From: an uncultured Bacteroidales bacterium
GTDB taxonomy: Bacteria > Bacteroidota > Bacteroidia > Bacteroidales > Bacteroidaceae
DNA: 64,000 nucleotides
Assembly: GCA_902771725.1 (NCBI GenBank)
Contig: CACXXT010000001.1
Location: 62,001 to 126,000, forward strand
Direction: 5' to 3'
Both the position numbers and the translations under genes were made by a program. This document shows, piece by piece, positions 1 to 64,000 of the stretch (the first letter of the stretch is position 1; each line of letters opens with the position of its first letter). The notes beneath the pieces are model-generated. The model did no database searches. It was not told the origin of the DNA and was given only the letters and a program-made list of their open reading frames with translations.

Positions 1-1
1 G

Positions 2-1528
2 AAAACACCCTCGATGGGACAGGGCTTTGCCGAATGCGCCAACACCTGCGGTCGCGGTCGCTATCACCTGCACTACCGCCTCCACACAAGCAGTCCTTTT
101 GCGCTCGACACGCTTCCCGACGGGCGTCTCCGCCTCACGTTCCCAGAACTCACGGAGAAAGATGTGGAGGTGCGCATCGTCGTCTCCACCGGCATCGCCG
201 GCGAGCTGGACAAGATACCCCCTCAGGCAGTATGGCAGACGGACTTCCAGACCATGGCTGAACGTGCCCGGCACGAGTGGGAGCGCCTGCTCTCGAGAGT
301 GGAAGTGGAGGGGGGAACGGCAGATCAGCAAGTCCTCTTCTACACCTCCCTCTACAGGACTTTCCACAGCCCCTTCCAGGTGACAGACCGCTACATCCGC
401 CACTACCTGGGCACCGACGGCAAACCTCATCAGTCCGCCAACGGAGAGTACTTCAGTTCCTGGTCGCTCTGGGACACCTATCGCACCAAGTTCCCCCTCA
501 TCACCCTGCTCGATGCCGCCCGCTCGAAGGACATCATGCAGTCGCTGGCACAACTCTATATCACCGGCAAGAAGGACTGGAGCACCGACTACGAATGTGT
601 GCCCACGGTTCGCACGGAACACGCAATCTCCACCCTGCTCGATGCCCTGCGCCAGGGCATCAGCATCCCCTCGCTCAGCGATGCCTACCCCGGCATGGTC
701 AGGGAGGTGGAGCGCCTCAGCCTGAAGAGTCCGGACCAGTGTCTGGAGGCGAGTGCCGAATTCTGGGCGCTGGGTCAGCTGGCAGGCGAGCTGGGGCTGA
801 AGGACGATGCCGCACGCTGGACCAGACGGGGTGAGGGCATCTTCGACAGCATCTGGCCACGCGAGTTCCAGCACATCGACGAGACCTACACCAAGATGAG
901 GGGCAACGGCCTCTACCAGGGCACGCGCTGGCAGTATCGCTGGGGAGCGCCCATGTTCCTGCCGCGCATGATACAGATGGCCGGCAAGCAGGAACTCGCC
1001 GCGCAGCTGCTGACCTTCTTCCGCGAAGAACTTTACAATCAAGGTAATGAACCCGACATCCACGTGCCCTTCCTCTTCGGGCGGCTGGGAATGCCGGAAC
1101 AGACGGGTGACATCGTCCGCCGGCTGGCCACGGAGTCCATCACCCACCGCTATGGCGGCAACGATGCCTACCCCACGCCCTTCGCAGGCTGTGCCTTCGT
1201 GAACCAGCCACGCGGCTACTGCCCGGAGATGGACGAGGACGACGGTGCCATGAGTGCCTGGTACGTCTTTGCCTCCATAGGGATGTACCCGCTGGTCGTA
1301 GGCGAAGCCGTCTACGAGCTCTTCCCGCCGCTCTTCGACCGGGTGACGCTCCATCTGGGAGATGACGGCCAGACGAAGGTCGTCGTCCGATGCGAAGGCA
1401 ACAGAAGCCCGCTTTCAGGCAATAGCAAGCGCGTGCGCAAGGTCACCTGGAACGGCAGGCGGCTGCGCAGCTATCAGATTGCAGTCAGCGAAATCAAGCA
1501 GGGCGGCGAACTCGTGTTCCACTTCTGA
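2..1528 (+). CDS. GH92 alpha-mannosidase, 3' part (5' end outside window)
   Basis: The reading frame is open from the first complete codon, so the gene starts upstream; about 508 residues are present, while family members usually have 700-790. GH92 enzymes are calcium-dependent inverting exo-alpha-mannosidases acting on N-glycan or yeast-mannan side chains, normally in the periplasm or at the cell surface. Family landmarks in order are YTSLYRTFHSPF, WSLWDTYRTKFPL, GNEPDIHVPFLFG and DEDDGAMSAWYVFASIGMYP; the last two carry the acidic residues expected at the catalytic and metal site. The signal peptide and most of the N-terminal beta-sandwich are missing. It converges on the Fur-family gene with a 32-bp gap. 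The family assignment is firm; the exact mannosidic linkage cannot be told. Confidence 0.93.
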   Translation, partial: KTPSMGQGFAECANTCGRGRYHLHYRLHTSSPFALDTLPDGRLRLTFPELTEKDVEVRIVVSTGIAGELDKIPPQAVWQTDFQTMAERARHEWERLLSRVEVEGGTADQQVLFYTSLYRTFHSPFQVTDRYIRHYLGTDGKPHQSANGEYFSSWSLWDTYRTKFPLITLLDAARSKDIMQSLAQLYITGKKDWSTDYECVPTVRTEHAISTLLDALRQGISIPSLSDAYPGMVREVERLSLKSPDQCLEASAEFWALGQLAGELGLKDDAARWTRRGEGIFDSIWPREFQHIDETYTKMRGNGLYQGTRWQYRWGAPMFLPRMIQMAGKQELAAQLLTFFREELYNQGNEPDIHVPFLFGRLGMPEQTGDIVRRLATESITHRYGGNDAYPTPFAGCAFVNQPRGYCPEMDEDDGAMSAWYVFASIGMYPLVVGEAVYELFPPLFDRVTLHLGDDGQTKVVVRCEGNRSPLSGNSKRVRKVTWNGRRLRSYQIAVSEIKQGGELVFHF

Positions 1529-1560
1529 GGCCAGCCTACGCTGTCCTCCCGGAGTACTCC

Positions 1561-2016
1561 TCACGCCAGGCTCCCCCGGTCGAAGTCATAGGGACGAAGG
1601 GTGCGGGCGCAGGCAGGGCAGATGCCCTTGATGAGGTAGCTGGCGGAGGTGGCTGTGTAGCCCTCGGGCAGAGCGACCTCGGGCACGGGAATCTCCTGCA
1701 GGCAGAATGTCCGATGGCACACCTCGCAATGGAAATGGGCGTGCTGGTCGTCGTCCGTCTCGTGGCTGTGGCTCTGGCAGAGTTCATAGTGCACGCCTTC
1801 GCTTCCGCCCTCGATGACATGCACCAGGTGCTGGTCGCGGAAGAGTGTCAGGACACGGAAGATGCTGGAGCGGTCCAGCGTCACCAGGCGCTCCTCCAGT
1901 TCTGCCAGCGACAGCGGCCGGCGGCTGTCGGCCAGGGCGCGAGCCACCAGCTGCCGGTTGGCGGTGGGTTTGATGCCATGGTGTTCGAAGAGTTCTTCGA
2001 TGAAATTATCGTTCAT
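1561..2016 (-). CDS. Fur-family metal-responsive transcriptional repressor
   Basis: A 151-residue protein of typical Fur/Zur/PerR size. The N-terminal winged helix (about 10-75) includes the DRSSIFRVLTLFRD recognition region. The C-terminal half has a histidine-rich stretch SHSHETDDDQHAHFHC and two CxxC pairs (Cys97/Cys100 and Cys133/Cys136), the structural zinc site of the family. It should bind promoter DNA when loaded with metal and repress uptake or stress genes. The many His residues would suit a zinc sensor, but Zur, Fur and PerR cannot be separated by eye. It reads away from xseB; a -7 motif TATTTTTG (minus strand, 2045-2052) lies 29 bases before the start codon. Confidence 0.9.
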   Translation of the reverse strand: MNDNFIEELFEHHGIKPTANRQLVARALADSRRPLSLAELEERLVTLDRSSIFRVLTLFRDQHLVHVIEGGSEGVHYELCQSHSHETDDDQHAHFHCEVCHRTFCLQEIPVPEVALPEGYTATSASYLIKGICPACARTLRPYDFDRGSLA

Positions 2017-2044
2017 GAGGCAGGATGTTTACGTTTTTCGGGTG

Positions 2045-2052
2045 CAAAAATA
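2045..2052 (-). promoter_or_regulatory. -7 promoter element of the Fur-family gene
   Basis: On the minus strand this reads TATTTTTG, which fits the Bacteroidetes consensus TAnnTTTG. It lies 28 bases upstream of the start codon at 2016. No clear -33 TTTG is visible at the right spacing. Confidence 0.6.
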
Positions 2053-2127
2053 GCCCTTTCTCCAATAAAATAAGGTGTTCCGAAGGAAAAAGTTTCGCCA
2101 AACGCACCATTTCTCAGCACTTTTACG

Positions 2128-2135
2128 TACTTTTG
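2128..2135 (+). promoter_or_regulatory. -7 promoter element of xseB
   Basis: TACTTTTG fits TAnnTTTG. Transcription would start near 2141, exactly where a run of 8-bp repeats begins that fills the leader up to the xseB start at 2200. No convincing -33 box was seen. Confidence 0.6.
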
Positions 2136-2140
2136 CCTCC

Positions 2141-2197
2141 AAATCCACCAAATCCACAAATCCTCAAATCCTCAAATCATTAAATCCGTAAATCCCC
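2141..2197 (+). repeat. Tandem 8-bp repeats AAATCCNN in the xseB leader
   Basis: Seven consecutive units start with AAATC(C/A): the first is 9 bases, the other six exactly 8. They run from the predicted transcription start to two bases before the ATG. Copy-number change would alter leader length without touching the protein. Confidence 0.85.
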
Positions 2198-2199
2198 TC

Positions 2200-2406
2200 A
2201 TGGACCTGCAAGAAACAACCTACGAACAGGCGATGTCGCAACTCGAGACCCTCGCCCGCCAAGCCGAGGACGGCACGCTGCCCATAGACCAACTGGCCTC
2301 CAAACTGAAGGACGCCCAGCAACTGCTGCAGTTCTGCCAGCAGAAACTCACCGCTGCCGAACAGGAAGTGGAGAAACTCCTAAATGCGTCAAAAAGCGAC
2401 GCGTGA
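2200..2406 (+). CDS. xseB: Exodeoxyribonuclease VII small subunit
   Basis: A 68-residue protein, normal for XseB. XseB binds the large subunit XseA; together they degrade single-stranded DNA in mismatch repair and recombination. The family pattern is clear: TYEQAMSQLETLARQAEDGTLPIDQLASKL, followed by a predicted helix with conserved acidic and basic residues. The ATG at 2200 sits just after the tandem repeat leader and gives the usual N-terminus. XseA is not in the window, though it is often encoded just upstream in related genomes. The branched-chain aminotransferase follows 93 bases later with its own promoter, so no operon link is implied. Confidence 0.92.
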   Translation: MDLQETTYEQAMSQLETLARQAEDGTLPIDQLASKLKDAQQLLQFCQQKLTAAEQEVEKLLNASKSDA

Positions 2407-2463
2407 GCCAGCGCCAGCCTGCACTTTCCTTACGTTTTGTGCGGCCGTTACGCAGTTTTTATG

Positions 2464-2471
2464 TAATTTTG
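2464..2471 (+). promoter_or_regulatory. -7 promoter element of ilvE
   Basis: TAATTTTG fits TAnnTTTG, 28 bases before the ATG at 2500. A TTTG at 2436-2439 is a possible -33 box, but the 24-base spacer is longer than the usual 19-21. Confidence 0.55.
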
Positions 2472-2499
2472 CGGCCGAAACGCAAATCGAACCATAAAG

Positions 2500-3522
2500 A
2501 TGAAAGAAATTGATTGGCAGAACCTGTCCTTCGGCTATATGCCGACCGACTACAACGTCCGCTGCGTGTACCGCGACGGCAAGTGGGGTGAGATAGAAGT
2601 CACCTCCGACACCAGTATCAACCTGAGCATCGCAGCCACCTGCCTGCACTACGGCCAGGAGGCTTTCGAGGGTCTGAAAGCCTACCGCTGCCCCGACGGC
2701 AAGGTGCGCATCTTCCGCCCGGAGGAGAATGCAGCCCGCCTGCAGGCCACCTGCCGCGGACTCGTCATGCCCGAACTGCCCACAGAGCGCTTCGTGGAAA
2801 TGGTGAAGAAGGTGGTGCGCATGAACGAGCGCTTCATTCCCCCCTACGAGAGCGGTGCCACCCTCTACATACGTCCCTTGCTCATCGGCACCACCGCACA
2901 GGTGGGCGTGCATCCTGCATCGGAGTTCCTCTTCGTGATCTTCGTCACACCCGTGGGTCCCTACTTCAAGGGCGGCTTCTCCACCAACCCCTACGTCATC
3001 ACGCGCGACTACGACCGCTCTGCCCCCCTGGGCACCGGCTGCTACAAGGTCGGCGGCAACTACGCTGCCAGCCTCAAGGCCAACCAATGGGCCCACGAGC
3101 AGGGCTACAGCTGCGAATTCTACCTCGACGCCAAGGAGAAGAAGTACATCGACGAGTGCGGTGCCGCTAACTTCTTCGGCATCAAGGAGAACACCTACGT
3201 CACTCCCCTCAGCCACAGCATCCTGCCCAGCGTGACCAACATGAGCCTGATGCAGCTGGCCGAAGACCTCGGACTGAAGGTAGAGCGCCGTCAGATTCCG
3301 CTCGAGGAGCTCTCCACCTTCGAGGAGGCCGGAGCCTGCGGAACGGCAGCCGTCATCAGCCCCATCGAGCGCATCGACGACCCCCAGACTGGCCACAGCT
3401 ACGTCTTCTCCAAGGACGGACAGCCCGGTCCCGTCTCCACCAAGCTCTTCCACAAGCTCGTGAACATCCAGTACGGCATCGAACCCGACATCCACGGATG
3501 GACTAAGGTGGTCATTGAATAA
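2500..3522 (+). CDS. ilvE: Branched-chain amino acid aminotransferase
   Basis: A 340-residue PLP-dependent fold-type IV aminotransferase. It performs the last step of leucine, isoleucine and valine synthesis (and first step of their breakdown), using glutamate as amino donor in the cytoplasm. The expected Schiff-base lysine is Lys183 in GCYKVGGNYAASL. Other family landmarks are LHYGQEAFEGLKAYR near the N-terminus, YIRPLLIGT in the middle and ECGAANFFGI later. Length and motifs fit the longer eukaryote-like BCAT class common in Bacteroidales. It has its own promoter and is followed by a palindrome (3535-3560) before trmB. No damage is seen. Confidence 0.95.
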   Translation: MKEIDWQNLSFGYMPTDYNVRCVYRDGKWGEIEVTSDTSINLSIAATCLHYGQEAFEGLKAYRCPDGKVRIFRPEENAARLQATCRGLVMPELPTERFVEMVKKVVRMNERFIPPYESGATLYIRPLLIGTTAQVGVHPASEFLFVIFVTPVGPYFKGGFSTNPYVITRDYDRSAPLGTGCYKVGGNYAASLKANQWAHEQGYSCEFYLDAKEKKYIDECGAANFFGIKENTYVTPLSHSILPSVTNMSLMQLAEDLGLKVERRQIPLEELSTFEEAGACGTAAVISPIERIDDPQTGHSYVFSKDGQPGPVSTKLFHKLVNIQYGIEPDIHGWTKVVIE

Positions 3523-3534
3523 CTGACTCTCCCC

Positions 3535-3560
3535 CCGCTCTCCCTATAGGGAGGGAGCGG
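3535..3560. repeat. GC-rich palindrome after ilvE
   Basis: Arms CCGCTC and GAGCGG enclose TCCC-TATA-GGGA, giving a hairpin with a two-base bulge. It resembles the C-rich palindrome that sits inside trmB about 170 bases downstream. It may also help end ilvE transcription, but no T-tract follows. Confidence 0.6.
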
Positions 3561-3606
3561 TCACCTTCAAGGCAAGAGGCATTATATCCAATTAACGGAT
3601 TGTACG

Positions 3607-4449
3607 ATGAGCAAAGGTAAGTTAGCGAAGTTCGCCGACATGGCGAGCTACCCCCACGTCTTCGAATGTCCATTCAAAGCTATTGGCGCTCCAGGGTCAG
3701 AAGTATCTACTCCCCTCCCTAACAGGGAGGGGCAGGGGGGAGAGTCCGGAACCCGTTCGGTGGCTGATCTCATTGGCCGCTGGCATCAGGACTTCTTCCA
3801 CAACCAGAATCCCATCGTGCTGGAGCTGGGCTGCGGACGTGGTGAGTACACCGTGGGGCTGGCTCGCCGCTATCCCGACCGCAACTTCATCGGCGTGGAC
3901 ATCAAGGGAGCCCGCATGTGGACAGGAGCCACGGAATCCCTGCGCGAAGGGCTGCAGAACGTAGCCTTCCTGCGCACCAACATCGAGATCATCGACCGCT
4001 TCTTCGCTCCCGGCGAGGTGCAGGAGATATGGCTCACCTTCTCCGACCCGCAGATGAAGAAAGCCACCAAGCGGCTGACTTCCACCTACTTCCTGCAGCG
4101 CTACCGCCACTTCCTGCCCGACGGCGGCATCATCCACCTCAAGACCGACTCCAACTTCCTCTTCACCTACACCCGCTACGTTGCCGAGCGCAACCACCTG
4201 CCCGTGGAGGCTTGCACGGAGGACTTGTACGGCTCCGCGCCCGAACACTCGGAGGAGGAAGGGGCGTTCGACCTCAGCATCCGCACCTACTACGAGCAGC
4301 AATGGCTCTCGCGCGGCATCACCATCAAGTACCTGCGCTTCCGCCTGCCCGCCGAGGGCGACCTCACGGAGCCGGATGTGGAAATCCCCCTGGACGACTA
4401 CCGCAGCTACAACCGCGAGAAGCGCAGCTCCCTCACTACCTCCAAGTGA
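3607..4449 (+). CDS. trmB: tRNA (guanine-N7)-methyltransferase with an in-frame palindrome insert
   Basis: A 280-residue SAM-dependent enzyme that methylates G46 of tRNA in the cytoplasm. The SAM loop is [15 protein letters not shown] (from residue 72). Later landmarks are [28 protein letters not shown] (the TrmB-typical DP motif, with Met for the more common Trp), LKTDSNFLF and [13 protein letters not shown]. The N-terminus reads [11 protein letters not shown], typical of Bacteroidales TrmB, but then about 25 extra residues (26-51, rich in P, G, E, N and R) separate it from [11 protein letters not shown]. These residues are encoded by a C-rich palindrome (3710-3732) and its flanks. The catalytic fold should be intact because the insert lies before the Rossmann domain. 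The AlkD-like gene follows after 62 bases. Confidence 0.94.
3710..3740. repeat. C-rich palindrome inside trmB
   Basis: Arms CCCCTCCCT (3712-3720) and AGGGAGGGG (3724-3732) enclose AAC; a further run of G follows. It is in frame and encodes part of the extra segment [11 protein letters not shown] of TrmB. Confidence 0.85.
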
Positions 4450-4511
4450 GCGCCCCTCACTACATCCAAGTGTGCCCCGCTCCGCTCTCCTCTCTCCGCC
4501 CTCCCCTGAAA

Positions 4512-5318
4512 ATGACGGCAACAGAAATCATCGACTACATGACTTCGCTGCGCAACCCAGAGCAGCGGGCTATACTCATGCGATTCTTCAAGACGGCTCC
4601 CGGCGAGTATGGCCACGGCGATGAGTTCCTGGGGCTGAAGGTGCCGCAGACGCGGGAGGTCGTGCGGGCTGCCGGAAGGGACTTCCCGCTGAGCGAAATC
4701 CCTGAACTGCTGATGTCCCGCTGGCACGAAGTGCGTCTGTGCGGACTGCTGCTGCTCGTAGATAAGTTCGAGGCGCTGGCTACCAGGCGGCAGGCCTGCA
4801 GCGAGGCTGCCATCCGCCGGCGGGATGAAATCCTGACGATGTACCTCCGCTATGCCGGTCAGGCCAACAACTGGGACCTCGTAGACCTCTCTGTCCACAA
4901 GATTATCGGCAACTGGCTACTGCTGCCCACCTTCCTCGGCGGCGCTCCGGCTGCACAGCCCGAAGCGGAAGTGCCTGGTCTCCGGCTGGACTACAAGCGC
5001 CAGGTGCTCGACGAACTCGCCGCCAGCGACAACCTCTGGAAGCAGCGCATGAGCATCGTCTGCTCCTGGAAAACCTCCCAGCAGGGCGACCCCTCGTGGT
5101 GCCTGCGCTATGCCGAAATCCACCTGCACCATCCCCACGACCTGATGCACAAAGCCGTAGGATGGATGCTGCGCGAGATGGGCAAGCGCGTGTCCATGGA
5201 GCTCCTGCGCGATTTCCTCCGCCAGCACGCCCACGAGATGCCTCGCACCATGCTCCGCTATGCCATCGAGAAGATGCCGGAGACGGAGAGGCGAGAATGG
5301 ATGCAGGTTCGAAAGTAA
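4512..5318 (+). CDS. AlkD-like DNA alkylation repair protein
   Basis: A 268-residue all-helical protein of the AlkD/HEAT-like family (DNA alkylation repair enzyme). Family members remove cationic alkylated bases such as 3-methyladenine or N7-methylguanine without flipping the base. Visible landmarks are GDEFLGLKVPQTREVVR near residue 40, SRWHEVRLCGLLLL near 75, YAGQANNWDLVDLSVHKIIG near 120 (the NNWDLVD segment holds the family's key Trp and Asp) and WCLRYAEIHLHHPHDLMHKAVGWMLREMGKR near 200. The frame stays open far upstream through trmB, but the ATG at 4512 gives the normal family N-terminus. It ends directly in a terminator hairpin. Confidence 0.9.
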   Translation: MTATEIIDYMTSLRNPEQRAILMRFFKTAPGEYGHGDEFLGLKVPQTREVVRAAGRDFPLSEIPELLMSRWHEVRLCGLLLLVDKFEALATRRQACSEAAIRRRDEILTMYLRYAGQANNWDLVDLSVHKIIGNWLLLPTFLGGAPAAQPEAEVPGLRLDYKRQVLDELAASDNLWKQRMSIVCSWKTSQQGDPSWCLRYAEIHLHHPHDLMHKAVGWMLREMGKRVSMELLRDFLRQHAHEMPRTMLRYAIEKMPETERREWMQVRK

Positions 5319-5352
5319 AGGAGGCGCAGCCGCAGTAGCGGAGCGCCTCCTT
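5318..5352 (+). terminator. Terminator hairpin after the AlkD-like gene
   Basis: Perfect 10-bp arms AAGGAGGCGC and GCGCCTCCTT enclose a 15-base loop, followed by AAAATTTT. It starts at the last base of the stop codon and lies between convergent genes, so it may work in both directions. Confidence 0.75.
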
Positions 5353-5411
5353 AAAATTTTCTATTAATTATTAAATGTACGCGCACACGAGCGCGCACGC
5401 ATGAGCGCGGC

Positions 5412-6695
5412 TTAGCCGAGGAAACTGAGGAGGATACCTGCAGCGACGGCGGAGCCGATGACGCCTGCCACGTTCGGACCCATGGCGTGCATGAGCAGGA
5501 AGTTGCGGGGGTCGGCCTTGGCACCTTCGGTCTGGCTGACGCGAGCTGCCATGGGCACGGCGCTGACGCCTGCAGAGCCGATGAGCGGGTTGATCTTCTC
5601 CTTGAGGAAGAGGTTCATGAACTTGGCCAGCAGCACACCGCCTGCGGTGCCTACGCCGAAGGCGACGATGCCCACACAGAGGATGCTGATGGTGCGGAAG
5701 TTCAGGAATGCCTCAGCCGTGGCGGTGGCGCCGACGGTGGTTCCGAGGAAGATGACGACGATGTTGTTCAGCTCGTTCTGCGCGGCCTTCGAGAGGCGCT
5801 CCACCACGCCGCTCTCCTTCATGAGGTTGCCCAGCATGAGGCATCCGATGAGGGTGGCTGCGGAGGGGAGGATGAGGCTGACGACGATGGCGACGACGAT
5901 GGGGAAGATGATCTTCTCCTTCTTGGACACCGTGCGGAGCTGGGACATACGGATCTTGCGCTCCTTCTCGGTGGTCAGGGCACGCATGATGGGCGGCTGG
6001 ATGACGGGCACGAGGGCCATGTACGAGTAGGCTGCCACGGCGATGGGACCCAGGAGGTGGGGAGCCAGCTTGGAGGTCAGGAAGATGGCGGTGGGACCGT
6101 CGGCTCCGCCGATGATGCCGATGCTACCGGCCTCGGCTGGGGTGAAGCCGAAGAGGTCCATCTGCGTGACGAGGAAGGTGGCGAAGATGCCCAGCTGGGC
6201 GGCAGCGCCCAGGAGCAGGCTCTTGGGGTTGGCGATGAGGGGACCGAAGTCCGTCATGGCACCCACGCCGAGGAAGATGAGGCAGGGGTAGATGCCCGTC
6301 TTCACGCCGATGTAGAGGACGTCCAGCAGGCCTCCCTCGGCCATCACGTGGCGGTAGGAGTGGAAGAAGGGGCTCTCGGGGTTCAGGAACTCGTCGTTCC
6401 ACATGGAGGTGTGGAAGAGGCCGGCGCTGGGGATGTTGCTCAGCAGCATGCCGAAGGCGATGGGCAGCAGCAGCAGAGGCTCGTACTCCTTCTTGATGGC
6501 GAGGTAGAGGAGGAAGCAGGCGATGCCGATCATGACGGCGTTCTTCCATCCTTCGCCGATGAAGAAGCTGGTGAAGCCCATCTCGCCGAAGAACTTGTTC
6601 ATGGCTTCGCCGAAGGAGAAGTCCTGAGCAGCAACGACCATGGGAATCATCAGCATCACTGCCAAAGCGCCTAAATATTTGAGATATTGTTTCAT
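5412..6695 (-). CDS. mmdB: Sodium-pumping decarboxylase beta subunit (methylmalonyl-CoA decarboxylase type)
   Basis: A 427-residue integral membrane protein of the OadB/MmdB/GcdB family. It decarboxylates carboxybiotin on the carrier subunit and couples this to export of sodium ions. About ten hydrophobic segments are visible. Landmarks are [15 protein letters not shown], the [21 protein letters not shown] signature that carries the functional Asp, [14 protein letters not shown] and [11 protein letters not shown] with [15 protein letters not shown] near the end. An N-terminal stretch of about 23 residues resembles an uncleaved or cleaved signal sequence. It is the last gene of a four-gene minus-strand operon (alpha, gamma-like, biotin carrier, beta) and lies 42 bases after the biotin carrier. 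Confidence 0.93.
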
Positions 6696-6705
6696 TTTGT
6701 CAGAA

Positions 6706-6729
6706 TTTCAATGTTTCAATATTTCAATA
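6706..6729. repeat. Three tandem 8-bp repeats TTTCAAT(G/A)
   Basis: Three exact-length units fill most of the 42-base spacer between the biotin carrier and mmdB. They match in style the 8-bp tandem leader of xseB and the 9-bp array after aroB. Confidence 0.7.
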
Positions 6730-6737
6730 TTTATTGT

Positions 6738-7484
6738 TTAAGCCAGCTCCACCAGTGCCTGTCCGCTCTGTACCTGGTCGCCGACATTGACCTTGACGGC
6801 AGCGACCTTGCCTGCGAACTCGGCGGTGATGTTGTTCTCCATCTTCATGGCTTCCATGACGACGACGGTTTCGCCGGCTGCCACTTCCTGACCTACGCTG
6901 ACACACACCTGCTTGATGGTGCCGGGCAGGGGAGCCTCCACGTTCTTGCTGGCCCCGCTCCCCGCTCCCCCCGTGGGGGGTAGAGCCTCTTTTGCAGCAG
7001 GCTTCTCAACAGGTTGGGGTTTCTCCCCCCCACGGGGGGAGTCAGAGAGGGGCTGTCCCTCAGCCTGGAAGTCCACGAGGACGTCGCCCTGGTTGACGCT
7101 GGCGCCTACGCTGGTGCGCACCTTCAGGATGGTGCCGTCGGCCTCGGCGGTGATGGCGTTCTCCATCTTCATGGCTTCCATGGTGATGACGGTGTCGCCC
7201 TGCTTGACCTTCTGGCCGTCGGAGACGAGCACCTGCTTGATGGTGCCGGGCAGGGGAGCCACGATGCTGCCTGCGGCGGCGGGGGCTGCGGCGGGGGCGG
7301 CATGGCTGGCTGCGGCGGGAGCGGCTGCGTGGTGCACGACGGGTTTGGCTGCGTGGTGAGCCAGAGCGGGCACCTCCACGGCATAGGTGTTGCCATTGAG
7401 TGTTACGGCCAGGACGCCATTGTCCTGCTCGGCTACTTTGGCTTCGTAGTCCTTGCCGTCTATCTTAAACTTGAATTCTTTCAT
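6738..7484 (-). CDS. Biotin carrier subunit with two biotinyl domains
   Basis: A 248-residue acyl-CoA decarboxylase carrier. The usual form has about 140 residues and one biotinyl domain. Order: a 40-residue N-terminal beta domain, an Ala/His/Pro-rich flexible linker (41-72), biotinyl domain 1 (about 73-140, EAMKMEN with Lys106), a second linker (about 141-180), and biotinyl domain 2 (181-248, EAMKMEN with Lys214). Both domains keep the full lysine motif and both begin with (V)APLPGTIKQV, so a duplication is likely. The second linker is encoded by two C-rich palindromes in opposite orientation. The carrier should shuttle carboxyl groups from the carboxyltransferase (alpha) to the membrane beta subunit; two arms per chain could double its load. 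A spacer of 115 bases with AT-rich repeats separates it from the gamma-like gene. Confidence 0.92.
   Translation of the reverse strand: MKEFKFKIDGKDYEAKVAEQDNGVLAVTLNGNTYAVEVPALAHHAAKPVVHHAAAPAAASHAAPAAAPAAAGSIVAPLPGTIKQVLVSDGQKVKQGDTVITMEAMKMENAITAEADGTILKVRTSVGASVNQGDVLVDFQAEGQPLSDSPRGGEKPQPVEKPAAKEALPPTGGAGSGASKNVEAPLPGTIKQVCVSVGQEVAAGETVVVMEAMKMENNITAEFAGKVAAVKVNVGDQVQSGQALVELA
6966..7041. repeat. Inverted pair of C-rich palindromes inside the biotin carrier gene
   Basis: Copy 1 (6966-6983) has CCCCCC-GT-GGGGGG; copy 2 (7023-7041) has a C run, AC and GGGGGG and is close to the reverse complement of copy 1 with its flanks. They are 41 bases apart and encode the linker between the biotinyl domains (DSPRGGEKP and LPPTGGAGSG). 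Confidence 0.85.
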
Positions 7485-7599
7485 ATTTGATACGGGCTCT
7501 GCCCGCAGATTTAAGTTTAAAGTTTAATGTTTAAAGATTAAAGTGTAATGAGGATTCTTTTGCTGCATGCGAAGTCTTGGGCTCCGTGCAGCGAGACTC

Positions 7600-7953
7600 C
7601 TACAGGTGTTTGTTCAGCTCGGCGTGCCAAGCGGGGTGATCCATGTGGTGGATGGTGAGAATGCCGCTCTCCTCGTCGTGCTGGTTGCCCATGTAGAGGT
7701 AGATGGCGGTGGCGATGGCGAGCTTGTCGGTGTCGGAGGCGGAGGCGATGTCTGCCTGCTTGGACTTGACAAATTCTGCGCCCGTGAGCACCTTAGGCTT
7801 GGCGGCTGCCTCGGCCTTGGCGGTCGAGCCCTTGGCCACTGCGCTGAAGACGTAGAGCACGCACACCAGCAGGATGAGAATCGAGAAGACCACGCCCACG
7901 CTGATGCCTGCCATTCCCCATGCCAGACCCCAATCGGTAGATAATAGTGTCAT
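7600..7953 (-). CDS. OadG-family small membrane subunit of the decarboxylase
   Basis: A 117-residue protein with one N-terminal membrane helix (about 12-38, GMAGISVGVVFSILILLVCV) followed by a short charged and Ala/Lys-rich linker and a soluble tail ending in HHMDHPAWHAELNKHL. This plan fits gamma/delta-type subunits of sodium-pumping decarboxylases, which hold the alpha and beta subunits together. The residues are poorly conserved across the family, so identification rests on the plan and on its place between mmdA (40-bp gap) and the biotin carrier. His residues at the tail might bind zinc, as in oxaloacetate decarboxylase gamma, but that is inference. Confidence 0.78.
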   Translation of the reverse strand: MTLLSTDWGLAWGMAGISVGVVFSILILLVCVLYVFSAVAKGSTAKAEAAAKPKVLTGAEFVKSKQADIASASDTDKLAIATAIYLYMGNQHDEESGILTIHHMDHPAWHAELNKHL

Positions 7954-7993
7954 AATCCTTATTTAATGAATTAAAGATTAAATCGTTAAATAA

Positions 7994-9565
7994 TCAGAGA
8001 GGTATGTTCCCGTGCTTCTTGGCAGGATTCTGCATGCGCTTGTCGGCCAGCTGGTCGAGGGCACGGATGATGCGGAAGCGGGTGTTGCGCGGTTCGATGA
8101 CATCGTCGATGTAGCCGTACTTGGCGGCGTTGTAGGGGTTGGCGAAGAGCTTGGTGTACTCGGCCTCCTTCTCGGCGATGAACTCCTTGGCGGCCTCGGG
8201 TCCTTTCTCTTCCTTGATGGCCTTGGCCTCCTTGGCATAGAGCACAGCAGCAGCGCCGGCTGCACCCATCACGGCGATTTCTGCCGAGGGCCATGCGTAG
8301 TTCATGTCGCCGCGCAGCTGCTTGCAGCTCATGACGATGTGGCTGCCGCCGTAGGACTTACGCAGCGTGACGGTCACCTTGGGCACCGTGCACTCGCCGT
8401 AGGCGTAGAGCAGCTTGGCACCATGCAGGATGACGGCGTTGTACTCCTGGCCTGTGCCGGGCAGGAATCCGGGTACGTCCACGAGGGTGACGATGGGGAT
8501 GTTGAAGGCGTCGCAGAAACGGACGAAGCGGGCACCCTTGCGCGAGGCGTTGCAGTCCAGCACGCCGGCCAGCTGCTTCGGCTGGTTGGCAACGATACCC
8601 ACGCTCTCGCCGTTGAAGCGGGCGAAGCCGACGATGATGTTCTTGGCGAAGTTCGGCTGAACCTCGAAGAACTCCCCGTTGTCCACCACGCTGGCGATGA
8701 CCTCATACATGTCGTAGGGCATGTTGGGGTTGTCGGGGATGATTTCGTTGAGGTAGTCGTCCTTGCGGTCGATGGGGTCGGTGCACTCCACGCGCGGAGT
8801 CTTCTCCAGGTTGTTCTGGGGGATGTAGCTCAGGAGCTGCTTGATCATGGCCATGGCCTCCTCCTCCGTCTTGGCGGTGAAGTGGGTGACGCCGGACTTG
8901 GTGCTGTGGACGCTGGCGCCTCCCAGCTCTTCCTGGGTGACCACCTCGCCCAGCACGGTCTTCACCACGGCGGGACCGGTGAGGAACATGTAGCTCGTGC
9001 CTTCCATCATCAGCGTGAAGTCCGTCAGAGCGGGGCTATACACAGCGCCGCCTGCGCAGGGACCGAAGATGCCGCTGATCTGGGGAATAACACCGCTGGC
9101 CATGATGTTGCGCTGGAAGATCTCAGAGTAGCCGGCCAGGGCGTTGATGCCCTCCTGGATGCGGGCACCGCCGGAGTCGTTCAGACCGATGACGGGAGCA
9201 CCCACCTTCATGGCGGCGTCCATCACCTTGCAGATCTTCAGGGCCATGGTCTCGCTCAGAGAACCGGCGTTGACCGTGAAGTCCTGCGCAAAGACATAAA
9301 CAAGGCGACCTGCAATCGTTCCGTAGCCGGTGACGACGCCGTCGCCCATGTACTGCTTCTTCTCCATGCCGAAGTTGTGGCAGCGGTGCGTTACGAACAT
9401 GTCCATTTCCTCGAAGCTGCCGGCATCCAACAGCATGTCGATGCGCTCGCGGGCGGTGTACTTGCCGCGTTCGTGCTGCTTCTCAATGGCTTTCTCGCCA
9501 CCGCCCAGACGGGCTTTGGCGCGGAGCTCGATGAGCTCCTGAATCTTTTCCGTTTGTTTGCTCAT
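7994..9565 (-). CDS. mmdA: Methylmalonyl-CoA decarboxylase alpha subunit (carboxyltransferase)
   Basis: A 523-residue biotin-dependent carboxyltransferase with two crotonase-like domains, the normal length for the family. It moves the carboxyl group of (S)-methylmalonyl-CoA to biotin, giving propionyl-CoA, the exit of the succinate-propionate route. Landmarks are [16 protein letters not shown] and [16 protein letters not shown] in the N-half, and [18 protein letters not shown] with [12 protein letters not shown] in the C-half; the glycine-rich pairs form the two oxyanion holes. It leads the operon. A promoter motif lies 117 bases upstream and the leader can fold into GC-rich hairpins. Propionyl-CoA carboxylase beta is the alternative name, but the linked OadB-type pump argues for a decarboxylase. 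The epimerase gene often found first in such operons is absent here. Confidence 0.93.
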
Positions 9566-9626
9566 TGCAATTTAAATTGTTGAACTGGTTATGTGATGAA
9601 AATAATGTTCACGTGCGCGCGAAAAG

Positions 9627-9660
9627 CGGAAAAAACTCCGCCCGGAGGCGCTCCGGAAGG
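9627..9660 (-). promoter_or_regulatory. GC-rich hairpin in the mmdA leader, possible attenuator
   Basis: Read on the minus strand, CCGGAG and CTCCGG arms form a hairpin, closely followed by GGCGGAG and six T. CTCCG can pair either with the upstream CGGAG or with the one before the T-run, so two mutually exclusive folds are possible. This looks like an intrinsic attenuator, but no riboswitch class was recognised. Confidence 0.4.
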
Positions 9661-9681
9661 CTTTTTCTCCGAAATTCGGCG

Positions 9682-9689
9682 CAAAGTTA
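9682..9689 (-). promoter_or_regulatory. -7 promoter element of the mmd operon
   Basis: On the minus strand this is TAACTTTG, a match to TAnnTTTG. It predicts a leader of about 110 bases before mmdA. The region 20 bases further upstream has TTTC rather than TTTG. Confidence 0.6.
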
Positions 9690-9750
9690 ATCATTAAATA
9701 ACGAACACGAAACCTTTTTGCCTTTTTTTTTCAAAAAACTCCCCGTTTCC

Positions 9751-9781
9751 TTTGTCCTTCGCCCACTTTGTGCTATATTTG
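9751..9781 (+). promoter_or_regulatory. Promoter of aroB
   Basis: TTTG (9751-9754) and TATATTTG (9774-9781) with a 19-base spacer match both parts of the Bacteroidetes primary sigma consensus. Transcription would begin about 16-20 bases before the ATG at 9806, so the longer frame starting at 9752 cannot be the real start. Confidence 0.8.
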
Positions 9782-9805
9782 CAGCAAAATTGCAACATCC
9801 ACAGC

Positions 9806-10930
9806 ATGGAAAAACAGCCTATCATCATCACCAGCGACCTCCGGCACGACCTCCAGGCGGCCATATGCGCTCTGGCTCCCGACCGCCTCTTCGTCCTCTG
9901 CGATGAGACGACCGCCCGCCTCTGCCTGCCCCGTCTCTCTCCTGCCCTTAATTCCCTCGAAGCCCCCTCTCCTGCCTCGCAGCCCTCTTCCTCCTCTCCT
10001 GCCGTGAGTCCAGTGGACGGCGGTTCGTCCGCCGTCTCCCTCATCACCATCCCCCCCACGGACGAGGCCAAGACCCTGGACTCCCTCGCCTCCGTCTGGA
10101 CTGCCCTCAGCCAGGGCGGAGCCACGCGCCACAGCCTCCTCATCAACCTCGGAGGAGGCATGGTCACCGACCTCGGAGGCTTCGCTGCCTCCACCTTCAA
10201 GCGCGGCATCGCCTTCATCAACATCCCCACCACCCTGCTCGCCATGGTCGATGCCAGCGTGGGAGGAAAGACCGGCATCAATTTCTGCGGACTGAAGAAT
10301 GAGATCGGCGTCTTCCGCAACGCCACCACCGTCATCCTCGACACCCAGTTCCTAACCACCCTCGACCGCGAGAACCTCCTCAGCGGCTACGCCGAGATGC
10401 TCAAGCACGGGCTCATCAGCTCGCCCCAGGAACTCCACTCCCTCCTCCGCTTCGACATCAGCCAGCCCGACCTGGCCCTGCTCCAGCAGATGGTGGCGCG
10501 CAGCGTAGCCGTCAAGGAGAACATCGTACTCCAGGATCCACAAGAACACGGACTGCGCAAGGCGCTGAACCTCGGACACACCGTAGGCCACGCCTTCGAG
10601 AGCCTGGCCATGGCCAAGCACCAGCCCGTGCTACACGGATATGCCGTAGCCTGGGGACTCGTATGCGAGCTCTACCTGAGCACCAAGCGCATGAACTTCC
10701 CCCGCGAGACCTTCTACCAGCTCATGTACTTCGTGCGAGACCACTACGGACGCTTCCCACTCGACTGCCGCGAGTACGACCGCATCTACGAGCTCATGAC
10801 CCACGACAAGAAGAACACCGCCGGCATCGTCAACTTCACCCTCCTCGGAGACGTCGGAGACATACGCATCAACCAGACAGCCACCAAGGACGAAGTCTTC
10901 GACATGCTGGACTTCTACCGGGAAAACTAG
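9806..10930 (+). CDS. aroB: 3-dehydroquinate synthase with a Ser/Pro-rich in-frame insert
   Basis: A 374-residue enzyme that turns DAHP into 3-dehydroquinate, the second step of the shikimate pathway; it needs NAD and a divalent metal. Landmarks are the NAD-binding INLGGGMVTDLGGFAAS (about 113-129), INIPTTLLAMVDASVGGKTGIN (about 138-159), GYAEMLKHGLI and the metal-binding LNLGHTVGHAFE. Between LCLPRL and ITIPPTDEAKTL there are about 31 additional residues (47-77), rich in Ser, Pro and Ala, where normal AroB runs straight on. This insert is encoded by a pyrimidine-rich stretch plus a palindrome (10013-10036). It falls on the surface between early strands, so activity is plausible. The start at 9806 is set by the promoter just upstream. 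Confidence 0.94.
   Translation: MEKQPIIITSDLRHDLQAAICALAPDRLFVLCDETTARLCLPRLSPALNSLEAPSPASQPSSSSPAVSPVDGGSSAVSLITIPPTDEAKTLDSLASVWTALSQGGATRHSLLINLGGGMVTDLGGFAASTFKRGIAFINIPTTLLAMVDASVGGKTGINFCGLKNEIGVFRNATTVILDTQFLTTLDRENLLSGYAEMLKHGLISSPQELHSLLRFDISQPDLALLQQMVARSVAVKENIVLQDPQEHGLRKALNLGHTVGHAFESLAMAKHQPVLHGYAVAWGLVCELYLSTKRMNFPRETFYQLMYFVRDHYGRFPLDCREYDRIYELMTHDKKNTAGIVNFTLLGDVGDIRINQTATKDEVFDMLDFYREN
10013..10036. repeat. 24-base palindromic element inside aroB
   Basis: Eight-bp arms GACGGCGG and CCGCCGTC enclose TTCGT. The whole 24-base element, starting with GTG, recurs as an exact reverse complement at 16754-16777 and in diverged form at 58493-58513. In aroB it is in frame and encodes VDGGSSAV. 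Confidence 0.9.
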
Positions 10931-10934
10931 AGCA

Positions 10935-10985
10935 TCTAGAACTTCTAGAAAATCTAGAAAATCTAGAAAATCTAGAGAATCTAGA
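10935..10985. repeat. 9-bp tandem array TCTAGAAAA between aroB and the GH43 gene
   Basis: TCTAGA recurs at 10935, 10944, 10953, 10962, 10971 and 10980, exactly 9 bases apart. The period keeps the reading frame that leads into the GH43 gene. It fills most of the 101-base spacer. Confidence 0.85.
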
Positions 10986-11031
10986 GCTTTTAGAGCCCCC
11001 CTACAAACCCAGAAACCAAAACTATAGAATA

Positions 11032-12096
11032 ATGAAACACCTCCTTCTTTCCGCAGCCATCCTGCTGCTCTCCATCCCCACCTTTGCCCAGCGCGGTCGC
11101 CAGCAGCGCACCAGCGGCAATCCCATCCTGCCCGAGTTCCATGCAGACCCGGAAATCATGTTCTCCAATCAGACAGGACTCTTCTACATCTACTCCACCA
11201 CCGACGGAGCACCCGGATGGGGAGGCTACTACTTCACTGCCTTCTCCTCGCCCAACCTCGTAGACTGGAAGCACGAGGGCATCATCCTCGACCTCGCCAC
11301 CAACCAGGTACCATGGGCCACCGGCAACGCATGGGCACCCGCCATCATCGAGAAAGAGGTGGCTGGGCAGTACAAGTACTACTTCTACTACAGCGGCCAC
11401 GACCCCAAGACCAACCGCAAAGCCATCGGCGTAGCCGTGGCGGAGTCCCCAACAGGACCCTTCTACGACCACGGACAGCCCATCGTAAACAAACTACCGG
11501 AGGGCGTGAACGGAGGTCAGCAGATTGACGTCGACGTCTTCCAGGACCCCCAGACCGGCAAGAACTACCTCTACTGGGGCAACGGATACATGGCTGTGGC
11601 TGAGCTCAACCGCGACATGGTCAGCATCGACACCACCACCATCCGCGTGCTCACCCCCAAGGGAGGCACCCTGGAGGACTACGCCTACCGCGAGGCACCC
11701 TACGTCTTCTACCGCAACGGACTCTACTACTTCCTCTGGAGCGTCGACGACACAGGATCCCCCAACTACCACGTAGCCTACGGAACCGCAGCCTCACCCC
11801 TGGGACCCATCAGCGTGGCAGCACATCCCGTGGTGCTCCAGCAGAACCCGCAGCAGGAGATCTTCGGAACAGCACACAACAGCGTCGTCTGCGTGCCGGG
11901 CTACGACGACTGGTACATCGTCTACCACCGCATCAATCCCGCCTACCTGGACAAGAAGATGGGACCCGGATTCCACCGCCAGGTGTGCATAGACCGCATG
12001 ATCTTCGACAAGGACGGAGCCATCCTCCCCGTGCGGGTCACCCACTCCGGAGTAGCACCCGTGAAACCCAAGATGCCCAAGAAAAAGAAGAAGTAA
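11032..12096 (+). CDS. Secreted GH43 glycosidase
   Basis: A 354-residue five-bladed beta-propeller enzyme with a cleavable signal peptide (1-20, ending TFAQ). GH43 members are inverting enzymes that mostly release arabinose, xylose or galactose from plant polymers. The three expected acids are visible: Asp in PILPEFHADPEI (base), Asp in QIDVDVFQDPQTGKNYLYWGNG (pKa modulator) and Glu in YREAPYVFYRNGLYYF (acid). The end is a basic stretch MPKKKKK. The frame extends upstream through the tandem array, but the ATG at 11032 starts a proper signal peptide. Substrate cannot be read from sequence; no arabinose or xylose partner genes sit beside it. Confidence 0.9.
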   Translation: MKHLLLSAAILLLSIPTFAQRGRQQRTSGNPILPEFHADPEIMFSNQTGLFYIYSTTDGAPGWGGYYFTAFSSPNLVDWKHEGIILDLATNQVPWATGNAWAPAIIEKEVAGQYKYYFYYSGHDPKTNRKAIGVAVAESPTGPFYDHGQPIVNKLPEGVNGGQQIDVDVFQDPQTGKNYLYWGNGYMAVAELNRDMVSIDTTTIRVLTPKGGTLEDYAYREAPYVFYRNGLYYFLWSVDDTGSPNYHVAYGTAASPLGPISVAAHPVVLQQNPQQEIFGTAHNSVVCVPGYDDWYIVYHRINPAYLDKKMGPGFHRQVCIDRMIFDKDGAILPVRVTHSGVAPVKPKMPKKKKK

Positions 12097-12106
12097 GAAC
12101 GGACGC

Positions 12107-13195
12107 ATGATGATGAATTTCAGAAAGATACTTTCCTCCCCCAGCCTCGCCGCAGCGGCCCTCTTCCTCTGTGCCGCAGGATGCTTTGCACAACCCCGCA
12201 TGGAAGTCGCCGCCGACATCCTCAACCTCGGCGAAGTGATGTTCCAGCAGCCCAAGGCCGTACACTTCGAACTCCGCAACAGCGGCACGGAGCCCCTGCT
12301 GCTGACCGCCGTCAATGCCTCCTGCGGATGCACCCAGGTCACTTTCCCCAAGGAACCCATCGCACCCGGAGCATCTGCCCGCATCGAAGCCGTCTACGAC
12401 GCACAGCTGCTCGGCACCTTCCAGAAAGAGCTGGAAGTCTACACCAACGCCTCCGACGAACCCACCTACCTCACCCTCCAGGGACGCGTGGTCACCACCT
12501 TCGAGGAGTCCGACTACAACGACTTCCCCATCGACCTGGGCAACGTGCGCCTCTCATCCAACGTCGTGGAGTTCGACGATGTCAACAGCGGCGACCGCCC
12601 TGAGGCGCAGCTGCAGGTCGTCAACGTCTCGCGCGAGAGCTACAAGCCCGAGCTCATGCACCTGCCGCCATACCTCTCCGCACGCTACCTGCCTGAGAAA
12701 CTCGCCGGAGGACGCATGGGGCGCATCATACTCACCCTGGACAGCGAACGCCTGAAGAACTACGGACTCACCGAGACCACCGTCTATCTCGCACGCAAGC
12801 TCGGCGACCGCGTATCGCCGGAAAACGAGATTACCGTCTCCGCCGTCCTCCTGCCCGCCTTCTCCCACCTCAGCGCAGAGGAGATGGCAGCAGCACCACG
12901 AATGGTGCTCTCGCAGGACAGCCTCGTCTTCGGCGACCTCGGCACGAAGAAGAAAGCCAGCCAGACCATTCTCGTACGCAACGACGGACGCACGCCCCTC
13001 ATCGTATCCAACGTGCAAGTCTACGGAAAGGCACTCAACGTCAGCCTCAGCGACCGCACCATCCAGCCCGGCAAGACCGCCAAGCTGAAGGTCACCGTCA
13101 TCGCCGAGCATCTCCGCAAGGCAAAAGCCCAGCCCCGCGTGCTCATCATCGCCAACGACCCCGCACGCCCCAAGACTACCATCCGAGTAAAATAA
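12107..13195 (+). CDS. Secreted protein with two DUF1573-like domains
   Basis: A 362-residue protein with a signal peptide (about 1-28, ending CFAQ). Two Ig-like DUF1573 modules are visible. The first (about 33-125) has LNLGEVMFQQPKAVHFELRNSG and the family hallmark ASCGCTQVTFPKEPIAPG (Cys73, Cys75). The second (about 270-362) has SLVFGDLGTKKKASQTILVRNDG and ends in VLIIANDPARPKTTIRVK. A middle segment of about 130 residues may be another divergent Ig-like fold. DUF1573 proteins are abundant in Bacteroidetes and sit in the periplasm or on the surface, function unknown. The gap from the GH43 gene is 10 bases, so the two are likely co-transcribed. Confidence 0.85.
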   Translation: MMMNFRKILSSPSLAAAALFLCAAGCFAQPRMEVAADILNLGEVMFQQPKAVHFELRNSGTEPLLLTAVNASCGCTQVTFPKEPIAPGASARIEAVYDAQLLGTFQKELEVYTNASDEPTYLTLQGRVVTTFEESDYNDFPIDLGNVRLSSNVVEFDDVNSGDRPEAQLQVVNVSRESYKPELMHLPPYLSARYLPEKLAGGRMGRIILTLDSERLKNYGLTETTVYLARKLGDRVSPENEITVSAVLLPAFSHLSAEEMAAAPRMVLSQDSLVFGDLGTKKKASQTILVRNDGRTPLIVSNVQVYGKALNVSLSDRTIQPGKTAKLKVTVIAEHLRKAKAQPRVLIIANDPARPKTTIRVK

Positions 13196-13210
13196 TAAGG
13201 ACCACGGATT

Positions 13211-13268
13211 TCGCGGATTACACGGACATGAAATCATAAAAGAACCGCGTAATCCGTGTAATCCGCGA
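13211..13268. repeat. Long inverted repeat before meaB
   Basis: Perfect 16-bp arms TCGCGGATTACACGGA and TCCGTGTAATCCGCGA enclose 26 bases. The element fills the 92-base spacer between the DUF1573 gene and meaB. There is no T-tract, so it is more likely a repeat element or leader structure than a terminator. Confidence 0.8.
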
Positions 13269-13287
13269 TCAGAAAAAACTAACAATC

Positions 13288-14382
13288 ATGGAACATCCAG
13301 AGAACAATGAAGAATACAAGGGACTGGTCGTCAACAGCGGCGTAGAACAGCCCTCCATCGTCAACCCCTACCTGCAGCGCGGTCGCTTCGCCCGCCGCCG
13401 CCTCACCGCCGACGACTACGTCGAAGGCATCCTCAAGGGCAACACCGCCATCCTCGGACAGGCCGTCACCCTCGTCGAGAGCACCAACCCCGAGCACCAG
13501 CTCATCGCCCAGGAAGTCATCGAGAAATGCCTCCCCTACAGCGGCAACAGCATACGCATAGGCATCAGCGGAGTACCCGGTGCCGGCAAGAGCACCAGCA
13601 TCGACGAATTCGGCATCCATGTCCTCCAGCGCACTGGCGGACGTCTGGCCGTGCTCGCCATCGACCCCAGCTCAGAGAAAACCAAGGGCAGCATCCTCGG
13701 CGACAAGACACGCATGGAGAAGCTCAGCGTACACCCCGACTCCTTCATCCGCCCCAGCCCCAGCGCAGGCTCCCTCGGAGGAGTGGCGCGCAAGACGCGC
13801 GAGACCATCATCCTCTGCGAGGCTGCAGGCTTCGACAAGATTTTCGTCGAGACCGTAGGCGTGGGCCAGAGCGAGACCGCCTGCCATTCCATGGTGGACT
13901 TCTTCCTCCTCATCCAGCTCGCTGGCACCGGCGATGAGCTCCAGGGCATCAAGCGAGGCATCATGGAGATGGCCGACGGCATCGTCATCAACAAGTGCGA
14001 TGGCGACAATGTCGATGCCTGCCACCTCGCCGCGCGCCAGTTCCAGAACGCCCTGCACCTCTTCCCCATGCCCGACAGCGGCTGGCTGCCCAAGGTGCTA
14101 TGCTACAGCGGCTTCTACGGACTTGGCATCAAGGAGGTGTGGGACATGATCTACGAGTACATCGACTTCGTCCGCCAGAACGGCTATTTCCAGCATCGCC
14201 GTGCCGAGCAGGCCAAGTACTGGATGTACGAGAGTATCCACGAGCAACTCCTCAGCGGATTCTACAACAACGCCACCATCGCCTCCCTCCTGCCCCGTGC
14301 CGAACAGAGCGTGCTCGACGGCCAGAAGACCTCCTTCATCGCCGCCAAACAGCTCCTCGACACCTACTTCGCCCTGTTGTGA
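13288..14382 (+). CDS. meaB: Methylmalonyl-CoA mutase-associated GTPase
   Basis: A 364-residue G3E-type GTPase (MeaB/ArgK family). It guards and reloads the cobalamin cofactor of methylmalonyl-CoA mutase. The P-loop is GVPGAGKS (95-102), followed by AVLAIDPSSEKTKGSILGDKTRM (switch I region), VETVGVGQSE (switch II/base-binding area) and the guanine-specific VINKCDGDN. The N- and C-terminal helical extensions typical for MeaB dimers are present. The mutase subunits are not in this window, but the methylmalonyl-CoA decarboxylase operon is 4 kb away, so both parts of the succinate-propionate route are represented here. The final 97-base gap to the next gene shows no clear terminator. Confidence 0.94.
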   Translation: MEHPENNEEYKGLVVNSGVEQPSIVNPYLQRGRFARRRLTADDYVEGILKGNTAILGQAVTLVESTNPEHQLIAQEVIEKCLPYSGNSIRIGISGVPGAGKSTSIDEFGIHVLQRTGGRLAVLAIDPSSEKTKGSILGDKTRMEKLSVHPDSFIRPSPSAGSLGGVARKTRETIILCEAAGFDKIFVETVGVGQSETACHSMVDFFLLIQLAGTGDELQGIKRGIMEMADGIVINKCDGDNVDACHLAARQFQNALHLFPMPDSGWLPKVLCYSGFYGLGIKEVWDMIYEYIDFVRQNGYFQHRRAEQAKYWMYESIHEQLLSGFYNNATIASLLPRAEQSVLDGQKTSFIAAKQLLDTYFALL

Positions 14383-14479
14383 CCAGGAACCCTCATCGGC
14401 AGTTTTACTGATTTTATTATGCGCGCGCGTTAGTGAATGTCGTGAACCTCCGCGAAACATAACTACATATAAAGATGAT

Positions 14480-15205
14480 TCACTGCCGAATGGTTGTGGC
14501 AGGGGTGATGCGGAAGGCGGTGAGGCGGGTGTGGCTCCAGGTGGTGCGGAAGGCGAACCAGCCGCGCAGGAGGGGATGGGGGTCGAGGTAGTCCACGAGC
14601 AGGGTGTCGTCGATGGAGTAGCGGACACGGGCCGCAGAGCCTTCAGGTGTTACTTCGATGCGTATGCCGTACCAGTGGTTGGGGCGCAGCAGGTGGGCGG
14701 AATCGGTGTATTCCTGCAGGATGGGGGGGCGGCGGGAGGGGTCGGCGACGGCCAGCGTGTCGGCGTCGTAGCGGCGGAAGCGGGTGGTCGTGTTGTGGTT
14801 GCCGCCGTAGCCAAGGTAGTAGCACTGCAGGCGATAGCTCTCCGGGAAACGTCCGCGGCGCTGGTCGATGCCACGGAGTGGGGAGAGAGCGTGCTCGGCG
14901 GGTTCGCTGGCCATCCAGAAGCAGTTGAGGTCCGAGAGGCGGTCGCAGGGTCCTCCTTCCATGACCACGCACGCCCTGTACGTGATGGTGCAGGGGGCTG
15001 CGACGGGTTGGTCCCACCAGAGGGAGAGTCCCTGCGGCGATGTGATGTCGAGGGTGTCGGCACGCAGGAGGATGCGTGTCTGCGGCGACTCGGCTTCGAT
15101 GAGCCAGTGGGTGCTCTGAGCGGAGGCTGTGGTGCTGCAAACGATTTCCACGAGCCACACCGCACATACGACCACGCAGGAGGTTGCTAACTTCGTTCTT
15201 TGCAT
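14480..15205 (-). CDS. Secreted DUF6250-like protein
   Basis: A 241-residue protein with a signal peptide (1-30, ending ASAQ). Hallmarks are GPCDRLSDLNCFWMASEP near the middle, CYYLGYGGNHNTTTRFRRYD after it and NHWYGIRIEV with a C-terminal DPHPLLRGWFAFRTTWSHTRLTAFRI. The overall plan is a concanavalin-like jelly roll, as in DUF6250 proteins of gut Bacteroidetes, which often accompany pectin or rhamnogalacturonan genes. Enzymatic activity is not known. The start at 15205 is chosen because it opens the signal peptide and lies 22 bases downstream of the predicted -7 motif; a longer frame would begin upstream of the promoter. It is divergent from the nhaC gene. Confidence 0.72.
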   Translation of the reverse strand: MQRTKLATSCVVVCAVWLVEIVCSTTASAQSTHWLIEAESPQTRILLRADTLDITSPQGLSLWWDQPVAAPCTITYRACVVMEGGPCDRLSDLNCFWMASEPAEHALSPLRGIDQRRGRFPESYRLQCYYLGYGGNHNTTTRFRRYDADTLAVADPSRRPPILQEYTDSAHLLRPNHWYGIRIEVTPEGSAARVRYSIDDTLLVDYLDPHPLLRGWFAFRTTWSHTRLTAFRITPATTIRQ

Positions 15206-15227
15206 GTCTCTGTCGTTTATCTGGGTG

Positions 15228-15235
15228 CAAAGATA
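15228..15235 (-). promoter_or_regulatory. -7 promoter element of the DUF6250-like gene
   Basis: Minus-strand TATCTTTG fits TAnnTTTG and lies 22 bases before the chosen ATG. It supports the start at 15205. Confidence 0.6.
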
Positions 15236-15263
15236 AGGAATAATGATAGAAAAAGCAATAAAG

Positions 15264-15296
15264 TTGCAGATATTTGGAAATAAATGCGTACTTTTG
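15264..15296 (+). promoter_or_regulatory. Promoter of nhaC
   Basis: TACTTTTG (15289-15296) matches the -7 consensus, with GTTG (15263-15266) about 22 bases upstream as a weak -33. It lies downstream of a possible ATG at 15284, so that start is unlikely. Confidence 0.6.
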
Positions 15297-15328
15297 CCGC
15301 CGAAATGACACAAATCCGCCAATCCTCA

Positions 15329-16780
15329 ATGAAATCCCTGTTCTCCCTGATTCCCTTCGCGGCGCTGATTGCGCTGATTTTTGTGTGCGTCTCGGTCTTC
15401 GGCACCGATGCGCTGGACGGTGCCACGCAGGTGTCGTTGCTCATAGCCTCTGCCATTTGTGTGCTCGTGGGCTATCTGATGGGGCGCGTGGAGTGGGAGT
15501 CGCTGGAGCAGGAGATGACGGACAAGATAGCGAGCTGCATGCCCAGCATCATCATCCTGCTGCTGATAGGTGCCATCGGCGGAACGTGGATGGTGTCGGG
15601 GATTGTGCCCACGATGATCTATTATGGTGTTCAGGTGCTGCGGCCGGAATGGTTCCTGGTCAGCAGCAGCCTTTTCTGTGCGCTGGTGAGTGTGATGGTG
15701 GGTTCGTCGTGGACCACGGTGGCCACCATCGGTGTGGCGCTGATGGGTATCGGGCGGGCTCTGGGCTTTGACGACGGCTGGGTGGCGGGCAGCATCATTG
15801 CCGGCGCTTACTTCGGCGACAAACTCTCGCCGCTCTCTGACACGACGGTGCTTGCTTCCAGCGTCTCGGGCACTCCGCTGTTCACGCATATCCGCTATAT
15901 GATGACGACTACGATTCCCACGTTCTGTGTCTCACTGTCTATTTTCACAGTAGCCGGCCTGCTGATGGATGTTTCGGGCAGCAGCGATGTGGCTTTCCTG
16001 GGCGAACTGAAGGATACGTTCTTCATTTCGCCTTGGCTGTTGCTGGTTCCTGTGCTTACGGGTGTGATGATAGCTCGGCGGTGGCCAGCGATGGTGGTAC
16101 TCTTCCTGGCTGCGATGATGGCGGCCGTGGTAGCGGGTTTCTGCCAGCCCCAGCTGATTGCCCAGATTGTGGGGCGGGCAGAAGCGGGTTTGCTGGCTTC
16201 CTACGAAGGTGTGATGAAGGTGATTTATGCGCCCACGCAGCTGCAGACGGGTTCTGCGATGCTGGATGAACTGGTTCACACGGGTGGTATGGCCGGGATG
16301 ATGCCCACGGTGTGGCTCATCATCTGCGCTCAGATTTTTGGCGGCGTGGTGACGGCAACGGGTGTGCTGCGGGACCTGATGAGCCTGGTGCTCCGTTTCG
16401 TACGCGGCACGGGTTCGCTGGTGGCGAGTACGGTGGTCACGGGAATCTTCTGCAATGTGGCGCTTGCGGATCAGTTCCTGAGTATTATCTTGACGAGCAG
16501 CGTCTTCAAAGACGTCTATCGCGAGAAGGGCTATGAGCCACGTCTGCTCAGCCGTACATGCGAGGACGGTGCCACGGTCACGAGTGTGCTGGTGCCGTGG
16601 AATACCTGCGGACTGGTGCAGAGCACGGTGCTGGGCGTGGCCACGCTGACCTATCTGCCGTATTGCTTCTTCAACCTGCTCTCGCCGTTCGCGAGCATTG
16701 TCTTTGCGGCCTTCGGATGGGGAATTCGAAGGAGGCCGGGGGAGGCAGGGGGCGACGGCGGACGAACCGCCGTCCACTGA
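15329..16780 (+). CDS. nhaC: NhaC-type Na+/H+ antiporter
   Basis: A 483-residue polytopic membrane protein with about 11-12 hydrophobic helices. It should expel sodium in exchange for protons across the inner membrane. NhaC-typical stretches are SWTTVATIGVALMGIG, GAYFGDKLSPLSDTTVLAS and RTCEDGATVTSVLVPWNTCG. The chosen ATG gives the usual N-terminus; one at 15305 is also possible. The last residues (RRRPGEAGGDGGRTAVH) do not look like antiporter sequence: they are encoded by the exact reverse complement of the palindrome found in aroB, and the stop codon follows immediately. A sodium antiporter near a sodium-pumping decarboxylase is functionally sensible but may be chance. Confidence 0.92.
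   Translation: MKSLFSLIPFAALIALIFVCVSVFGTDALDGATQVSLLIASAICVLVGYLMGRVEWESLEQEMTDKIASCMPSIIILLLIGAIGGTWMVSGIVPTMIYYGVQVLRPEWFLVSSSLFCALVSVMVGSSWTTVATIGVALMGIGRALGFDDGWVAGSIIAGAYFGDKLSPLSDTTVLASSVSGTPLFTHIRYMMTTTIPTFCVSLSIFTVAGLLMDVSGSSDVAFLGELKDTFFISPWLLLVPVLTGVMIARRWPAMVVLFLAAMMAAVVAGFCQPQLIAQIVGRAEAGLLASYEGVMKVIYAPTQLQTGSAMLDELVHTGGMAGMMPTVWLIICAQIFGGVVTATGVLRDLMSLVLRFVRGTGSLVASTVVTGIFCNVALADQFLSIILTSSVFKDVYREKGYEPRLLSRTCEDGATVTSVLVPWNTCGLVQSTVLGVATLTYLPYCFFNLLSPFASIVFAAFGWGIRRRPGEAGGDGGRTAVH
16754..16777. repeat. 24-base palindromic element at the 3' end of nhaC
   Basis: Exact reverse complement of the element at 10013-10036. It encodes the last codons DGGRTAVH region of NhaC and abuts the TGA stop. 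Confidence 0.9.
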
Positions 16781-16852
16781 ACCTACGGAAGGAAATGGAG
16801 GGAGAGGGCGGAAATGGAGGGGGAGCGGGGTGGATTAAGTCCTTCGGGGTGC

Positions 16853-19288
16853 TTATTTCTTGAAGGTGACGTTCTCCACGTGGTTGCCTAAGAAGAGGGG
16901 GATGTAGTCGGCGGTGGAGTACCAGCCGGGCTTACCGGGCATCTTGTCGTGGAGCGTCTGGCCGTTGATTTTCAGTCCCTCGAAGGTGATGTTGCGGACT
17001 TTGTGCTGTTCGTCGTAGCCATTGATGATGGAGAGGTAGGGCTGCTGTCCGTGGTAGCGAACTCCCCGGAAGGTGATGTCCTCCACGCCTTGCCCGGGTG
17101 CTGCGCAGTACTTGGAGTTGAAGGCGACCTTCACCTGCAGGATGCTGCCCTGATGGAGCTGCTCGATGCGGATGTTGTCGAAGAGGACGTTGCGCACCAG
17201 GTTGTTGTCGCCCGCATTGATGGCGAGGCATCCCTGGTAGTCCACCTGCGGCTCGCTCTGGCAGAGGATGTCTATGTTCTCGTAGATGAGGTTCTCGACG
17301 GTGTCGCGCCGCTCTGGATGCGGTCCGGCTGCTGCGCCGTGGAGTCCGATGAAGATGGGGTGTGCAACGTCAGCCCAGAGCGTGGAGTTGCGCATACGGA
17401 TATTCCGTGCCGAGCCCTCGAAGCCTTTGCGGGTGGCGTAGACGGTGGTGCAGTCGTCGGAGTTACGGCAGAAGACGCGGTCGTAGAGAACGTTGGAGGA
17501 TGCGAAGACATTCAGGCCGTCGCCCCAACCTGGATGTGAGATGCTGCGTACATCGTGCAGCGTCACTCTGTCCGAGCCTCCGACGGGGCAGGTGTTCACC
17601 ACGAGTCCGTCGACAAGCACATTCTTCGAGCGGTAGACGTGGCAACCCTCGTAACCTTTTTCCGGACGGGCGATGCCGCGTCCGAGGATGCTGACATTGT
17701 GGGCATCCTCGATGGCGAAGGTTCCTGTGAAGTAGGAGCCTCCGGCGAGGTAGATGGTCAGCCCGTCTCCATCCTTTCCCCAGGGGAGGGGCGCCTGACG
17801 GGCAATATCGTCTATGTCAGCCTGAGCATAGTAACCGGGCGGGAAGTAGATGAACTTGCGCCCCTGCGCAATGGCTTCCTGCTCTGCCTGTTCCTTGCTG
17901 ACGGGCGGACGGGATGTGAAGACGAGCAGGTTGGAGGTGATGTCGCCATCGAGCTCCACGCTCAGGTTCTCGGGCTGGAAGAGCAGGAACTGCACGGTGG
18001 AGTCGTTCTGCACGTTGGCGATGGTGCCGCGGTAGTCGGGGCGGATGCGTGCGGACTGGAATTTACGGTTTCTACTGACCACGCGCACGAAGACATCACC
18101 CGTGAAGTCGAAGACGACGTAGGAAATCTCGGAGACCTTGTGCTTGTTGTTGCCGATGGGCGCATTGACCTTGGCCATATAGGTGTCCACCCTGGTCCAT
18201 CCCTTGCTGCCTCGCGGCTGGACGAAGACGTCGTAGTCGTGCTTCAGCGGGGCACCGGCAGGTGCGGGGTAGGTGAAGACCTGATGCAACCGCTTGCCTT
18301 CTGTGACTCCGGGTGCGCGCCAGTCGCGTGCCTCCAGTCCCTCATGTACCTCGCCTCGGCGCTCTGCCTTCTTCTGCAGGGCCAGCAGCTGTTTGGTGTA
18401 GGGCATCTTCAACCCTTTCTTCTTCGTGTAGTGCCGGTAGGGTTTGTCGTAGATGTCGCGGATGAGTCCCCTTCCCATGGCTCCCGGTTCGGTCCAGTCG
18501 TTGTAGAGTCCGGTGCAGTCTGTCCAGGTCTCGAAGGGAACGTCGTGGCCGAGGTTGTAGCGCGCGCTGTATTCGATGCCTCGCATGAGTCGGTTGTCCA
18601 GCGCTCCCCATAGATCATCGCCCTGCTCCTCCGCCATCTCGCAGATGTCGCATTGTGCACCCAAACCTAATTGTGCATGCCCTTGGTCACGCCCTGTCTC
18701 CTGGCATTGTCCGCTTTCGTTGACGTAGTGGGGCAGCGAGCCGTTGTCGTTGGCGTGGAGGAAGTACTCTATGGCAGAACCATAGAGCACACTATCCTCG
18801 AGGAAGATGGCAGCCGCCATCCGGCAACGGTTGACGATGGCACCCCAGTTGCCGTTTGCGTAGGGCGAGTCGGCATCAAACTTATCCATAGTCGGTACCA
18901 TGGCGCGTCGGATCATCGCCTCCCATTCGGGTGTGCGGTGGTCGCGCTCCAGGGTCATGGCGCGGCAGAGCCAGTAGGCTTGTATGAGGCAGAGCGGAGC
19001 GTCGTGCCCATCGAATCTATTTAAGGTACGGGCGTAGGCATTGATGATTTCCAGCGCCTTGTCATGCTGTTCCTGCTGGGCAAGGACGAGAGCTGCCTTC
19101 ATATCGCGTTCGCTGCCCGCCTTGCTGGTGCGGAACTCGCCGTCGCGCGCCACGACCTCGTAGGGGCCTGCCATCTTGTAGTCCGAGTAGTCGGGCTGGG
19201 CCTGTGCAGTCGCAATGTCAAATGCGAAATGGAAAATGGAAAAATGGGTTGTGCAGAGCAGCGCGAGGGTGAGGAAGAGTCGTTTCAT
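16853..19288 (-). CDS. Two-domain enzyme: alginate-lyase-like (alpha/alpha) domain plus right-handed beta-helix
   Basis: An 811-residue secreted protein; signal peptide 1-31 (ending ATAQAQ). Residues about 60-330 form a helical domain of the alginate lyase superfamily (PL5/PL38-like), with ANGNWGAIVNRCRM (144-157) and the conserved NESGQCQETGRDQGH (190-204). A beta-rich linker (about 340-470) leads to a right-handed beta-helix (about 475-811) resembling GH28/GH49 enzymes, with HPGWGDGLNVF and RNSDDCTTVY as the likely acidic active site. Such a chain could cleave a uronate polymer and trim a second linkage. It is 7 bases after the GH97 gene and so co-transcribed. The lyase half lacks the long C-terminal region of its paralogue at 22843. 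Exact PL family is inferred. Confidence 0.8.
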   Translation of the reverse strand: MKRLFLTLALLCTTHFSIFHFAFDIATAQAQPDYSDYKMAGPYEVVARDGEFRTSKAGSERDMKAALVLAQQEQHDKALEIINAYARTLNRFDGHDAPLCLIQAYWLCRAMTLERDHRTPEWEAMIRRAMVPTMDKFDADSPYANGNWGAIVNRCRMAAAIFLEDSVLYGSAIEYFLHANDNGSLPHYVNESGQCQETGRDQGHAQLGLGAQCDICEMAEEQGDDLWGALDNRLMRGIEYSARYNLGHDVPFETWTDCTGLYNDWTEPGAMGRGLIRDIYDKPYRHYTKKKGLKMPYTKQLLALQKKAERRGEVHEGLEARDWRAPGVTEGKRLHQVFTYPAPAGAPLKHDYDVFVQPRGSKGWTRVDTYMAKVNAPIGNNKHKVSEISYVVFDFTGDVFVRVVSRNRKFQSARIRPDYRGTIANVQNDSTVQFLLFQPENLSVELDGDITSNLLVFTSRPPVSKEQAEQEAIAQGRKFIYFPPGYYAQADIDDIARQAPLPWGKDGDGLTIYLAGGSYFTGTFAIEDAHNVSILGRGIARPEKGYEGCHVYRSKNVLVDGLVVNTCPVGGSDRVTLHDVRSISHPGWGDGLNVFASSNVLYDRVFCRNSDDCTTVYATRKGFEGSARNIRMRNSTLWADVAHPIFIGLHGAAAGPHPERRDTVENLIYENIDILCQSEPQVDYQGCLAINAGDNNLVRNVLFDNIRIEQLHQGSILQVKVAFNSKYCAAPGQGVEDITFRGVRYHGQQPYLSIINGYDEQHKVRNITFEGLKINGQTLHDKMPGKPGWYSTADYIPLFLGNHVENVTFKK
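19215..19243. repeat. AT-rich repeat inside a signal-peptide region
   Basis: This 29-base stretch is 27/29 identical to 25550-25578. Both encode the FSIFHF(A/T)FD part of the signal peptides of two lyases. The pattern (TTTTCCATTTTCC on the minus strand) has a 9-10 base period. Confidence 0.75.
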
Positions 19289-19295
19289 TGCCGTA

Positions 19296-21203
19296 TCAGT
19301 TGTCTGTGGGTTTGAAATGGAGGGCAGCGCCGCCGCTGGGCAGCAACTGCAGGGTGATGTCCCTGCCCGCTTTCATCTGTGTGGTCTTGGTGGCCACCTT
19401 GCTGCGGGTGGTGAGGGTCGGGTCGTCTGTGTAGATAGTGACGGTGTACTTCTTTCCGTGTTCCAGGAAATCGGTGGCGAGGGTGATGTCGCGTGCCCCT
19501 GTGCCGTTCATGGCGCCTACGAACCACTCCGCCCCCTTGCGCCGGGCCTGGACGATGAACTCACCGGGCTCGCCGTCGAGTGCGCGGCTCTCGTCGAACA
19601 CCGTGGGGCAGTGGCGCCAGAACTGCAACTCGGCGCCGTCCCATCCATCGGGGTAGGGCAGGTCGTACCAGAACAGAAACTGCAGGGGAGAGTAGAAGAC
19701 GGCGGCCATGGCCAGTTGGTGGGCATGGGTGCAGCGTACGCGGTTGTTGAAGTAGCAGAGCGTGTAGTCCGCCGGTCCGCAGAGGAATCGCGTGAAGGGC
19801 AGCGTGACGTTGTGGCTGGCATCGGGCATCTCCTCGTTGCCGCGTATGCCCTCCTGCGTCAGCAGGTTCGGGAGTGTGCGCGATAGTCCTGTCGGGCGGT
19901 ATTCGTCGTGGATGTCCACCGCCAGTCCGTAGGCGGCGCACTTGCGTACCGCCTCGTGCAACCATTGTGTCCACTGGGCACTGCCTACTTGCACGAAACC
20001 GAACTTCAAGCCGCTGATGCCCCATTGGCGGTAGATGGGCAGCAGCTCGTCCAACTGGCGGGCCAGGGCGCGCTGGTTCACGTAGATCCAGACGCCGATG
20101 CCCTTCTGGCGGGCGTTAGTGCAGATCTCTTCCATGCGGAAGTCACGTGAGGGAGAAACCTGCCGTGCATCGCTTTCCACCTTACCCTCAGGACCGTACC
20201 ACCCGGCGTCCAGTTCCACGTATTCGATGCCGAATTCGGCGCAGAAGTCAATGCTGCGGATCAGGCTGGCTTTGTCCAGACGCGAGCAGCGGAAGGCGCG
20301 CCCAGGCAGTTGCTTTGTCCATGCGGTCATGTCGGCAGGTGCCGGTTCGCAGAGGTTCAGTATCAGTTCCTTATGATTTATCAGGTCCACGGCTCGGCGG
20401 GCAGCCATGATGACTCGCCATGGTGTGTCGTAGGGCGAGATGAGATCCACGTCGCCGTAGAGCTGCACCTGCAGGCGGTCTTCTCCTTTCAGGATAAACT
20501 TACCTCGGGGGAAATCTGTCAGCCCCGCCTCCAGGAGTGCCACGTAGTATCCGCTCTGGAGCCTGAGCAGCAGCGGTCGCTCGCATTCCAGCCATGGTTG
20601 CCGCAGCGGTCGGAGATCGTAGGGACCTTGTGCCCACTCCTCGTACCACGCCGTCGTACCCGCAGGCATGCGGAACGCCGTTCGTTCGCCCGTGACGTGG
20701 AGGAACAGTCCGTTGCTGGTCTCGGGGAAATGATAGCGGAGCGCAACCCCTTCGTCGTAGGCACGCACGATAACATCCAGGGCGTAGAATTTCCGTTTGT
20801 CGTATCCCTCGCTGAAGATGCCATCCCCGTTGGAGCCCTTTTCGAAGTGTAGGACGAGCTGCCGGTAGTGGTCACGTACGAGCTGGTTCTCTCCGTAGGG
20901 AGGTGCCCAGGTCGTGTCGCACTCCGTCCTCTGTTCGCTGCGGAGCTCGAGGTCGCTGCTCCAGTCCTCATTGTTGCCACGCGGCACAGCCAGCGCCGAC
21001 TCGAACAACTGGTTCTCCACGTCCACTCCGAGACGGCTGGGGAGTACGATGGTGTCGCCGCAATAGGTGACGGCGTAGCCCATGGCACCATCCACCTCGC
21101 AGAAGCAGAACTGGTAGCACCCGTCGGGACTTTCCAACGTCTGGGCACCGACTGCCAGAGGCAGCAGGGCAAGCAGGAGTATAAAGGATCTGGTCTTATT
21201 CAT
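19296..21203 (-). CDS. GH97 glycosidase, divergent subgroup
   Basis: A 635-residue secreted enzyme; signal peptide 1-20 (ending AVGAQ). The N-terminal beta-super-sandwich (about 20-280), the catalytic TIM barrel (about 285-560) and the C-terminal beta domain (about 560-635) are all present. GH97 includes inverting alpha-glucosidases and retaining alpha-galactosidases. Here the segment where retaining members carry their Asp nucleophile reads GLKFGFVQVGSAQW, with no Asp. The next landmarks are VDIHDEYRPTGLSRTLPNLLTQEGIRGNEE, close to the Glu-bearing segments of inverting SusB. It may therefore be an inverting enzyme or a third subgroup. The start at 21203 is chosen for the signal peptide and lies 12 bases after a -7 motif. 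Co-transcribed with the lyase/beta-helix gene. Confidence 0.88.
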   Translation of the reverse strand: MNKTRSFILLLALLPLAVGAQTLESPDGCYQFCFCEVDGAMGYAVTYCGDTIVLPSRLGVDVENQLFESALAVPRGNNEDWSSDLELRSEQRTECDTTWAPPYGENQLVRDHYRQLVLHFEKGSNGDGIFSEGYDKRKFYALDVIVRAYDEGVALRYHFPETSNGLFLHVTGERTAFRMPAGTTAWYEEWAQGPYDLRPLRQPWLECERPLLLRLQSGYYVALLEAGLTDFPRGKFILKGEDRLQVQLYGDVDLISPYDTPWRVIMAARRAVDLINHKELILNLCEPAPADMTAWTKQLPGRAFRCSRLDKASLIRSIDFCAEFGIEYVELDAGWYGPEGKVESDARQVSPSRDFRMEEICTNARQKGIGVWIYVNQRALARQLDELLPIYRQWGISGLKFGFVQVGSAQWTQWLHEAVRKCAAYGLAVDIHDEYRPTGLSRTLPNLLTQEGIRGNEEMPDASHNVTLPFTRFLCGPADYTLCYFNNRVRCTHAHQLAMAAVFYSPLQFLFWYDLPYPDGWDGAELQFWRHCPTVFDESRALDGEPGEFIVQARRKGAEWFVGAMNGTGARDITLATDFLEHGKKYTVTIYTDDPTLTTRSKVATKTTQMKAGRDITLQLLPSGGAALHFKPTDN

Positions 21204-21215
21204 ATTTTCTGGGGA

Positions 21216-21223
21216 CAAAGATA
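21216..21223 (-). promoter_or_regulatory. -7 promoter element of the GH97 operon
   Basis: Minus-strand TATCTTTG fits TAnnTTTG, 12 bases before the GH97 start, giving a very short leader. Confidence 0.55.
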
Positions 21224-21346
21224 CAAAAAGGGTATGAGAAAGCGCCTCAGGTACCGTCAAAAACTGAAAGAAGGCGATAGATTTTGGTCTGTTTTCCCAA
21301 AAATGATTCGATTATGTGCGTGAGGTGTGCGCCTGTAGCGTGAAAA

Positions 21347-21378
21347 TTTGTGTAAGTGAAAGAAAAGGAGTAACTTTG
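21347..21378 (+). promoter_or_regulatory. Promoter of the DUF3667 gene
   Basis: TTTG (21347-21350) and TAACTTTG (21371-21378) with a 20-base spacer match the full consensus. The start codon follows 39 bases later. Confidence 0.8.
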
Positions 21379-21417
21379 CAGTCACAAATACGGCAAATAG
21401 GATTCACATAAGGTTTC

Positions 21418-22278
21418 ATGAGCATACGGCTGTTCGACCAAATAACCCATTGGCTGCACAAACTGGACCAGCACCAGCAGCAGCCCATGATGCACACTGT
21501 CATCACCGACGAGGAGCACGTCTGTGAGAATTGTGGTACGTCGTATGTGGGACGTTTCTGTCCCCAGTGTGGTCTGCGTGGTAATTACAGTCGGCTGACG
21601 GTGAAGAATGTGATGCAGGGTTTTCTGGACATCTGGGGGTTCGGGTCGCGCCCGATGCTACGGAGTATTCAGGAATTGTTTTGGCGTCCGGGCTACATGA
21701 TGCGCGACTATCTGCATGGTCACCAGCCGCTCTACTTCCCGCCTTTCAAGATGCTGGTCATCATGACGCTCATCTTTGTCATTTGCTCGTCTATTCGCGG
21801 CATCCATCCTCAGCCAGGGGACGAATTTCTTTATGGCGATGTCTTCGTGCGCTATGGAGCAGCTCCGTGGGTGGTTTCGTTCTTTGAACGCATTGACAAG
21901 TTTTTATTATGGCTCGACAACAACCCCGCGTACTCCGTCATCTTTGCTGGTCTGTTCTACATTTTTGCCTCCTGGCTGGTGTTCCTGCGCAAGATGTCGT
22001 TCGTGGAAATCTTCTTCTGCCAGATCTACATCTCGTGCCAAATGCAGCTGGTGGGTGCAATCTGGGTGCTGTTTGCAGGGTCCGAGGCATACTACAACAT
22101 ACCTCCCTTTGCGGTTCCGGTAGGTATCGCTCTCCCCTTGCTTTGCTATGACTATGCCCAGCTATACGGACTGGGGTTGTGGGCTTCGCTGTGGCGTACA
22201 GTCCTCACCTACGCTCTTAGTTTGTTCTTCATGATCAGCGTGGGCGCACTTCCCATCATCATCCTAAAATACTTTTAA
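21418..22278 (+). CDS. DUF3667-type membrane protein with zinc ribbon
   Basis: A 286-residue protein of unknown function. Residues 36-51 form a zinc ribbon (Cys36, Cys39, Cys48, Cys51 in CENCGTSYVGRFCPQCG). This is followed by FLDIWGFGSRPMLRSIQELFWRPGYMMRDYLHGHQPLYFPPFKMLVIMT, the typical DUF3667 signature (given here only in outline), and five or so hydrophobic segments up to the C-terminus. The plan suggests an inner-membrane protein with a cytoplasmic metal-binding head. It has a good promoter of its own and probably shares a transcript with the lipoprotein gene 25 bases downstream. Nothing ties it to carbohydrate use. Confidence 0.8.
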   Translation: MSIRLFDQITHWLHKLDQHQQQPMMHTVITDEEHVCENCGTSYVGRFCPQCGLRGNYSRLTVKNVMQGFLDIWGFGSRPMLRSIQELFWRPGYMMRDYLHGHQPLYFPPFKMLVIMTLIFVICSSIRGIHPQPGDEFLYGDVFVRYGAAPWVVSFFERIDKFLLWLDNNPAYSVIFAGLFYIFASWLVFLRKMSFVEIFFCQIYISCQMQLVGAIWVLFAGSEAYYNIPPFAVPVGIALPLLCYDYAQLYGLGLWASLWRTVLTYALSLFFMISVGALPIIILKYF

Positions 22279-22303
22279 ACCAATACGTTAATTAAATACA
22301 ACA

Positions 22304-22801
22304 ATGACAAAGAAACTATTCGTTCTACTCTTAGCCATCTGCCCCTTCTTCGCAGCGTGTGGCAATGATGACAACGCCGAACCTTACACCAACATGGACG
22401 ACATGGCTTTCCTGCAGGCTCGTCTGGCCGCAGAGGGCAACCTGGTCTATGGGGTGACCGTGGGTAATGATGACAGTGGCATCCTCTATCGTCCAGTGAA
22501 GGACGTTGCCGAGGCTCAGGCTGAATTCTACAAATTGGTGCCCACGGGTAAGAATCATCCGGGTATCTCCAATGGCGATGGCGGGCAGATGACCTGCATC
22601 CTGACCGATGCCAAGGGCGATGTGCAGGGCTCCATCACCTACCAGCCCCGTACTACTTCGTCCGTCTGTGCTGAGGTCTCGCTGTCTCCTCAATTATCAA
22701 AAGCCATCCGCATCAATCAGCTGCGATACATTCCCTATGAGGACTGGCCCAACGAGGACAATGGTTTCCTGAAGGACATCATGGAACAAATCAAGAAATA
22801 A
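22304..22801 (+). CDS. Small lipoprotein of unknown function
   Basis: A 165-residue protein with a lipoprotein signal (MTKKLFVLLLAICPFFAAC, lipid Cys at 19) followed by a GNDDNAEP acidic segment. In Bacteroidales acidic residues just after the lipid cysteine often mark surface export. The remainder is a compact, probably beta-rich domain without recognisable motifs. It is the second gene of a likely two-gene unit with the DUF3667 protein. No homologous family was recognised. Confidence 0.75.
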   Translation: MTKKLFVLLLAICPFFAACGNDDNAEPYTNMDDMAFLQARLAAEGNLVYGVTVGNDDSGILYRPVKDVAEAQAEFYKLVPTGKNHPGISNGDGGQMTCILTDAKGDVQGSITYQPRTTSSVCAEVSLSPQLSKAIRINQLRYIPYEDWPNEDNGFLKDIMEQIKK

Positions 22802-22828
22802 TATGGTTCTCCTATGTGGAAGATACCG

Positions 22829-22869
22829 AATGGGCGGAAGGCTTACTTCATCAGTACCTTCCGCCCATT
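22829..22869. terminator. Bidirectional terminator overlapping the end of the lyase gene
   Basis: Perfect 13-bp arms AATGGGCGGAAGG and CCTTCCGCCCATT enclose 15 bases. The right arm also encodes the last residues (GRK) of the minus-strand lyase, and the loop holds its stop codon. It separates two convergent genes. Confidence 0.75.
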
Positions 22870-25617
22870 TATGATATAAACCCCGGAGTGGTAGGGAAGG
22901 GCGGAGGCGGAGCGCCCGCTGAGGTCATAGCATTTACTATTTGATGATTTACTATTTAAGGATTGGTTGTCAGGGGTGGACTTGATTTCCCGGATGGCAG
23001 TAGCATCGTAGGCGATGAGTTGGAAGGGAAAGGCGCGGAGGGTGGAGGTGGCAGCTGTCTGCAGCACACCGCTCTCATCGAGATTCCAGAACTTAAGTGA
23101 GGAGGTGGTGCTGCCAGTGTGGAGCGCATAGTGATCTGTGCCCATGGCCTGCTCCAGGTAGAAGGGGTAGTAGGCTGTGGAGGCTGTCTTGGCAGCGGTG
23201 CTAATCAAGAGGCTGTCGCCATCGACACGACTGACGAGATTGCATGCGGCGCGGTTGTTCTGTTCGATGTACCAGATCTGAGCGGCATTGGCGGCATCGC
23301 GCGGCTCGAAGGTAACAGGTTCACCCTTGGCGTGGGCTGTGAGGTAAGTATCCGTGTCGATGTGGCGGAGTAGGTAGGTGCCGGGAGCCAGCTGTGCACT
23401 CTCGTCGGCTTTCACGTAGAGGTCGAAGGTGATGGTGTACTCCACATCGCGCAGGCGGAATGTTGCAGAGTAGGTGCCGGAGGTTTGTACGTCCTCGAGG
23501 GTGAGTGTGGCTCCTGTGCTGCCGTCGTTCCAAGTGACGTCAGCGGCTTTCACGGCAGTGGGCAGAGTGAGGCCGAGAGTTACCGAGGAGCCAGCGGCGG
23601 CTACGGCCTGACGGGTGGCAGCGGGCGAGCCTTCGTTGATGATGACGTAGGGCTCGGCAGCAACCATGCGGACATCGAAAGTCATCGTGCTGACTGCACC
23701 GCCCTGGCTGCGGTACTCCACGGTGTATTGGGCGTCGGCTGTCACGCTGCGTGTGATGCTCTCGGTAGTGGCTTTGGTGCTCCACTTATAGGTTCCCCAG
23801 CCCATGGCGGGTGTGGCGGCGAGTGTGACGCTCTTACCATAGAGAACATCGATGGTGGTGCCCTCAATGGTGTTGCCGCCGTAGGTGATGCGCGGTGTCA
23901 GCAGGTCAGGTGTGCAGTCTCCGTCCACGGCGATGGCGAAGGAGAGCTGACTCTCGATGACGTTCTTGTTCGTGTAGGTGACGCGGTAGATGAAGCTGCG
24001 GTCGGTCTGGATGGTGATGTCGCGGGTCTGCTCTCCCGTGTTCCACTGCCAGTTTCCTGTGTCCTCCTCGCCCTCAGGCAGTTGCGGCATGAGTTTCAGG
24101 GTCTGTCCTGCGGGCACGCATGTATTATTATTTAAGGTGAAGGTGTTGACGAGTCCTCCCAGTTCGTTGTGGCTGATGACCTTTCCGACGACGAGCTTGC
24201 GGGTCTTCTCCTGGGCAAGCGATGGGATGAGGTTCGTTGTGATGGAGCCGCTGTATTCCATTCGTGGCGAGAGCTCCGTGGGTACGCGGTCAGCGGGGCA
24301 GAGCTGTTCGTCGCGCGTGTTCATGAGCACGCTGTAGCCCAGATGGTCGTATCCGCCACTGGTGCCTCCCTGTCCTCCCTCGTCGATGCCCATATTCTTG
24401 TATGAGACCTCGGAGAAAGGCATCTTCACTCCCTTCACGCCTTCGTAGATTCCGATGACGGTGCCCCAGTAGGGTCGCATCTGTGCGCCCAGGGCAGGAC
24501 CTTCCATGACGTAGGCACGTGCATCGCTATAGTAGTATCCGCTGCTGCCGTACTGATAGTTCGTCCACGGCAGTCCTTCGATACTCTGGGTCTGAGCTGC
24601 CACGTATTCAATTCCGGCAGCCAGGCGGTGGTCCATGTATGCGAAGAGGTCGTCGCCCTGATTCCACCCGACTTTGGCCATGTCAATCGCGAGTCCCAGT
24701 GCCATGGCGGAGTGACCTGTGTCGCGCCCGCTCTCGTTCATCTGTCCGAGTTGTCCGTAGGCTCCCGTCTCGAGTTCACTGGCTGAGGTGGTGACGACGA
24801 GGTTGCCGAGGAACTCAGTGAGGCCGTCGTTCTTGATGGGCACTTCCGTGCGCTTGTCCTTGAAGGTGCCGCACTGGTCGTACTTGAAGTAGGACATACC
24901 CTGGTTGTAGAGGAAGACGTCGTCGCAGAGGATGCCGATCATGCTGACGCAGAGGGCGTTGCAGAGTCCCCAGTTGCTCCAGTAGTGCCCCGGAGCCTGC
25001 CACCACTTGCCGTTGTTCTCCCAGGTGCCGTTGCGTCCTCGCAGGAAGCCGATGGCCTTGGGGTACCATACACTGAGCATCCATTGTTTGAATTGCTCGA
25101 ACTGCTCGGCCGGCCATCCTTCGTAGTCTCGCATGAGTTCTGCTGCTTGAGCGAACTGGTATCCATAGAGTCCGCTGGCGAGGGCGTAGTTGCTGTCGCC
25201 GCTGACGTCCTTGGTGGTGTTGGCCCATGCCATGAGGATGCGCACGGCGGCATTGGCGTTCGCCTTGTTGCCTGCCAGTTTCCAACGGAGTGCGTTCTGA
25301 TAAGCCATAGTGGCGCCGCGACAAGCATTGATGTAGTTCTCGCCTTGTCCGCCCCCGCGTACGATGACTTCCACGGGAGAAGTTTGCACGTTGGACTGTG
25401 AGTAGGCAGCACTGGTGAGTTTCTGGTAGGCGGACTTTACGGTTTTGTTGCCGGCAGCAATCTGAGCCTTCACGCGGTCGAAGTCGGCCTGCGTGTGGAG
25501 TCCTCCGGGATGGATGAAACCACGGTCGGGCTGGGCCAGTGCTGGCGCCATGTCAAATGTGAAATGGAAAATGGAGAATTGGACTGCAAAGAGCAGTGCG
25601 AGGGCGAGTCGTTTCAT
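22843..25617 (-). CDS. Alginate-lyase-superfamily polysaccharide lyase (PL38-like) with C-terminal sorting-like tail
   Basis: A 924-residue secreted protein; signal peptide 1-29 (ending PALAQ). Residues about 35-400 form an (alpha/alpha) toroid of the alginate lyase superfamily, with ENNGKWWQAPGHYWSNWG (200-217) and GQMNESGRDTGHSAMALG (291-308). The NESGRDxGH motif is shared with the two-domain enzyme at 16853. PL38 members cleave glucuronan-type chains; that substrate is likely but not proven. The middle (about 440-760) has repeated Ig-like beta domains. A domain with DTDTYLTAHAKGEP may be ricin-like. The end reads CYDLSGRSASALPYHSGVYIINGRKVLMK in outline, similar to T9SS type A tails. It is the last gene of the GH13-GH88-lyase operon (6-bp gap after GH88). 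Confidence 0.82.
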   Translation of the reverse strand: MKRLALALLFAVQFSIFHFTFDMAPALAQPDRGFIHPGGLHTQADFDRVKAQIAAGNKTVKSAYQKLTSAAYSQSNVQTSPVEVIVRGGGQGENYINACRGATMAYQNALRWKLAGNKANANAAVRILMAWANTTKDVSGDSNYALASGLYGYQFAQAAELMRDYEGWPAEQFEQFKQWMLSVWYPKAIGFLRGRNGTWENNGKWWQAPGHYWSNWGLCNALCVSMIGILCDDVFLYNQGMSYFKYDQCGTFKDKRTEVPIKNDGLTEFLGNLVVTTSASELETGAYGQLGQMNESGRDTGHSAMALGLAIDMAKVGWNQGDDLFAYMDHRLAAGIEYVAAQTQSIEGLPWTNYQYGSSGYYYSDARAYVMEGPALGAQMRPYWGTVIGIYEGVKGVKMPFSEVSYKNMGIDEGGQGGTSGGYDHLGYSVLMNTRDEQLCPADRVPTELSPRMEYSGSITTNLIPSLAQEKTRKLVVGKVISHNELGGLVNTFTLNNNTCVPAGQTLKLMPQLPEGEEDTGNWQWNTGEQTRDITIQTDRSFIYRVTYTNKNVIESQLSFAIAVDGDCTPDLLTPRITYGGNTIEGTTIDVLYGKSVTLAATPAMGWGTYKWSTKATTESITRSVTADAQYTVEYRSQGGAVSTMTFDVRMVAAEPYVIINEGSPAATRQAVAAAGSSVTLGLTLPTAVKAADVTWNDGSTGATLTLEDVQTSGTYSATFRLRDVEYTITFDLYVKADESAQLAPGTYLLRHIDTDTYLTAHAKGEPVTFEPRDAANAAQIWYIEQNNRAACNLVSRVDGDSLLISTAAKTASTAYYPFYLEQAMGTDHYALHTGSTTSSLKFWNLDESGVLQTAATSTLRAFPFQLIAYDATAIREIKSTPDNQSLNSKSSNSKCYDLSGRSASALPYHSGVYIINGRKVLMK
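25550..25578. repeat. AT-rich repeat inside the second lyase signal peptide
   Basis: 27/29 bases identical to 19215-19243, in the same frame. See that entry. Confidence 0.75.
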
Positions 25618-25623
25618 TGTGTG

Positions 25624-26970
25624 TTATCGGTAGAGGGCTTTGTATCGGTTGAGAGCTTCGAGGTAGTAGTAGTCGGCATAGATGATGGGAACATCGATTT
25701 CCGAACCTGCTGGGTGATTGCCGGTGCTGTGGAGCAGGAATGCGCTGCACAGGGGTGCAGCCTGATACGCTGGGCTGCTGAGGCTCTGGAGCATGTTTCG
25801 TGCGGCATTGCAGTACGTTTCCCGCTTCTCTGGATCAGCGTATTGCTGCAGTTCTAGCAGGCTGCTTGCGACGACGCAGGCAGCAGAGGCGTCCTTCGGA
25901 GCCTGCTGTCCGCGCGGGTCATCGAAGTCCCAGAGGGGCACCCAGTCGTCTGATGTCTCCTGCAAACGTCGGAGAAAGGCATCGGCAGCACGCTGCGCCA
26001 TGTCGAGGAAGCGCTGTTCGCGGGTGAAGCGGTAGATGGTCGTGAAGCCGTAGACCGCCCATGCCTGACCGCGGGTCCAGGTGCTGCTGTCGGCCAGCCC
26101 CTGGTGTGTCACGCCATGGATGAAGTGACCGTCCAGAGTGTCGTAGACGGCGACATGATAGCAGGTGGCATCGGGACGGAAGTGATGCCGAAGGGTGGTC
26201 TCGGCATGGCGCACGGCAATCTGGTAGAGCGGCGATTCCTCGGGACGGAGGCAGGTTTCTTCCTCTTCGCCGGAAGCATTGGGATTAGCCCTCTGCCCGG
26301 CTGCCCAGCAGAGCAGTTCGAGGTTAATCATGTTGTCCATGATGGTGTTGTGCCCGCCGAACATCTGGATGTTCCGTGGCCAGGAGAGGATGGTTCCCAC
26401 CGTGGGGTTGAAAAGCGTGGCGAGGGAATCGGCAGCGCGCAGGCAGAGGTCGCGGAACCGGTCGCAGAGGGCTCTGTCCTCAGTACGCTGTTCCGCGGGC
26501 AGATCCTGGCGCTGGAGTTCCTGTTCCAACACCCGCAGCCCTGTCCCGGCGCTGCAGAAGACGAGGAACCCCAGGTCGTGGTCCAGGACCGGACGATCCA
26601 CCACGCGGTACATGGCCAGCGTGGCGTCGGCGGCAGCTCGGCGCACCTTCAGTGAACTCTCAGTGGTGTTTCCGGCACGGAGCTGTGCCTCGTAGTCCAG
26701 CCAGAGGATGCCGGGCCAGAAGCCGCTGCACCACTCTTCGGCACAGAGCGGCCGGCAACTCCAGACGCTGTCGCCAGGTGCCACATTGCGGGGCATCATG
26801 GTCGTATCAATGGTGCCCGAGGATGATAGCTGATCCAGGGCGCGGTGAACTTGGCGGTCGCATAGATCCAGCGCGGCATCGACATCGAAGTCAGGGGTGC
26901 GACCAGCAGGCGAGCAGGCGACGAGCAGGCCTGCGAAGAGAAGTGCAGCGGTGGAGCGGAGGACGTTCAT
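25624..26970 (-). CDS. GH88 unsaturated glucuronyl hydrolase (lipoprotein)
   Basis: A 448-residue (alpha/alpha)6-barrel enzyme with a lipoprotein signal (lipid Cys at 19 in LLVACS). GH88 enzymes hydrate and remove the 4,5-unsaturated uronic acid left at the non-reducing end by a polysaccharide lyase, releasing it for metabolism. Conserved sites are Asp132 in DHDLGF and Asp212 in NTIMDNMINLELL, equivalent to the two catalytic Asp of Bacillus UGL; others are HQGLADSSTWTRGQAWAVYGF in outline and GSEIDVPIIYADYYYLEA. It lies between the SusA-like GH13 gene (12-bp gap) and the lyase (6-bp gap), so lyase product processing is the obvious role. Confidence 0.93.
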   Translation of the reverse strand: MNVLRSTAALLFAGLLVACSPAGRTPDFDVDAALDLCDRQVHRALDQLSSSGTIDTTMMPRNVAPGDSVWSCRPLCAEEWCSGFWPGILWLDYEAQLRAGNTTESSLKVRRAAADATLAMYRVVDRPVLDHDLGFLVFCSAGTGLRVLEQELQRQDLPAEQRTEDRALCDRFRDLCLRAADSLATLFNPTVGTILSWPRNIQMFGGHNTIMDNMINLELLCWAAGQRANPNASGEEEETCLRPEESPLYQIAVRHAETTLRHHFRPDATCYHVAVYDTLDGHFIHGVTHQGLADSSTWTRGQAWAVYGFTTIYRFTREQRFLDMAQRAADAFLRRLQETSDDWVPLWDFDDPRGQQAPKDASAACVVASSLLELQQYADPEKRETYCNAARNMLQSLSSPAYQAAPLCSAFLLHSTGNHPAGSEIDVPIIYADYYYLEALNRYKALYR

Positions 26971-26982
26971 CTTTCTTTTTCT

Positions 26983-28956
26983 TTATTGGAGTTCGAGAAC
27001 GAGCCCTTCGCGCGGAGCGAGCTGGACATCCTGCGAGAGGTCGAAGTGGCGGTCTGTGGGGATGTCGATGGCTTCCAGACTGGTGGCCGTCCCTTTGGTA
27101 TCCAGGAGTTCAGCGAAGCGGCTGACCTCCATTGTGGCCTCGTGGTCCGTGCCGTTGACGACGGTGATGACCGTGTTGCGGTGCCATCGGCGGGCAACAA
27201 CGTAGACTCCTTTCCACGGCGAGAACTGCGTCGTGTAGCCGCGGATGATGGTCTCGTTGCCCTGTCGCCAGTGCAGCAGACGGCTCAGCCACTGCACCAT
27301 GGCTTCCTGTTCGGGTGTGCGTCCTTCGGGGGTGAAGGCGTTGCGCTCGTCGCCGGGGAATCCTCCGGGGAAGTCACAGCGCACGTTGCCGTCGGTGACC
27401 GCCTTGGTGCCGTCCATCAGGATTTCGGTACCATAGTAGATCTGCGGTATGCGTGGCAAGGTCAGCAGCAACGCCAGCGCCTGCTTCAGTTTCTCCACGC
27501 GGTAGGGTCCTTCGGCCGTCCCGAGGAAGCGGTCTGTGTCGTGGTTGTCCACGAAGGCCATCACGTGCGAGGGGTCTTCATAAAGGTAATCATAGACGAG
27601 GCTGTTGTAGATGCGGTTGTATCCATCCCACCATCCGTCGGTCTCCTCGTTCTTGGTCTTGGCCAGCTTGTCGAAGAAGCTGAAGTCCATGACGGTTTTC
27701 AGGTAAGAGTTCTCTTCGGGTGGTACCAGCCTGGAGTCCTTCTGCCACGATGCGGTGTAGGGCGGTTCTGTCACCCAGGTCTCTCCCACGACATTGAAAT
27801 TCGGATATTCCTCGTCCAGGCGTTTCATCCAGCGTGCCATGCCGTGGGCATCGGCGTAGGGGTAGGTGTCCATGCGTATTCCGTTGATGCCCGCCGTCTC
27901 TATCCACCAAATGCTGTTCTGGATGAGGTAGGTCATGACGTGCGGGTTTCGGTGGTTGAGGTCTGGCATGGTGGGTACGAACCATCCGTCCACACTCTCC
28001 CGCAGGTCCACGTCGGAGTGATACGGGTCACGGATGGAGGTGAGCTTGTAGCTGGTCTGGAGGAAGGCGTCGGTGGTATGGATCTCGCCCTGATCGTTAC
28101 GGCGGTCGTTACCCTGCAGCCACTCGGGGCAGTTCAGCCAGTCCCTGCTGGGGAGGTCGCTGACCCATGGATGCTCGAATCCGCAGTGGTTGAAGATCAT
28201 GTCCATGACCACCTTGAGTCCTTTCTGGTGGGCTTCGTCGATGAGGAGCCGGTACTGCTCGTTGGAACCGAAGCGCGGATCCACGCGGTAGTAGTCCGTG
28301 GTGGCGTAGCCGTGGTAAGTGCTGAAGTCATGATCGTCCGGGGAGTTGTTCTCCAGCACGGGCGTGAACCAGAGGGCTGTGACCCCCAGTTGCTTGAAGT
28401 AGCCCAGATGTTCGCGTATACCCTCGAGGTCTCCCCCGTGGCGGAGGCTAGGCTGCGAGCGATCCTCGCGGTAGGGGTTGAGTCCTGCGATTTGCTGCGG
28501 GTGGTTAGGCCCTTGGGCAAAGCGGTCGGGCATGAGCATATAGAGCACGTCGGCGTTGGTGAATCCCTCGCGCTCCTCGCCTGCCATCTCGCGCTCTTTC
28601 AGGCGGTAGCGCACGATAGTCTTGTCCTCGGTGCCGGGGCGGGTGAAGGCGATGGGCAGTTCCCCGGCCTTTGCGCCCTGCAGGTTCAAGTAGATGAGGA
28701 GGTAGTTCGGCGAGTCCAGACGTACGACGGAGTCTACCTTGGCTCCGTCCACCGCGACCTCTGCGTCGCGGATGCCGGTTCCATAGACCATCAGCTGGAG
28801 TGCCGGGTCTTTCATTCCCACGTACCAGTCCGTGGGGTCGATGCGGGAAATTTCGACGGCACCATTGCCGTCATCGAGGAAAGCAGCGGGCCGCTGGTTG
28901 TTGCAGGCGAGCAGGAGTGCTGCTCCGCAGAGAAGAGAAAATAAAGAGCGTTTCAT
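26983..28956 (-). CDS. SusA-like GH13 enzyme (neopullulanase/cyclomaltodextrinase type)
   Basis: A 657-residue lipoprotein (lipid Cys at 18 in LLLACNN). An N-terminal Ig-like cyclomaltodextrinase domain (about 33-120) precedes the GH13 barrel (about 135-520) and a C-terminal beta domain. The three catalytic acids are Asp363 (GIRMDTYP), Glu392 (VVGETWV) and Asp473 (VDNHDTDRF); MPDRFAQG and GDLEGI are typical of SusA-type enzymes. SusA cleaves maltodextrins and pullulan in the periplasm. It is not in the starch locus 18 kb away but heads the operon with GH88 and the lyase, suggesting the target polymer carries alpha-glucosidic branches or links. A -7 motif lies 46 bases upstream. Confidence 0.92.
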   Translation of the reverse strand: MKRSLFSLLCGAALLLACNNQRPAAFLDDGNGAVEISRIDPTDWYVGMKDPALQLMVYGTGIRDAEVAVDGAKVDSVVRLDSPNYLLIYLNLQGAKAGELPIAFTRPGTEDKTIVRYRLKEREMAGEEREGFTNADVLYMLMPDRFAQGPNHPQQIAGLNPYREDRSQPSLRHGGDLEGIREHLGYFKQLGVTALWFTPVLENNSPDDHDFSTYHGYATTDYYRVDPRFGSNEQYRLLIDEAHQKGLKVVMDMIFNHCGFEHPWVSDLPSRDWLNCPEWLQGNDRRNDQGEIHTTDAFLQTSYKLTSIRDPYHSDVDLRESVDGWFVPTMPDLNHRNPHVMTYLIQNSIWWIETAGINGIRMDTYPYADAHGMARWMKRLDEEYPNFNVVGETWVTEPPYTASWQKDSRLVPPEENSYLKTVMDFSFFDKLAKTKNEETDGWWDGYNRIYNSLVYDYLYEDPSHVMAFVDNHDTDRFLGTAEGPYRVEKLKQALALLLTLPRIPQIYYGTEILMDGTKAVTDGNVRCDFPGGFPGDERNAFTPEGRTPEQEAMVQWLSRLLHWRQGNETIIRGYTTQFSPWKGVYVVARRWHRNTVITVVNGTDHEATMEVSRFAELLDTKGTATSLEAIDIPTDRHFDLSQDVQLAPREGLVLELQ

Positions 28957-29002
28957 ATTCGTATGAGATAACTTAGTTCGAGTGAGTATCGACTTTGCTG
29001 TG

Positions 29003-29010
29003 CAAAAATA
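29003..29010 (-). promoter_or_regulatory. -7 promoter element of the GH13-GH88-lyase operon
   Basis: Minus-strand TATTTTTG fits TAnnTTTG, 46 bases before the GH13 start. It lies in the 178-base gap after the GH106-like gene, so the downstream trio may be transcribed separately. Confidence 0.55.
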
Positions 29011-29134
29011 CGTTATTTCTTTCTTTCGCTCCTATTTCCGTCCGTCTTTTTTGTCAATAATTGTCTTTTCTGCGTTCTTTTTCAGTTTAAATGCTTCAAA
29101 ATGTACATTCTCTGCTTCGAATCTACTGCCGGGA

Positions 29135-32059
29135 TTATCGGGTTACGACCTTGCGCCCGCCAGCGATGTAGAGCCCTGCCCGCAGTCTGGAGGACCAGGC
29201 GGTAGGTATCCCTTGAAGGTTAAAGATGGTGTTAGTGGTTCCGGTGAATGGTGCTCCTTCAGGCGTCGATGGGAAGAATACGGCGTCCAAGAGCGGTGTC
29301 TGTGAGAGCCATGAATAGACGTCGCTGCTCATCTGACCGGCTACGCGCAGCCAGCCGTCTGTGAGCCTTCCAGCAGAGAAGGGATTCTTGTTCTCGAAGT
29401 CTGCCTCGAAGAGAACCTCACCCTTGGATCCGCGTAGGCGAACATTATCAAAGCGGGCGATTTCCGTTTTACCATAAGTGTCATCATGTGACTGACGGAA
29501 TCCGATACGTCCGTAGGGGAAGGTGCCGCTGCGTTCGTCTACGAGGATATTGTTGATATAGGTACACACATATGACTCTTCATCAATTTCCAGTCTGATG
29601 TTGAAGGGCACGCCGGGTTGTATGGCAGCCTCTGCAGGCAGGTTGATTTCAGCCAACACCGAAGCCTGTCCGCCCATCCAACGATGAGGACGCAATCGGG
29701 GCCGAGCAGGATCCGAAACGTTGAATTGCCACATATAGTAGCTATTGTTGTCCGAACGGGCGAAGCAGAGTCCGGCGCTGAGCTGATCTATTTGCACCTG
29801 AGCCTCAATGGTGTATGTGGATTTAGCCTCGGGCAAGTCGTCGGGCGTGGCGTTCTTTGTCAGCAGGGCGTCGTCCACGAGGAACACTGACTGGTTGGGA
29901 CGCAGTTTCAGTGTGAAGGAACCTTCGGGTGTCAATTGGAGGGTAGTAACGCGCCCTGTGTGAGGGTCGAGCAACGAACAGGCAGTAGGGACTGAGGCCA
30001 GTGTGATGACATTCTCTGCGGTAGAGTTGTCGATATTTCCGAAGAAGAAGACATCACGTCCCTCCACCTGTTTGTGAATGTAGTTGAAGGGATGTTGGCT
30101 GCTGGTGAATAGCACATCGCGCTGCGGAAGCAGTTCGTTAATAGCCTGCAGCAAGGATTTCTCGGTAGGAGAGGCTACAAACAGTGCTGGGCGATGTTCC
30201 TCGTCGCCCGCCAGCATACGTGCAACGACCTGTTGCACAGTCTCGTCGTTGCCTATAGGGTCGGCGCAACTCGTAGGCTTCTGAGAGGTGAAAATGACGC
30301 CTACACCAGCTTCCCACGCTTGCTCGATCTTCTGGAGATTCGATGAGGAAATGCAGGCCACACCAGGCAGGATGATGAGGCGGAACTGTTCGGTATTTAC
30401 GGCATTGGAGAGTAGGAGCCTGTTGTCGCTGACAGTACAACGGTCATCAATGACTTCCGGATGCAGGTAAGTGAAATCGATACCCAGCTGATCGGTGAGC
30501 AGGCGGGAAACACGAGGATAATCCGTTTTGGGAATTTCCACACCGCCTTCGTAGTAGCCCTTGGGTCCATCGAAGACGTGACCTGCGTACATCGTCTGAA
30601 TGGGATAGAGCACGGCCACGTCTGCCACATGGCGAGCGGGTCGTTGCAATAGGTAGTTCAGACGAGCCAGGAAGAGGTTAAAGGTGGGTAACTCGCGGTT
30701 GTAGAGGCTGTTGCGCCACGAGAGTTCTGGCAGGAAGGTGACATTCTTGTCATCGTACCACACAGCGTGGGGTATCAGGTGATTGATTCCCTTGGTGTAC
30801 TGCTCAATGGCGACCTGGTAGAGCTGTTCCATGGGGATGTTTCCCATGGCTCCATAGGTTTCCGACATCACATAGTCCTTGTCCCAGCAGTTGGCAGACG
30901 AGGAAACCACTTTGTAGTAATCCTCTGTAGGGCGTCCGCCACCAATCTTGTCGATGCCGGGCATGGACAGGTGCTTGCCCACAAGCATTAGATCGCCTGC
31001 CACGCTGGTGGGGTTGGCAATTTCCTCTTGATCCTGATGGCCAGTGGCCAGGATTCCATGAGCTGCCGCCCAGTCGCCGATGGTCTTCATGAACCCTTCG
31101 CTATAGAGCGTGGAGTGAAGCCCGAAAAGACTGTTGCGTGCCCAGTTTGTGCGCTTACCGATGTCATACCATAAGGCGGGGTAGAGCAGTTCCGGTGACT
31201 CGCCATAACGTTGCATATACTGTTCATTGAAATTGTCAGTCCACATACGTCCTTGGGCACGGTACATCGTAGGTTCATCGAAGAACGTGGAAGTGATGGT
31301 CTTCCCGAAGAAGTCAGCAAAGCGGGTGTAGTATTGCTCGTGTGTATCCTGGATGAAGAGCTTGACGGCTTCCTGCGAGAGGTAGTCCACGTTCGGGTCG
31401 CCGTCCACCACGGATTCGAATTGCAGAATCCGCCAGCCAGAGGCAGTCGGTGGAGTCCAAGTGAGGTGACCTGTGGCCGAATCGAAGTAGTCGCGCAGGG
31501 GCTGAACTTCTTTCGTCTTGGTGTTCCATGCAACGAGTGCCATCAGTTTTCCGTTGAGTTTCAGGTCGCGGTCAAAAGTATTTCCGGTAGTGATGTGGTA
31601 TTCGGTCTTGTCGAGGCGCTTCACGGTCGCTTCAGGATGGTTATTCTTGAAGGTTGTCACGCCGGAACCGTTGATGGCTCCCATGCTTCCTGAAGGGAAA
31701 CCGTACTCGTCGTAGATGGACATTTGGGCTCCCAGTGCCTGTGCCTGCTCCAGAGCACGGCGGTAGAGCTCAAAGTATGCTTCCGACAGATACTCTGGTC
31801 GGAACCCCTCGCCGAAAGGAAGGATGGCTCCGCCCCCGTAGTTGTCCTTCTCCACCATTTGGCTAAGCTGGTTCTCCAAGGTTGTGGCTTGGATGGTTGT
31901 GTTGTTCCAGAACCAAAGCGGTACCGGTTTCCATTTGATTCCCGGCATGGCAAATTCTTTGGTCTCATAGGGCGGTTGGTCGGCAGCCCGAAGTGCTGCT
32001 GGCAAGGTCGCAAGGAGGCAGCAGCCCGCGAGAGCAGCATACAATTTTCTCTGATTCAT
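29135..32059 (-). CDS. GH106-like glycosidase with LamG-like module and sorting-like tail
   Basis: A 974-residue secreted protein; signal peptide 1-26 (MNQRKLYAALAG to LRAAD); an ATG nine bases upstream is possible. The main part resembles GH106 alpha-L-rhamnosidases: PVPLWFWNN near the N-terminus, YGGGAILPFGEGF, MSIYDEYGFPSGSMG, and STFFDEP. GH106 enzymes remove alpha-L-rhamnose with inversion. Residues about 748-886 are a concanavalin-like module (AGLCFARSDNNSYYMWQFN) that recurs twice in the adjacent GH78. The C-terminus RAGLYIAGGRKVVTR is almost the same as that of the GH78 and resembles T9SS type A tails. The gap from GH78 is 21 bases. GH106 is the best guess; a related uncharacterised glycosidase family is possible. 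Confidence 0.78.
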   Translation of the reverse strand: MNQRKLYAALAGCCLLATLPAALRAADQPPYETKEFAMPGIKWKPVPLWFWNNTTIQATTLENQLSQMVEKDNYGGGAILPFGEGFRPEYLSEAYFELYRRALEQAQALGAQMSIYDEYGFPSGSMGAINGSGVTTFKNNHPEATVKRLDKTEYHITTGNTFDRDLKLNGKLMALVAWNTKTKEVQPLRDYFDSATGHLTWTPPTASGWRILQFESVVDGDPNVDYLSQEAVKLFIQDTHEQYYTRFADFFGKTITSTFFDEPTMYRAQGRMWTDNFNEQYMQRYGESPELLYPALWYDIGKRTNWARNSLFGLHSTLYSEGFMKTIGDWAAAHGILATGHQDQEEIANPTSVAGDLMLVGKHLSMPGIDKIGGGRPTEDYYKVVSSSANCWDKDYVMSETYGAMGNIPMEQLYQVAIEQYTKGINHLIPHAVWYDDKNVTFLPELSWRNSLYNRELPTFNLFLARLNYLLQRPARHVADVAVLYPIQTMYAGHVFDGPKGYYEGGVEIPKTDYPRVSRLLTDQLGIDFTYLHPEVIDDRCTVSDNRLLLSNAVNTEQFRLIILPGVACISSSNLQKIEQAWEAGVGVIFTSQKPTSCADPIGNDETVQQVVARMLAGDEEHRPALFVASPTEKSLLQAINELLPQRDVLFTSSQHPFNYIHKQVEGRDVFFFGNIDNSTAENVITLASVPTACSLLDPHTGRVTTLQLTPEGSFTLKLRPNQSVFLVDDALLTKNATPDDLPEAKSTYTIEAQVQIDQLSAGLCFARSDNNSYYMWQFNVSDPARPRLRPHRWMGGQASVLAEINLPAEAAIQPGVPFNIRLEIDEESYVCTYINNILVDERSGTFPYGRIGFRQSHDDTYGKTEIARFDNVRLRGSKGEVLFEADFENKNPFSAGRLTDGWLRVAGQMSSDVYSWLSQTPLLDAVFFPSTPEGAPFTGTTNTIFNLQGIPTAWSSRLRAGLYIAGGRKVVTR

Positions 32060-32080
32060 GAATCTCATATCTCAAAAAGA

Positions 32081-35000
32081 CTATCGGGTTAGGAACTTGC
32101 GTCCGCCAGCGATGTAGAGCCCTGCTCGCAGACCTTGGGTAGAGGTCGTCTCGCTGCGAAGGAGGCGACCGTTGAGATCATAGACGGGGGCGGAAGAACT
32201 TTCGGTGACAACACGTGAGATGGCATCCTTGAGGTCCGTGGTTAAGCAGTAGGATCCGGAGCCAAGGCGATAGACCTGGCACCCGTCCTCGTAGCCCAAA
32301 TACTCCACGCCCTCAGACTCGGCAGCAGGGTGGTCACCTTCGTAGACTGAAGTTTGCTCGCTGCCGGCAGGAAGGTACAAGGTGGCGGTAGTGTTGGCGG
32401 GAACGGTGCATTCGTAGGTGAAACCATTCTGATCGGTAGTCTGCCAGGCGGAGCGTATGTCACCATAGTAGCTCTGGTGGCGGGCACTGGCTGAGGTGAT
32501 GAGTTCTTGCCCGGCGGGCAACTGCTGGCGACGGTCTGGTTGCGGCTGGAGGATGATGTGCTTGAAGCCCGGTTGCTGTTCATCGTACTGAATGCCACAC
32601 ATATAGCGGTACATCCATTCGCCTACGGCACCATAGGCGTAGTGGTTGAAACTGTTCATGCCAGGGTCTCCGAAGCCGCTCTCCTTAGTGTAGCTGTTCC
32701 AGCGCTCCCAGATGGTGGTGGCTCCCTGATCGACGCTGTAGAGCCAGGACGGGCACTTTCGCTGCAGCAGCAGGTCGTAGGCGAAGTCGTTCAGCCCGTA
32801 TCGTGAGAGGGTGGGACCAAGCAGGGGAGTACCTGCGAACCCCGTGTTAAGCTTGTAGCTGTTGTTGCGGATGGAGCGGGTGAGGCGTGTCTTGAAATTC
32901 TCAATTTCCGTATCTCCCTCCAGCAGGTTGAACTGCAAGGCCATGAGTAGGGCTGTTTGGGTGGTCTGGCGCACGGTGGGGGTGATGTAGCGGCGGCGGA
33001 ACTCTTCCTTGATATTCAGGAAGAGCTGGTCGTAGCTGGCTGCTTTCTGAGCGTAAGCATCGGCATCGCTGTCGCTGAGTGCACGGCTCATCTTGGCCAT
33101 CAGTTGGGTGACGTAAGCGTAGTAGGCAACGGCAATGTAGCGTGTATCCGTTGTGACGAAAGAAAGCCAGTCGCCCCATTCCAGACCTCCACCATTGTAC
33201 TGGTAGCCATCGAAGACCTGCTTGGCGAGGAAGGTCATGTAGCGTTCCATGGAATCGTAGTTCTCGCGGATGGCATCCTTGTTGCCGGTCATGACGTACA
33301 GCGTCCAAGGCACAACGATGCCCGCATCGGCCCACACGGTCTGCCCAAAAGGAGTGCCCCAGCACTCAGGTGCGACACCTGGGTAGGCGCCCTCGGCGTT
33401 TTGTCCGTCGCGCACATCCTGCATCCATTTGCGGTAGAAGGATTCCATGAAGGCATTGTATAGTCCCGTGCAGGTGAACACCTGTGTGTCAGCCATCCAG
33501 CCCAGTCGTTCGTCGCGCTGCGGGCAGTCGGTAGGCACGCTGAGCAGGTTGCCTCGCTGTCCCCAGGTGATGTTGGAGAAGAGCTGGTTGACCAACGCAT
33601 TGCTTGTCTCCACGTAGCCTCGGTCTTCGGTGGAGGAACTGACGGGCTGTGCTTCGATGGCGAGGATTTCTACGTCGTCGGAGGGTGTCACCTCGCAGTA
33701 ACGGAATCCGAAGAAGGTGGTGGAGGAGTGGTAGCTCTCGCCTTCGGCAGCACCGCTGAGGGTGTAGTAAAGTGAAGCCTTGGCCGAGCGCAGGTTGGCC
33801 AGATAAGGTGTACCGCCAGGGCCATCGTTGCCACGGCTTCGCGAGCCTGTGTCGTTCAGCATTTCCACGAATCGCATCTTCAGACGGTTGCCGGCGCGTC
33901 CCTTTACCCGGAAATTCACCCATCCGACCACGTTCTGACCGAAGTCGAAGACCACGGACTGACCTTTCTTGACCTGGACGGCTGCAGGCCCTTCCGTGGT
34001 GCTGACGACGTTGGCCATGCCGAAGTCAGTGCCGGTGCTCTTTACGCCCTCGTGTATGGTGGCAGTACGCACTTGCTGCACCTTGTCTGGCAGTGTGCGG
34101 ACGTAGCCGCCGGTGAAAGCGTTGATCTTTCCCTTGAACTCCACGTTTTCACGCACAGTGTTCCAATGGCTGTCATCGTAGTCGGCGGCAGTCCAGTTAC
34201 TGGCCAGGCGTGCATCATAGATCTCGCCGTCGTATATGTCGCCCAGCTTCAGAGCCCCGCCCTTTGAAGAGAGCCAACTGAGGTCGCTGACGATGATGTC
34301 CTCGGTGCCGTCGGTGTACCGGACGAGCAACTTGGCAAGGAACCCCGTGCTGGGTGAACCATAGGCTCCGTGCATCACAGCACCCGCCCACCAGCCTGGG
34401 GTGACCACGGCACCGATGGCGTTCTTGCCAGCGGCAATCAGGGAGGTTACGTCATGCGTGCTGTAGAAAACACGGTAGCGGAAATCTGTCCATCCGGGCT
34501 TCAGTTCCTCATAGATGGTGGTGCCGTCGGGCTGCACGTGTCCCACGCGCTGTCCGTTCATGAATAGGTCGTAGACACCCAGTCCGCTGGTGAAGAGCGT
34601 GGCGGAAGCCACTTGCTTGCTGACCTCGAAGGTCTTGCGGAACTGAGGCATGCCTTCCGTGGTGGTCTGCATTACCTTCTTCTCGCCGGAAGCAGATTTC
34701 ACGTGGCACATACGCGAGCCCTCAAAGTCTTCGATGACAGCATCATAGAAGAAGTCGGACGACAGTCCTTCGAAGTCCTCCGAGAGGCGCACGTGCGGAG
34801 TGCCGTCGGGGTCGTATTCAGTCAGGATGAGGTTGTCGTAGTAGGCTTCCTCGCCAGCATTGTTGTCCACGCGCATTCCGATGTCGCCCCGGACGGCGGT
34901 GCCGGTGTTGTCCGTGTAGGTGTCCACGAGCTGGTCGTCCACGAAGGTGCGGATGGCCGTACCCTCGACTTCCACGCGGTAGTGGTGCTTGTGGCCCAGG

Positions 35001-36202
35001 ATGTCGCTCTTCTTTAGCTGAGTGAACTGGGCATCGTTCCAGGTGAGGTTGCCGTTGATGTAGGTGTGGTGGCGCACAGCGGGGTTGGCATTGTCGTTGG
35101 CATTGATTTGCCACATGTGGTAGGTGTTTGCCGAAGTGGCGGCGAAGATGACTGCTGCACTGGCCTTGACGAGGTACATATCCCAGTCCAAGGCATAGTG
35201 AACGTGTGTGCCATCGGTCTGCTTCTGCCAGACAAGGACGTGCCCGTTGGTGGAGCCTACGATGCGGAGCTTGCCGCCAGTTACAGTGCCGCCCGTGAAA
35301 CTGTTGCCCTGCTCAAAGTCCTCCGAGAGGAGTACCGTGCCGCTGGCGGTAGTCACGCGAATGTCATCATAGACACCGATTTCGGCTTTGCCGTCGCGCT
35401 CGCCGTGGTCTTCTCTCATGCCGATGCGGCCGAACTTGAAGTCACCCGTCCTATCGTCCACCAGGACATTGTTAATATAGGTTCGCGCACGTGAGGCTCC
35501 AGTGACTTCTATGCGCAGCGTGAATTCATCGGTGTTGTTCAGCGCCACCTTGCCAGTGAGGTTGATGTTGTCCAGGCAGGAGGGGTTGCCGTTCTTCCAC
35601 ACATGAGGGCGCAAACGGGGGTAGTCGCCCTCCGTATTCAGCTGCCAGAAATAGAAATTCGAATTGTCCTGCATGGCAAAACAAAGACCTGCAGCCGTAT
35701 GCTCGATGCGCACCTTTCCCTCAACGGTGTAGTCCGTGACTTCGTCCGTGGTCTGTCCTGCGGGAACGTCGCTGGCCTTTATCCACTTGGCACCGCTCCA
35801 TCCGGTGCCCATCAGCCCGGTTTCGAAGTAGGCAGATTCTGTCGATGTGGCTGTTTTCCCCTTGTTGTCCTGCACCGTTACGTGCCAGTAGTAGCGCTGT
35901 GCAGGCTGCAACGAGAGGCTGTTGACTTCTACACCTACGGACTGCTCGCTCTGCACGACACCCGAGTCGAAGATCACGTCCTCGCCTGCTGCGTCGGATG
36001 TGAGGACCAGATGATATGTTGTCTGTACCACACCGCGTTCGGCAGAATGCAGCTGCCATGTGAATTGCAACGAAGATTGGTCGATACCGCTGGGGTTGCG
36101 CAGAGCTTGCACGCGCAGGTTGTCCACGTTCAGCGCAAAGGCTCCGGCACATGATGCGAGTGCCAGCAGTGCGCTCAGGAAGAAATTCTTTTGCATAGTC
36201 AT
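32081..36202 (-). CDS. Giant GH78 alpha-L-rhamnosidase with two inserted LamG-like modules
   Basis: A 1373-residue secreted protein, several hundred longer than the usual 900-1000. Order: signal peptide (to about 24, AGAFA); an Ig-like rhamnosidase N-domain (about 25-125); two inserted concanavalin-like modules (about 157-310 with AGLCFAMQDNSNFYFWQLN, and about 335-474 with AAVIFAATSANTYHMWQIN); rhamnosidase beta domains (about 490-840); the (alpha/alpha)6 catalytic barrel with TDCPQRDERLGWMADTQ near 890 (the GH78 catalytic acid region) and SGFGDPGMNSFNHYAYG near 1180; a C-terminal beta domain; and a tail RAGLYIAGGRKFLTR. It should remove alpha-L-rhamnose from polymers outside the cell or in the periplasm, with the inserts probably binding carbohydrate. 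First gene of the operon with the GH106-like gene. Confidence 0.9.
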   Translation of the reverse strand: MTMQKNFFLSALLALASCAGAFALNVDNLRVQALRNPSGIDQSSLQFTWQLHSAERGVVQTTYHLVLTSDAAGEDVIFDSGVVQSEQSVGVEVNSLSLQPAQRYYWHVTVQDNKGKTATSTESAYFETGLMGTGWSGAKWIKASDVPAGQTTDEVTDYTVEGKVRIEHTAAGLCFAMQDNSNFYFWQLNTEGDYPRLRPHVWKNGNPSCLDNINLTGKVALNNTDEFTLRIEVTGASRARTYINNVLVDDRTGDFKFGRIGMREDHGERDGKAEIGVYDDIRVTTASGTVLLSEDFEQGNSFTGGTVTGGKLRIVGSTNGHVLVWQKQTDGTHVHYALDWDMYLVKASAAVIFAATSANTYHMWQINANDNANPAVRHHTYINGNLTWNDAQFTQLKKSDILGHKHHYRVEVEGTAIRTFVDDQLVDTYTDNTGTAVRGDIGMRVDNNAGEEAYYDNLILTEYDPDGTPHVRLSEDFEGLSSDFFYDAVIEDFEGSRMCHVKSASGEKKVMQTTTEGMPQFRKTFEVSKQVASATLFTSGLGVYDLFMNGQRVGHVQPDGTTIYEELKPGWTDFRYRVFYSTHDVTSLIAAGKNAIGAVVTPGWWAGAVMHGAYGSPSTGFLAKLLVRYTDGTEDIIVSDLSWLSSKGGALKLGDIYDGEIYDARLASNWTAADYDDSHWNTVRENVEFKGKINAFTGGYVRTLPDKVQQVRTATIHEGVKSTGTDFGMANVVSTTEGPAAVQVKKGQSVVFDFGQNVVGWVNFRVKGRAGNRLKMRFVEMLNDTGSRSRGNDGPGGTPYLANLRSAKASLYYTLSGAAEGESYHSSTTFFGFRYCEVTPSDDVEILAIEAQPVSSSTEDRGYVETSNALVNQLFSNITWGQRGNLLSVPTDCPQRDERLGWMADTQVFTCTGLYNAFMESFYRKWMQDVRDGQNAEGAYPGVAPECWGTPFGQTVWADAGIVVPWTLYVMTGNKDAIRENYDSMERYMTFLAKQVFDGYQYNGGGLEWGDWLSFVTTDTRYIAVAYYAYVTQLMAKMSRALSDSDADAYAQKAASYDQLFLNIKEEFRRRYITPTVRQTTQTALLMALQFNLLEGDTEIENFKTRLTRSIRNNSYKLNTGFAGTPLLGPTLSRYGLNDFAYDLLLQRKCPSWLYSVDQGATTIWERWNSYTKESGFGDPGMNSFNHYAYGAVGEWMYRYMCGIQYDEQQPGFKHIILQPQPDRRQQLPAGQELITSASARHQSYYGDIRSAWQTTDQNGFTYECTVPANTTATLYLPAGSEQTSVYEGDHPAAESEGVEYLGYEDGCQVYRLGSGSYCLTTDLKDAISRVVTESSSAPVYDLNGRLLRSETTSTQGLRAGLYIAGGRKFLTR

Positions 36203-36233
36203 TATGATAGTAGCTTGTTAGGTTTTTCGGGTG

Positions 36234-36241
36234 CAAAGATA
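36234..36241 (-). promoter_or_regulatory. -7 promoter element of the GH78 operon
   Basis: Minus-strand TATCTTTG fits TAnnTTTG, 31 bases before the start. No clear -33 box. The 279-base region 36203-36481 otherwise holds only the opposing promoter at 36411. Confidence 0.6.
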
Positions 36242-36410
36242 CAACAATTGCAACGAAAAGAGCCACATTTTTTGACCAAAAAAAACAATTCTCTGATAAA
36301 AACATGTTCTATGTGTCGTTATGAACTCGTAAACCTGTTAATTTATACTAAATCCATTGCACCTATTGAAATAATTCAGATCAAGATTGAACGCTTCTAT
36401 GTTTTCTTTG

Positions 36411-36418
36411 TACTTTTG
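36411..36418 (+). promoter_or_regulatory. -7 promoter element of the 36482 gene pair
   Basis: TACTTTTG fits TAnnTTTG and predicts a leader of about 57 bases before the ATG at 36482. A weak TTG at 36387-36389 could serve as -33. Confidence 0.6.
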
Positions 36419-36481
36419 CCGAGTATTTCAGGCTTCTTGCTTGTTTTTTGTTAAACTGCTACTTAATACCTATTAGAAATA

Positions 36482-37039
36482 ATGAGAAATTTATTTTTTA
36501 TTGCGACCCTCTTCCTTGGCGTCCTTTCAGTTCAGGCGCAGGAGAAGGTAATGAAGGTCCTGAAGAAAGACGGGACATGTGCCAAGACTCGTGTGGCAGA
36601 TCTGAAGGAAATCAGTTTTCTGATGGTGGATGGAACAGGGCACAGTCTGCAGGTGAAGACCTTGGGCGGCGAGACCGCCGATGTGCTCTTTGAGGCAAAT
36701 CCTGTGGTGACCGTCGCTGATGGCAAACTGATTGTGAAACCGAGAACGGCAGATGCTGTGGAGTTCGAGATTTCTGACATTGCAGAAATACTATTCGGAC
36801 AAACTACCGGTGTGAAAATCGCCGGCGAGGAGAAGGGCTTTTCGTGCCTCCTTCAGGAGGGCGGAGCTCTACTTCGTGGAATCCCCAAGGGCGTTAGGCC
36901 TCGCATATATACGCTTGATGGTCGCAGCGTCACGACTCCTCCCGTCCATGGCGGCCAACTTCGGCTGAACCGTACCACCCTGGGCACTGGTGTTTTCATC
37001 GTGAAGGTAGGCACATTCTCTACCAAAATCAAGATTTAA
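36482..37039 (+). CDS. Small secreted protein with T9SS-like C-terminal tail
   Basis: A 185-residue protein with a signal peptide (1-20, ending VQAQ). The first 40 mature residues (KVMKVLKKDGTCAKTRVADLKEISF in outline) form a beta-hairpin-like motif repeated in the next gene and common at the N-termini of Bacteroidales surface proteins. A second similar strand pair follows (VKPRTADAVEFEISDIAEILF). The C-terminal 70 residues (RIYTLDGRSV and GTGVFIVKVGTFSTKIKI) look like a T9SS type A sorting domain. Function unknown. It is 33 bases before the GxGYxYP gene and probably made with it. Confidence 0.75.
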   Translation: MRNLFFIATLFLGVLSVQAQEKVMKVLKKDGTCAKTRVADLKEISFLMVDGTGHSLQVKTLGGETADVLFEANPVVTVADGKLIVKPRTADAVEFEISDIAEILFGQTTGVKIAGEEKGFSCLLQEGGALLRGIPKGVRPRIYTLDGRSVTTPPVHGGQLRLNRTTLGTGVFIVKVGTFSTKIKI

Positions 37040-37072
37040 TTCGATATGCACCTAATATCAAACTTTTGTAAG

Positions 37073-39223
37073 ATGAGAAAGACTTTCCTTATAGCTGCCG
37101 CCTTTCTAGGAATTGTACAGCTCATGGCGCAGCAACCCACTACGATGATCATGAAGCTCGCGAACGGAGCTGCCTTGCGCACCGATGTGAGTGAAGTGGA
37201 ACGAATCACATTTGCCGATACCGTGTACACCCTCAACAGCGACGGCCTTCGTATCCTCGAGGCCGACGAACTCTGCTGGCCCGAAGACCGGCTGTTGCCG
37301 TTCTTCCTTCCGCCCGCAACCGTTAGGTCGCTGGACATGAGCGCCGCCAAACTGAGCGATGAAGAGCGAGTCATGTTCTGTACCCTTCAAGGTATAGTCA
37401 ACCGCTCCCGCCCGCGTATACTCCTCTTCAACCATAACGAAGAACCGCGTAGTACTTGGCCCACGGCGCATGGCCTCCGTACTGCTTCCATCCCCACCAC
37501 ATCTCCCTACAACCTAGTGAAACTGTTTCAGGAGGAGATACGTGGTCTTGTACTCTATAGCAATAAGTTGAGCGAGCATTATTCCAATCTCGCCATCACG
37601 ATTGCCGGTCTAGAGCGTCTGCTACCCGTGACCGCTGAGGTTCGTGGAAAGTTGGTGGCTGCGGGTCTGGATTTTCCTGTTGTGGAGGATCTTACCCCAC
37701 TGACGATGTCCACAGCGTTGGCAGTCTACACCTATCTCTACGATAATTATTGGAGCCGTTGCAATCATCGCTTGCTCATAAGTGAGCGTCCAACGATACC
37801 TTATGTACACGATATTGGTGCAGCCTGTGGTTCTGCGAGTGTGTGGCTGGACCCTCGCAATGCTAACGAACGTTCGCTGTTGGACAAGATGCTGAAGGAT
37901 ATGACACCAGGCCGTGATTTCGTGTTGGGTTGGTATCCCGAGGAACGCTCCGGTGTGGGTGAGGCCACTAAGTATGGTCTGTCCACCGTACCTGCCGACT
38001 TCTTCGAGAATACTACGGTCTACACGTCGGTGCAGAAGGCGGTCAAAATCCCTCCTGTGCCTAAACGCCCGAAACTGGAGAACAAGGTGTATGCCTCGGT
38101 CTACATCAGCGACGGCGACAACATCCAATACTGCCAGCACGCGATGGCGAAGATTTTTGAACAGGGTGGTCGGGGCAAGATGCCCATGAACTGGACCATC
38201 AGTCCTGCTCTGGCGGACTTAGCGCCCATGATGCTGAACTATTACTATGGCAAGGCTTCCAGCAGCGACTGCTTCGTCAGCGGCCCCTCCGGTTTGGGCT
38301 ATGCCATGCCCTATGATGCCCACAACTCTCGCTATTATGCTCCATCGACGTCGAGCAAGACAATCACCCCTTATACTCAGCTGACGCAGCGCTATCTGGA
38401 GAAGAGCGGCCTTCGGGTGGTTACCATTTGGGACGATGTGAGCAGCTCACAGCGTAAGGTGTATGCGGACAATTGTCCTTATCTCTATGGTCTCACCATC
38501 AATGACTGGGAACGTCAGTCCGGGAGGCTGACGACAAAGATACAGTCCGGGAGGCTTCCAATTGCGGTTCAGTATCCCTGCTATGCCAGCGGTGCAGATG
38601 TCATCACAGACTTCTTCAATCGTGACATTAAGAATTTCAAGGGTGGGGAGCCGATGTTCGTGACGGGTCAGGCTACAGTGTGGGATGCAGGTCCTGACAA
38701 GCTGGTAGCCCTGAAGGAAAAGCTGGACGCACTCTCGCCTGGCAACGTGAATATCGTCCGTGCTGACCACTGGTTCAGCTACTTTAACGAGGCTCATCAC
38801 CTTCCTTTTAACCTGACGCTTCTGCAGGGCATGGAAATCACTTCTTCTCCGGCGAAGACTCAGGTGAAGTATGCCGCTGACGGCTCGCCCTCGGAGGGGT
38901 ATATATGGATTTCGAAGACGGCAGACTCAGAGGGTTGGGTTCAATTGGATTTTCAGGAGGTATATGAGATTAGCCGCTACGTGGTGCGTCATGCTGAGGC
39001 CGCTGGCCTTGATCCAGAACTGAACAGTCGTGACTTCATCGTGGAGACGAGTCTGGATGGTGAGTCGTGGGTGACAGCGGGAACGCATACTGGCAACATA
39101 GCTGCGGTGACCGATGTCACCATTGCGCCCGTGGAGGCTCGTTATGTGCGCTTGCGTGTATTAAACGGGGGTGTGGACGGTTTCGTCCGCATCGGCGATA
39201 TTGAGGTGTACGGGGCGCATTAA
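37073..39223 (+). CDS. GxGYxYP-family secreted protein with C-terminal F5/8 type C-like domain
   Basis: A 716-residue protein; signal peptide about 1-19 (MRKTFLIAAAFLGIVQLMAQ). A short N-terminal motif (TMIMKLANGAALRTDVSEVERITF in outline) matches that of the preceding gene. The body (about 70-570) fits the putative glycoside hydrolase family with the GxGYxYP signature, here GPSGLGYAMP, with YISDGDNIQYCQH and ASGADVITDFF as other conserved parts. The last 140 residues (WVQLDFQEVYEISRYVVRHA to FVRIGDIEVYGAH) are a discoidin/CBM32-like sugar-binding domain. Catalytic function is undefined in the family. A 14-bp direct repeat inside the gene (38516-38529 and 38543-38556) encodes QSGRL twice. Confidence 0.82.
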   Translation: MRKTFLIAAAFLGIVQLMAQQPTTMIMKLANGAALRTDVSEVERITFADTVYTLNSDGLRILEADELCWPEDRLLPFFLPPATVRSLDMSAAKLSDEERVMFCTLQGIVNRSRPRILLFNHNEEPRSTWPTAHGLRTASIPTTSPYNLVKLFQEEIRGLVLYSNKLSEHYSNLAITIAGLERLLPVTAEVRGKLVAAGLDFPVVEDLTPLTMSTALAVYTYLYDNYWSRCNHRLLISERPTIPYVHDIGAACGSASVWLDPRNANERSLLDKMLKDMTPGRDFVLGWYPEERSGVGEATKYGLSTVPADFFENTTVYTSVQKAVKIPPVPKRPKLENKVYASVYISDGDNIQYCQHAMAKIFEQGGRGKMPMNWTISPALADLAPMMLNYYYGKASSSDCFVSGPSGLGYAMPYDAHNSRYYAPSTSSKTITPYTQLTQRYLEKSGLRVVTIWDDVSSSQRKVYADNCPYLYGLTINDWERQSGRLTTKIQSGRLPIAVQYPCYASGADVITDFFNRDIKNFKGGEPMFVTGQATVWDAGPDKLVALKEKLDALSPGNVNIVRADHWFSYFNEAHHLPFNLTLLQGMEITSSPAKTQVKYAADGSPSEGYIWISKTADSEGWVQLDFQEVYEISRYVVRHAEAAGLDPELNSRDFIVETSLDGESWVTAGTHTGNIAAVTDVTIAPVEARYVRLRVLNGGVDGFVRIGDIEVYGAH
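38516..38556 (+). repeat. In-gene direct repeat CAGTCCGGGAGGCT
   Basis: Two exact 14-bp copies 27 bases apart. The spacing is a multiple of three, so it encodes QSGRL twice without breaking the frame. Confidence 0.8.
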
Positions 39224-39234
39224 GAGAGGAGATA

Positions 39235-39254
39235 CCCTCGGCTGATGCCGAGGG
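39235..39254. terminator. Hairpin between convergent genes
   Basis: Perfect 8-bp arms CCCTCGGC and GCCGAGGG around TGAT. No T-run follows, so termination is plausible but unproven. Confidence 0.5.
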
Positions 39255-39260
39255 CACTGT

Positions 39261-41666
<2,406 letters not shown>

Positions 41667-41698
41667 TTATGAAAAGGTGTCATGTGGTGGCTGGGTAT

Positions 41699-43798
41699 TC
41701 AGAGGCGGTTGCCTTTGACGATCATTTCCCGGATGGCCTCGGTGAACTGCTTGTCGTTCTTGAGGTCTTCGATGTTCAGGTGCATGCGGTAGCGCCAGTA
41801 GTGGTGAGGATTGGCGGGGATGTTGATCCGCTCGGCTCCGGCATCTTTCAGGCGCAGGTGCTCGTCTGTCGCGAGCCAGTCCTGGAGGGCGATGACGCAG
41901 ACCATGGACGGGCAGCTGAGGTGGCGCTGTATGATGTGGCGTGCGAGGTTTCCGGAGAGCGGATGTGGTGCAGGTCCTTCCATCTGGAGTATGGAATTGT
42001 AGTAATCCTGTGTCCGCTCGTAGTCCTCGTCCCACCACATACGCAGGGTGGGTGTGTCGTGGCTGCTGATTGTTGCGACGCTTCGCCGCGGGTTGCGTTC
42101 TACGTGTCCGAAACGCACCCAAGCCTCTTTCGGCATGGACTCCAGTTCGAGGCTTAGAATGCCCAGTTCATCCATGACCCACTGTACGCATGCGGGCACC
42201 ATTCCAAGGTCCTCGGCACAGCAGAGCATTCGTGTGGCGCGCACCAGCTTAGGCAGCTTCTGCATAGCTTCCTCGTACCAGAACTGGTTGTTGCGGTGGT
42301 AGAAGTACTGTTCGTAGAGTCGGTCGAACGCCTGCTTCTCCTGATCGGAGAGTGCGGCATAGGCTTCAGTCTTCTGTGCAGAGATGCGTGGATGGAAGAC
42401 CTCTGGGTTCTTATGATCGCGGAGAAAGAGCACGTCGGTGGAAACGTCTGCATTCCTGATGATCGGGCATGTAGTACGTTTCAGTGTTTCGTCGCTGATG
42501 CCATATCCGTAAATTTCCTCGCGAGTGAGGGCGAGTGCAGGCGAGAACTGTCCGAGAAGTCCGCTCTTGACAGGTACTGGAATTTCCCAGATGCGGAAGA
42601 AACCCAGCACGTGGTCTATGCGGTAGGCGTCGAAGTAGCGGGCCATGTTGCGGAAGCGACGCTCCCACCACTGACAACCATCCCGAAGCATCTCCTCCCA
42701 GTTGTAGGTGGGAAATCCCCAGTTCTGACCATCTTCAGCGAAGTCATCAGGTGGAGCGCCAGCCTGGCCGTTGAGGTTGAAGTAGCGCGGTTCCTGCCAC
42801 ACGTCGCAACCATGGCGGGCCACGCCGATGGGAATGTCACCTTTAAGAATTACCCCGCGCGTGCGAGCATAAGCGTGGACGGCGCTAAGCTGTTGGGCGA
42901 GGATGAACTGAACGAAGTACCAAAAAGCAATATCTCCTAATTGAGAGCCTACAGCAGACAGCGCCTTGCGGTCGTTCTCGTTCCATTGGCGATGGTCGGG
43001 CCACTGGCTGAAATCTCCTGTTCCGTAGGTGTCGCGCAGGGTGCAGTACTGTGCGTAGGGAACAAGCCACGTCTGTGCTTCCTCGAAGAAACTCTGGAAG
43101 TCAGCCGATGCCAAAAGTTTCTTGCCCTCTTGATGGAAGAGCAGCTTAAGGTACTCGAGTTTGGCGGCATTCACGCGCTCGTAGTCGATTTGCGTGAGAG
43201 CATTCAGTTCCAGTCGCAGCGCCTCGAACCGTTCGAGGTCTGCTTTCTTCTTCAGCTTCGGTAGAGCTCCCAGTTCCACGTACTGGGGGTGGAGGGCAAA
43301 GACGCTGATGCAGGAGTAGGGGTAGGAATCGCCCCATGTGTGACTGCTGGTGGTGTCGTTGATGGGCAGTATTTGCAAGAGACGCTGTCCGCTGGTGGCC
43401 ACCCAGTCGACCATCTGCCGCAGATCGCCGAAGTCTCCCACGCCGAAGCTACGTCTGGAGCGGAGGGAGAAGACGGGAATCAGCGTTCCTGCCACGCGGA
43501 AATCTTCGGGGGCGTCCATCCACGCGTCGCGCTGCACCACGGGCAGGGAGGGGTTGGCCACCTCCTTGGGGTCGAAGCTGTGGGGACAGAAGACCCACTC
43601 GGAGCGTTTCTCGCGGCCTTTCCAAGTCACGGTGTAGAAGTAGTCAATGGCTTTCTCAACAGTCAGTTCCACGGACCAGATAATGCCATCGCTGGTGCGC
43701 ATGGCGTTGCGCGTCTGGCTGCCATCGTGTTCGAGGACGTTCAGGAAGAGATCCTCGCCAAAGATGGTTCGGTATTCGATTTCAAATTTGATATTCAT
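41699..43798 (-). CDS. malQ: 4-alpha-glucanotransferase (GH77), short form with one CBM20-like domain
   Basis: A 699-residue cytoplasmic enzyme that rearranges maltodextrins, releasing glucose. Catalytic landmarks are YRIDHVLGFFRIWEIP (nucleophile Asp), CAEDLGM (acid/base Glu) and SSHDTPTLRMWW (third Asp). The first about 95 residues (IKFEIEYRTIFGEDLFL and onward) are a CBM20-like starch-binding domain. MalQ of other Bacteroidales generally carries two such domains and is near 890 residues, so one copy seems missing. It lies 50 bases after the MFS gene and is part of the leftward arm of the starch locus. Confidence 0.93.
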   Translation of the reverse strand: MNIKFEIEYRTIFGEDLFLNVLEHDGSQTRNAMRTSDGIIWSVELTVEKAIDYFYTVTWKGREKRSEWVFCPHSFDPKEVANPSLPVVQRDAWMDAPEDFRVAGTLIPVFSLRSRRSFGVGDFGDLRQMVDWVATSGQRLLQILPINDTTSSHTWGDSYPYSCISVFALHPQYVELGALPKLKKKADLERFEALRLELNALTQIDYERVNAAKLEYLKLLFHQEGKKLLASADFQSFFEEAQTWLVPYAQYCTLRDTYGTGDFSQWPDHRQWNENDRKALSAVGSQLGDIAFWYFVQFILAQQLSAVHAYARTRGVILKGDIPIGVARHGCDVWQEPRYFNLNGQAGAPPDDFAEDGQNWGFPTYNWEEMLRDGCQWWERRFRNMARYFDAYRIDHVLGFFRIWEIPVPVKSGLLGQFSPALALTREEIYGYGISDETLKRTTCPIIRNADVSTDVLFLRDHKNPEVFHPRISAQKTEAYAALSDQEKQAFDRLYEQYFYHRNNQFWYEEAMQKLPKLVRATRMLCCAEDLGMVPACVQWVMDELGILSLELESMPKEAWVRFGHVERNPRRSVATISSHDTPTLRMWWDEDYERTQDYYNSILQMEGPAPHPLSGNLARHIIQRHLSCPSMVCVIALQDWLATDEHLRLKDAGAERINIPANPHHYWRYRMHLNIEDLKNDKQFTEAIREMIVKGNRL

Positions 43799-43848
43799 AG
43801 CGTTTATTTATGAATTTGACAAATTACGATTATATGGGTTTTGTGGGC

Positions 43849-45147
43849 TCATCTTTTGTCTTTGATGAAGGTGACGCAGAGTGCACCCACGCAGAGCAGG
43901 ATAGCTGAGACAATCATCATGGATGACTGGTGGTGTCCGATCATCGAGAGTATGCCTCCGCCACAGAGGGCAGCGATGATTTGCGGCAGGCAGATGGTGC
44001 CATTGAAGAGTCCGAGGTAGGCCCCCATGTGGCCGTAGCCCTGGAGGGCGTTGGTTACGAAGGTGAATGGCATGGCGAGCATGGCTGCCCAGGCGCATCC
44101 GATGAGGAGGAATGGTATGATCTGCAGATACTGATTCGGGCAGAAGGGAATTAGCGCGAAGCCTAGCCCTCCCAGCAGCAGGCTGGCTCCATAGGCCACT
44201 TTCGTATTGCTGAATCGAGGGAGCACGAGTGCCCAGCAGACGCTTCCGAGAGCCTGAATGGCGTAGAGCACGCCCGTCCAGTTGGCTGCTGTCTGATAGC
44301 CTTCAGTGGCAGGGTCTGTGGTGGCCCAGACGGTCTCGCTGACGGCATCGACCACGTAGGTCCACATATAGAGGAACGCTGCCCAGCAGAAGAACTGGAC
44401 AAGTCCCACTTTCCAGAAAGTAGAGGGCGCGTTGCGCAGTAGGGTTAACCACGAGGCCGATGTCTCTTTCGTCTCGTCGACCGGGTTGTAGAGACGGTAT
44501 TCCTGCGGGTTCCACTCTTTCACCTTTGCAATGGTGTAGATGACGCATGCGATGAGAATGGCAGCACCGATGTAGAACGACCAGATGACGGTGTCGGGTA
44601 CAACCCCTTCGGGAGCTGTGTTATTCAGTCCGATGGCAGCAAAGATAAATGGGAAGAGGAAACCAGCCACACTGCCGGCGTTGCAGAGGAACGACTGAAT
44701 GCTGTAGGCCTTTGCCTTCTGCTCCTCATTGACCATATCTCCGACCAGCATCTTGAAAGGCTGCATGGCCATGTTGATGGAGGTGTCGAGCAACATCAGC
44801 ATGATCAGTCCGAAAAACATGACAGCAGAAAGGCTGAGACCCAACGATCCCGAGTTTGGCAGCAGGCACATCACGGCCACGGCCACGGCAGCCCCTATAA
44901 ATAAATAAGGTATACGTCGTCCGAAGCGCGTCCAGGTCCGGTCGGAGAGGGTGCCTACAATGGGCTGCACGATGATGCCCATCAGCGGAGGGAGGATCCA
45001 GAAGTAGCTCAGGTCGTGCGGGTCGGCACCGAGTGTGCGAAAAATACGCGAGATGTTGCCGCTTTGAAGGGCGTAGGCGATTTGCACGCCGAAGAACCCA
45101 AAACTAAGGTTCCACAGTTTCCAGAAAGATAAATTCGGTTTTTGCAT
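43849..45147 (-). CDS. MFS maltose/maltodextrin-type transporter
   Basis: A 432-residue protein with about 12 membrane helices, of the sugar-transporting MFS branch related to SLC45 sucrose/maltose carriers. The N-terminus WNLSFGFFGVQIAYALQSGNISRIF and the loop GTLSDRTWTRFGRRIPYLF (the RxGRR motif between helices 2 and 3) are diagnostic. It should bring maltose or short maltodextrins from periplasm to cytoplasm, where MalQ acts. It is 47 bases after lacI and 50 before malQ, in one likely transcript. Confidence 0.9.
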   Translation of the reverse strand: MQKPNLSFWKLWNLSFGFFGVQIAYALQSGNISRIFRTLGADPHDLSYFWILPPLMGIIVQPIVGTLSDRTWTRFGRRIPYLFIGAAVAVAVMCLLPNSGSLGLSLSAVMFFGLIMLMLLDTSINMAMQPFKMLVGDMVNEEQKAKAYSIQSFLCNAGSVAGFLFPFIFAAIGLNNTAPEGVVPDTVIWSFYIGAAILIACVIYTIAKVKEWNPQEYRLYNPVDETKETSASWLTLLRNAPSTFWKVGLVQFFCWAAFLYMWTYVVDAVSETVWATTDPATEGYQTAANWTGVLYAIQALGSVCWALVLPRFSNTKVAYGASLLLGGLGFALIPFCPNQYLQIIPFLLIGCAWAAMLAMPFTFVTNALQGYGHMGAYLGLFNGTICLPQIIAALCGGGILSMIGHHQSSMMIVSAILLCVGALCVTFIKDKR

Positions 45148-45194
45148 ATGGATGGTTGTTTTTTGATTAATAGGTCTAATGGAGGTAAATGGGC

Positions 45195-46241
45195 TTATGG
45201 AGCCGGCTCTTCCTGGGGCCTTGTGGTACCCCGGATGATGAGTCGTGTCTTGACTACCCGCTTCTCGACTTTGTCCATTGGCGTGTAGCCCTCAACCTTG
45301 TCAAGGAGGATGTCCACGGCTTCTTTGCCCACCTGCTTTCCACGCTGTTCCACGGTTGTCAGTGTGGGGTCGCAGGCAATGGCACGTTCACCGTTGGTAA
45401 AACCGCAGACGCTGAAGTCGTCCGGCACGCGCAGTCCCATTCGCTTGGCGGTGTAGAGTATACCGATGGCGGTGTCATCGTTCACGGCAAAGGCTGCGTC
45501 GGGCCGCTCGTCTCGTGTAAGGAGGGAGGGCGTGATGATTTCGGCGTCTGTGCGGTTGTCGCATTCCAGATGCAGTGACTCGTCGGGATGAATGCCCGCT
45601 TTCAGCAGGGCATCGCGGTAGCCGTTGTAGCGGTTCTTGGAAATCTCAAGTCGCATATCCGAACCATAGAAGGCGATGCGGCGGCATCCCGTGCTGAGTA
45701 GATGCGTGACGGCGTTGTAGGCACCCATGTAGTCGTCCACCACCACGCGGTTGGTGTTCAGCCCAGTGCAGATGCGGTCGTAGAATACCAGCGGCATGCC
45801 AGCATTCATCAGTTGCTGGAAATGCTCGTAGTGCGTGGTGTCCTTCGCCTGGGATACGATAACCCCACACACCCGGAGTCCAAGTAGTGTCTGGCAGATA
45901 TGTACCTCGCGCTCGAAACGCTCGTCGCTTTGTGCCACGATGATGCGGTAGCCTCTCAGGCTGGCCTGTTCCTCGATACCAGAGAGAATGGTGGAGAAAT
46001 AGTAGTGAGCAATTTGTGGGATGATGACTCCGATGAGCTTAGGTGGCGACAGTTGGCTGCGTCGCAGGGAACCGGCCAGTTCGTTGGGGAAGAAGTTATG
46101 CTCGCGTGCGTAGGCCTGAATGCGCTCACACTGGTCAGGGCTGATCAGCGGACTATCCTTCAGAGCCCGGGAAACGGTGGAGACAGAGACTCCCAGCTCC
46201 CGCGCGATATCTTTCATCGTCAAGGTCGTTTTTTCGCTCAT
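45195..46241 (-). CDS. LacI-family repressor of the starch locus
   Basis: A 348-residue regulator. The helix-turn-helix is at the N-terminus (LTMKDIARELGVSVSTVSRALKDSPLIS in outline), with the hinge region near LAGSLRRSQ. The periplasmic-binding-like core follows (KLIGVIIPQIAHYYFSTIL onward), with VDDYMGAYNAVTHLLSTG and AFAVNDDTAIGI. The start at 46241 gives the standard LacI N-terminus. A palindrome that fits LacI operators lies 80 bases upstream, between this gene and susC, so it probably controls both arms in response to a maltodextrin. In B. thetaiotaomicron the starch locus is controlled by membrane-bound SusR, so the wiring here differs. Confidence 0.93.
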   Translation of the reverse strand: MSEKTTLTMKDIARELGVSVSTVSRALKDSPLISPDQCERIQAYAREHNFFPNELAGSLRRSQLSPPKLIGVIIPQIAHYYFSTILSGIEEQASLRGYRIIVAQSDERFEREVHICQTLLGLRVCGVIVSQAKDTTHYEHFQQLMNAGMPLVFYDRICTGLNTNRVVVDDYMGAYNAVTHLLSTGCRRIAFYGSDMRLEISKNRYNGYRDALLKAGIHPDESLHLECDNRTDAEIITPSLLTRDERPDAAFAVNDDTAIGILYTAKRMGLRVPDDFSVCGFTNGERAIACDPTLTTVEQRGKQVGKEAVDILLDKVEGYTPMDKVEKRVVKTRLIIRGTTRPQEEPAP

Positions 46242-46269
46242 TTTAGTTCTATTTGCGGGCAAATGTAGA

Positions 46270-46277
46270 CAAAAGTA
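46270..46277 (-). promoter_or_regulatory. -7 promoter element of the lacI-MFS-malQ-GH97 arm
   Basis: Minus-strand TACTTTTG fits TAnnTTTG, 28 bases before the lacI start. The LacI operator is about 45 bases further upstream, near or just beyond the -33 region. Confidence 0.65.
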
Positions 46278-46321
46278 GGCAGTCTGCGATAAATTATAAG
46301 TACGAAATCAAGTGTTATTGA

Positions 46322-46337
46322 GTGCAATCGTTTGCAC
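46322..46337. promoter_or_regulatory. LacI-type operator between the divergent starch arms
   Basis: GTGCAATCGTTTGCAC has perfect 6-bp inverted arms (GTGCAA/TTGCAC) around TCGT, with the central CG typical of LacI-family sites. It lies about 45 bases upstream of the lacI -7 box and about 55 bases upstream of the susC -7 box. Confidence 0.75.
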
Positions 46338-46391
46338 AATCCATTTTGTTGATTTAAGTCAAAATAAGAATCACCTTATTCTTCTCCGTTG

Positions 46392-46399
46392 TATTTTTG
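46392..46399 (+). promoter_or_regulatory. -7 promoter element of the susC operon
   Basis: TATTTTTG fits TAnnTTTG and implies a leader of about 100 bases before susC. No good -33 TTTG is present, which fits an activated or otherwise controlled promoter. Confidence 0.6.
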
Positions 46400-46506
46400 C
46401 AGCGTCAAATTGAAAGCAATGGGCTAACCTCCTGTGAATCCTGAACTTCTTGACAAAAAGTAACACCTTATTAATATATTTAAAGTAATTAAACTCAAAC
46501 AAAAGC

Positions 46507-49500
46507 ATGATGAAGCAGGTAAATGTAAGAATCCCGCTGCGGATTCTCGCCCTTCTTTGTGGGCTATTCATCTCCTTGGGTGCCTTTGCACAGGTTTCTG
46601 TGAAAGGTAATGTTAAGGATGATACCGGCGAACCTGTCTTTGGTGCTACCGTTCGCGTTGTAGGACAACAAGGTGGCACGTCGACAGACTTCGACGGTAA
46701 TTTCTCTATCTCGGCACCTCAGGGTGGCCAGATTACTATTTCGTTCATGGGTTTCCAGACAGTGACCGTTCCTGTCCGCCCGATCATCAACGTCACTCTT
46801 CAGGAGGACGCCAAGGTGCTGGAGGATGTGGTCGTCATCGGTTATGGCACCGTGAAGAAGCATGACCTCACAGGTTCCGTCAGCACCTTGAAGCCCGACG
46901 AGAAGAACCATGGTACGATTACTAACGCTCAGGACATGATTCAGGGCAAGATTGCTGGTGTCAGTGTCATCAATGGCGGCGGCACCCCTGGTGGTGGAGC
47001 CACAATCCGCATCCGCGGCGGTTCCTCCCTCACGGCTTCCAACGACCCGTTGATTGTCATCGACGGTCTGGCTATGGACAATCAGGGTGTCAAGGGTCTG
47101 GCCAATCCCCTTTCGATGGTGAATCCCCAGGACATCGAGAGCTTCACCGTCCTGAAGGACGCTTCTGCGACTGCCATCTATGGTAGCCGTGGTTCTAACG
47201 GTGTCATCATCATCACCACGAAGAAGGGACGCAAAGGTCAGGCAGCTCACGTGAGCTACAACGGAAACGTTACTTTTTCTACTCGCCAGAAGTCCCTTGA
47301 TGTGCTCAGCGCTACCGAGTATCGTAACTTCATCAATAGTTACTATGGTGCAAACAGCGCAGCTGCAGACCTGATGGGTAATGCTAATACCGACTGGCAG
47401 GACCAAATTTATCGTGGAGCCTTCGGTACGGACCACAATGTGACGGTTAGCGGTGGCTTGAAGAACATGCCCTATCGCGTCAGCGTCGGCTACACCAATC
47501 AGGATGGTATTCTGAGAGGCTCAGACTTCGAACGAACGACTGCCAGCCTGTCTCTGAATCCGTCCTTCCTGGATGACCACTTGACCTTCAACATCAATGG
47601 TAAATTCATGTTCGCCCACAACCACTATGCAAATGGCGATGCCATCAGCGAGGCAGTGCGCATGGATCCTACACAGCCCATCTACTCCTATGATGATGCT
47701 TTCAACAACTACAATCACTACTTCACATGGACCGACAATGGTGCATCACTGAACGACCCGCTCTATCCCACCATCGCAAACCGCAATACCTCCAAGAACC
47801 CCATGGCGCTGCTGGCAGAGAAAAACGACCGTGCACGCTCTTTTGACTACATGGGTAATGTCGAAGTAGACTACAAGGTTCATGGCCTCGAAGACCTCCG
47901 CCTGCACATGAATTTCTCCGGTGACTGGAGCAATGGCCGACAGAACACGACCTATCAGAACTGGGGCCCTTCCAACTTCTATTATGGCAATGACGGCTAT
48001 TCCAAGGAAAGCAAGTACAACCTCATCTATTCTGCCTACGCTCAGTACTACAAAGACTTCAATGACAACCACCACTTCGATATCATGGGCGGTTACGAAT
48101 GGAGCCACAAGAAGTATTGGGGCAATTCCTACTACGAAGGACGTTATCCCATGAGCAGCCTGCAGACCGACGAGGAGACGGGCGCTTCTCTGGCAGGAAC
48201 GGCCTACAAGCCTTCTACCGGACAATGGGAGCAGGAGAACTACCTCGTCAGCTTCTATGGTCGTGCGAACTACACGTTCATGAACCGTTATATGCTCACT
48301 GGAACAGTGCGTTATGACGGTTCCAGCCGCTTCAAGCAGCACTGGGCTCTCTTCCCGTCGGCAGCTTTCGGCTGGCTCATCAGCGAAGAGAGGTTCTTGA
48401 AGGATGCCACTTGGCTCGACGAGTTGAAGCTCCGTCTGGGATGGGGTAAGACTGGTCAGCAGGACGGCATCGGAAACTACAACTACTTCCACTCCTACAA
48501 CGTCAACCGTACCAATAAGGACGGCCGTTATCCCATTGTGGGTGTGACTGCTGATGGTCTGATGTATCGCCCAGATGCCTACAATGAAGACCTCAAGTGG
48601 GAAACCACGACAACCTATAATGCTGGACTGGACTTCAGTTTCTTCAAGAACCGCCTCTCTGGTAGCGTAGACGCTTACTACCGCAAGACTACCGACCTGA
48701 TTTACTCCACATTCGTAGCTGGCGGTTCCAACTTCACGAACAAGGTCTCCCGCAATATCGGTACTCTGGTGAACAAGGGTATTGAAGTCATGCTCACCGC
48801 ACGTCCTGTTGTCACCAAGGACTGGATGTGGGAAATCACGGGCAACTTCACCTACAACCACAACGAAATCACAAAACTGACCGGTGAGACCTCCAAGGAA
48901 CTGACAGGCGGAATCTCGTCCGGAACAGGTAACAATTGTCAGGTGCAGATGGTTGGCTATCCCGCAAACTCCTTCTACGTCTATCAGCAGGTCTACGACC
49001 AGAACGGCAAACCGCTTGAAGGTGTCTTCGTAGACCGCAACGGCGACGGCCAGATTTCTGAGGACGACCGCTACGTCTACAAGAGCCCGACCGCTCCCTA
49101 CACCGCAGGTCTGAGCACACGTCTGCAGTATAAGAACTGGGACCTCGGCCTCGGCTTCCGTGCACACTTCAACAATTACGTCTACTGGGACAAGCAGGCT
49201 GGTTATGCCAATACCCAGAAGCGCTTCGACAGCTCTTTCTCCTATTTGCAGAACACCATCCCGTCTGCCCGCGTAAACAACTGGTCTTCCTACGACCACG
49301 TGCTTTCGGATTATTTCGTCCACAACGCCACGTTCCTCAAGTGTGACAATATCACCCTGGGCTACTCCTTCAAGACTGACGACAACTTCCTCAGTGGCCG
49401 TGCCTACGTGAGTGCAACCAATGTCTTCACGCTGACAAAGTACGATGGTATCGATCCCGAAGTGTTTGGCGGTATCGACAATAATATGTATCCCCGTCCC

Positions 49501-49536
49501 TTCACCATCCAAGCTGGTGTGACACTTGATTTCTAA
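46507..49536 (+). CDS. susC: SusC-like TonB-dependent starch oligosaccharide transporter
   Basis: A 1009-residue outer-membrane protein. After the signal peptide (1-28, ending GAFAQ) comes the carboxypeptidase-like regulatory domain (about 29-105, VKGNVKDDTGEPVFGATVRV), the TonB-box region (LEDVVVIGYGTVKK), the plug (about 115-230, with IRIRGGSSLTASNDPLIVIDG in outline) and a 22-strand barrel ending in PFTIQAGVTLDF, with a terminal Phe. It moves starch fragments bound by SusD into the periplasm using TonB energy. First gene of the rightward operon; susD follows 27 bases later. Confidence 0.96.
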   Translation: MMKQVNVRIPLRILALLCGLFISLGAFAQVSVKGNVKDDTGEPVFGATVRVVGQQGGTSTDFDGNFSISAPQGGQITISFMGFQTVTVPVRPIINVTLQEDAKVLEDVVVIGYGTVKKHDLTGSVSTLKPDEKNHGTITNAQDMIQGKIAGVSVINGGGTPGGGATIRIRGGSSLTASNDPLIVIDGLAMDNQGVKGLANPLSMVNPQDIESFTVLKDASATAIYGSRGSNGVIIITTKKGRKGQAAHVSYNGNVTFSTRQKSLDVLSATEYRNFINSYYGANSAAADLMGNANTDWQDQIYRGAFGTDHNVTVSGGLKNMPYRVSVGYTNQDGILRGSDFERTTASLSLNPSFLDDHLTFNINGKFMFAHNHYANGDAISEAVRMDPTQPIYSYDDAFNNYNHYFTWTDNGASLNDPLYPTIANRNTSKNPMALLAEKNDRARSFDYMGNVEVDYKVHGLEDLRLHMNFSGDWSNGRQNTTYQNWGPSNFYYGNDGYSKESKYNLIYSAYAQYYKDFNDNHHFDIMGGYEWSHKKYWGNSYYEGRYPMSSLQTDEETGASLAGTAYKPSTGQWEQENYLVSFYGRANYTFMNRYMLTGTVRYDGSSRFKQHWALFPSAAFGWLISEERFLKDATWLDELKLRLGWGKTGQQDGIGNYNYFHSYNVNRTNKDGRYPIVGVTADGLMYRPDAYNEDLKWETTTTYNAGLDFSFFKNRLSGSVDAYYRKTTDLIYSTFVAGGSNFTNKVSRNIGTLVNKGIEVMLTARPVVTKDWMWEITGNFTYNHNEITKLTGETSKELTGGISSGTGNNCQVQMVGYPANSFYVYQQVYDQNGKPLEGVFVDRNGDGQISEDDRYVYKSPTAPYTAGLSTRLQYKNWDLGLGFRAHFNNYVYWDKQAGYANTQKRFDSSFSYLQNTIPSARVNNWSSYDHVLSDYFVHNATFLKCDNITLGYSFKTDDNFLSGRAYVSATNVFTLTKYDGIDPEVFGGIDNNMYPRPFTIQAGVTLDF

Positions 49537-49563
49537 ACAACAACCCCTAATAGAGTAAAGATT

Positions 49564-51174
49564 ATGAAATTCAATATTTTCAAACATATTCTTCCTGCAG
49601 CAGCCGTAGTGCTGACTGCTGGGCTGAGCTCTTGTGTAGGCGATTTGGATGTAAACCCCATCGATCCTTCGACAACCATGGAGGGTGACGAAGTAGGTCT
49701 CTACACGAAGTGCTATGCCAATATGGCGCTGGCCGGAAACACCGGCGCCAACGGCGACTGCGATATCTCCGGACTCGATGGCGGTACGACAGGTTTTGTC
49801 CGTCAGCTCTGGAACGCCAATGAGTTGACCACAGATGAGTCCATCTGCTGCTGGGGTGACCCCGGTATTCCACAGTTCAACTACAACACTTGGGACGCTT
49901 CCCACCCCATGCTTCAGGGCTTCTACTATCGCCTGTATAATGGAATCGGCTATTGCAACCTCTATCTCGATGAGTTTGCTTCTGTCAACACCACCCGTGC
50001 TGCAGAAATCCGTTTCCTTCGCGCGTTGTACTACTATTATCTGATGGATTGCTACGGCAATGTACCTTTCACCACCGTGACTCCCGCAGATAATCCCAAG
50101 ACCATGAAGCGTGCAGACCTCTTCAACTGGATAGAGTCTGAGGTGAAAGCTGCCCAGCCCAACCTCCTTGCCCCTGCAGCCCGCAACAGCTCGCAGGAAG
50201 GCTACGGCCGAGTGGACCAGGACGCTGCCAATATGCTGCTGGCTCGCTTGTATCTGAACGCAGAAGTCTATACCGGAACTCCCCGCTGGACCGAAGCCAA
50301 GACTTACGCCGAAGCTATCATCAACGGTCCCCACAAGCTGTGGACAACCGGTCAGAACGGATGGAGTGCCTATCAGATGCTCTTCATGGGTGACAATGGC
50401 GAGAGCGGTGCTTCTCAGGAATCCATCTTCTCCATCCTTCAGGATGGCGAAACGACCACCTCTTGGGGTACTTCTCTCTTCCTGATGGCCTCCACTTGGA
50501 ACAAGGATATGAATGAAGCAGGTGACTATGGCAGCTCGGAGTTCTGGTCCGGCAACCGTGCCCGTAGCCAGTTGGTCTATAAGTTCTTCCCCAATGGCAA
50601 TGTGCCCGATGGTGGTGTCGCTGCCATGGTCGCTGCTGCCGGCGATGACCGTGCCCTCTTCTTCGGCACCGACCGTACCCTCACAGTGGATAAACCCAGT
50701 GAATTTACTTCCGGCTACTCTGTTGCCAAGTTCCGCAATACGTATTCCAACGGTGGTGCTGGTCAAAACAGCCAGTTCGTGGACATGGACTTCTTCTTCA
50801 TGCGCAGTGCTGAGGCTTACCTCATTGCTGCTGAGGCAGACCTCCGTGAGGACGGCGACCTTTCTGCAGCAGGTCTGAACTACATCAATGCCCTGCGTAG
50901 TCGCGCCAACACCACGTCCGTCTCGAAGGTGGATTGCACCCTCGATTATATCCTTGATGAGCGTTCGCGTGAGCTGTACTACGAAGGTTTCCGCCGCACG
51001 GATCTTATCCGTTATGGCTACTTTGGTGGTGAAAACAGCAGCAAGTACCTCTGGGAATGGAAAGGCGGCGTCAAGAACGGTCAGGGCTTCGAGGCCTTCC
51101 GCAATATCTTCGCTATCCCCTATGAGGACAAGAATGCGAACCCCAATATTGAGCAGAACATTGGTTATAATTAA
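49564..51174 (+). CDS. susD: SusD-like starch-binding lipoprotein
   Basis: A 536-residue surface lipoprotein (lipid Cys at about 21 in GLSSCVGDLD). It caps SusC and binds starch helices. TPR-like helices are visible, with RAAEIRFLRALYYYYLMDCYGNVPF, the most conserved SusD stretch, in outline, followed by YGRVDQDAANMLLARLYLNAEVY and a C-terminal SRELYYEGFRRTDLIRYGYF. Gene order susC-susD-susE-susF-amylase matches the classic starch utilisation system. Confidence 0.95.
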   Translation: MKFNIFKHILPAAAVVLTAGLSSCVGDLDVNPIDPSTTMEGDEVGLYTKCYANMALAGNTGANGDCDISGLDGGTTGFVRQLWNANELTTDESICCWGDPGIPQFNYNTWDASHPMLQGFYYRLYNGIGYCNLYLDEFASVNTTRAAEIRFLRALYYYYLMDCYGNVPFTTVTPADNPKTMKRADLFNWIESEVKAAQPNLLAPAARNSSQEGYGRVDQDAANMLLARLYLNAEVYTGTPRWTEAKTYAEAIINGPHKLWTTGQNGWSAYQMLFMGDNGESGASQESIFSILQDGETTTSWGTSLFLMASTWNKDMNEAGDYGSSEFWSGNRARSQLVYKFFPNGNVPDGGVAAMVAAAGDDRALFFGTDRTLTVDKPSEFTSGYSVAKFRNTYSNGGAGQNSQFVDMDFFFMRSAEAYLIAAEADLREDGDLSAAGLNYINALRSRANTTSVSKVDCTLDYILDERSRELYYEGFRRTDLIRYGYFGGENSSKYLWEWKGGVKNGQGFEAFRNIFAIPYEDKNANPNIEQNIGYN

Positions 51175-51194
51175 TTCCTAAAGAAGCAAACGAC

Positions 51195-52412
51195 ATGAAA
51201 AAAATATTTTCATATGTGATGTTGCTGCTGGCCGGCACCTTTGCACTCACGGCGTGCAGCGACGACAATGAGTCCAATCCGACTCTTGTCCAGCCTCAGG
51301 AGTTCTCGATGTTCCAGCCTTCGGTAGGTAATGGTACCGTCGTTCTGGGACAGACAGATGCTGTCACGCTTTCCTGGACAATCCCTGTTTTCACAGACTT
51401 TGGTGCACCTGTCGTTCCCACGTATGTGGTCCAGATGTCTCCTGTGGGTTCCTTTACTAAGGAATTCATCAGTGATGCAGAGGACAACACGGGAGCTGAT
51501 TTCATAACCCTGGATCAGACTTTTGTCGAACCTCGTGGCGCTATCAGTACCGAGCGGATCAACCAGTCATTGCAGAAAATGCTTGGTTGGGCTGCCGAGA
51601 CTGACGTACCCGCAAACCTGACGCTGACCTTCCGCGCCAAGTCCTTCATCCGTGATGCTGGTGGAAATGAATACAACACCATCATTTCCTCCAACACGGT
51701 GACCGTCAACACGAAGCCTTACTTCATTCTCGATCGTCTGCCCATCCTTTGGTACATGGTTGGTAACAATATTGGTTCCAATGGTTGGGGTAATGATAAG
51801 GTCGGCGGTGGTCTCATTCCTCTGCTGCCGAGTTCCAACGAAACCTACGATAAGACCACAGGCACAGGTGTCATTTCCTACACCGGCTTCTTCCCCGCCG
51901 GCACCCAGTTCAAGTTTGTGCAGACTCCTGGTGACTGGAACACTCAGATGAACTACACCAATGTGGAGAATGCCGATGGTTCCTTCCTCTCCGACGAAGA
52001 TGGCGACAACCATAATATCGGTATCAGCGTGGCTGGCTACTATACCGTCAAGCTCAACACCAAGAGCAGCAAGGTGACCGTAGAGAAGTACGATCGCACC
52101 GTCAAGGCATTCACCTCGATGGGTATGCCCGGTAGTCACAACGAATGGAATATCGGTGCCAACCCGATGACCGCTTGCGAGTCCCTCAATGGCGAGAATC
52201 ATGTATGGATTGCCAAGTTCGAACCCACTGCAGACGGCGAGGTGAAGTTCGCTGCCGATGGTGACTGGGCAGACAACTGGGGTGCCGATGCCTTCCCATG
52301 GGGCACGGGTGCCAGCAATGGTCCGAACATTCCTTTCACCAAGGGCTCCTACACGGTTATCCTCAACGATATCACCGGTCAGTATTTCTTTATTGATAAC
52401 GCAACGAATTAA
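51195..52412 (+). CDS. susE: SusE-like starch-binding surface lipoprotein
   Basis: A 405-residue lipoprotein (lipid Cys near 21 in ALTACSDDNESNP; the acidic run fits surface export). The N-terminal SusE domain (about 35-170, TDAVTLSWTIPVF) is Ig-like. Two carbohydrate-binding modules follow: about 185-295 (LWYMVGNNIGSNGWGN and FKFVQTPGDWNTQMNY) and about 300-405 (FTSMGMPGSHNEWNIGANPMT and VKFAADGDWADNWG). Aromatic residues in these modules would stack on starch. It helps hold starch at the surface; it is not catalytic. The gap from susD is 20 bases. Confidence 0.88.
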   Translation: MKKIFSYVMLLLAGTFALTACSDDNESNPTLVQPQEFSMFQPSVGNGTVVLGQTDAVTLSWTIPVFTDFGAPVVPTYVVQMSPVGSFTKEFISDAEDNTGADFITLDQTFVEPRGAISTERINQSLQKMLGWAAETDVPANLTLTFRAKSFIRDAGGNEYNTIISSNTVTVNTKPYFILDRLPILWYMVGNNIGSNGWGNDKVGGGLIPLLPSSNETYDKTTGTGVISYTGFFPAGTQFKFVQTPGDWNTQMNYTNVENADGSFLSDEDGDNHNIGISVAGYYTVKLNTKSSKVTVEKYDRTVKAFTSMGMPGSHNEWNIGANPMTACESLNGENHVWIAKFEPTADGEVKFAADGDWADNWGADAFPWGTGASNGPNIPFTKGSYTVILNDITGQYFFIDNATN

Positions 52413-52420
52413 GAAAAGCT

Positions 52421-54349
52421 ATGAAAAAGATATTGTTCATCGCAGCGGCAGCCCTCTTTGGGCTGGCCGCCTGCACGGAAGACTTTAAGGACTGGACCCC
52501 ACAGGCTCAGCCCACACAGCCCGAAGTCGTCAGCTTTGGCAATGGCACCATAGCCACTGTCGCAGGAACGAACCTCAATGTCCTTCCAGAAGGCGAGGAA
52601 CTGGTGCAGGTCTGCTCTATCTCGGCACCTACTGCGACTGACGAGGCTTTCACTCCTAAGTATGTCATTAACTTCGGCGACCAATCGTTTGATCTCGACG
52701 CTCAGGGACGCATGAAGGCCGAAGACCTTCAGGCATTACTGTCCGACGCCTATGGTCTCAGACCCGTAGAACGCGAACTCCAGGCTACCGTCACGATGTA
52801 TCTGACCAATGGCAACACCGAGATTTTCATTGCCACCTCAGATCCTTTCACCGTGAAGGCTACGCCCGTGGCTCCCGTTATCGAGGCCGCCTACTACCTC
52901 ACGGGCTCCATCAATGGTTGGGACAATACCAACACCGACTACAAGCTCACCAACGACGGTTCTGATCCCTATGAGAACCCTGTCTTCAAACTGCGCTTCG
53001 AAGCTCCTGAGGACGGAAGTGACATAGAGTTCAAGATGACTCCGGAGAGCGGCCTTGGTGGCGACTGGAGCGGCTGTCTGACTGCTGGCAACGAGGAAGG
53101 CAAGTTCAGCTACAACAACGCTGGCGGCAATCTCGTCATCACTGCAGACCCCGATGCCCTCTACTACGAACTGACATTCAACATGCTCGACCAGACCTGG
53201 TCTGTAGCACCCATTGGCTTCAATGAGTTCATCTATGAGATTGGTAACGAGAGCGGCTGGAGTGCTGTTCATCCTCTCCATGGCAATGGCCTCGGACAGT
53301 ACGAAGCTGTCATCTACCTCGACGGCGAATTCAAGTTCAAGCCCAACAAGGACAACTGGGACGGTGACTGGGAGAAGGCCAGTGGTGATGGCACTTCCGG
53401 AACGCTCACGACCGACGGCGGACCCAACGTTGATGGTGCAGCAGCTGGCTTCTATTTCGTGCAGGTAGATCTCAAGGAGATGACCTACAAGATTACTCCC
53501 GTTCAGAACATCAGCATCATCGGTTCTGTCCGTGGTAGCTGGGACACCGACGTTGAGATGACCTACAACGAGATACTGAATTGCTGGGAGGCTCGTGAGA
53601 CCCTCGTTGCCGGCGAATTCAAGTTCCGTCTCAACCACGACTGGGGTATCAACTGGGGTGGCGAATTCGAGAACCTCACCCAGGGCGGTGCCAATCTGCA
53701 GCTGGCTGCCGATGGTCCCTACATCATCCGCCTGTATCTCAGCGACGAGGCTCCTGCTCACTGCACCGTCAAGGCAGACAGCGGCTATCCCGATAACATC
53801 TTCGAGATTGGCAACGAGAGCGGCTGGGGCGTCAGCCACCTCCTTCTGGGCAATGGCGCTGGTCAGTACTCCGGTATTTACTACCTCAACGGTGAGTTCA
53901 AGTTCAAGCCTAACAAGGACAACTGGGACGGCGACTTCGAGAAGGTTAGCGGCGATGCCTATGCAGGCACCCTCACTACCGATGGCGGTCCCAACATTGA
54001 TGGTCCCGAGGCTGGTGTCTATATGATAGATGTCGACCTGACTGCCATGACCTACAAGCTGACAGCCCTCACCTCCGTCAGCATCATTGGTTCCGTCAAG
54101 GGCAGCTGGGACACCGATGTGGACCTCACCTACAATCCCGAGGCCGGTTGCTGGGAGACCACTGCTGAACTCGGTGCTGGCGAATGGAAGTTCCGTGCCA
54201 ACCACGACTGGGCTATCAACTGGGGTGGCAGCGAGAGCAACCTCGCCCAGGATGGCGCCAATCTGCAGCTGGCCGAGGCTGGCACCTACAAGGTGCAGCT
54301 CTTCCTGAGCTATGCCGGTGCTCACTACTGCACCGTCACCAAGCAGTAA
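52421..54349 (+). CDS. susF: SusF-like surface lipoprotein with duplicated binding modules
   Basis: A 642-residue lipoprotein (lipid Cys at 18 in GLAACTED). After the N-terminal domain (to about 150) and one starch-binding module (about 157-265, YYLTGSINGWDNTN), there are four more: A1 (270-360, IYEIGNESGWSAVHPL), B1 (364-455, SIIGSVRGSWDTDVEMTYN), A2 (459-550, IFEIGNESGWGVSHLL) and B2 (554-642, SIIGSVKGSWDTDVDLTYN). The A1-B1 and A2-B2 halves are strongly alike, also at DNA level, so a unit of about 190 residues has been duplicated. SusF of B. thetaiotaomicron has three modules. More modules should raise avidity for starch. Gap from susE 8 bases. Confidence 0.88.
   Translation: MKKILFIAAAALFGLAACTEDFKDWTPQAQPTQPEVVSFGNGTIATVAGTNLNVLPEGEELVQVCSISAPTATDEAFTPKYVINFGDQSFDLDAQGRMKAEDLQALLSDAYGLRPVERELQATVTMYLTNGNTEIFIATSDPFTVKATPVAPVIEAAYYLTGSINGWDNTNTDYKLTNDGSDPYENPVFKLRFEAPEDGSDIEFKMTPESGLGGDWSGCLTAGNEEGKFSYNNAGGNLVITADPDALYYELTFNMLDQTWSVAPIGFNEFIYEIGNESGWSAVHPLHGNGLGQYEAVIYLDGEFKFKPNKDNWDGDWEKASGDGTSGTLTTDGGPNVDGAAAGFYFVQVDLKEMTYKITPVQNISIIGSVRGSWDTDVEMTYNEILNCWEARETLVAGEFKFRLNHDWGINWGGEFENLTQGGANLQLAADGPYIIRLYLSDEAPAHCTVKADSGYPDNIFEIGNESGWGVSHLLLGNGAGQYSGIYYLNGEFKFKPNKDNWDGDFEKVSGDAYAGTLTTDGGPNIDGPEAGVYMIDVDLTAMTYKLTALTSVSIIGSVKGSWDTDVDLTYNPEAGCWETTAELGAGEWKFRANHDWAINWGGSESNLAQDGANLQLAEAGTYKVQLFLSYAGAHYCTVTKQ
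53230..54349 (+). repeat. Tandem duplication of about 570 bp inside susF
   Basis: The segment from about 53230 to 53797 and the one from about 53798 to 54349 encode the same A-B module pair with long near-identical stretches such as FKFKPNKDNWDGD and TLTTDGGPN. Confidence 0.85.
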
Positions 54350-54369
54350 TACAAACCTATGAATCATCT

Positions 54370-54414
54370 TTCCTGCGCTGCGCGGGGGCTTGCCCCCTCG
54401 CGCTCGCGCAGGAA
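54370..54414 (+). promoter_or_regulatory. GC-rich hairpin between susF and the amylase gene
   Basis: Arms TTCCTGCGC and GCGCAGGAA enclose a second stem GGGGGC-TT-GCCCCC. It lies in the intergenic leader of the amylase gene and may reduce or stabilise distal expression; AT-rich repeats follow it (54415-54455). Confidence 0.6.
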
Positions 54415-54451
54415 TTCTTCTTTATTCTTCATCTTTCATTTTCACTTTTCA

Positions 54452-56221
54452 ATGAAAAAGTTTCCCTACCTCCTGCTCTCTCTCTGCCTCTCCGCTTTCC
54501 TCATCGGTGGATGTGGTGATGACGACCCCGTGGAACCTGCACCTGTGGATCCTACTCCTGCCGACACGACCTCTTCAACTCCGACGCCTACGCCCGTGAC
54601 CCCCACTCCCGCTACTGTCGTTGGTTGGCCCGAGGCCTATGGCGGTGTGATGTTGCAGGGTTTCTATTGGGACGGCTTTGGCGATGCCCAGTGGACTCGC
54701 CTAACCGCTCAGGCCGAGGAACTTGCTCCCTACTTCTCGCTCGTCTGGCTCCCTCAGAGCGGCAACTGTGGCGGCACCTCTATGGGGTATGATGACCTCT
54801 ATTGGTTCAACAACTACGACAGCTCATTTGGCACCGAACAGGAACTGCGGACCCTCATCAAGACCTTTAAGGACAAAGGCATCGGAACCATTGCCGATGT
54901 GGTCATCAACCACCGCAAGAACGTCTCCAACTGGGTGGACTTCCCGAAAGAGACCTATAAAGGTGTCACCTACGAGATGGTCAGCACCGATATCTGCTCC
55001 GATGACGACGGCGGTGCCACTCGTCAGTGGGCTGCCTCCAATGGCTATCAGCTCTCTTCCAACCCCGACACAGGCGAAGGGTGGGGTGGTATGCGCGACC
55101 TGGACCACAAGAGTCAGAATGTGCAGACCATCGTCAAGGCATATCTTGATTTCCTGCTCAACGACCTCGGCTACATCGGTTTCCGCTACGACATGGTCAA
55201 GGGCTACAGCGGCTCTTACACCAAACTCTACAACGAGAGCGCCCGTCCGAAGTTCTCCGTCGGCGAGTGCTGGGATGGCACCAACACCATCAAGACCTGG
55301 ATTAACTCCACCAACCGAACCAGTGCCGCCTTCGACTTCCAGTTCCGCTACACGGTTCGCAATGCCGTCAACAATCAGAACTGGTCGCGCCTCGGTCAGC
55401 AGAACGACGGCAACTGGCCTCTGGTGTCGAACAACACCCAGAGCGGTGCTTTCAGGCAGTATGCAGTCACCTTCGTTGAGAACCACGACACGGAGTACCG
55501 CTCCGCTTCCGCTCAGCAGGATCCCATCCGCAAGGACACCCTGGCCGCCAACGCCTATCTGCTCTCGCAGCCCGGCACGCCTTGCGTCTTCCTCAAGCAC
55601 TGGAAGGCCTACAAGCACGAAATCGCCCGCATGATTCAGGCACGTCAGGTGGCAGGCATTCAGAACACCAGCCAGACGACCCTCTTCCGCAACACGACAG
55701 CCTTCTATGCTGTCACCACTCAGGGTAGCAAGGGTAATCTGATTACCTGGCTGGGCGATCAGTCGGAAGCAGCCTCTGCCATCAGTGGGTACACTCAGAT
55801 CCTCAGTGGTCCTCACTACAGCTATTGGATTGAGGATGCCCTCGTTTCCGCCTGGCAGGCCATGCCGGTTCCCTCCTTCCCCGAGGATAACGTTCAGAAA
55901 CACGATGTCACCATCTATCTGAAGGATCCGGGTTGGCCGCAGGTTTACTTCTATGCCTGGGATGGCAACCTCTATATTGAGGACTCGTGGCCTGGAGTTC
56001 AGGTGACGGCTTCCAAGGAGATCAATGGTACGAAGTACTACTATCGCACCTTCAACGTTTCTGCCGAAGCAGGCTACTCCATGAACGTCATCTTCAACAA
56101 GGGCAATAGTGATGGCCAGACAGTAGACATCAAGGGCATTACCTCCGACCGCTATTATGAGATTACCTCCTCGACGAATAAATACACCGTCAAGGATATC
56201 ACATCAGAAATAGGAAAATAG
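54452..56221 (+). CDS. SusG-like surface alpha-amylase (GH13 with C-terminal starch-binding module)
   Basis: A 589-residue lipoprotein (lipid Cys at 21 in LIGGCGDDD) with a Pro/Thr linker (27-56). The GH13 barrel (about 60-480) begins VMLQGFYWDGF, as in plant-type amylases. Catalytic acids are Asp247 (GFRYDMVKGY), Glu272 (SVGECWD) and Asp346 (VENHDTEYR). Residues about 500-575 (VTIYLKDPGWPQVYFYAWDG) are a CBM26-like starch-binding module. It should cut starch at the surface for SusC/SusD. Unlike SusG of B. thetaiotaomicron, which has an inserted CBM58, the binding module is C-terminal. The start is at the ATG before the lipoprotein signal, not the longer frame from 54359 that would translate the hairpin. 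Confidence 0.93.
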   Translation: MKKFPYLLLSLCLSAFLIGGCGDDDPVEPAPVDPTPADTTSSTPTPTPVTPTPATVVGWPEAYGGVMLQGFYWDGFGDAQWTRLTAQAEELAPYFSLVWLPQSGNCGGTSMGYDDLYWFNNYDSSFGTEQELRTLIKTFKDKGIGTIADVVINHRKNVSNWVDFPKETYKGVTYEMVSTDICSDDDGGATRQWAASNGYQLSSNPDTGEGWGGMRDLDHKSQNVQTIVKAYLDFLLNDLGYIGFRYDMVKGYSGSYTKLYNESARPKFSVGECWDGTNTIKTWINSTNRTSAAFDFQFRYTVRNAVNNQNWSRLGQQNDGNWPLVSNNTQSGAFRQYAVTFVENHDTEYRSASAQQDPIRKDTLAANAYLLSQPGTPCVFLKHWKAYKHEIARMIQARQVAGIQNTSQTTLFRNTTAFYAVTTQGSKGNLITWLGDQSEAASAISGYTQILSGPHYSYWIEDALVSAWQAMPVPSFPEDNVQKHDVTIYLKDPGWPQVYFYAWDGNLYIEDSWPGVQVTASKEINGTKYYYRTFNVSAEAGYSMNVIFNKGNSDGQTVDIKGITSDRYYEITSSTNKYTVKDITSEIGK

Positions 56222-56242
56222 AGCCATCAGGCCCTCTCAGGT

Positions 56243-56282
56243 AAAAAAAGTCCAAGCGGTGCACGCCACTTGGACTTTTTTT
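56243..56282. terminator. Intrinsic terminator of the susC operon
   Basis: Arms AAAAAAAGTCCAAG and CTTGGACTTTTTTT, a 14-bp stem with a 12-base loop and T-run on both strands. It closes the starch operon 21 bases after the amylase stop codon. Confidence 0.9.
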
Positions 56283-56284
56283 CG

Positions 56285-56292
56285 TATCTTTG
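56285..56292 (+). promoter_or_regulatory. -7 promoter element of the old yellow enzyme operon
   Basis: TATCTTTG directly after the terminator, 57 bases before the start at 56350. No -33 TTTG at the proper distance. Confidence 0.6.
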
Positions 56293-56349
56293 CACCCGAA
56301 AACAAACCTCCATTGCGAGCCGCATGCCTGTGTGGCTCTCCTGTTCCTT

Positions 56350-57597
56350 ATGAATAAGATATTCGAAGAAGCCCACATTGGCCCCCTCACCCTTCGCAAC
56401 CGCACCATCCGCAGTGCCGCCTTCGAGAGTATGTGCCCCGGCCACCAGCCCTCGCAGCAGCTCTACGACTACCATACCAGTGTCGCCCGTGGCGGCATCG
56501 GGATGACCACGGTGGCCTACGCTGCCGTCACGCCCTCCGGTCTCAGCTTCGACCGTCAGCTGGTGATGACGCCCGAGATCGTTCCCGGCTTGCGTCGTCT
56601 GACCGATGGCATCCATGCCGAAGGCGCTGCCGCCGGCATCCAGCTCGGCCATTGCGGCAACATGAGCCATAAGGAGATCTGCGGGTGCATCCCCGTGGGT
56701 GCCAGCACGGGCTTCAATCTTTACTCGCCCACCATCGTTCGCGGTCTGCGCCGCGATGAACTGCCCGAACTGGCCCGTTGCTTTGGCCGCGCCACCCGTC
56801 TGGCCAAGGAAGCGGGCTTCGACAGTGTGGAAGTCCACTGCGGTCACGGCTATCTCATCGACCAGTTCCTCAATCCTTACTTCAACCATCGTCATGACGA
56901 ATATGGCGGTTCGCTCGAGAACCGTATGCGTTTCATGGAGATGTGTGTCACCGAAGCCCTCGAGGCTGCCCGTGGCGACATCGCTGTTATCTGTAAGATG
57001 AACATGCGCGATGGCCTGAAGAACGGCATCAGGCCGGAGGACACCAGTATTCCTGTTGCCCGCCGTCTTCAGCAGCTGGGCGTCGACGGTCTGGTCCTCA
57101 GTGGCGGTCTCGTCAGCGCCACGCCGATGTATGTCATGCGCGGCGAGCTCCCCCTGCAGACCATGACCCACTACATGGACAAGTGGTGGCTGAAATATGG
57201 TATCCGTGCCGGTAAGCCCATCGTCCGCAATATCATGACGAAGCCAGTGCCCTACAAGGAAGCCTTCTTCCTCGAGGATGCCCTCAAGTTCCGTTCCGCC
57301 CTGCCGGATATGACGCTCATCTACGTCGGCGGTCTCGTCTCGGGCGACAAGATTAATGAGGTTCTCTCCCATGGCTTCGAGGCGGTGCAGATGGCTCGCT
57401 CCGTGCTGCGGGAGCCCGACTTTGTCAACAAGCTGCGTCAGGATGAGCACTACCGCAGCCAGTGTCGCCATTCGAACTACTGCATCGGCCGTATGTACAC
57501 CCTGGATATGCGATGCCACCAATGCATGAACGGCGAACCGTTGCCCGAGGATATCCAGAAAGAAATCGAACGTATAGAAAAAGAGCAAAATGGATAA
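56350..57597 (+). CDS. Old yellow enzyme family NADH:flavin oxidoreductase
   Basis: A 415-residue FMN-binding TIM barrel. These enzymes reduce activated C=C bonds, for example in enals, quinones, steroids or dienoyl-CoA. Landmarks are IGPLTLRNRTIRSAAFE near the start, GIQLGHCGNMS, VEVHCGHGYLIDQFLNPYFN and HRHDEYGGSLENRMRF (substrate-binding His and Tyr area). The C-terminus holds Cys residues (SNYCIGRM and MRCHQCMNG) but the FAD/NAD domain found in 2,4-dienoyl-CoA reductase and BaiCD is missing. The start at 56350 is chosen to match the family; a frame from 56290 begins inside the promoter. It overlaps the SDR gene by 8 bases. Confidence 0.9.
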   Translation: MNKIFEEAHIGPLTLRNRTIRSAAFESMCPGHQPSQQLYDYHTSVARGGIGMTTVAYAAVTPSGLSFDRQLVMTPEIVPGLRRLTDGIHAEGAAAGIQLGHCGNMSHKEICGCIPVGASTGFNLYSPTIVRGLRRDELPELARCFGRATRLAKEAGFDSVEVHCGHGYLIDQFLNPYFNHRHDEYGGSLENRMRFMEMCVTEALEAARGDIAVICKMNMRDGLKNGIRPEDTSIPVARRLQQLGVDGLVLSGGLVSATPMYVMRGELPLQTMTHYMDKWWLKYGIRAGKPIVRNIMTKPVPYKEAFFLEDALKFRSALPDMTLIYVGGLVSGDKINEVLSHGFEAVQMARSVLREPDFVNKLRQDEHYRSQCRHSNYCIGRMYTLDMRCHQCMNGEPLPEDIQKEIERIEKEQNG

Positions 57598-58435
57598 GAA
57601 AGTCTGCATCATCACAGGCGCCGACACCGGTATGGGGCTCGAGGAGTCCCGCGCCATGGCAGAGGCGGGTTTCCACGTCATCATGGCGTGTTTCTCCCCG
57701 AAGCTTGCAGAGCCTGTCTGCCAGCGGCTGCAGCAGGAGACTGGCAGCTCCGCCATCGAAGTCATCGGCCTGGACCTCGCCAACCTTTCCAGCGTGCGCG
57801 CCTTTGCGGATACCATCAAGAGCCGCTTCGGCCATCTGGACCGCCTGATGAACAACGCCGGCACCATCGAGACAGGCTTCCACACCACCGTGGACGGACT
57901 CGAGCGCACGGTCAGTGTCAACTATGTCGGACCTTTTCTCCTCACCCGCCTGCTGCTGCCGCTGATGAGCGAGGGCTCGCGCATCGTGAATATGTCCTCC
58001 CTCGTTTTCCCGTGGGGCAGTCTGGACTTCCCGGATTTCTTCTGGCGCGGTCGTCGGGGCAGCTTCTGGCGCATCCCCATCTACGACAACACCAAGTTGG
58101 CCATCACCCTCTTCACCTTCGACCTCGCCAGGCGGCTGAAGGACCGCGGCATCACCGTCAATGCTGCCGACCCGGGTATCGTCAGCACCAATATCATCCG
58201 GATGCAGAAGTGGTTCGACGTCTTCACGGACATCATCTTCCGTCCGATAATCCGCACTCCCCGTCAGGGTGCCGACACCGCCATCCATCTCCTTCTTGAT
58301 GAGGACAAGGCTGCGCAGACCGGTACCTTCAACCGCAGCAACCACATCCATCCCGTCCGCGACAAGTTCCTCCACCATCCCAAGATGCAGCAGCTCTGGG
58401 ACGAGACCGAAAAGATAGTCGCCCCCTTCCTTTAA
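57590..58435 (+). CDS. Short-chain dehydrogenase/reductase
   Basis: A 281-residue NAD(P)-dependent Rossmann enzyme. The cofactor motif TGADTGMG (9-16), NNAG, the catalytic Ser in VNMSSLVFP and YDNTK (Tyr and Lys) are present. In general shape it resembles retinol-dehydrogenase-like SDRs. The 8-base overlap with the old yellow enzyme suggests translational coupling: the two could reduce a double bond and a keto group of one substrate. The substrate is unknown. A poly-C/A spacer of 90 bases with a palindrome separates it from the MATE gene. Confidence 0.9.
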   Translation: MDKKVCIITGADTGMGLEESRAMAEAGFHVIMACFSPKLAEPVCQRLQQETGSSAIEVIGLDLANLSSVRAFADTIKSRFGHLDRLMNNAGTIETGFHTTVDGLERTVSVNYVGPFLLTRLLLPLMSEGSRIVNMSSLVFPWGSLDFPDFFWRGRRGSFWRIPIYDNTKLAITLFTFDLARRLKDRGITVNAADPGIVSTNIIRMQKWFDVFTDIIFRPIIRTPRQGADTAIHLLLDEDKAAQTGTFNRSNHIHPVRDKFLHHPKMQQLWDETEKIVAPFL

Positions 58436-58492
58436 TAGCCCCTTCCTCCAATCCCCCCCAAAAAAATAATCCCCCTCTCAGATTCCCCTGTG

Positions 58493-58513
58493 TTCGGCGG
58501 TTCGTCCGCCGAA
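58493..58513. repeat. Diverged copy of the palindromic element
   Basis: Arms TTCGGCGG and CCGCCGAA around TTCGT. The centre is identical to the aroB and nhaC copies; the outer three base pairs differ on both arms in a matching way. Confidence 0.85.
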
Positions 58514-58525
58514 AATTCCCCCACT

Positions 58526-60034
58526 ATGACAGACAGAACCAAAGAACTCGGCACCCGCCCCATTGGCGCTCTCCTCATGCAGTACGCCGTCCCCGCCATC
58601 ATCGCGATGACGGCCTCCTCGCTCTACAATATGGTGGACAGCGTCTTCATCGGACAGGGCGTAGGGCCGATGGCCATTGCCGGCCTTGCCATCACCTTTC
58701 CCTTGATGAATCTCAGTGCCGCCTTCGGAGCCATGGTAGGAGTGGGCACGGCCACGATGATCAGCGTGCGCCTCGGTCAGAAGAACCGCGAGGAGGCGCA
58801 GCATTTCTTCGGCAATTCCCTGACCCTCAACGTGCTCATGGGCCTGCTCTTCATGGGCGGTGTCCTCGCCTTCCTCGACCCCATCCTCCGCTTCTTCGGC
58901 GCTTCGGACCAGACGCTGCCCTACGCCCGCGAGTACATGGAGTGGATTCTCTACGGCAACGTCTTCACCCACCTCTACTTCGGACTCAACGCCGTGTTGC
59001 GCTCGGCCGGCCATCCCCGCACGGCGATGTACGCCACGATCCTGACCGTGCTGCTCAACACCGCCCTCGACCCGCTGTTCATCTACGGCCTACACCTCGG
59101 CATCCGTGGTGCGGCCATTGCCACGGTCCTCTCGCAGTGCGTCTCGCTCTGCTGGCAGCTGTGGATCTTCTCCCGTCCGTCGGAAGTCGTCTTCTTCCGG
59201 CGCGACACCTGGCAACTCCGCTCTCGCATCGTGGGCGGCATCCTTTCGATTGGTCTCTCGCCATTCCTGATGAATGCCTGTTCCTGCCTCGTCGTGCTCC
59301 TTATTAATAGAGGTATGGTGGAGTATGGCGGCGACCTTGCCGTGGGTGCCTATGGCATCGACAACCGTGTGCTCTTCTTCTTCGCCATGATTGTCATGGG
59401 ATTCAATCAGGGAATGCAGCCCATTGCCGGCTACAACTACGGAGCCCAGCTGCACCATCGTGTGAAGGAAGTGCTCTACAAGACCATCGGCTATGCCACC
59501 GTCGTGATGACTGCCGGTTTCGTTGTCTGCGAACTCTTTGCAGAGACCATCGTTCGTGCTTTCACCACCGACCCCGAGCTGATAGACATCGCCGCTCATG
59601 GAATGCGCATCGATGTAGCCCTCTTCCCCGTCATCGGTTTCCAGATGGTCACGGGCAATTTCTTCCAGAGCATAGGCCAGGCGGGCAAGAGCATCTACCT
59701 CTCCCTGACGCGGCAGCTCATCTTCCTGGTGCCCTGCCTGCTGCTGCTGCCTCCTCTCATGCCTTCCCTCGGCCTGCCTGAGCTCGATGGCATCTGGCTC
59801 TCGCTGCCCGTCAGCGACGGCCTTGCCTCGCTCAACGCTGCCGTGCTCCTCTGGCTGCAGATCCGCGAGTTCCAGGGACGGCCTCTCAACCTTCAGTGGT
59901 CTCCTCTGAACCTCCGCTTCGCCATGCCCAGCCTGTTGCGCCTCCCTCATCGCATCCGCTATTTCGCAGCCAGCCGTGTGGCTCCCTACATCCCCCTCTT
60001 CTCCCTCTTTCAGCACGAAGACAAGGAATCATGA
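58526..60034 (+). CDS. MATE-family efflux transporter
   Basis: A 502-residue protein with about 12 membrane helices in two homologous halves. MATE proteins export drugs or metabolites against sodium or proton flow. Landmarks are QYAVPAIIAMTASSLYNMVDSVFIGQG in outline, GVGTATMISVRLGQ, LNAVLRSAGHPRTAM and QGMQPIAGYNYGA in the second half. The C-terminal 50 residues after the last helix are basic and lack a known role. The ATG at 58526 is preferred; a GTG at 58490 would add 12 residues encoded by the palindrome. It overlaps the phosphodiesterase gene by 4 bases (ATGA). Confidence 0.92.
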   Translation: MTDRTKELGTRPIGALLMQYAVPAIIAMTASSLYNMVDSVFIGQGVGPMAIAGLAITFPLMNLSAAFGAMVGVGTATMISVRLGQKNREEAQHFFGNSLTLNVLMGLLFMGGVLAFLDPILRFFGASDQTLPYAREYMEWILYGNVFTHLYFGLNAVLRSAGHPRTAMYATILTVLLNTALDPLFIYGLHLGIRGAAIATVLSQCVSLCWQLWIFSRPSEVVFFRRDTWQLRSRIVGGILSIGLSPFLMNACSCLVVLLINRGMVEYGGDLAVGAYGIDNRVLFFFAMIVMGFNQGMQPIAGYNYGAQLHHRVKEVLYKTIGYATVVMTAGFVVCELFAETIVRAFTTDPELIDIAAHGMRIDVALFPVIGFQMVTGNFFQSIGQAGKSIYLSLTRQLIFLVPCLLLLPPLMPSLGLPELDGIWLSLPVSDGLASLNAAVLLWLQIREFQGRPLNLQWSPLNLRFAMPSLLRLPHRIRYFAASRVAPYIPLFSLFQHEDKES

Positions 60035-60537
60035 AACGAATCGGCCTCCTGAGCGACACCCACGCCTATTGGGACGACAAGTACCTGGAGTACTTCGCCG
60101 AGTGCGACGAGATCTGGCACGCCGGCGACATCGGCAGCACCGAAGTTGCCGACCGCCTCGCCGCCTTCCGTCCTCTGCGTGCTGTGGTCGGCAACTGCGA
60201 TGGTGGCGACCTGCGCCTCATGTTCCCGGAGAAACTCCGTTGGACCTGCGAGGGAGCCACAGTCCTGATGACCCACATCGGAGGCTATCCCGGACGCTAC
60301 GACCGCAGCATCGCACGCCAGCTCTACACCAATCCTCCCGCCCTCTTCATCTGTGGCCACAGCCATATCCTCAAGGTGCAGTACGACCAGCAGCTGCATT
60401 TCCTCCACATCAACCCCGGTGCCGCCGGTCTTCAGGGCTGGCATCGTGTCCGCACCCTGGTCCGCTTCACCGTCGATGCCGGTGCTTTCCACGATCTCGA
60501 GGTCGTGGAACTGGGGCGCCCGAGGGATATCTCATAA
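60031..60537 (+). CDS. YfcE/MJ0936-type metallophosphoesterase
   Basis: A 168-residue cytoplasmic calcineurin-like phosphodiesterase. The metal ligands lie in LLSDTHAYW (Asp, His), IWHAGDIG (Asp), VVGNCDGG (Asn), MTHIGGYPG (His) and FICGHSHIL (two His), the full set for a two-metal site. The natural substrate is not known; small members hydrolyse phosphodiesters such as bis-pNPP. The start overlaps the MATE stop codon (ATGA), which fixes it and indicates coupling. Confidence 0.92.
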   Translation: MKRIGLLSDTHAYWDDKYLEYFAECDEIWHAGDIGSTEVADRLAAFRPLRAVVGNCDGGDLRLMFPEKLRWTCEGATVLMTHIGGYPGRYDRSIARQLYTNPPALFICGHSHILKVQYDQQLHFLHINPGAAGLQGWHRVRTLVRFTVDAGAFHDLEVVELGRPRDIS

Positions 60538-60553
60538 TGTACGAAATAACCCC

Positions 60554-61411
60554 ATGAATATGAAAAGAATCCTGTTCCTACTTCTCTTCGTGTGTTGTTC
60601 CTTGACGTCATTCGCCCAATCCGGCAAACTCTTCGAGACCCAGATGCCCTGTCGGCTGCTCGAAGGCGTGAGCCAGCGTGTACTCAGCATCTACCTGCCC
60701 GCCAGCTATGATCGGGACAGCCAGCGGCGCTATCCCGTCCTCTACCTGATGCACGGTGGTGGTGAGTCCCACACCGTATGGCAGCGCAACGGACACCTCC
60801 GTGAGGTTGCCGACAGCCTGATTGCAGCAGGCGAGATGGAAGAGATGATTCTCGTGTGTCCCGAGGGCAACGAGCAGAACATGATGTACTTCAATGCTCC
60901 CTGGTGGAAGTACGAGGACTATTTCTTCCAGGAACTCATTCCTTATATTGAGTCCAACTACCGTGCCCGCACCGACCGCGCCCATCGTGGTATTGCCGGT
61001 TTCTCCATGGGCGGAGGAGCCGCCACGGTCTATGGCGTCCACCACCCCGAACTCTTCGCCCTGGTCTATGACATCAGCGGCTATCTGCGCCGCCTGCCCA
61101 TGGAGTGGCTGAAGAACGACCCCTCTGCAGAATGGCGGCAGCAGGTCATCGAGGAGAACAACCCCGTTGCCCGCATCCTCAGCGGCACCGACGAGGAGGT
61201 CGCTGCCTGGCGTCAGGTGGATTGGACGGTCAGCGTGGGCGACCACGATTTCACCTTAGAACTGAACATGGAACTCGTCCGTGCCTTCCGTCAGCGCGGC
61301 ATCGACTACCACATGCACGTCAGTGCCGGTTCCCACGACTGGCGCTACGTAGCTCCCGCCATGGCCGAAGCCCTCAAGCACGCCACCCACTGCTTCCGTC
61401 GCACCCAATAA
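60554..61411 (+). CDS. Secreted esterase (CE1/Fes-like alpha/beta hydrolase)
   Basis: A 285-residue protein with a signal peptide (about 1-24, ending SFAQ). The esterase D-like fold is shown by RYPVLYLMHGGGES (oxyanion region), nucleophile Ser in IAGFSMGGGAA, Asp in VSVGDHDF and His in SAGSHDWRY. Family members include feruloyl and acetyl esterases acting on plant polymers. It is 16 bases after the phosphodiesterase gene, so it may be the last gene of that unit. Substrate not determinable. Confidence 0.88.
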   Translation: MNMKRILFLLLFVCCSLTSFAQSGKLFETQMPCRLLEGVSQRVLSIYLPASYDRDSQRRYPVLYLMHGGGESHTVWQRNGHLREVADSLIAAGEMEEMILVCPEGNEQNMMYFNAPWWKYEDYFFQELIPYIESNYRARTDRAHRGIAGFSMGGGAATVYGVHHPELFALVYDISGYLRRLPMEWLKNDPSAEWRQQVIEENNPVARILSGTDEEVAAWRQVDWTVSVGDHDFTLELNMELVRAFRQRGIDYHMHVSAGSHDWRYVAPAMAEALKHATHCFRRTQ

Positions 61412-61528
61412 TATCTCCTCCCACATCAAATTTATCACTTTACTCGAAAAAGTTTACCTAGTTTACGGTGACTATGGATGATGGTCGTAGAGGTGGTTTT
61501 GCTCTGTATTTTATCAAAAACGCATCAT

Positions 61529-61578
61529 TTTTTGCTCTTTCTTTTGTTAAAAACAATAAAGTTTTTGCTCTTTCTTTT
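61529..61578 (+). repeat. Direct repeat TTTTTGCTCTTTCTTTT in a promoter region
   Basis: Two exact 17-bp copies at 61529-61545 and 61562-61578, start to start 33 bp. The second holds the -33 TTTG of the ATPase gene. Confidence 0.85.
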
Positions 61579-61595
61579 ATGATTTTATATCTTTG
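61564..61595 (+). promoter_or_regulatory. Promoter of the AAA ATPase gene
   Basis: TTTG (61564-61567) and TATCTTTG (61588-61595) with a 20-base spacer; a full match to the consensus. Start codon 22 bases later. Confidence 0.8.
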
Positions 61596-61617
61596 CGCCC
61601 AAATTAAGACATGTTGA

Positions 61618-62961
61618 ATGATGGCATATTACAGAAGAAACATAGATAGCCAGTTGGAAATATGGCGCAATGACTCCAATCACAAGCCTCTGCTGATTCG
61701 CGGAGCACGTCAGGTCGGTAAATCGACTGCCGTCAGGCAGTTGGGTAAATCTTTTAAGTACTATCTGGAAATCAACTTGGAGAAACAGACCGATTTGCAC
61801 CAATTCTTTCCTGACAGTATTGATGTAAAGCGGACATGTCAGCTATTGAGCGTCAGCATGGGCATTCCTGTGGTTCCTGGTGAAACCCTGCTTTTTATCG
61901 ATGAGATACAGTCCTGCCAGAATGCCATCAGAACACTTCGCTATTTCCGCGAGGACTATCCGGAACTGCATGTCATCGCAGCCGGTTCTCTGCTGGAATT
62001 CGCCCTCGACGAACTCCCTTCATTTGCTGTAGGTCGTATTCGCTCTTTCTATCTGTATCCATTCTCCTTCGACGATTTTCTGTCTGCTCTAGGACTTGAT
62101 TCATTGAAAGAGTTCAAAACACAGGCCACCAGAGAAGGAACACCATTGCCGGATCCCATACATAATCAGATGAAGGATTTGTTGCGCACGTTCTATCTGG
62201 TTGGAGGTATGCCTGAAGCCGTCAGCACATGGGTCAGCAAACAGGATTTTTTGGCTTGCAGCCGGGTACACAACGACATTCTTGATGCCTACCAACAGGA
62301 TTTCTCCAAATACAAAAAACGCGTATCGCCTGATTTGCTACGACAGGTGTTGCGCTCTGTGGCACTTCAAGCTGGAAAGAAATTCGTTTTTGCCGAAGCC
62401 AGTCGTGATGTTGCTGCTGCATCTGTCAAGGAGTGTCTTCGCCTGTTGACACTGGCAGGACTCATCACCCCAGTTAAGCATACTGCCGCCAACGGCCTTC
62501 CGCTTGGTGCAGAGGAGAACGAGAAGTATGTCAAGTTTCTCTTTCTCGACCTGGGCCTGATGCAGACCATGCTCTCGTTGCCAGCCAATGACATTCTTTT
62601 GGCTTCCGATGTTGACTTTGTCAACAAAGGAGCAGCCTCTGAGATGTTTGCTGGCTTGGAGTTGCTTAAAGCCCATGATTGTTTTGTGAAAGCCGAGATG
62701 TTCTATTGGCAGAACACAGACAAGGGGACGAGTGGCGAAATTGATTACCTCACAGCGATAAGCGGGAAGATAATCCCTATTGAAGTGAAGGCCAACACTC
62801 AGGGTAAGATGCAGAGCCTGCATCATTTCATGCAGAAGCGTGCTTCTTCATATGGAATACGCACTTCGCTGGAGAATGTTGCTTCCTACAGTCATGATGG
62901 TAGGTCCATAAAAGTCATTCCTTTGTATGCTATTGGTTCAGTCCTCAATATGTCTATTTGA
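61618..62961 (+). CDS. AAA_14 ATPase with DUF4143 domain
   Basis: A 447-residue protein. Walker A is IRGARQVGKST (about 28-38), Walker B LLFIDEIQ (about 91-98), then a sensor segment VIAAGSLLEFAL; the C-terminal half is DUF4143 with a PD-(D/E)XK-like region (GTSGEIDYLTAISGKIIPIEVKANT in outline; E, D and EVK residues). These proteins are common, variable accessory genes of unclear role in gut bacteria. GC content is visibly lower than in the preceding 60 kb, as for the toxin-antitoxin pair after it, suggesting acquisition. A second ATG three bases later is equally possible. Confidence 0.9.
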   Translation: MMAYYRRNIDSQLEIWRNDSNHKPLLIRGARQVGKSTAVRQLGKSFKYYLEINLEKQTDLHQFFPDSIDVKRTCQLLSVSMGIPVVPGETLLFIDEIQSCQNAIRTLRYFREDYPELHVIAAGSLLEFALDELPSFAVGRIRSFYLYPFSFDDFLSALGLDSLKEFKTQATREGTPLPDPIHNQMKDLLRTFYLVGGMPEAVSTWVSKQDFLACSRVHNDILDAYQQDFSKYKKRVSPDLLRQVLRSVALQAGKKFVFAEASRDVAAASVKECLRLLTLAGLITPVKHTAANGLPLGAEENEKYVKFLFLDLGLMQTMLSLPANDILLASDVDFVNKGAASEMFAGLELLKAHDCFVKAEMFYWQNTDKGTSGEIDYLTAISGKIIPIEVKANTQGKMQSLHHFMQKRASSYGIRTSLENVASYSHDGRSIKVIPLYAIGSVLNMSI

Positions 62962-63144
62962 TGACGATACTGATGTGATTGTCTATCCAGGTTTTTGCCT
63001 TGAATTCTTCTTTAAGAGGGAAAAGAATGCTTTGCTCCGTTACGCCAACAAAGCATATGCGGTCTGCCAGCTCGTAGATATAGCGGTTGCGGGCAAGGGC
63101 CAAAGCCACGAACATCATGGCTCTGGACTTATATAGCTGAAAAT

Positions 63145-63176
63145 GGCTCAAAGCTGAGCCTCTTTATCATTTTTTT
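63145..63176 (+). terminator. Intrinsic terminator downstream of the ATPase gene
   Basis: Arms GGCTCA and TGAGCC around AAGC, followed after ten bases by a run of seven T. A short but plausible rho-independent signal. Confidence 0.5.
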
Positions 63177-63187
63177 AGGGTTATTTC

Positions 63188-63219
63188 TTTGGCTAAGAAT
63201 GCTTTTGTGTTTATCTTTG
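63188..63219 (+). promoter_or_regulatory. Promoter of the toxin-antitoxin pair
   Basis: TTTG (63188-63191) and TATCTTTG (63212-63219) with a 20-base spacer; full consensus match, 27 bases before the antitoxin start. Confidence 0.8.
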
Positions 63220-63246
63220 CAGTCAGAATAGTAAAAAGATGGAATC

Positions 63247-63507
63247 ATGACTGCATTTGCATTAAACAAAATATTGAATTATCTCCATGCCCTGTCACTC
63301 TCTCAGAGCGAGCGACAGTGGTTGGCCGAGCGGTTGATTATGCCGACAACCAAGAGTGAGGCACATACTGCCGACAAAGACACGGCTTGGCTTGATGATG
63401 CTTTGAGCAAGTTCCATGTCGATTGGGGTGGGGAAAAGGAACCAATGGAAATTGCCGAGGAACTTCGACAGGGGGCAGAATTGATTAGAGACGTTGAAAG
63501 TTGGTAG
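63247..63507 (+). CDS. Probable antitoxin of a VapBC-like pair
   Basis: An 86-residue acidic protein directly before a PIN-domain gene (2-base gap to its ATG). The first 30 residues (ILNYLHALSLSQSERQWLAERL) look helical; the C-terminal part (WLDDALSKFHVDWGGEKEPMEIAEELR) has the acidic/aromatic pattern by which antitoxins wrap PIN toxins. No DNA-binding motif was recognised. Role rests on position and size. Confidence 0.7.
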   Translation: MTAFALNKILNYLHALSLSQSERQWLAERLIMPTTKSEAHTADKDTAWLDDALSKFHVDWGGEKEPMEIAEELRQGAELIRDVESW

Positions 63508-63509
63508 CC

Positions 63510-63914
63510 ATGCAGACATCCGGAAAGTAATTGCTTGACACATGCGTGTGCATTGCGCTTATCAAGAAGAATGCCTCTGTTATCCAACATCTGCGCGAAG
63601 TGAACAGAGACGAATGTAAAATCTCTGAGATAACCATTGCAGAGCTTTTTTATGGAGCCTATAATTCTGGAAAAGAAGAACATTTTGATGATGTGGCAGT
63701 AATTGCTGAGATGTTTGAGCAATGTCCTATTTCTGGTAGCCTGCGGAAGTATGCTAAAATCAGATGGTTGCTTAAGGAGAAGGGCAAACCTGTTGATCAT
63801 TTGGATATGTTTATCGCGGCGACATCATTGACAGAAGGGCTGACACTTATTACAGGAAACGTCAAGCATTTCGAGAGGATTCCAGGGTTGAAGATAGAGA
63901 ACTGGATGGAATAG
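63510..63914 (+). pseudogene. PIN-domain (VapC-like) toxin with stop codon at position 7
   Basis: Starting at the ATG at 63510 the frame reads MQTSGK, then TAA (63528-63530), then LLDTCVCIALIKK and the rest of a full PIN domain. VapC toxins typically begin with a short strand such as KYLLDTN, so a TAC or TAT codon for Tyr seems changed to TAA by one base. The PIN acids remain: Asp in LLDT, Glu in ITIAELFYG, Asp in HLDMFIAA and a late Asn/Asp region (LITGNVKHF). VapC enzymes are Mg-dependent RNases. Translation could restart at the TTG at 63531 (127 residues), keeping the first Asp at position 3, but most of the first strand would be lost. So it is either inactive, weakly expressed, or read through. 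Confidence 0.7.
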
Positions 63915-63922
63915 TCTTTCCT

Positions 63923-64000
63923 TCATCTCTCTTTCATAGTATCGTACAACTTCAGCAGCAGTTCCAGGCGTTCGTTCTCGTCTCGGAAGGATTGGTCGCG
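63923..64000 (-). CDS. C-terminal tail of a gene continuing beyond the window
   Basis: A minus-strand frame is open from the window edge to a TGA at 63923, giving 25 residues: RDQSFRDENERLELLLKL and YDTMKER. It is charged and helical, like the end of a coiled coil. It would end only 8 bases after the toxin stop codon. No family can be assigned. Confidence 0.45.
   Translation of the reverse strand, partial: RDQSFRDENERLELLLKLYDTMKER

Follow-up and report, generated by a model that had tools for sequence, protein, structure and literature searches.

A two-armed biotin carrier of a predicted sodium-pumping decarboxylase in gut Bacteroidaceae and the palindromic repeat element that codes for its linker

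The window analysed here is a stretch of 64,000 nucleotides from an uncultured member of the Bacteroidaceae. On its minus strand lie, in the order MmdA-OadG-carrier-OadB, the genes of an MmdA-type carboxyltransferase (7994-9565, 523 aa; Pfam Carboxyl_trans, E 1.8e-201), an OadG/MmdD-like small membrane subunit (7600-7953, 117 aa; Pfam OAD_gamma, E 7.3e-7), a biotin carrier of the MmdC/GcdC type (6738-7484, 248 aa) and an OadB/MmdB-type Na+-pumping beta subunit (5412-6695, 427 aa; Pfam OAD_beta, E 1.2e-164), the first two being located upstream of the carrier gene and the last one downstream of it. As a set, these genes are predicted to encode a biotin-dependent Na+-pumping decarboxylase of the methylmalonyl-CoA type. 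Methylmalonyl-CoA is the likely substrate, a similarity-based assignment that goes no further than likely because two scores fall below their cut-offs: the MmdA-type subunit reaches 800 bits against TIGR01117 (mmdA), whose cut-off is 998.8, and the carrier reaches 116.4 bits against the NCBI model MmDecMmdC, whose cut-off is 200 and which has a length of 132 and was built for single-domain carriers. The low carrier score casts doubt on the substrate-level name of the protein and leaves its role as a carrier unaffected.

The carrier frame (minus strand) starts with ATG and is stop-free throughout its 248 aa. Pfam Biotin_lipoyl matches it in two stretches (whole-protein E 2.1e-35), the NCBIfam model MmDecMmdC matches it partially, also in two stretches, and the biotinyl site E(A/S)MKM occurs twice, both times as EAMKMEN, with the lysines at positions 106 and 214. 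Pfam and a domain HMM delimit a first biotinyl domain, D1 (residues ~73-141, K106; 7062-7268, minus strand), and a second one, D2 (residues ~180-248, K214; 6741-6947, minus strand). The frame, the Pfam matches and the motif positions confirm the preliminary description of this gene, which had reported two complete biotinyl domains with Lys106 and Lys214, and the operon and Pfam matches bear out its reading as a decarboxylase carrier. An AlphaFold2 model built on an alignment of 29 carriers gave pLDDT values above 90 in D1 and D2 and below 50 at residues 44-69 and 144-176; the carrier is thus modelled as a pair of folded arms borne by two disordered hinges. When a profile of two-domain carriers was compared with solved structures, the best match was the E2 subunit of Escherichia coli pyruvate dehydrogenase (7b9k), which spanned both domains, and solved biotin carriers matched with one domain only. 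The model and the match to 7b9k both place the protein among tandem swinging-arm proteins, in which at least two folded carrier domains are joined by a flexible linker.

How common is the two-domain form? A carrier match was found in 80 of the 101 genomes surveyed in the genus. The carrier frames had two-domain length in 66 cases and one-domain length in 14, and one of the short ones (G069) proved to be a two-domain gene split across two contig ends (L172, L173), which brings the two-domain carriers of the genus to about 67 of 80. They are also found in other genera of the family (g2, g17, g20 and g25), and named records with two domains come from Bacteroidaceae, Prevotellaceae, Muribaculaceae and Paludibacteraceae, mostly from rumen, gut and faecal assemblies. 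In the remainder of the order the carrier is almost always a single-domain protein of ~140-150 residues. The gene had at first been described as an exception to a rule of one domain, a double arm being regarded as unusual, and the same description had named in advance the observation that would speak against this, namely a frequent occurrence of double-domain carriers in the clade. The counts in the genus and in the other family genera give exactly that result, and rarity of the two-arm form is rejected. An assembly error behind the double domain is excluded as well, given that dozens of independent assemblies show two domains. The two-arm carrier is therefore real but typical of its clade.

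The age of the duplication was addressed with trees of the single domains. In a quick tree of 218 domains, the D1 domains of the main clade formed one clade (74 D1 rows plus L135, a D1 severed by a contig end; SH-aLRT 96), and the single-domain carriers of the same genus nested among the D2 rows. This arrangement argues for one duplication, followed by the loss of one arm in some species. In a more careful analysis with 104 rows, D1 as one clade was not rejected (p-AU 0.49) and was recovered in 65% of bootstrap trees, and D2 was not a single clade; a third tree of 55 rows again gave D1 as one clade, with a support of only 18/0 (18% of bootstrap trees). As the domain alignment has only 73 columns, the deep forks of these trees are weak. 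Forcing D1 and D2 of the window protein to be sisters cost 110 log-likelihood units and was rejected (p-AU 0.0002), and a forced clade of both domains from five near species cost 45 units and was likewise rejected (p 0.0085). The window protein's D1 is 55% identical to its D2, and this D2 is 90% identical to the D2 of L061. On these sequence comparisons, a recent duplication within the lineage of the window genome can be firmly excluded, and we propose, with modest confidence, that a single old tandem duplication in the family was followed by losses of one arm. Two-domain carriers of g20, Paludibacteraceae and two other families (L129, L132, L191-L197) group apart in the 218-domain tree and may represent separate events.

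Both arms look functional. The M-K-M triplet is present in both domains of all 84 distinct two-domain carriers; in EAMKM forms it is followed in D1 by EN in 34 and by AN in 31, and in D2 by EN in 65 of the 84. Judging from these motifs, K106 and K214 would both be biotinylated. A second arm may raise the rate of the reaction. Since one-arm species survive, two arms are not essential. From the N-terminus, the carrier would consist of an anchor, an Ala/Pro hinge, D1, a second disordered linker and D2. At MmdA, each arm would be loaded with CO2 from methylmalonyl-CoA and would then pass this CO2 on to the membrane subunit MmdB, much as lipoyl domains work between the active sites of pyruvate dehydrogenase, and two arms per chain would provide a higher local concentration of carrier.

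It could also be that the arms are specialised, one of them serving the decarboxylase and the other being used for docking or shared with a second enzyme such as acetyl-CoA carboxylase. The domains do differ in ways that would fit such a division of labour: D2 is more conserved than D1 in most relatives of the genus, and the residues that follow M-K-M vary more in D1 than in D2. Nevertheless, every species carries the full biotin-site motif in both domains. In favour of sharing, a search of the whole genome (97.5% complete) with Pfam Biotin_lipoyl (E <= 0.001) gave no match outside the two domains of the carrier, and the same holds for G016 and G065; no separate BCCP was seen in these genomes (92-100% complete), an absence that is read from metagenome bins. 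However, single-domain species also show just one biotinyl domain genome-wide, so that sharing would occur without any need for two. We regard specialisation as unlikely.

Tandem biotinyl domains were also found in the Spirochaetales, in alpha subunits resembling that of oxaloacetate decarboxylase. Two such domains are present in L136, L140, L142 and L145 and three in L146 (4001-5017) and L149 (3535-4557), all of them carrying EAMKM. Going by their sequences, tandem biotinyl domains seem to have several origins, one in Bacteroidaceae, one in Spirochaetes, where up to three arms are found, and perhaps one more in a further group of Bacteroidales. Domains 1 and 2 of L146 are 99% identical, which suggests a recent duplication or gene conversion.

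The linker between D1 and D2 (residues ~144-178) is encoded by a REPIN-like element at ~6951-7053, with no strand assigned, which was delimited by genome matches, exact cores and comparison of copies. Its first palindrome arm, CCCCCCGTGGGGGG, lies at 6967-6980 and its second, CCCCCCACGGGGGG, at 7026-7039 (both given on the plus strand), the second being inverted relative to the first, that is, in reverse-complement form. The origin of the linker in two palindromes of opposite orientation had been recognised from the start; what the genome adds is that both are the arms of a longer element of ~103 bp. With two mismatches allowed, the palindrome 14-mer has 4 matches in the window as compared with ~1 in shuffles of the window. 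More decisive is the core CTCCCCCCGTGGGG, which occurs in 17 exact copies in the 3.7-Mb genome (reversed control, 0), and the linker DNA used as a query retrieved 28 genome matches at E <= 0.001, some of them near full length (79% to L007). Copies of ~103-117 bp share the layout GCCCCTCTCC-N-CTCCCCCCGTGGGGGGGAG, a variable spacer and CCCTCCCCCCCACGGGGGGAG-N-GGAGAGGGGC. An inverted pair of short palindromes with many copies across the genome is the hallmark of a REPIN, and the element shows it. In the carrier, the span of the element coincides with the disordered segment of the AlphaFold2 model, and the centre of the spacer (KPQPVEKPAAK) is closer to the native linker than the spacers of other copies are. 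Most copies are open in three to five of the six frames, which makes the element suited to in-frame insertion into coding sequence. The exact core was found in 20 of the 101 members of the genus, with 63 occurrences in G015; in G096 the sampled copies mostly look intergenic.

A search for the RAYT transposase domain (Y1_Tnp) in these incomplete genomes gave one weak partial match of 25 bits in the window's own genome and none in the element-rich G015, G016, G045 and G096. With a single weak match in its own genome and no correspondence to copy number across these genomes, RAYT was not retained as a probable mover of the element.

When did the palindromes enter the linker? Among the two-domain carriers examined, this element is present in the linker of the window genome (L001) and of one near-identical pair (L051/L092) only. 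At the same linker position, a palindrome pair of another sequence, GCCCCCGTGGGGGC and GCCCCCTCGGGGGC, is present in two lineages with different flanks, L065/L090 and L086. The linkers of all other two-domain carriers examined are plain and Ala/Pro-rich. The sequences indicate that the palindromes entered an existing linker after the duplication, and did so more than once, in three or four lineages; they would have joined it much later, independently and in frame. Two ways of relating palindromes and duplication had been put forward in the preliminary description. The second, that palindromes came later into a linker that tolerated them, is borne out by their distribution and by the old age of the duplication. 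According to the first, the palindromes promoted recombination that led to the duplication, and they mark where it broke; their position exactly between D1 and D2 is what one would then expect. Timing and distribution contradict it: the duplication is found in dozens of species of several genera and the palindromes in three or four lineages with two sequences, a recent origin of the window protein's own D1 and D2 is rejected (p-AU 0.0002), and the same element is located inside many genes without any domain duplication. We therefore give this explanation almost no credence and retain late entry into an old linker.

Although the L051 protein shares 97% identity with the window protein, the sequence that flanks the element in its linker (EGLAVPQT ... 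HTVDAP) is of the type found in a different group of species. This suggests that linker segments have recombined between lineages.

The carrier is one of many genes with the element inside. In this genome, copies within reading frames are found in Lpd (two), GcvPB, HemW, MetG, a PFL-like glycyl-radical enzyme and its activase, an NtrC-type regulator (between the receiver and AAA domains), a GltD-like protein, a sodium:solute symporter and a helicase; one copy is near the C-terminus of IspG, and others are at the N-termini of CysS and of a lipoprotein. The encoded peptide, PLSNSPRGGEDSxSSE...LPPTGGAGRGA, would form a hydrophilic loop rich in Pro, Ser and Gly. In relatives, the empty site is a short loop both in Lpd (for example YIPVEGVDSP in G016) and, at the insertion point, in HemW. 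A codon-usage test was applied to 64 sampled copies from four genomes, 21 of which had clear coding sequence on both sides; frame and strand were kept in all 21, with none of these out of frame. Overlapping loci caused one Lpd copy to be counted twice among the 21. In-frame insertion into conserved genes whose relatives have empty sites is the behaviour of RPE-like elements. All the genomes are metagenome-assembled and repeats are a classic source of misassembly, so that the copies within genes could in principle be assembly artefacts or marks of pseudogenes. This seems very improbable to us: the frame is kept in 21 of 21 copies across four separately assembled genomes, the insertion in the glycyl-radical enzyme falls at the identical residue in G000 and G015, the HemW insertion is common to G000 and G042, and the protein domains that flank the insert are intact. 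Genuine in-frame insertion is thus the reading we follow, and on balance we lean towards the view that gut Bacteroidaceae harbour a family of paired palindromic repeats adapted to protein genes, a Bacteroidota counterpart of RPEs whose in-frame insertions fall in the loops and linkers that core enzymes offer.

Other repeats were noticed beside these copies. Three element copies lie within ~1.9 kb in the neighbouring GcvPB and Lpd genes (L009/L010, G000 C21:73244 and 73605; L030, C21:71843), and Lpd has, in addition to its two copies, a third, smaller palindrome-like insert, KDSLPSQGGLEGS. In two relatives (G093 and G076) the HemW loop has in-frame inserts derived from simple repeats of other kinds; this loop therefore gathers several kinds of repeat. 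Elsewhere in the window, TrmB (tRNA guanosine-46 N7-methyltransferase; 3607-4449, plus strand) has, as read from this sequence alone, an in-frame insert of 15 residues at ~3712-3741, coded by another palindrome, CCCCTCCCTAACAGGGAGGGG, which is nearly identical to one in L011. The 3-dehydroquinate synthase gene (9752-10930, plus strand) has a Ser/Pro-rich in-frame stretch, SPALNSLEAPSPASQPSSSSPAVSPVDGG, at ~9955-9996, near a 20-base imperfect tandem repeat, and a tandem GAAAATCTA repeat lies at 10922-10994, right at the end of this aroB gene.

Taken together, we consider it probable that the window encodes the two-arm carrier of a Na+ pump, which goes back to an old duplication with losses and later received an in-frame REPIN-like insertion in its linker. 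The linker leads to a more unusual finding than the two-arm carrier itself, a family of palindromic elements that code for protein. Pyruvate dehydrogenase, with its lipoyl domains, has so far supplied most of the arguments about the role of extra swinging arms; a genus in which one-arm and two-arm carriers both occur naturally makes this role testable in a second chemistry. For palindromes placed in frame within genes, behaviour is best known from Rickettsia. Many natural insertions, together with relatives that have empty sites, can reveal which sites of a protein accept a new peptide. If the proposed behaviour is true, conserved proteins gain species-specific loops in this way, and the linker of the two-arm carrier is one product of the process.

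How does this system compare with known ones? Our literature search, which was thin on subscription journals, returned no paper that describes sodium-pump decarboxylases with tandem biotinyl domains and no report of such in-frame palindromes for Bacteroidota. Like MmdC and GcdC carriers, the window protein has an N-terminal anchor, an Ala/Pro-rich hinge and a C-terminal biotinyl domain, and its gene accompanies those of a carboxyltransferase and a membrane beta subunit. In Clostridium symbiosum, the glutaconyl-CoA decarboxylase combines a pair of distinct carriers, GcdC1 and GcdC2, in a proposed composition of 4 GcdA : 2 GcdB : GcdC1 : GcdC2 : 2 GcdD (PMC7145394). Whereas GcdC1 and GcdC2 have a single arm each, the window carrier is one chain with a single anchor and two consecutive biotinyl domains; by analogy, such a chain could replace the pair. 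With pyruvate dehydrogenase E2 it has in common tandem swinging-arm domains of the same fold on flexible linkers; unlike E2, whose lipoyl domains are attached to a catalytic core, it is a biotinyl and stand-alone protein. The linker element resembles REPINs, the paired inverted REPs moved by RAYT, in its two inverted short palindromes, variable spacer and dispersal, but it is often inside genes and a link to RAYT was not found. Palindromic repeats that lie in frame have been described in Rickettsia (RPE), in Wolbachia and, as intragenic REPs, in a number of bacteria, with the highest numbers in O. terrae and R. conorii (PMC2229807, PMC3733652). An NCBIfam scan of element-bearing proteins, an indirect test of kinship with RPEs, gave no RPE family among its matches. 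By their description, RPEs and intragenic REPs differ from the window element, which consists of an inverted pair of palindromes with C/G runs and in which no GTAG/CGTC tag was noticed. Like the RPE, it is a dispersed palindromic repeat of the ~100-150-bp class that lies in frame inside conserved protein genes (PMC2229807; PMC3733652), but its hosts are gut Bacteroidaceae rather than obligate intracellular bacteria.

Follow-up and report, generated by a model that had tools for sequence, protein, structure and literature searches.

A single gene on the minus strand of the window (the whole 64,000-nucleotide stretch of DNA analysed here) runs from ATG to stop at 16853-19288 and encodes a protein of 811 amino acids. 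An N-terminal segment that reads by eye as signal-peptide-like (approximately residues 1-31, 19196-19288) is followed on the same strand by a PL5/PL38-type (alpha/alpha) domain (residues 33-320, 18329-19192), a beta-sandwich (residues 334-465, 17894-18289) and a right-handed beta-helix (residues 466-811, 16856-17893). An earlier note had placed a fusion of an alginate-lyase-like domain with a beta-helix here, and its coordinates proved exact. The N-terminal segment carries no conserved lipobox, a loose pattern for which matched in 4/73 fused orthologs, and we infer a secreted protein that is probably periplasmic.

The fused gene stands among other carbohydrate-active genes. A GH97-type gene recognised by Pfam lies 7 bases upstream (19296-21260, minus strand). 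Beyond it are a second alginate-lyase-type protein of 924 amino acids (22843-25617, minus; PF05426, 48.8 bits; included in alignment A3) and, adjoining this, a gene of the GH88-type unsaturated glucuronyl hydrolase family (25624-26970, minus; PF07470, 27.7 bits, cut-off 26.6). GH106- and GH78-type (alpha-L-rhamnosidase) genes assigned by Pfam follow in the same minus-strand gene run (29135-36202). Taken together, the GH97, GH127, GH43, GH78 and GH106 genes that are neighbours here or in related loci point to arabinose, rhamnose and alpha-hexose material and name no single polymer. The sole SusC/SusD pair among the 20 window genes scanned (46507-51174) sits beside starch-type genes. These form a starch-type locus at 39318-56221 with GH97, GH77, an MFS transporter, a LacI-type regulator, SusC-type, SusD and SusE-type proteins and an alpha-amylase bearing CBM26. 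A DUF3667 gene and a Pfam-less gene occupy the plus strand at 21418-22801, between the 924-residue lyase-type gene and the GH97-type gene.

The fusion of a lyase-type with a GH49-type domain is genuine and conserved. Of 37 genomes from the same genus, the window's own among them, 15 encode the whole chain free of internal stops (identity 69-100%), and a second, more distant fused form is found in two further genomes of the genus (G003 and G033). Related loci were also gathered from titled records with two search patterns, both derived from the N-domain; both halves are present at >60% identity in each of the 80 best of these 367 loci. The same-genus genomes and the 80 loci together rule out a chance open reading frame or an assembly join. 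Most of the 80 are metagenome-assembled genomes labelled Prevotellaceae, Prevotella or Bacteroidaceae, many come from the rumen and other herbivore gut sites, and the isolate Prevotella sp. P6B1 is among them; in such bacteria this architecture is widespread. None of 24 genomes from other families of the order contained the whole chain in one match, and in G055 and G059, from such families, the halves are separate genes. Across 247 genomes sampled from the class (own included), the C half matched in 9 and the N half in 7, with the fused form in the window's own genome and in G239. Among the papers listed for an open-licence library we saw no account of this architecture; for the window protein, NCBIfam gave nothing better than matches far below cut-off, and PDB sequence searches with the fused protein and with a profile of its orthologs returned no direct match.

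The N-terminal lyase-type domain

Pfam places Alginate_lyase (PF05426) at residues 139-245 with 23.3 bits, above the cut-off of 22.2. The predicted model of this domain (pLDDT 94.3 over residues 30-320) has the (alpha/alpha) lyase fold that characterises PL38 and PL5, and VIA-align superimposes it on the PL5 enzyme PanPL (7wxj; Z 21.5, rmsd 3.1, 251 residues aligned) and on the PL38 enzyme BoPL38 (8bdq; Z 19.4, rmsd 3.3, 255 aligned). The likeness to these enzymes and to A1-III covers the whole N-domain and includes an active-site Asn and Arg, whereas identity in the structural alignments is 9-12% and both catalytic bases differ. Related (alpha/alpha) folds include the epimerase 6hzn (Z 15.0). 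PDB searches gave a weak match to 3nfv alone for a relative that lacks the C half, and a chance match only for the 924-residue paralog, which shares the E-S-G-R-D-x-G-H and N-W motifs.

In BoPL38, according to the portions of PMC13169297 on which we draw, Y298 abstracts H5 in syn elimination and H243 in anti elimination, and PL42 employs a His base on glucuronate. Mapping our domain onto BoPL38 equates N147 with N242, W148 with H243 (N147-W148, 18845-18850, minus strand), R200 with R292 and H204 with Y298 (E197..R200-D201..H204, 18677-18700, minus). The Asn and Arg of the PL38 active site are thus kept and the catalytic pair Y298/H243 is replaced by H204/W148, in 57/57 rows. The BoPL38 numbering, with N242-H243 within NNHG and R292..H297-Y298 within RTLSLHY, agrees with the names of its mutants. 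E197, R200, D201, H204, N147 and W148 are each invariant in the 57 N-bearing rows of alignment A2. In the more diverse A3, where 18 of 25 rows come from proteins without a C half, the first four stay invariant (25/25), with N147 in 24 and W148 in 23. The conserved motif reads G193-Q-C-Q-E197-T/S-G-R200-D201-Q-x-H204; of the NESG at residues 190-193, which the earlier note had listed as kept, the Gly alone is conserved.

This residue register depends on remote alignments. An hhalign comparison of the N family (A3) with PL38-like proteins (A4; Prob 95.7, E 8.6e-9) pairs N147 with the second Asn, W148 with the His, E197 with Glu, R200 with Arg and H204 with the Tyr. The 3nfv alignment likewise puts a Tyr opposite H204, and H204 and D-L-W are, counted by eye, as far apart as Y298 and N-L-W are in BoPL38. 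The HMMER register is one residue off, with H245 of A1-III, not Y246, opposite H204.

With Y298 exchanged for His and H243 for Trp, any elimination would have to employ a different base from the known enzymes, and lyase activity is uncertain because neither PL38 base is kept in place. The domain might have lost that activity and now bind substrate or act as a scaffold for a GH49-type hydrolase that is itself active, as the change at both base positions would allow; fused N-domains also lack a stretch of approximately 50 N-terminal residues found in many relatives (A3). We consider this unlikely, given that seven residues (E197, R200, D201, H204, G223, D225 and E239) are invariant in 25/25 rows of A3, above what a binding shell would lead one to expect. 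A plain alginate lyase is not supported, since the catalytic positions differ and Pfam scans of 20 window genes contained no lyase family other than PF05426.

Five lyase-type relatives without a C half were inspected for a lipobox (L123, L125, L129, L134:10565-12589 and L136:5122-6528). Two match the loose pattern, one of them at a doubtful Cys, and two more appear lipoprotein-like by eye. Set against the 4/73 among fused orthologs, a move from the cell surface to the periplasm is possible.

The C-terminal GH49-type half

Structural comparison of the full-length model (m4f211efedd36; pLDDT 90.7, pTM 0.88) returned GH49 chains as its four best matches, all of them to residues 333-811 (Z 26.2-29.2, 413-418 residues) with the alignments beginning at residue 333-334. 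Isopullulanase is the closest (Z 29.2, rmsd 3.1, 413 aligned) and the dextranases score 28.1 and 26.2. Other beta-helix chains match mainly the helix: the alginate lyase 6kfn at Z 25.2, polygalacturonases at up to 25.0 and mannuronan epimerases (AlgE4) at 23.1. The lyase and epimerase matches count against the hydrolase role proposed below. The model contains the arrangement typical of GH49, a beta-sandwich followed by a right-handed beta-helix. It shares this and an Asp trio with isopullulanase (1wmr, 3wwg) and dextranase (1ogm, 6nzs), whose sequences differ, at 16-20% identity.

The three aspartates are D590 of GDGLN (17519-17521, minus strand), which falls on the NTDG Asp of 1bhe, and D611-D612 of NSDDC (17453-17458, minus), aligned with the DD of 1bhe, 3jur, 5olp and 6nzs. 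Each is present in all 62 C-bearing rows of A2; both motifs singled out in the earlier note occur in the protein. The trio takes the positions that three Asp hold in members of GH28 and GH49 (1bhe, 6nzs); in the GH49 active site we take these Asp to be catalytic.

Among sequence profiles, Glyco_hydro_28 (PF00295) at residues 588-777 scores 21.9 bits on the whole protein, just under its cut-off of 22.9, and 23.6, over it, on the C-terminal half alone. It was found at E 0.01 in 20/20 members of the C family, a set that probably includes several ordinary GH28 proteins. The GH49 Pfam profile did not match the window protein, and PF17433, the GH49 N-terminal domain, matched in 1/20 C-family members. 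GH28 polygalacturonases and their relatives (1bhe, 3jur, 5olp) have the beta-helix and the three Asp positions in common with our protein; unlike them, its C half has an additional beta-sandwich and lacks the R-x-K motif. C687-L688-A689 stands where 1bhe and 3jur carry R-x-K (5olp itself has F-x-K), and a Lys at the last of these positions occurs in 0/59 rows bearing a letter there. In GH28 the R-x-K pair binds a carboxylate. A plain GH28 enzyme acting on galacturonan is accordingly disfavoured, and the missing pair together with the GH49 fold suggests a bond between neutral sugars as the target of the C-domain. On the predicted model, then, the domain is GH49-type by fold rather than plain GH28, which favours the GH49 side of the earlier description of a GH28/GH49-like beta-helix. 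Of the checks proposed with that description, the profile-HMM domain search puts PF05426 above its cut-off and Glyco_hydro_28 above its own on the C half alone but not on the whole protein, and structure prediction gives folds of PL5/PL38 and GH49 type.

GH88 partners and a proposed degradation route

A hint at what the N-domain may leave behind comes from its partner. GH88 is absent from the window's own fused chain; solved members of the family, named unsaturated glucuronyl or chondroitin disaccharide hydrolases (3wiw, 1vd5), match both the separate gene at 25624-26970 and a third domain that follows the fusion in 20 of the 80 best loci. The window gene is closest to 3wiw among solved relatives (E 1.3e-61) and 52% identical to the fused GH88-type domain of L004. 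PF07470 matched in 4/4 long orthologs scanned (34.9-56.5 bits, cut-off 26.6). In a further 33 of the 80 loci GH88 is a separate gene nearby, and in 27, several of them on short contigs, it did not appear in the surrounding DNA examined. A quickly built tree with 81 rows requires 8 changes of the fused-GH88 label, at least 5 of them on starred branches, so the GH88 fusion has been gained or lost repeatedly. Relatives of the 924-residue lyase-type protein and of the GH97-type protein lie in the surrounding DNA of 28/80 and 25/80 loci, respectively. L031, the nearest relative, has its genes for GH88, the lyase-type protein, GH97 and the fusion in direct succession; its lyase-type and GH97 genes are immediate neighbours, unlike those of the window with two plus-strand genes between them.

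These associations bear on whether the N-domain is an eliminase at all. It might instead be catalytic in another way, its invariant Glu, Asp and His serving hydrolysis or epimerisation within an (alpha/alpha) framework; E197, D201 and H204 never vary, the Tyr is lost, and an epimerase is among the related folds. That reading seems to us improbable, a little more so than loss of activity, because the GH88 family so often joined or adjacent to the fusion acts on lyase products and the lyase site retains its Asn and Arg.

What we propose, with the case standing about evenly for and against, is a bifunctional degrader of an acidic polysaccharide of plant origin whose chain contains internal 4-substituted D-glucuronate, acting through elimination, GH88 and a GH49-type cut. 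Asn147 and Arg200 would hold the carboxylate while the N-domain carries out a syn beta-elimination, with His204 acting as base and acid instead of the Tyr of PL5 and PL38. The stereochemistry of D-glucuronate suits syn elimination. That course is predicted because the sole candidate base, His204, lies at the syn position, with Trp at the anti position, and the GH88 partner fits glucuronate. The 4,5-unsaturated glucuronyl end so formed would be taken off by the GH88-type enzyme, here the product of a neighbouring gene and in some orthologs the third domain. The GH49-type domain (D590, D611, D612), presumably inverting by analogy, might then hydrolyse a neighbouring neutral-sugar linkage. The earlier note had read two active sites of different mechanism in one chain; two catalytic folds, invariant cleft-type motifs and the GH88-type neighbour partly uphold that reading, and replacement of the lyase bases Tyr and His weakens its lyase part. 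PL38 is assigned to alginate loci in PMC13377030, the main text of which, in the portions used here, mentions neither GH88 nor GH28.

A narrower formulation, which we put forward only tentatively, is a single chain joining a lyase to a GH49-related hydrolase (and, in some relatives, an unsaturated glucuronidase). The lyase domain would form a separate family with an Asn-His-Arg site, His at the Tyr position and syn-only action on glucuronate, and the hydrolase domain a GH49-related family of new specificity. The protein would add to the known multi-catalytic CAZyme chains a member with a putatively remodelled lyase site, often linked with GH88. The fused protein lends itself to asking whether a PL5/PL38 scaffold can work with His in place of its catalytic Tyr, and for many proteins of herbivore-gut Prevotellaceae and Bacteroidaceae it points to a substrate class, the 4-substituted glucuronate polysaccharides of forage plants.

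Split forms and the origin of the fusion

Outside the fused forms, in other families, the two domains occur as separate genes, which can belong to SusD-bearing loci. L136 runs SusC-type barrel, SusD, Big_2/DUF4979 protein, lyase-type, a no-name protein, GH97, C-type, GH127, lyase-type, GH43 and GH88. L132 begins with SusD, Big_2/DUF4979, lyase-type, an alpha/beta hydrolase and a beta-lactamase-type protein and ends with a no-name protein, C-type, GH97 and GH88. In L134 a no-name protein precedes lyase-type and C-type genes lying side by side.

Such separation would also be expected if both domains were active on different polysaccharides and the fusion merely synchronised their expression, with no coupling at neighbouring bonds. 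We hold this to be about as improbable as a non-eliminating N-domain. Lyase-type and C-type genes share one locus in L132, L134 and L136, and the N and C domains may have come together twice, in separate lineages; both points speak for coupled action. G189, which has its N-type and C-type genes on separate contigs, does not help against it.

The coupled route that we prefer would gain from a repeated origin. The main fused clade forms one group in both the N-domain and the C-domain trees. In the C tree a second fused lineage (L135, L019) falls with L114 and L030, whose C-domains are split (support 97/92 and 96/94), and apart from the main fused clade; in the N tree it lies beside that clade. 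This suggests two separate joinings of N and C domains, on an unrooted tree with a long branch of 1.68; one fusion followed by later splits is a possible alternative history. Repeated joining of the same partners, if true, would make a case for hand-over of substrate between elimination and hydrolysis. In the second fused lineage, approximately 150 residues of L135:7739-10615 (minus strand) separate the matched N part from the matched C part.

A conserved protein of approximately 540 amino acids, without a Pfam match at E 0.001, is encoded in each of the three split loci next to the lyase-type or the GH49-like gene (L136:6602-8218, plus strand; L132:10474-12111 and L134:12593-14203, both minus). 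The three copies are 57-60% identical to one another, and shorter relatives, approximately 36-47% identical, lie near some fused orthologs.
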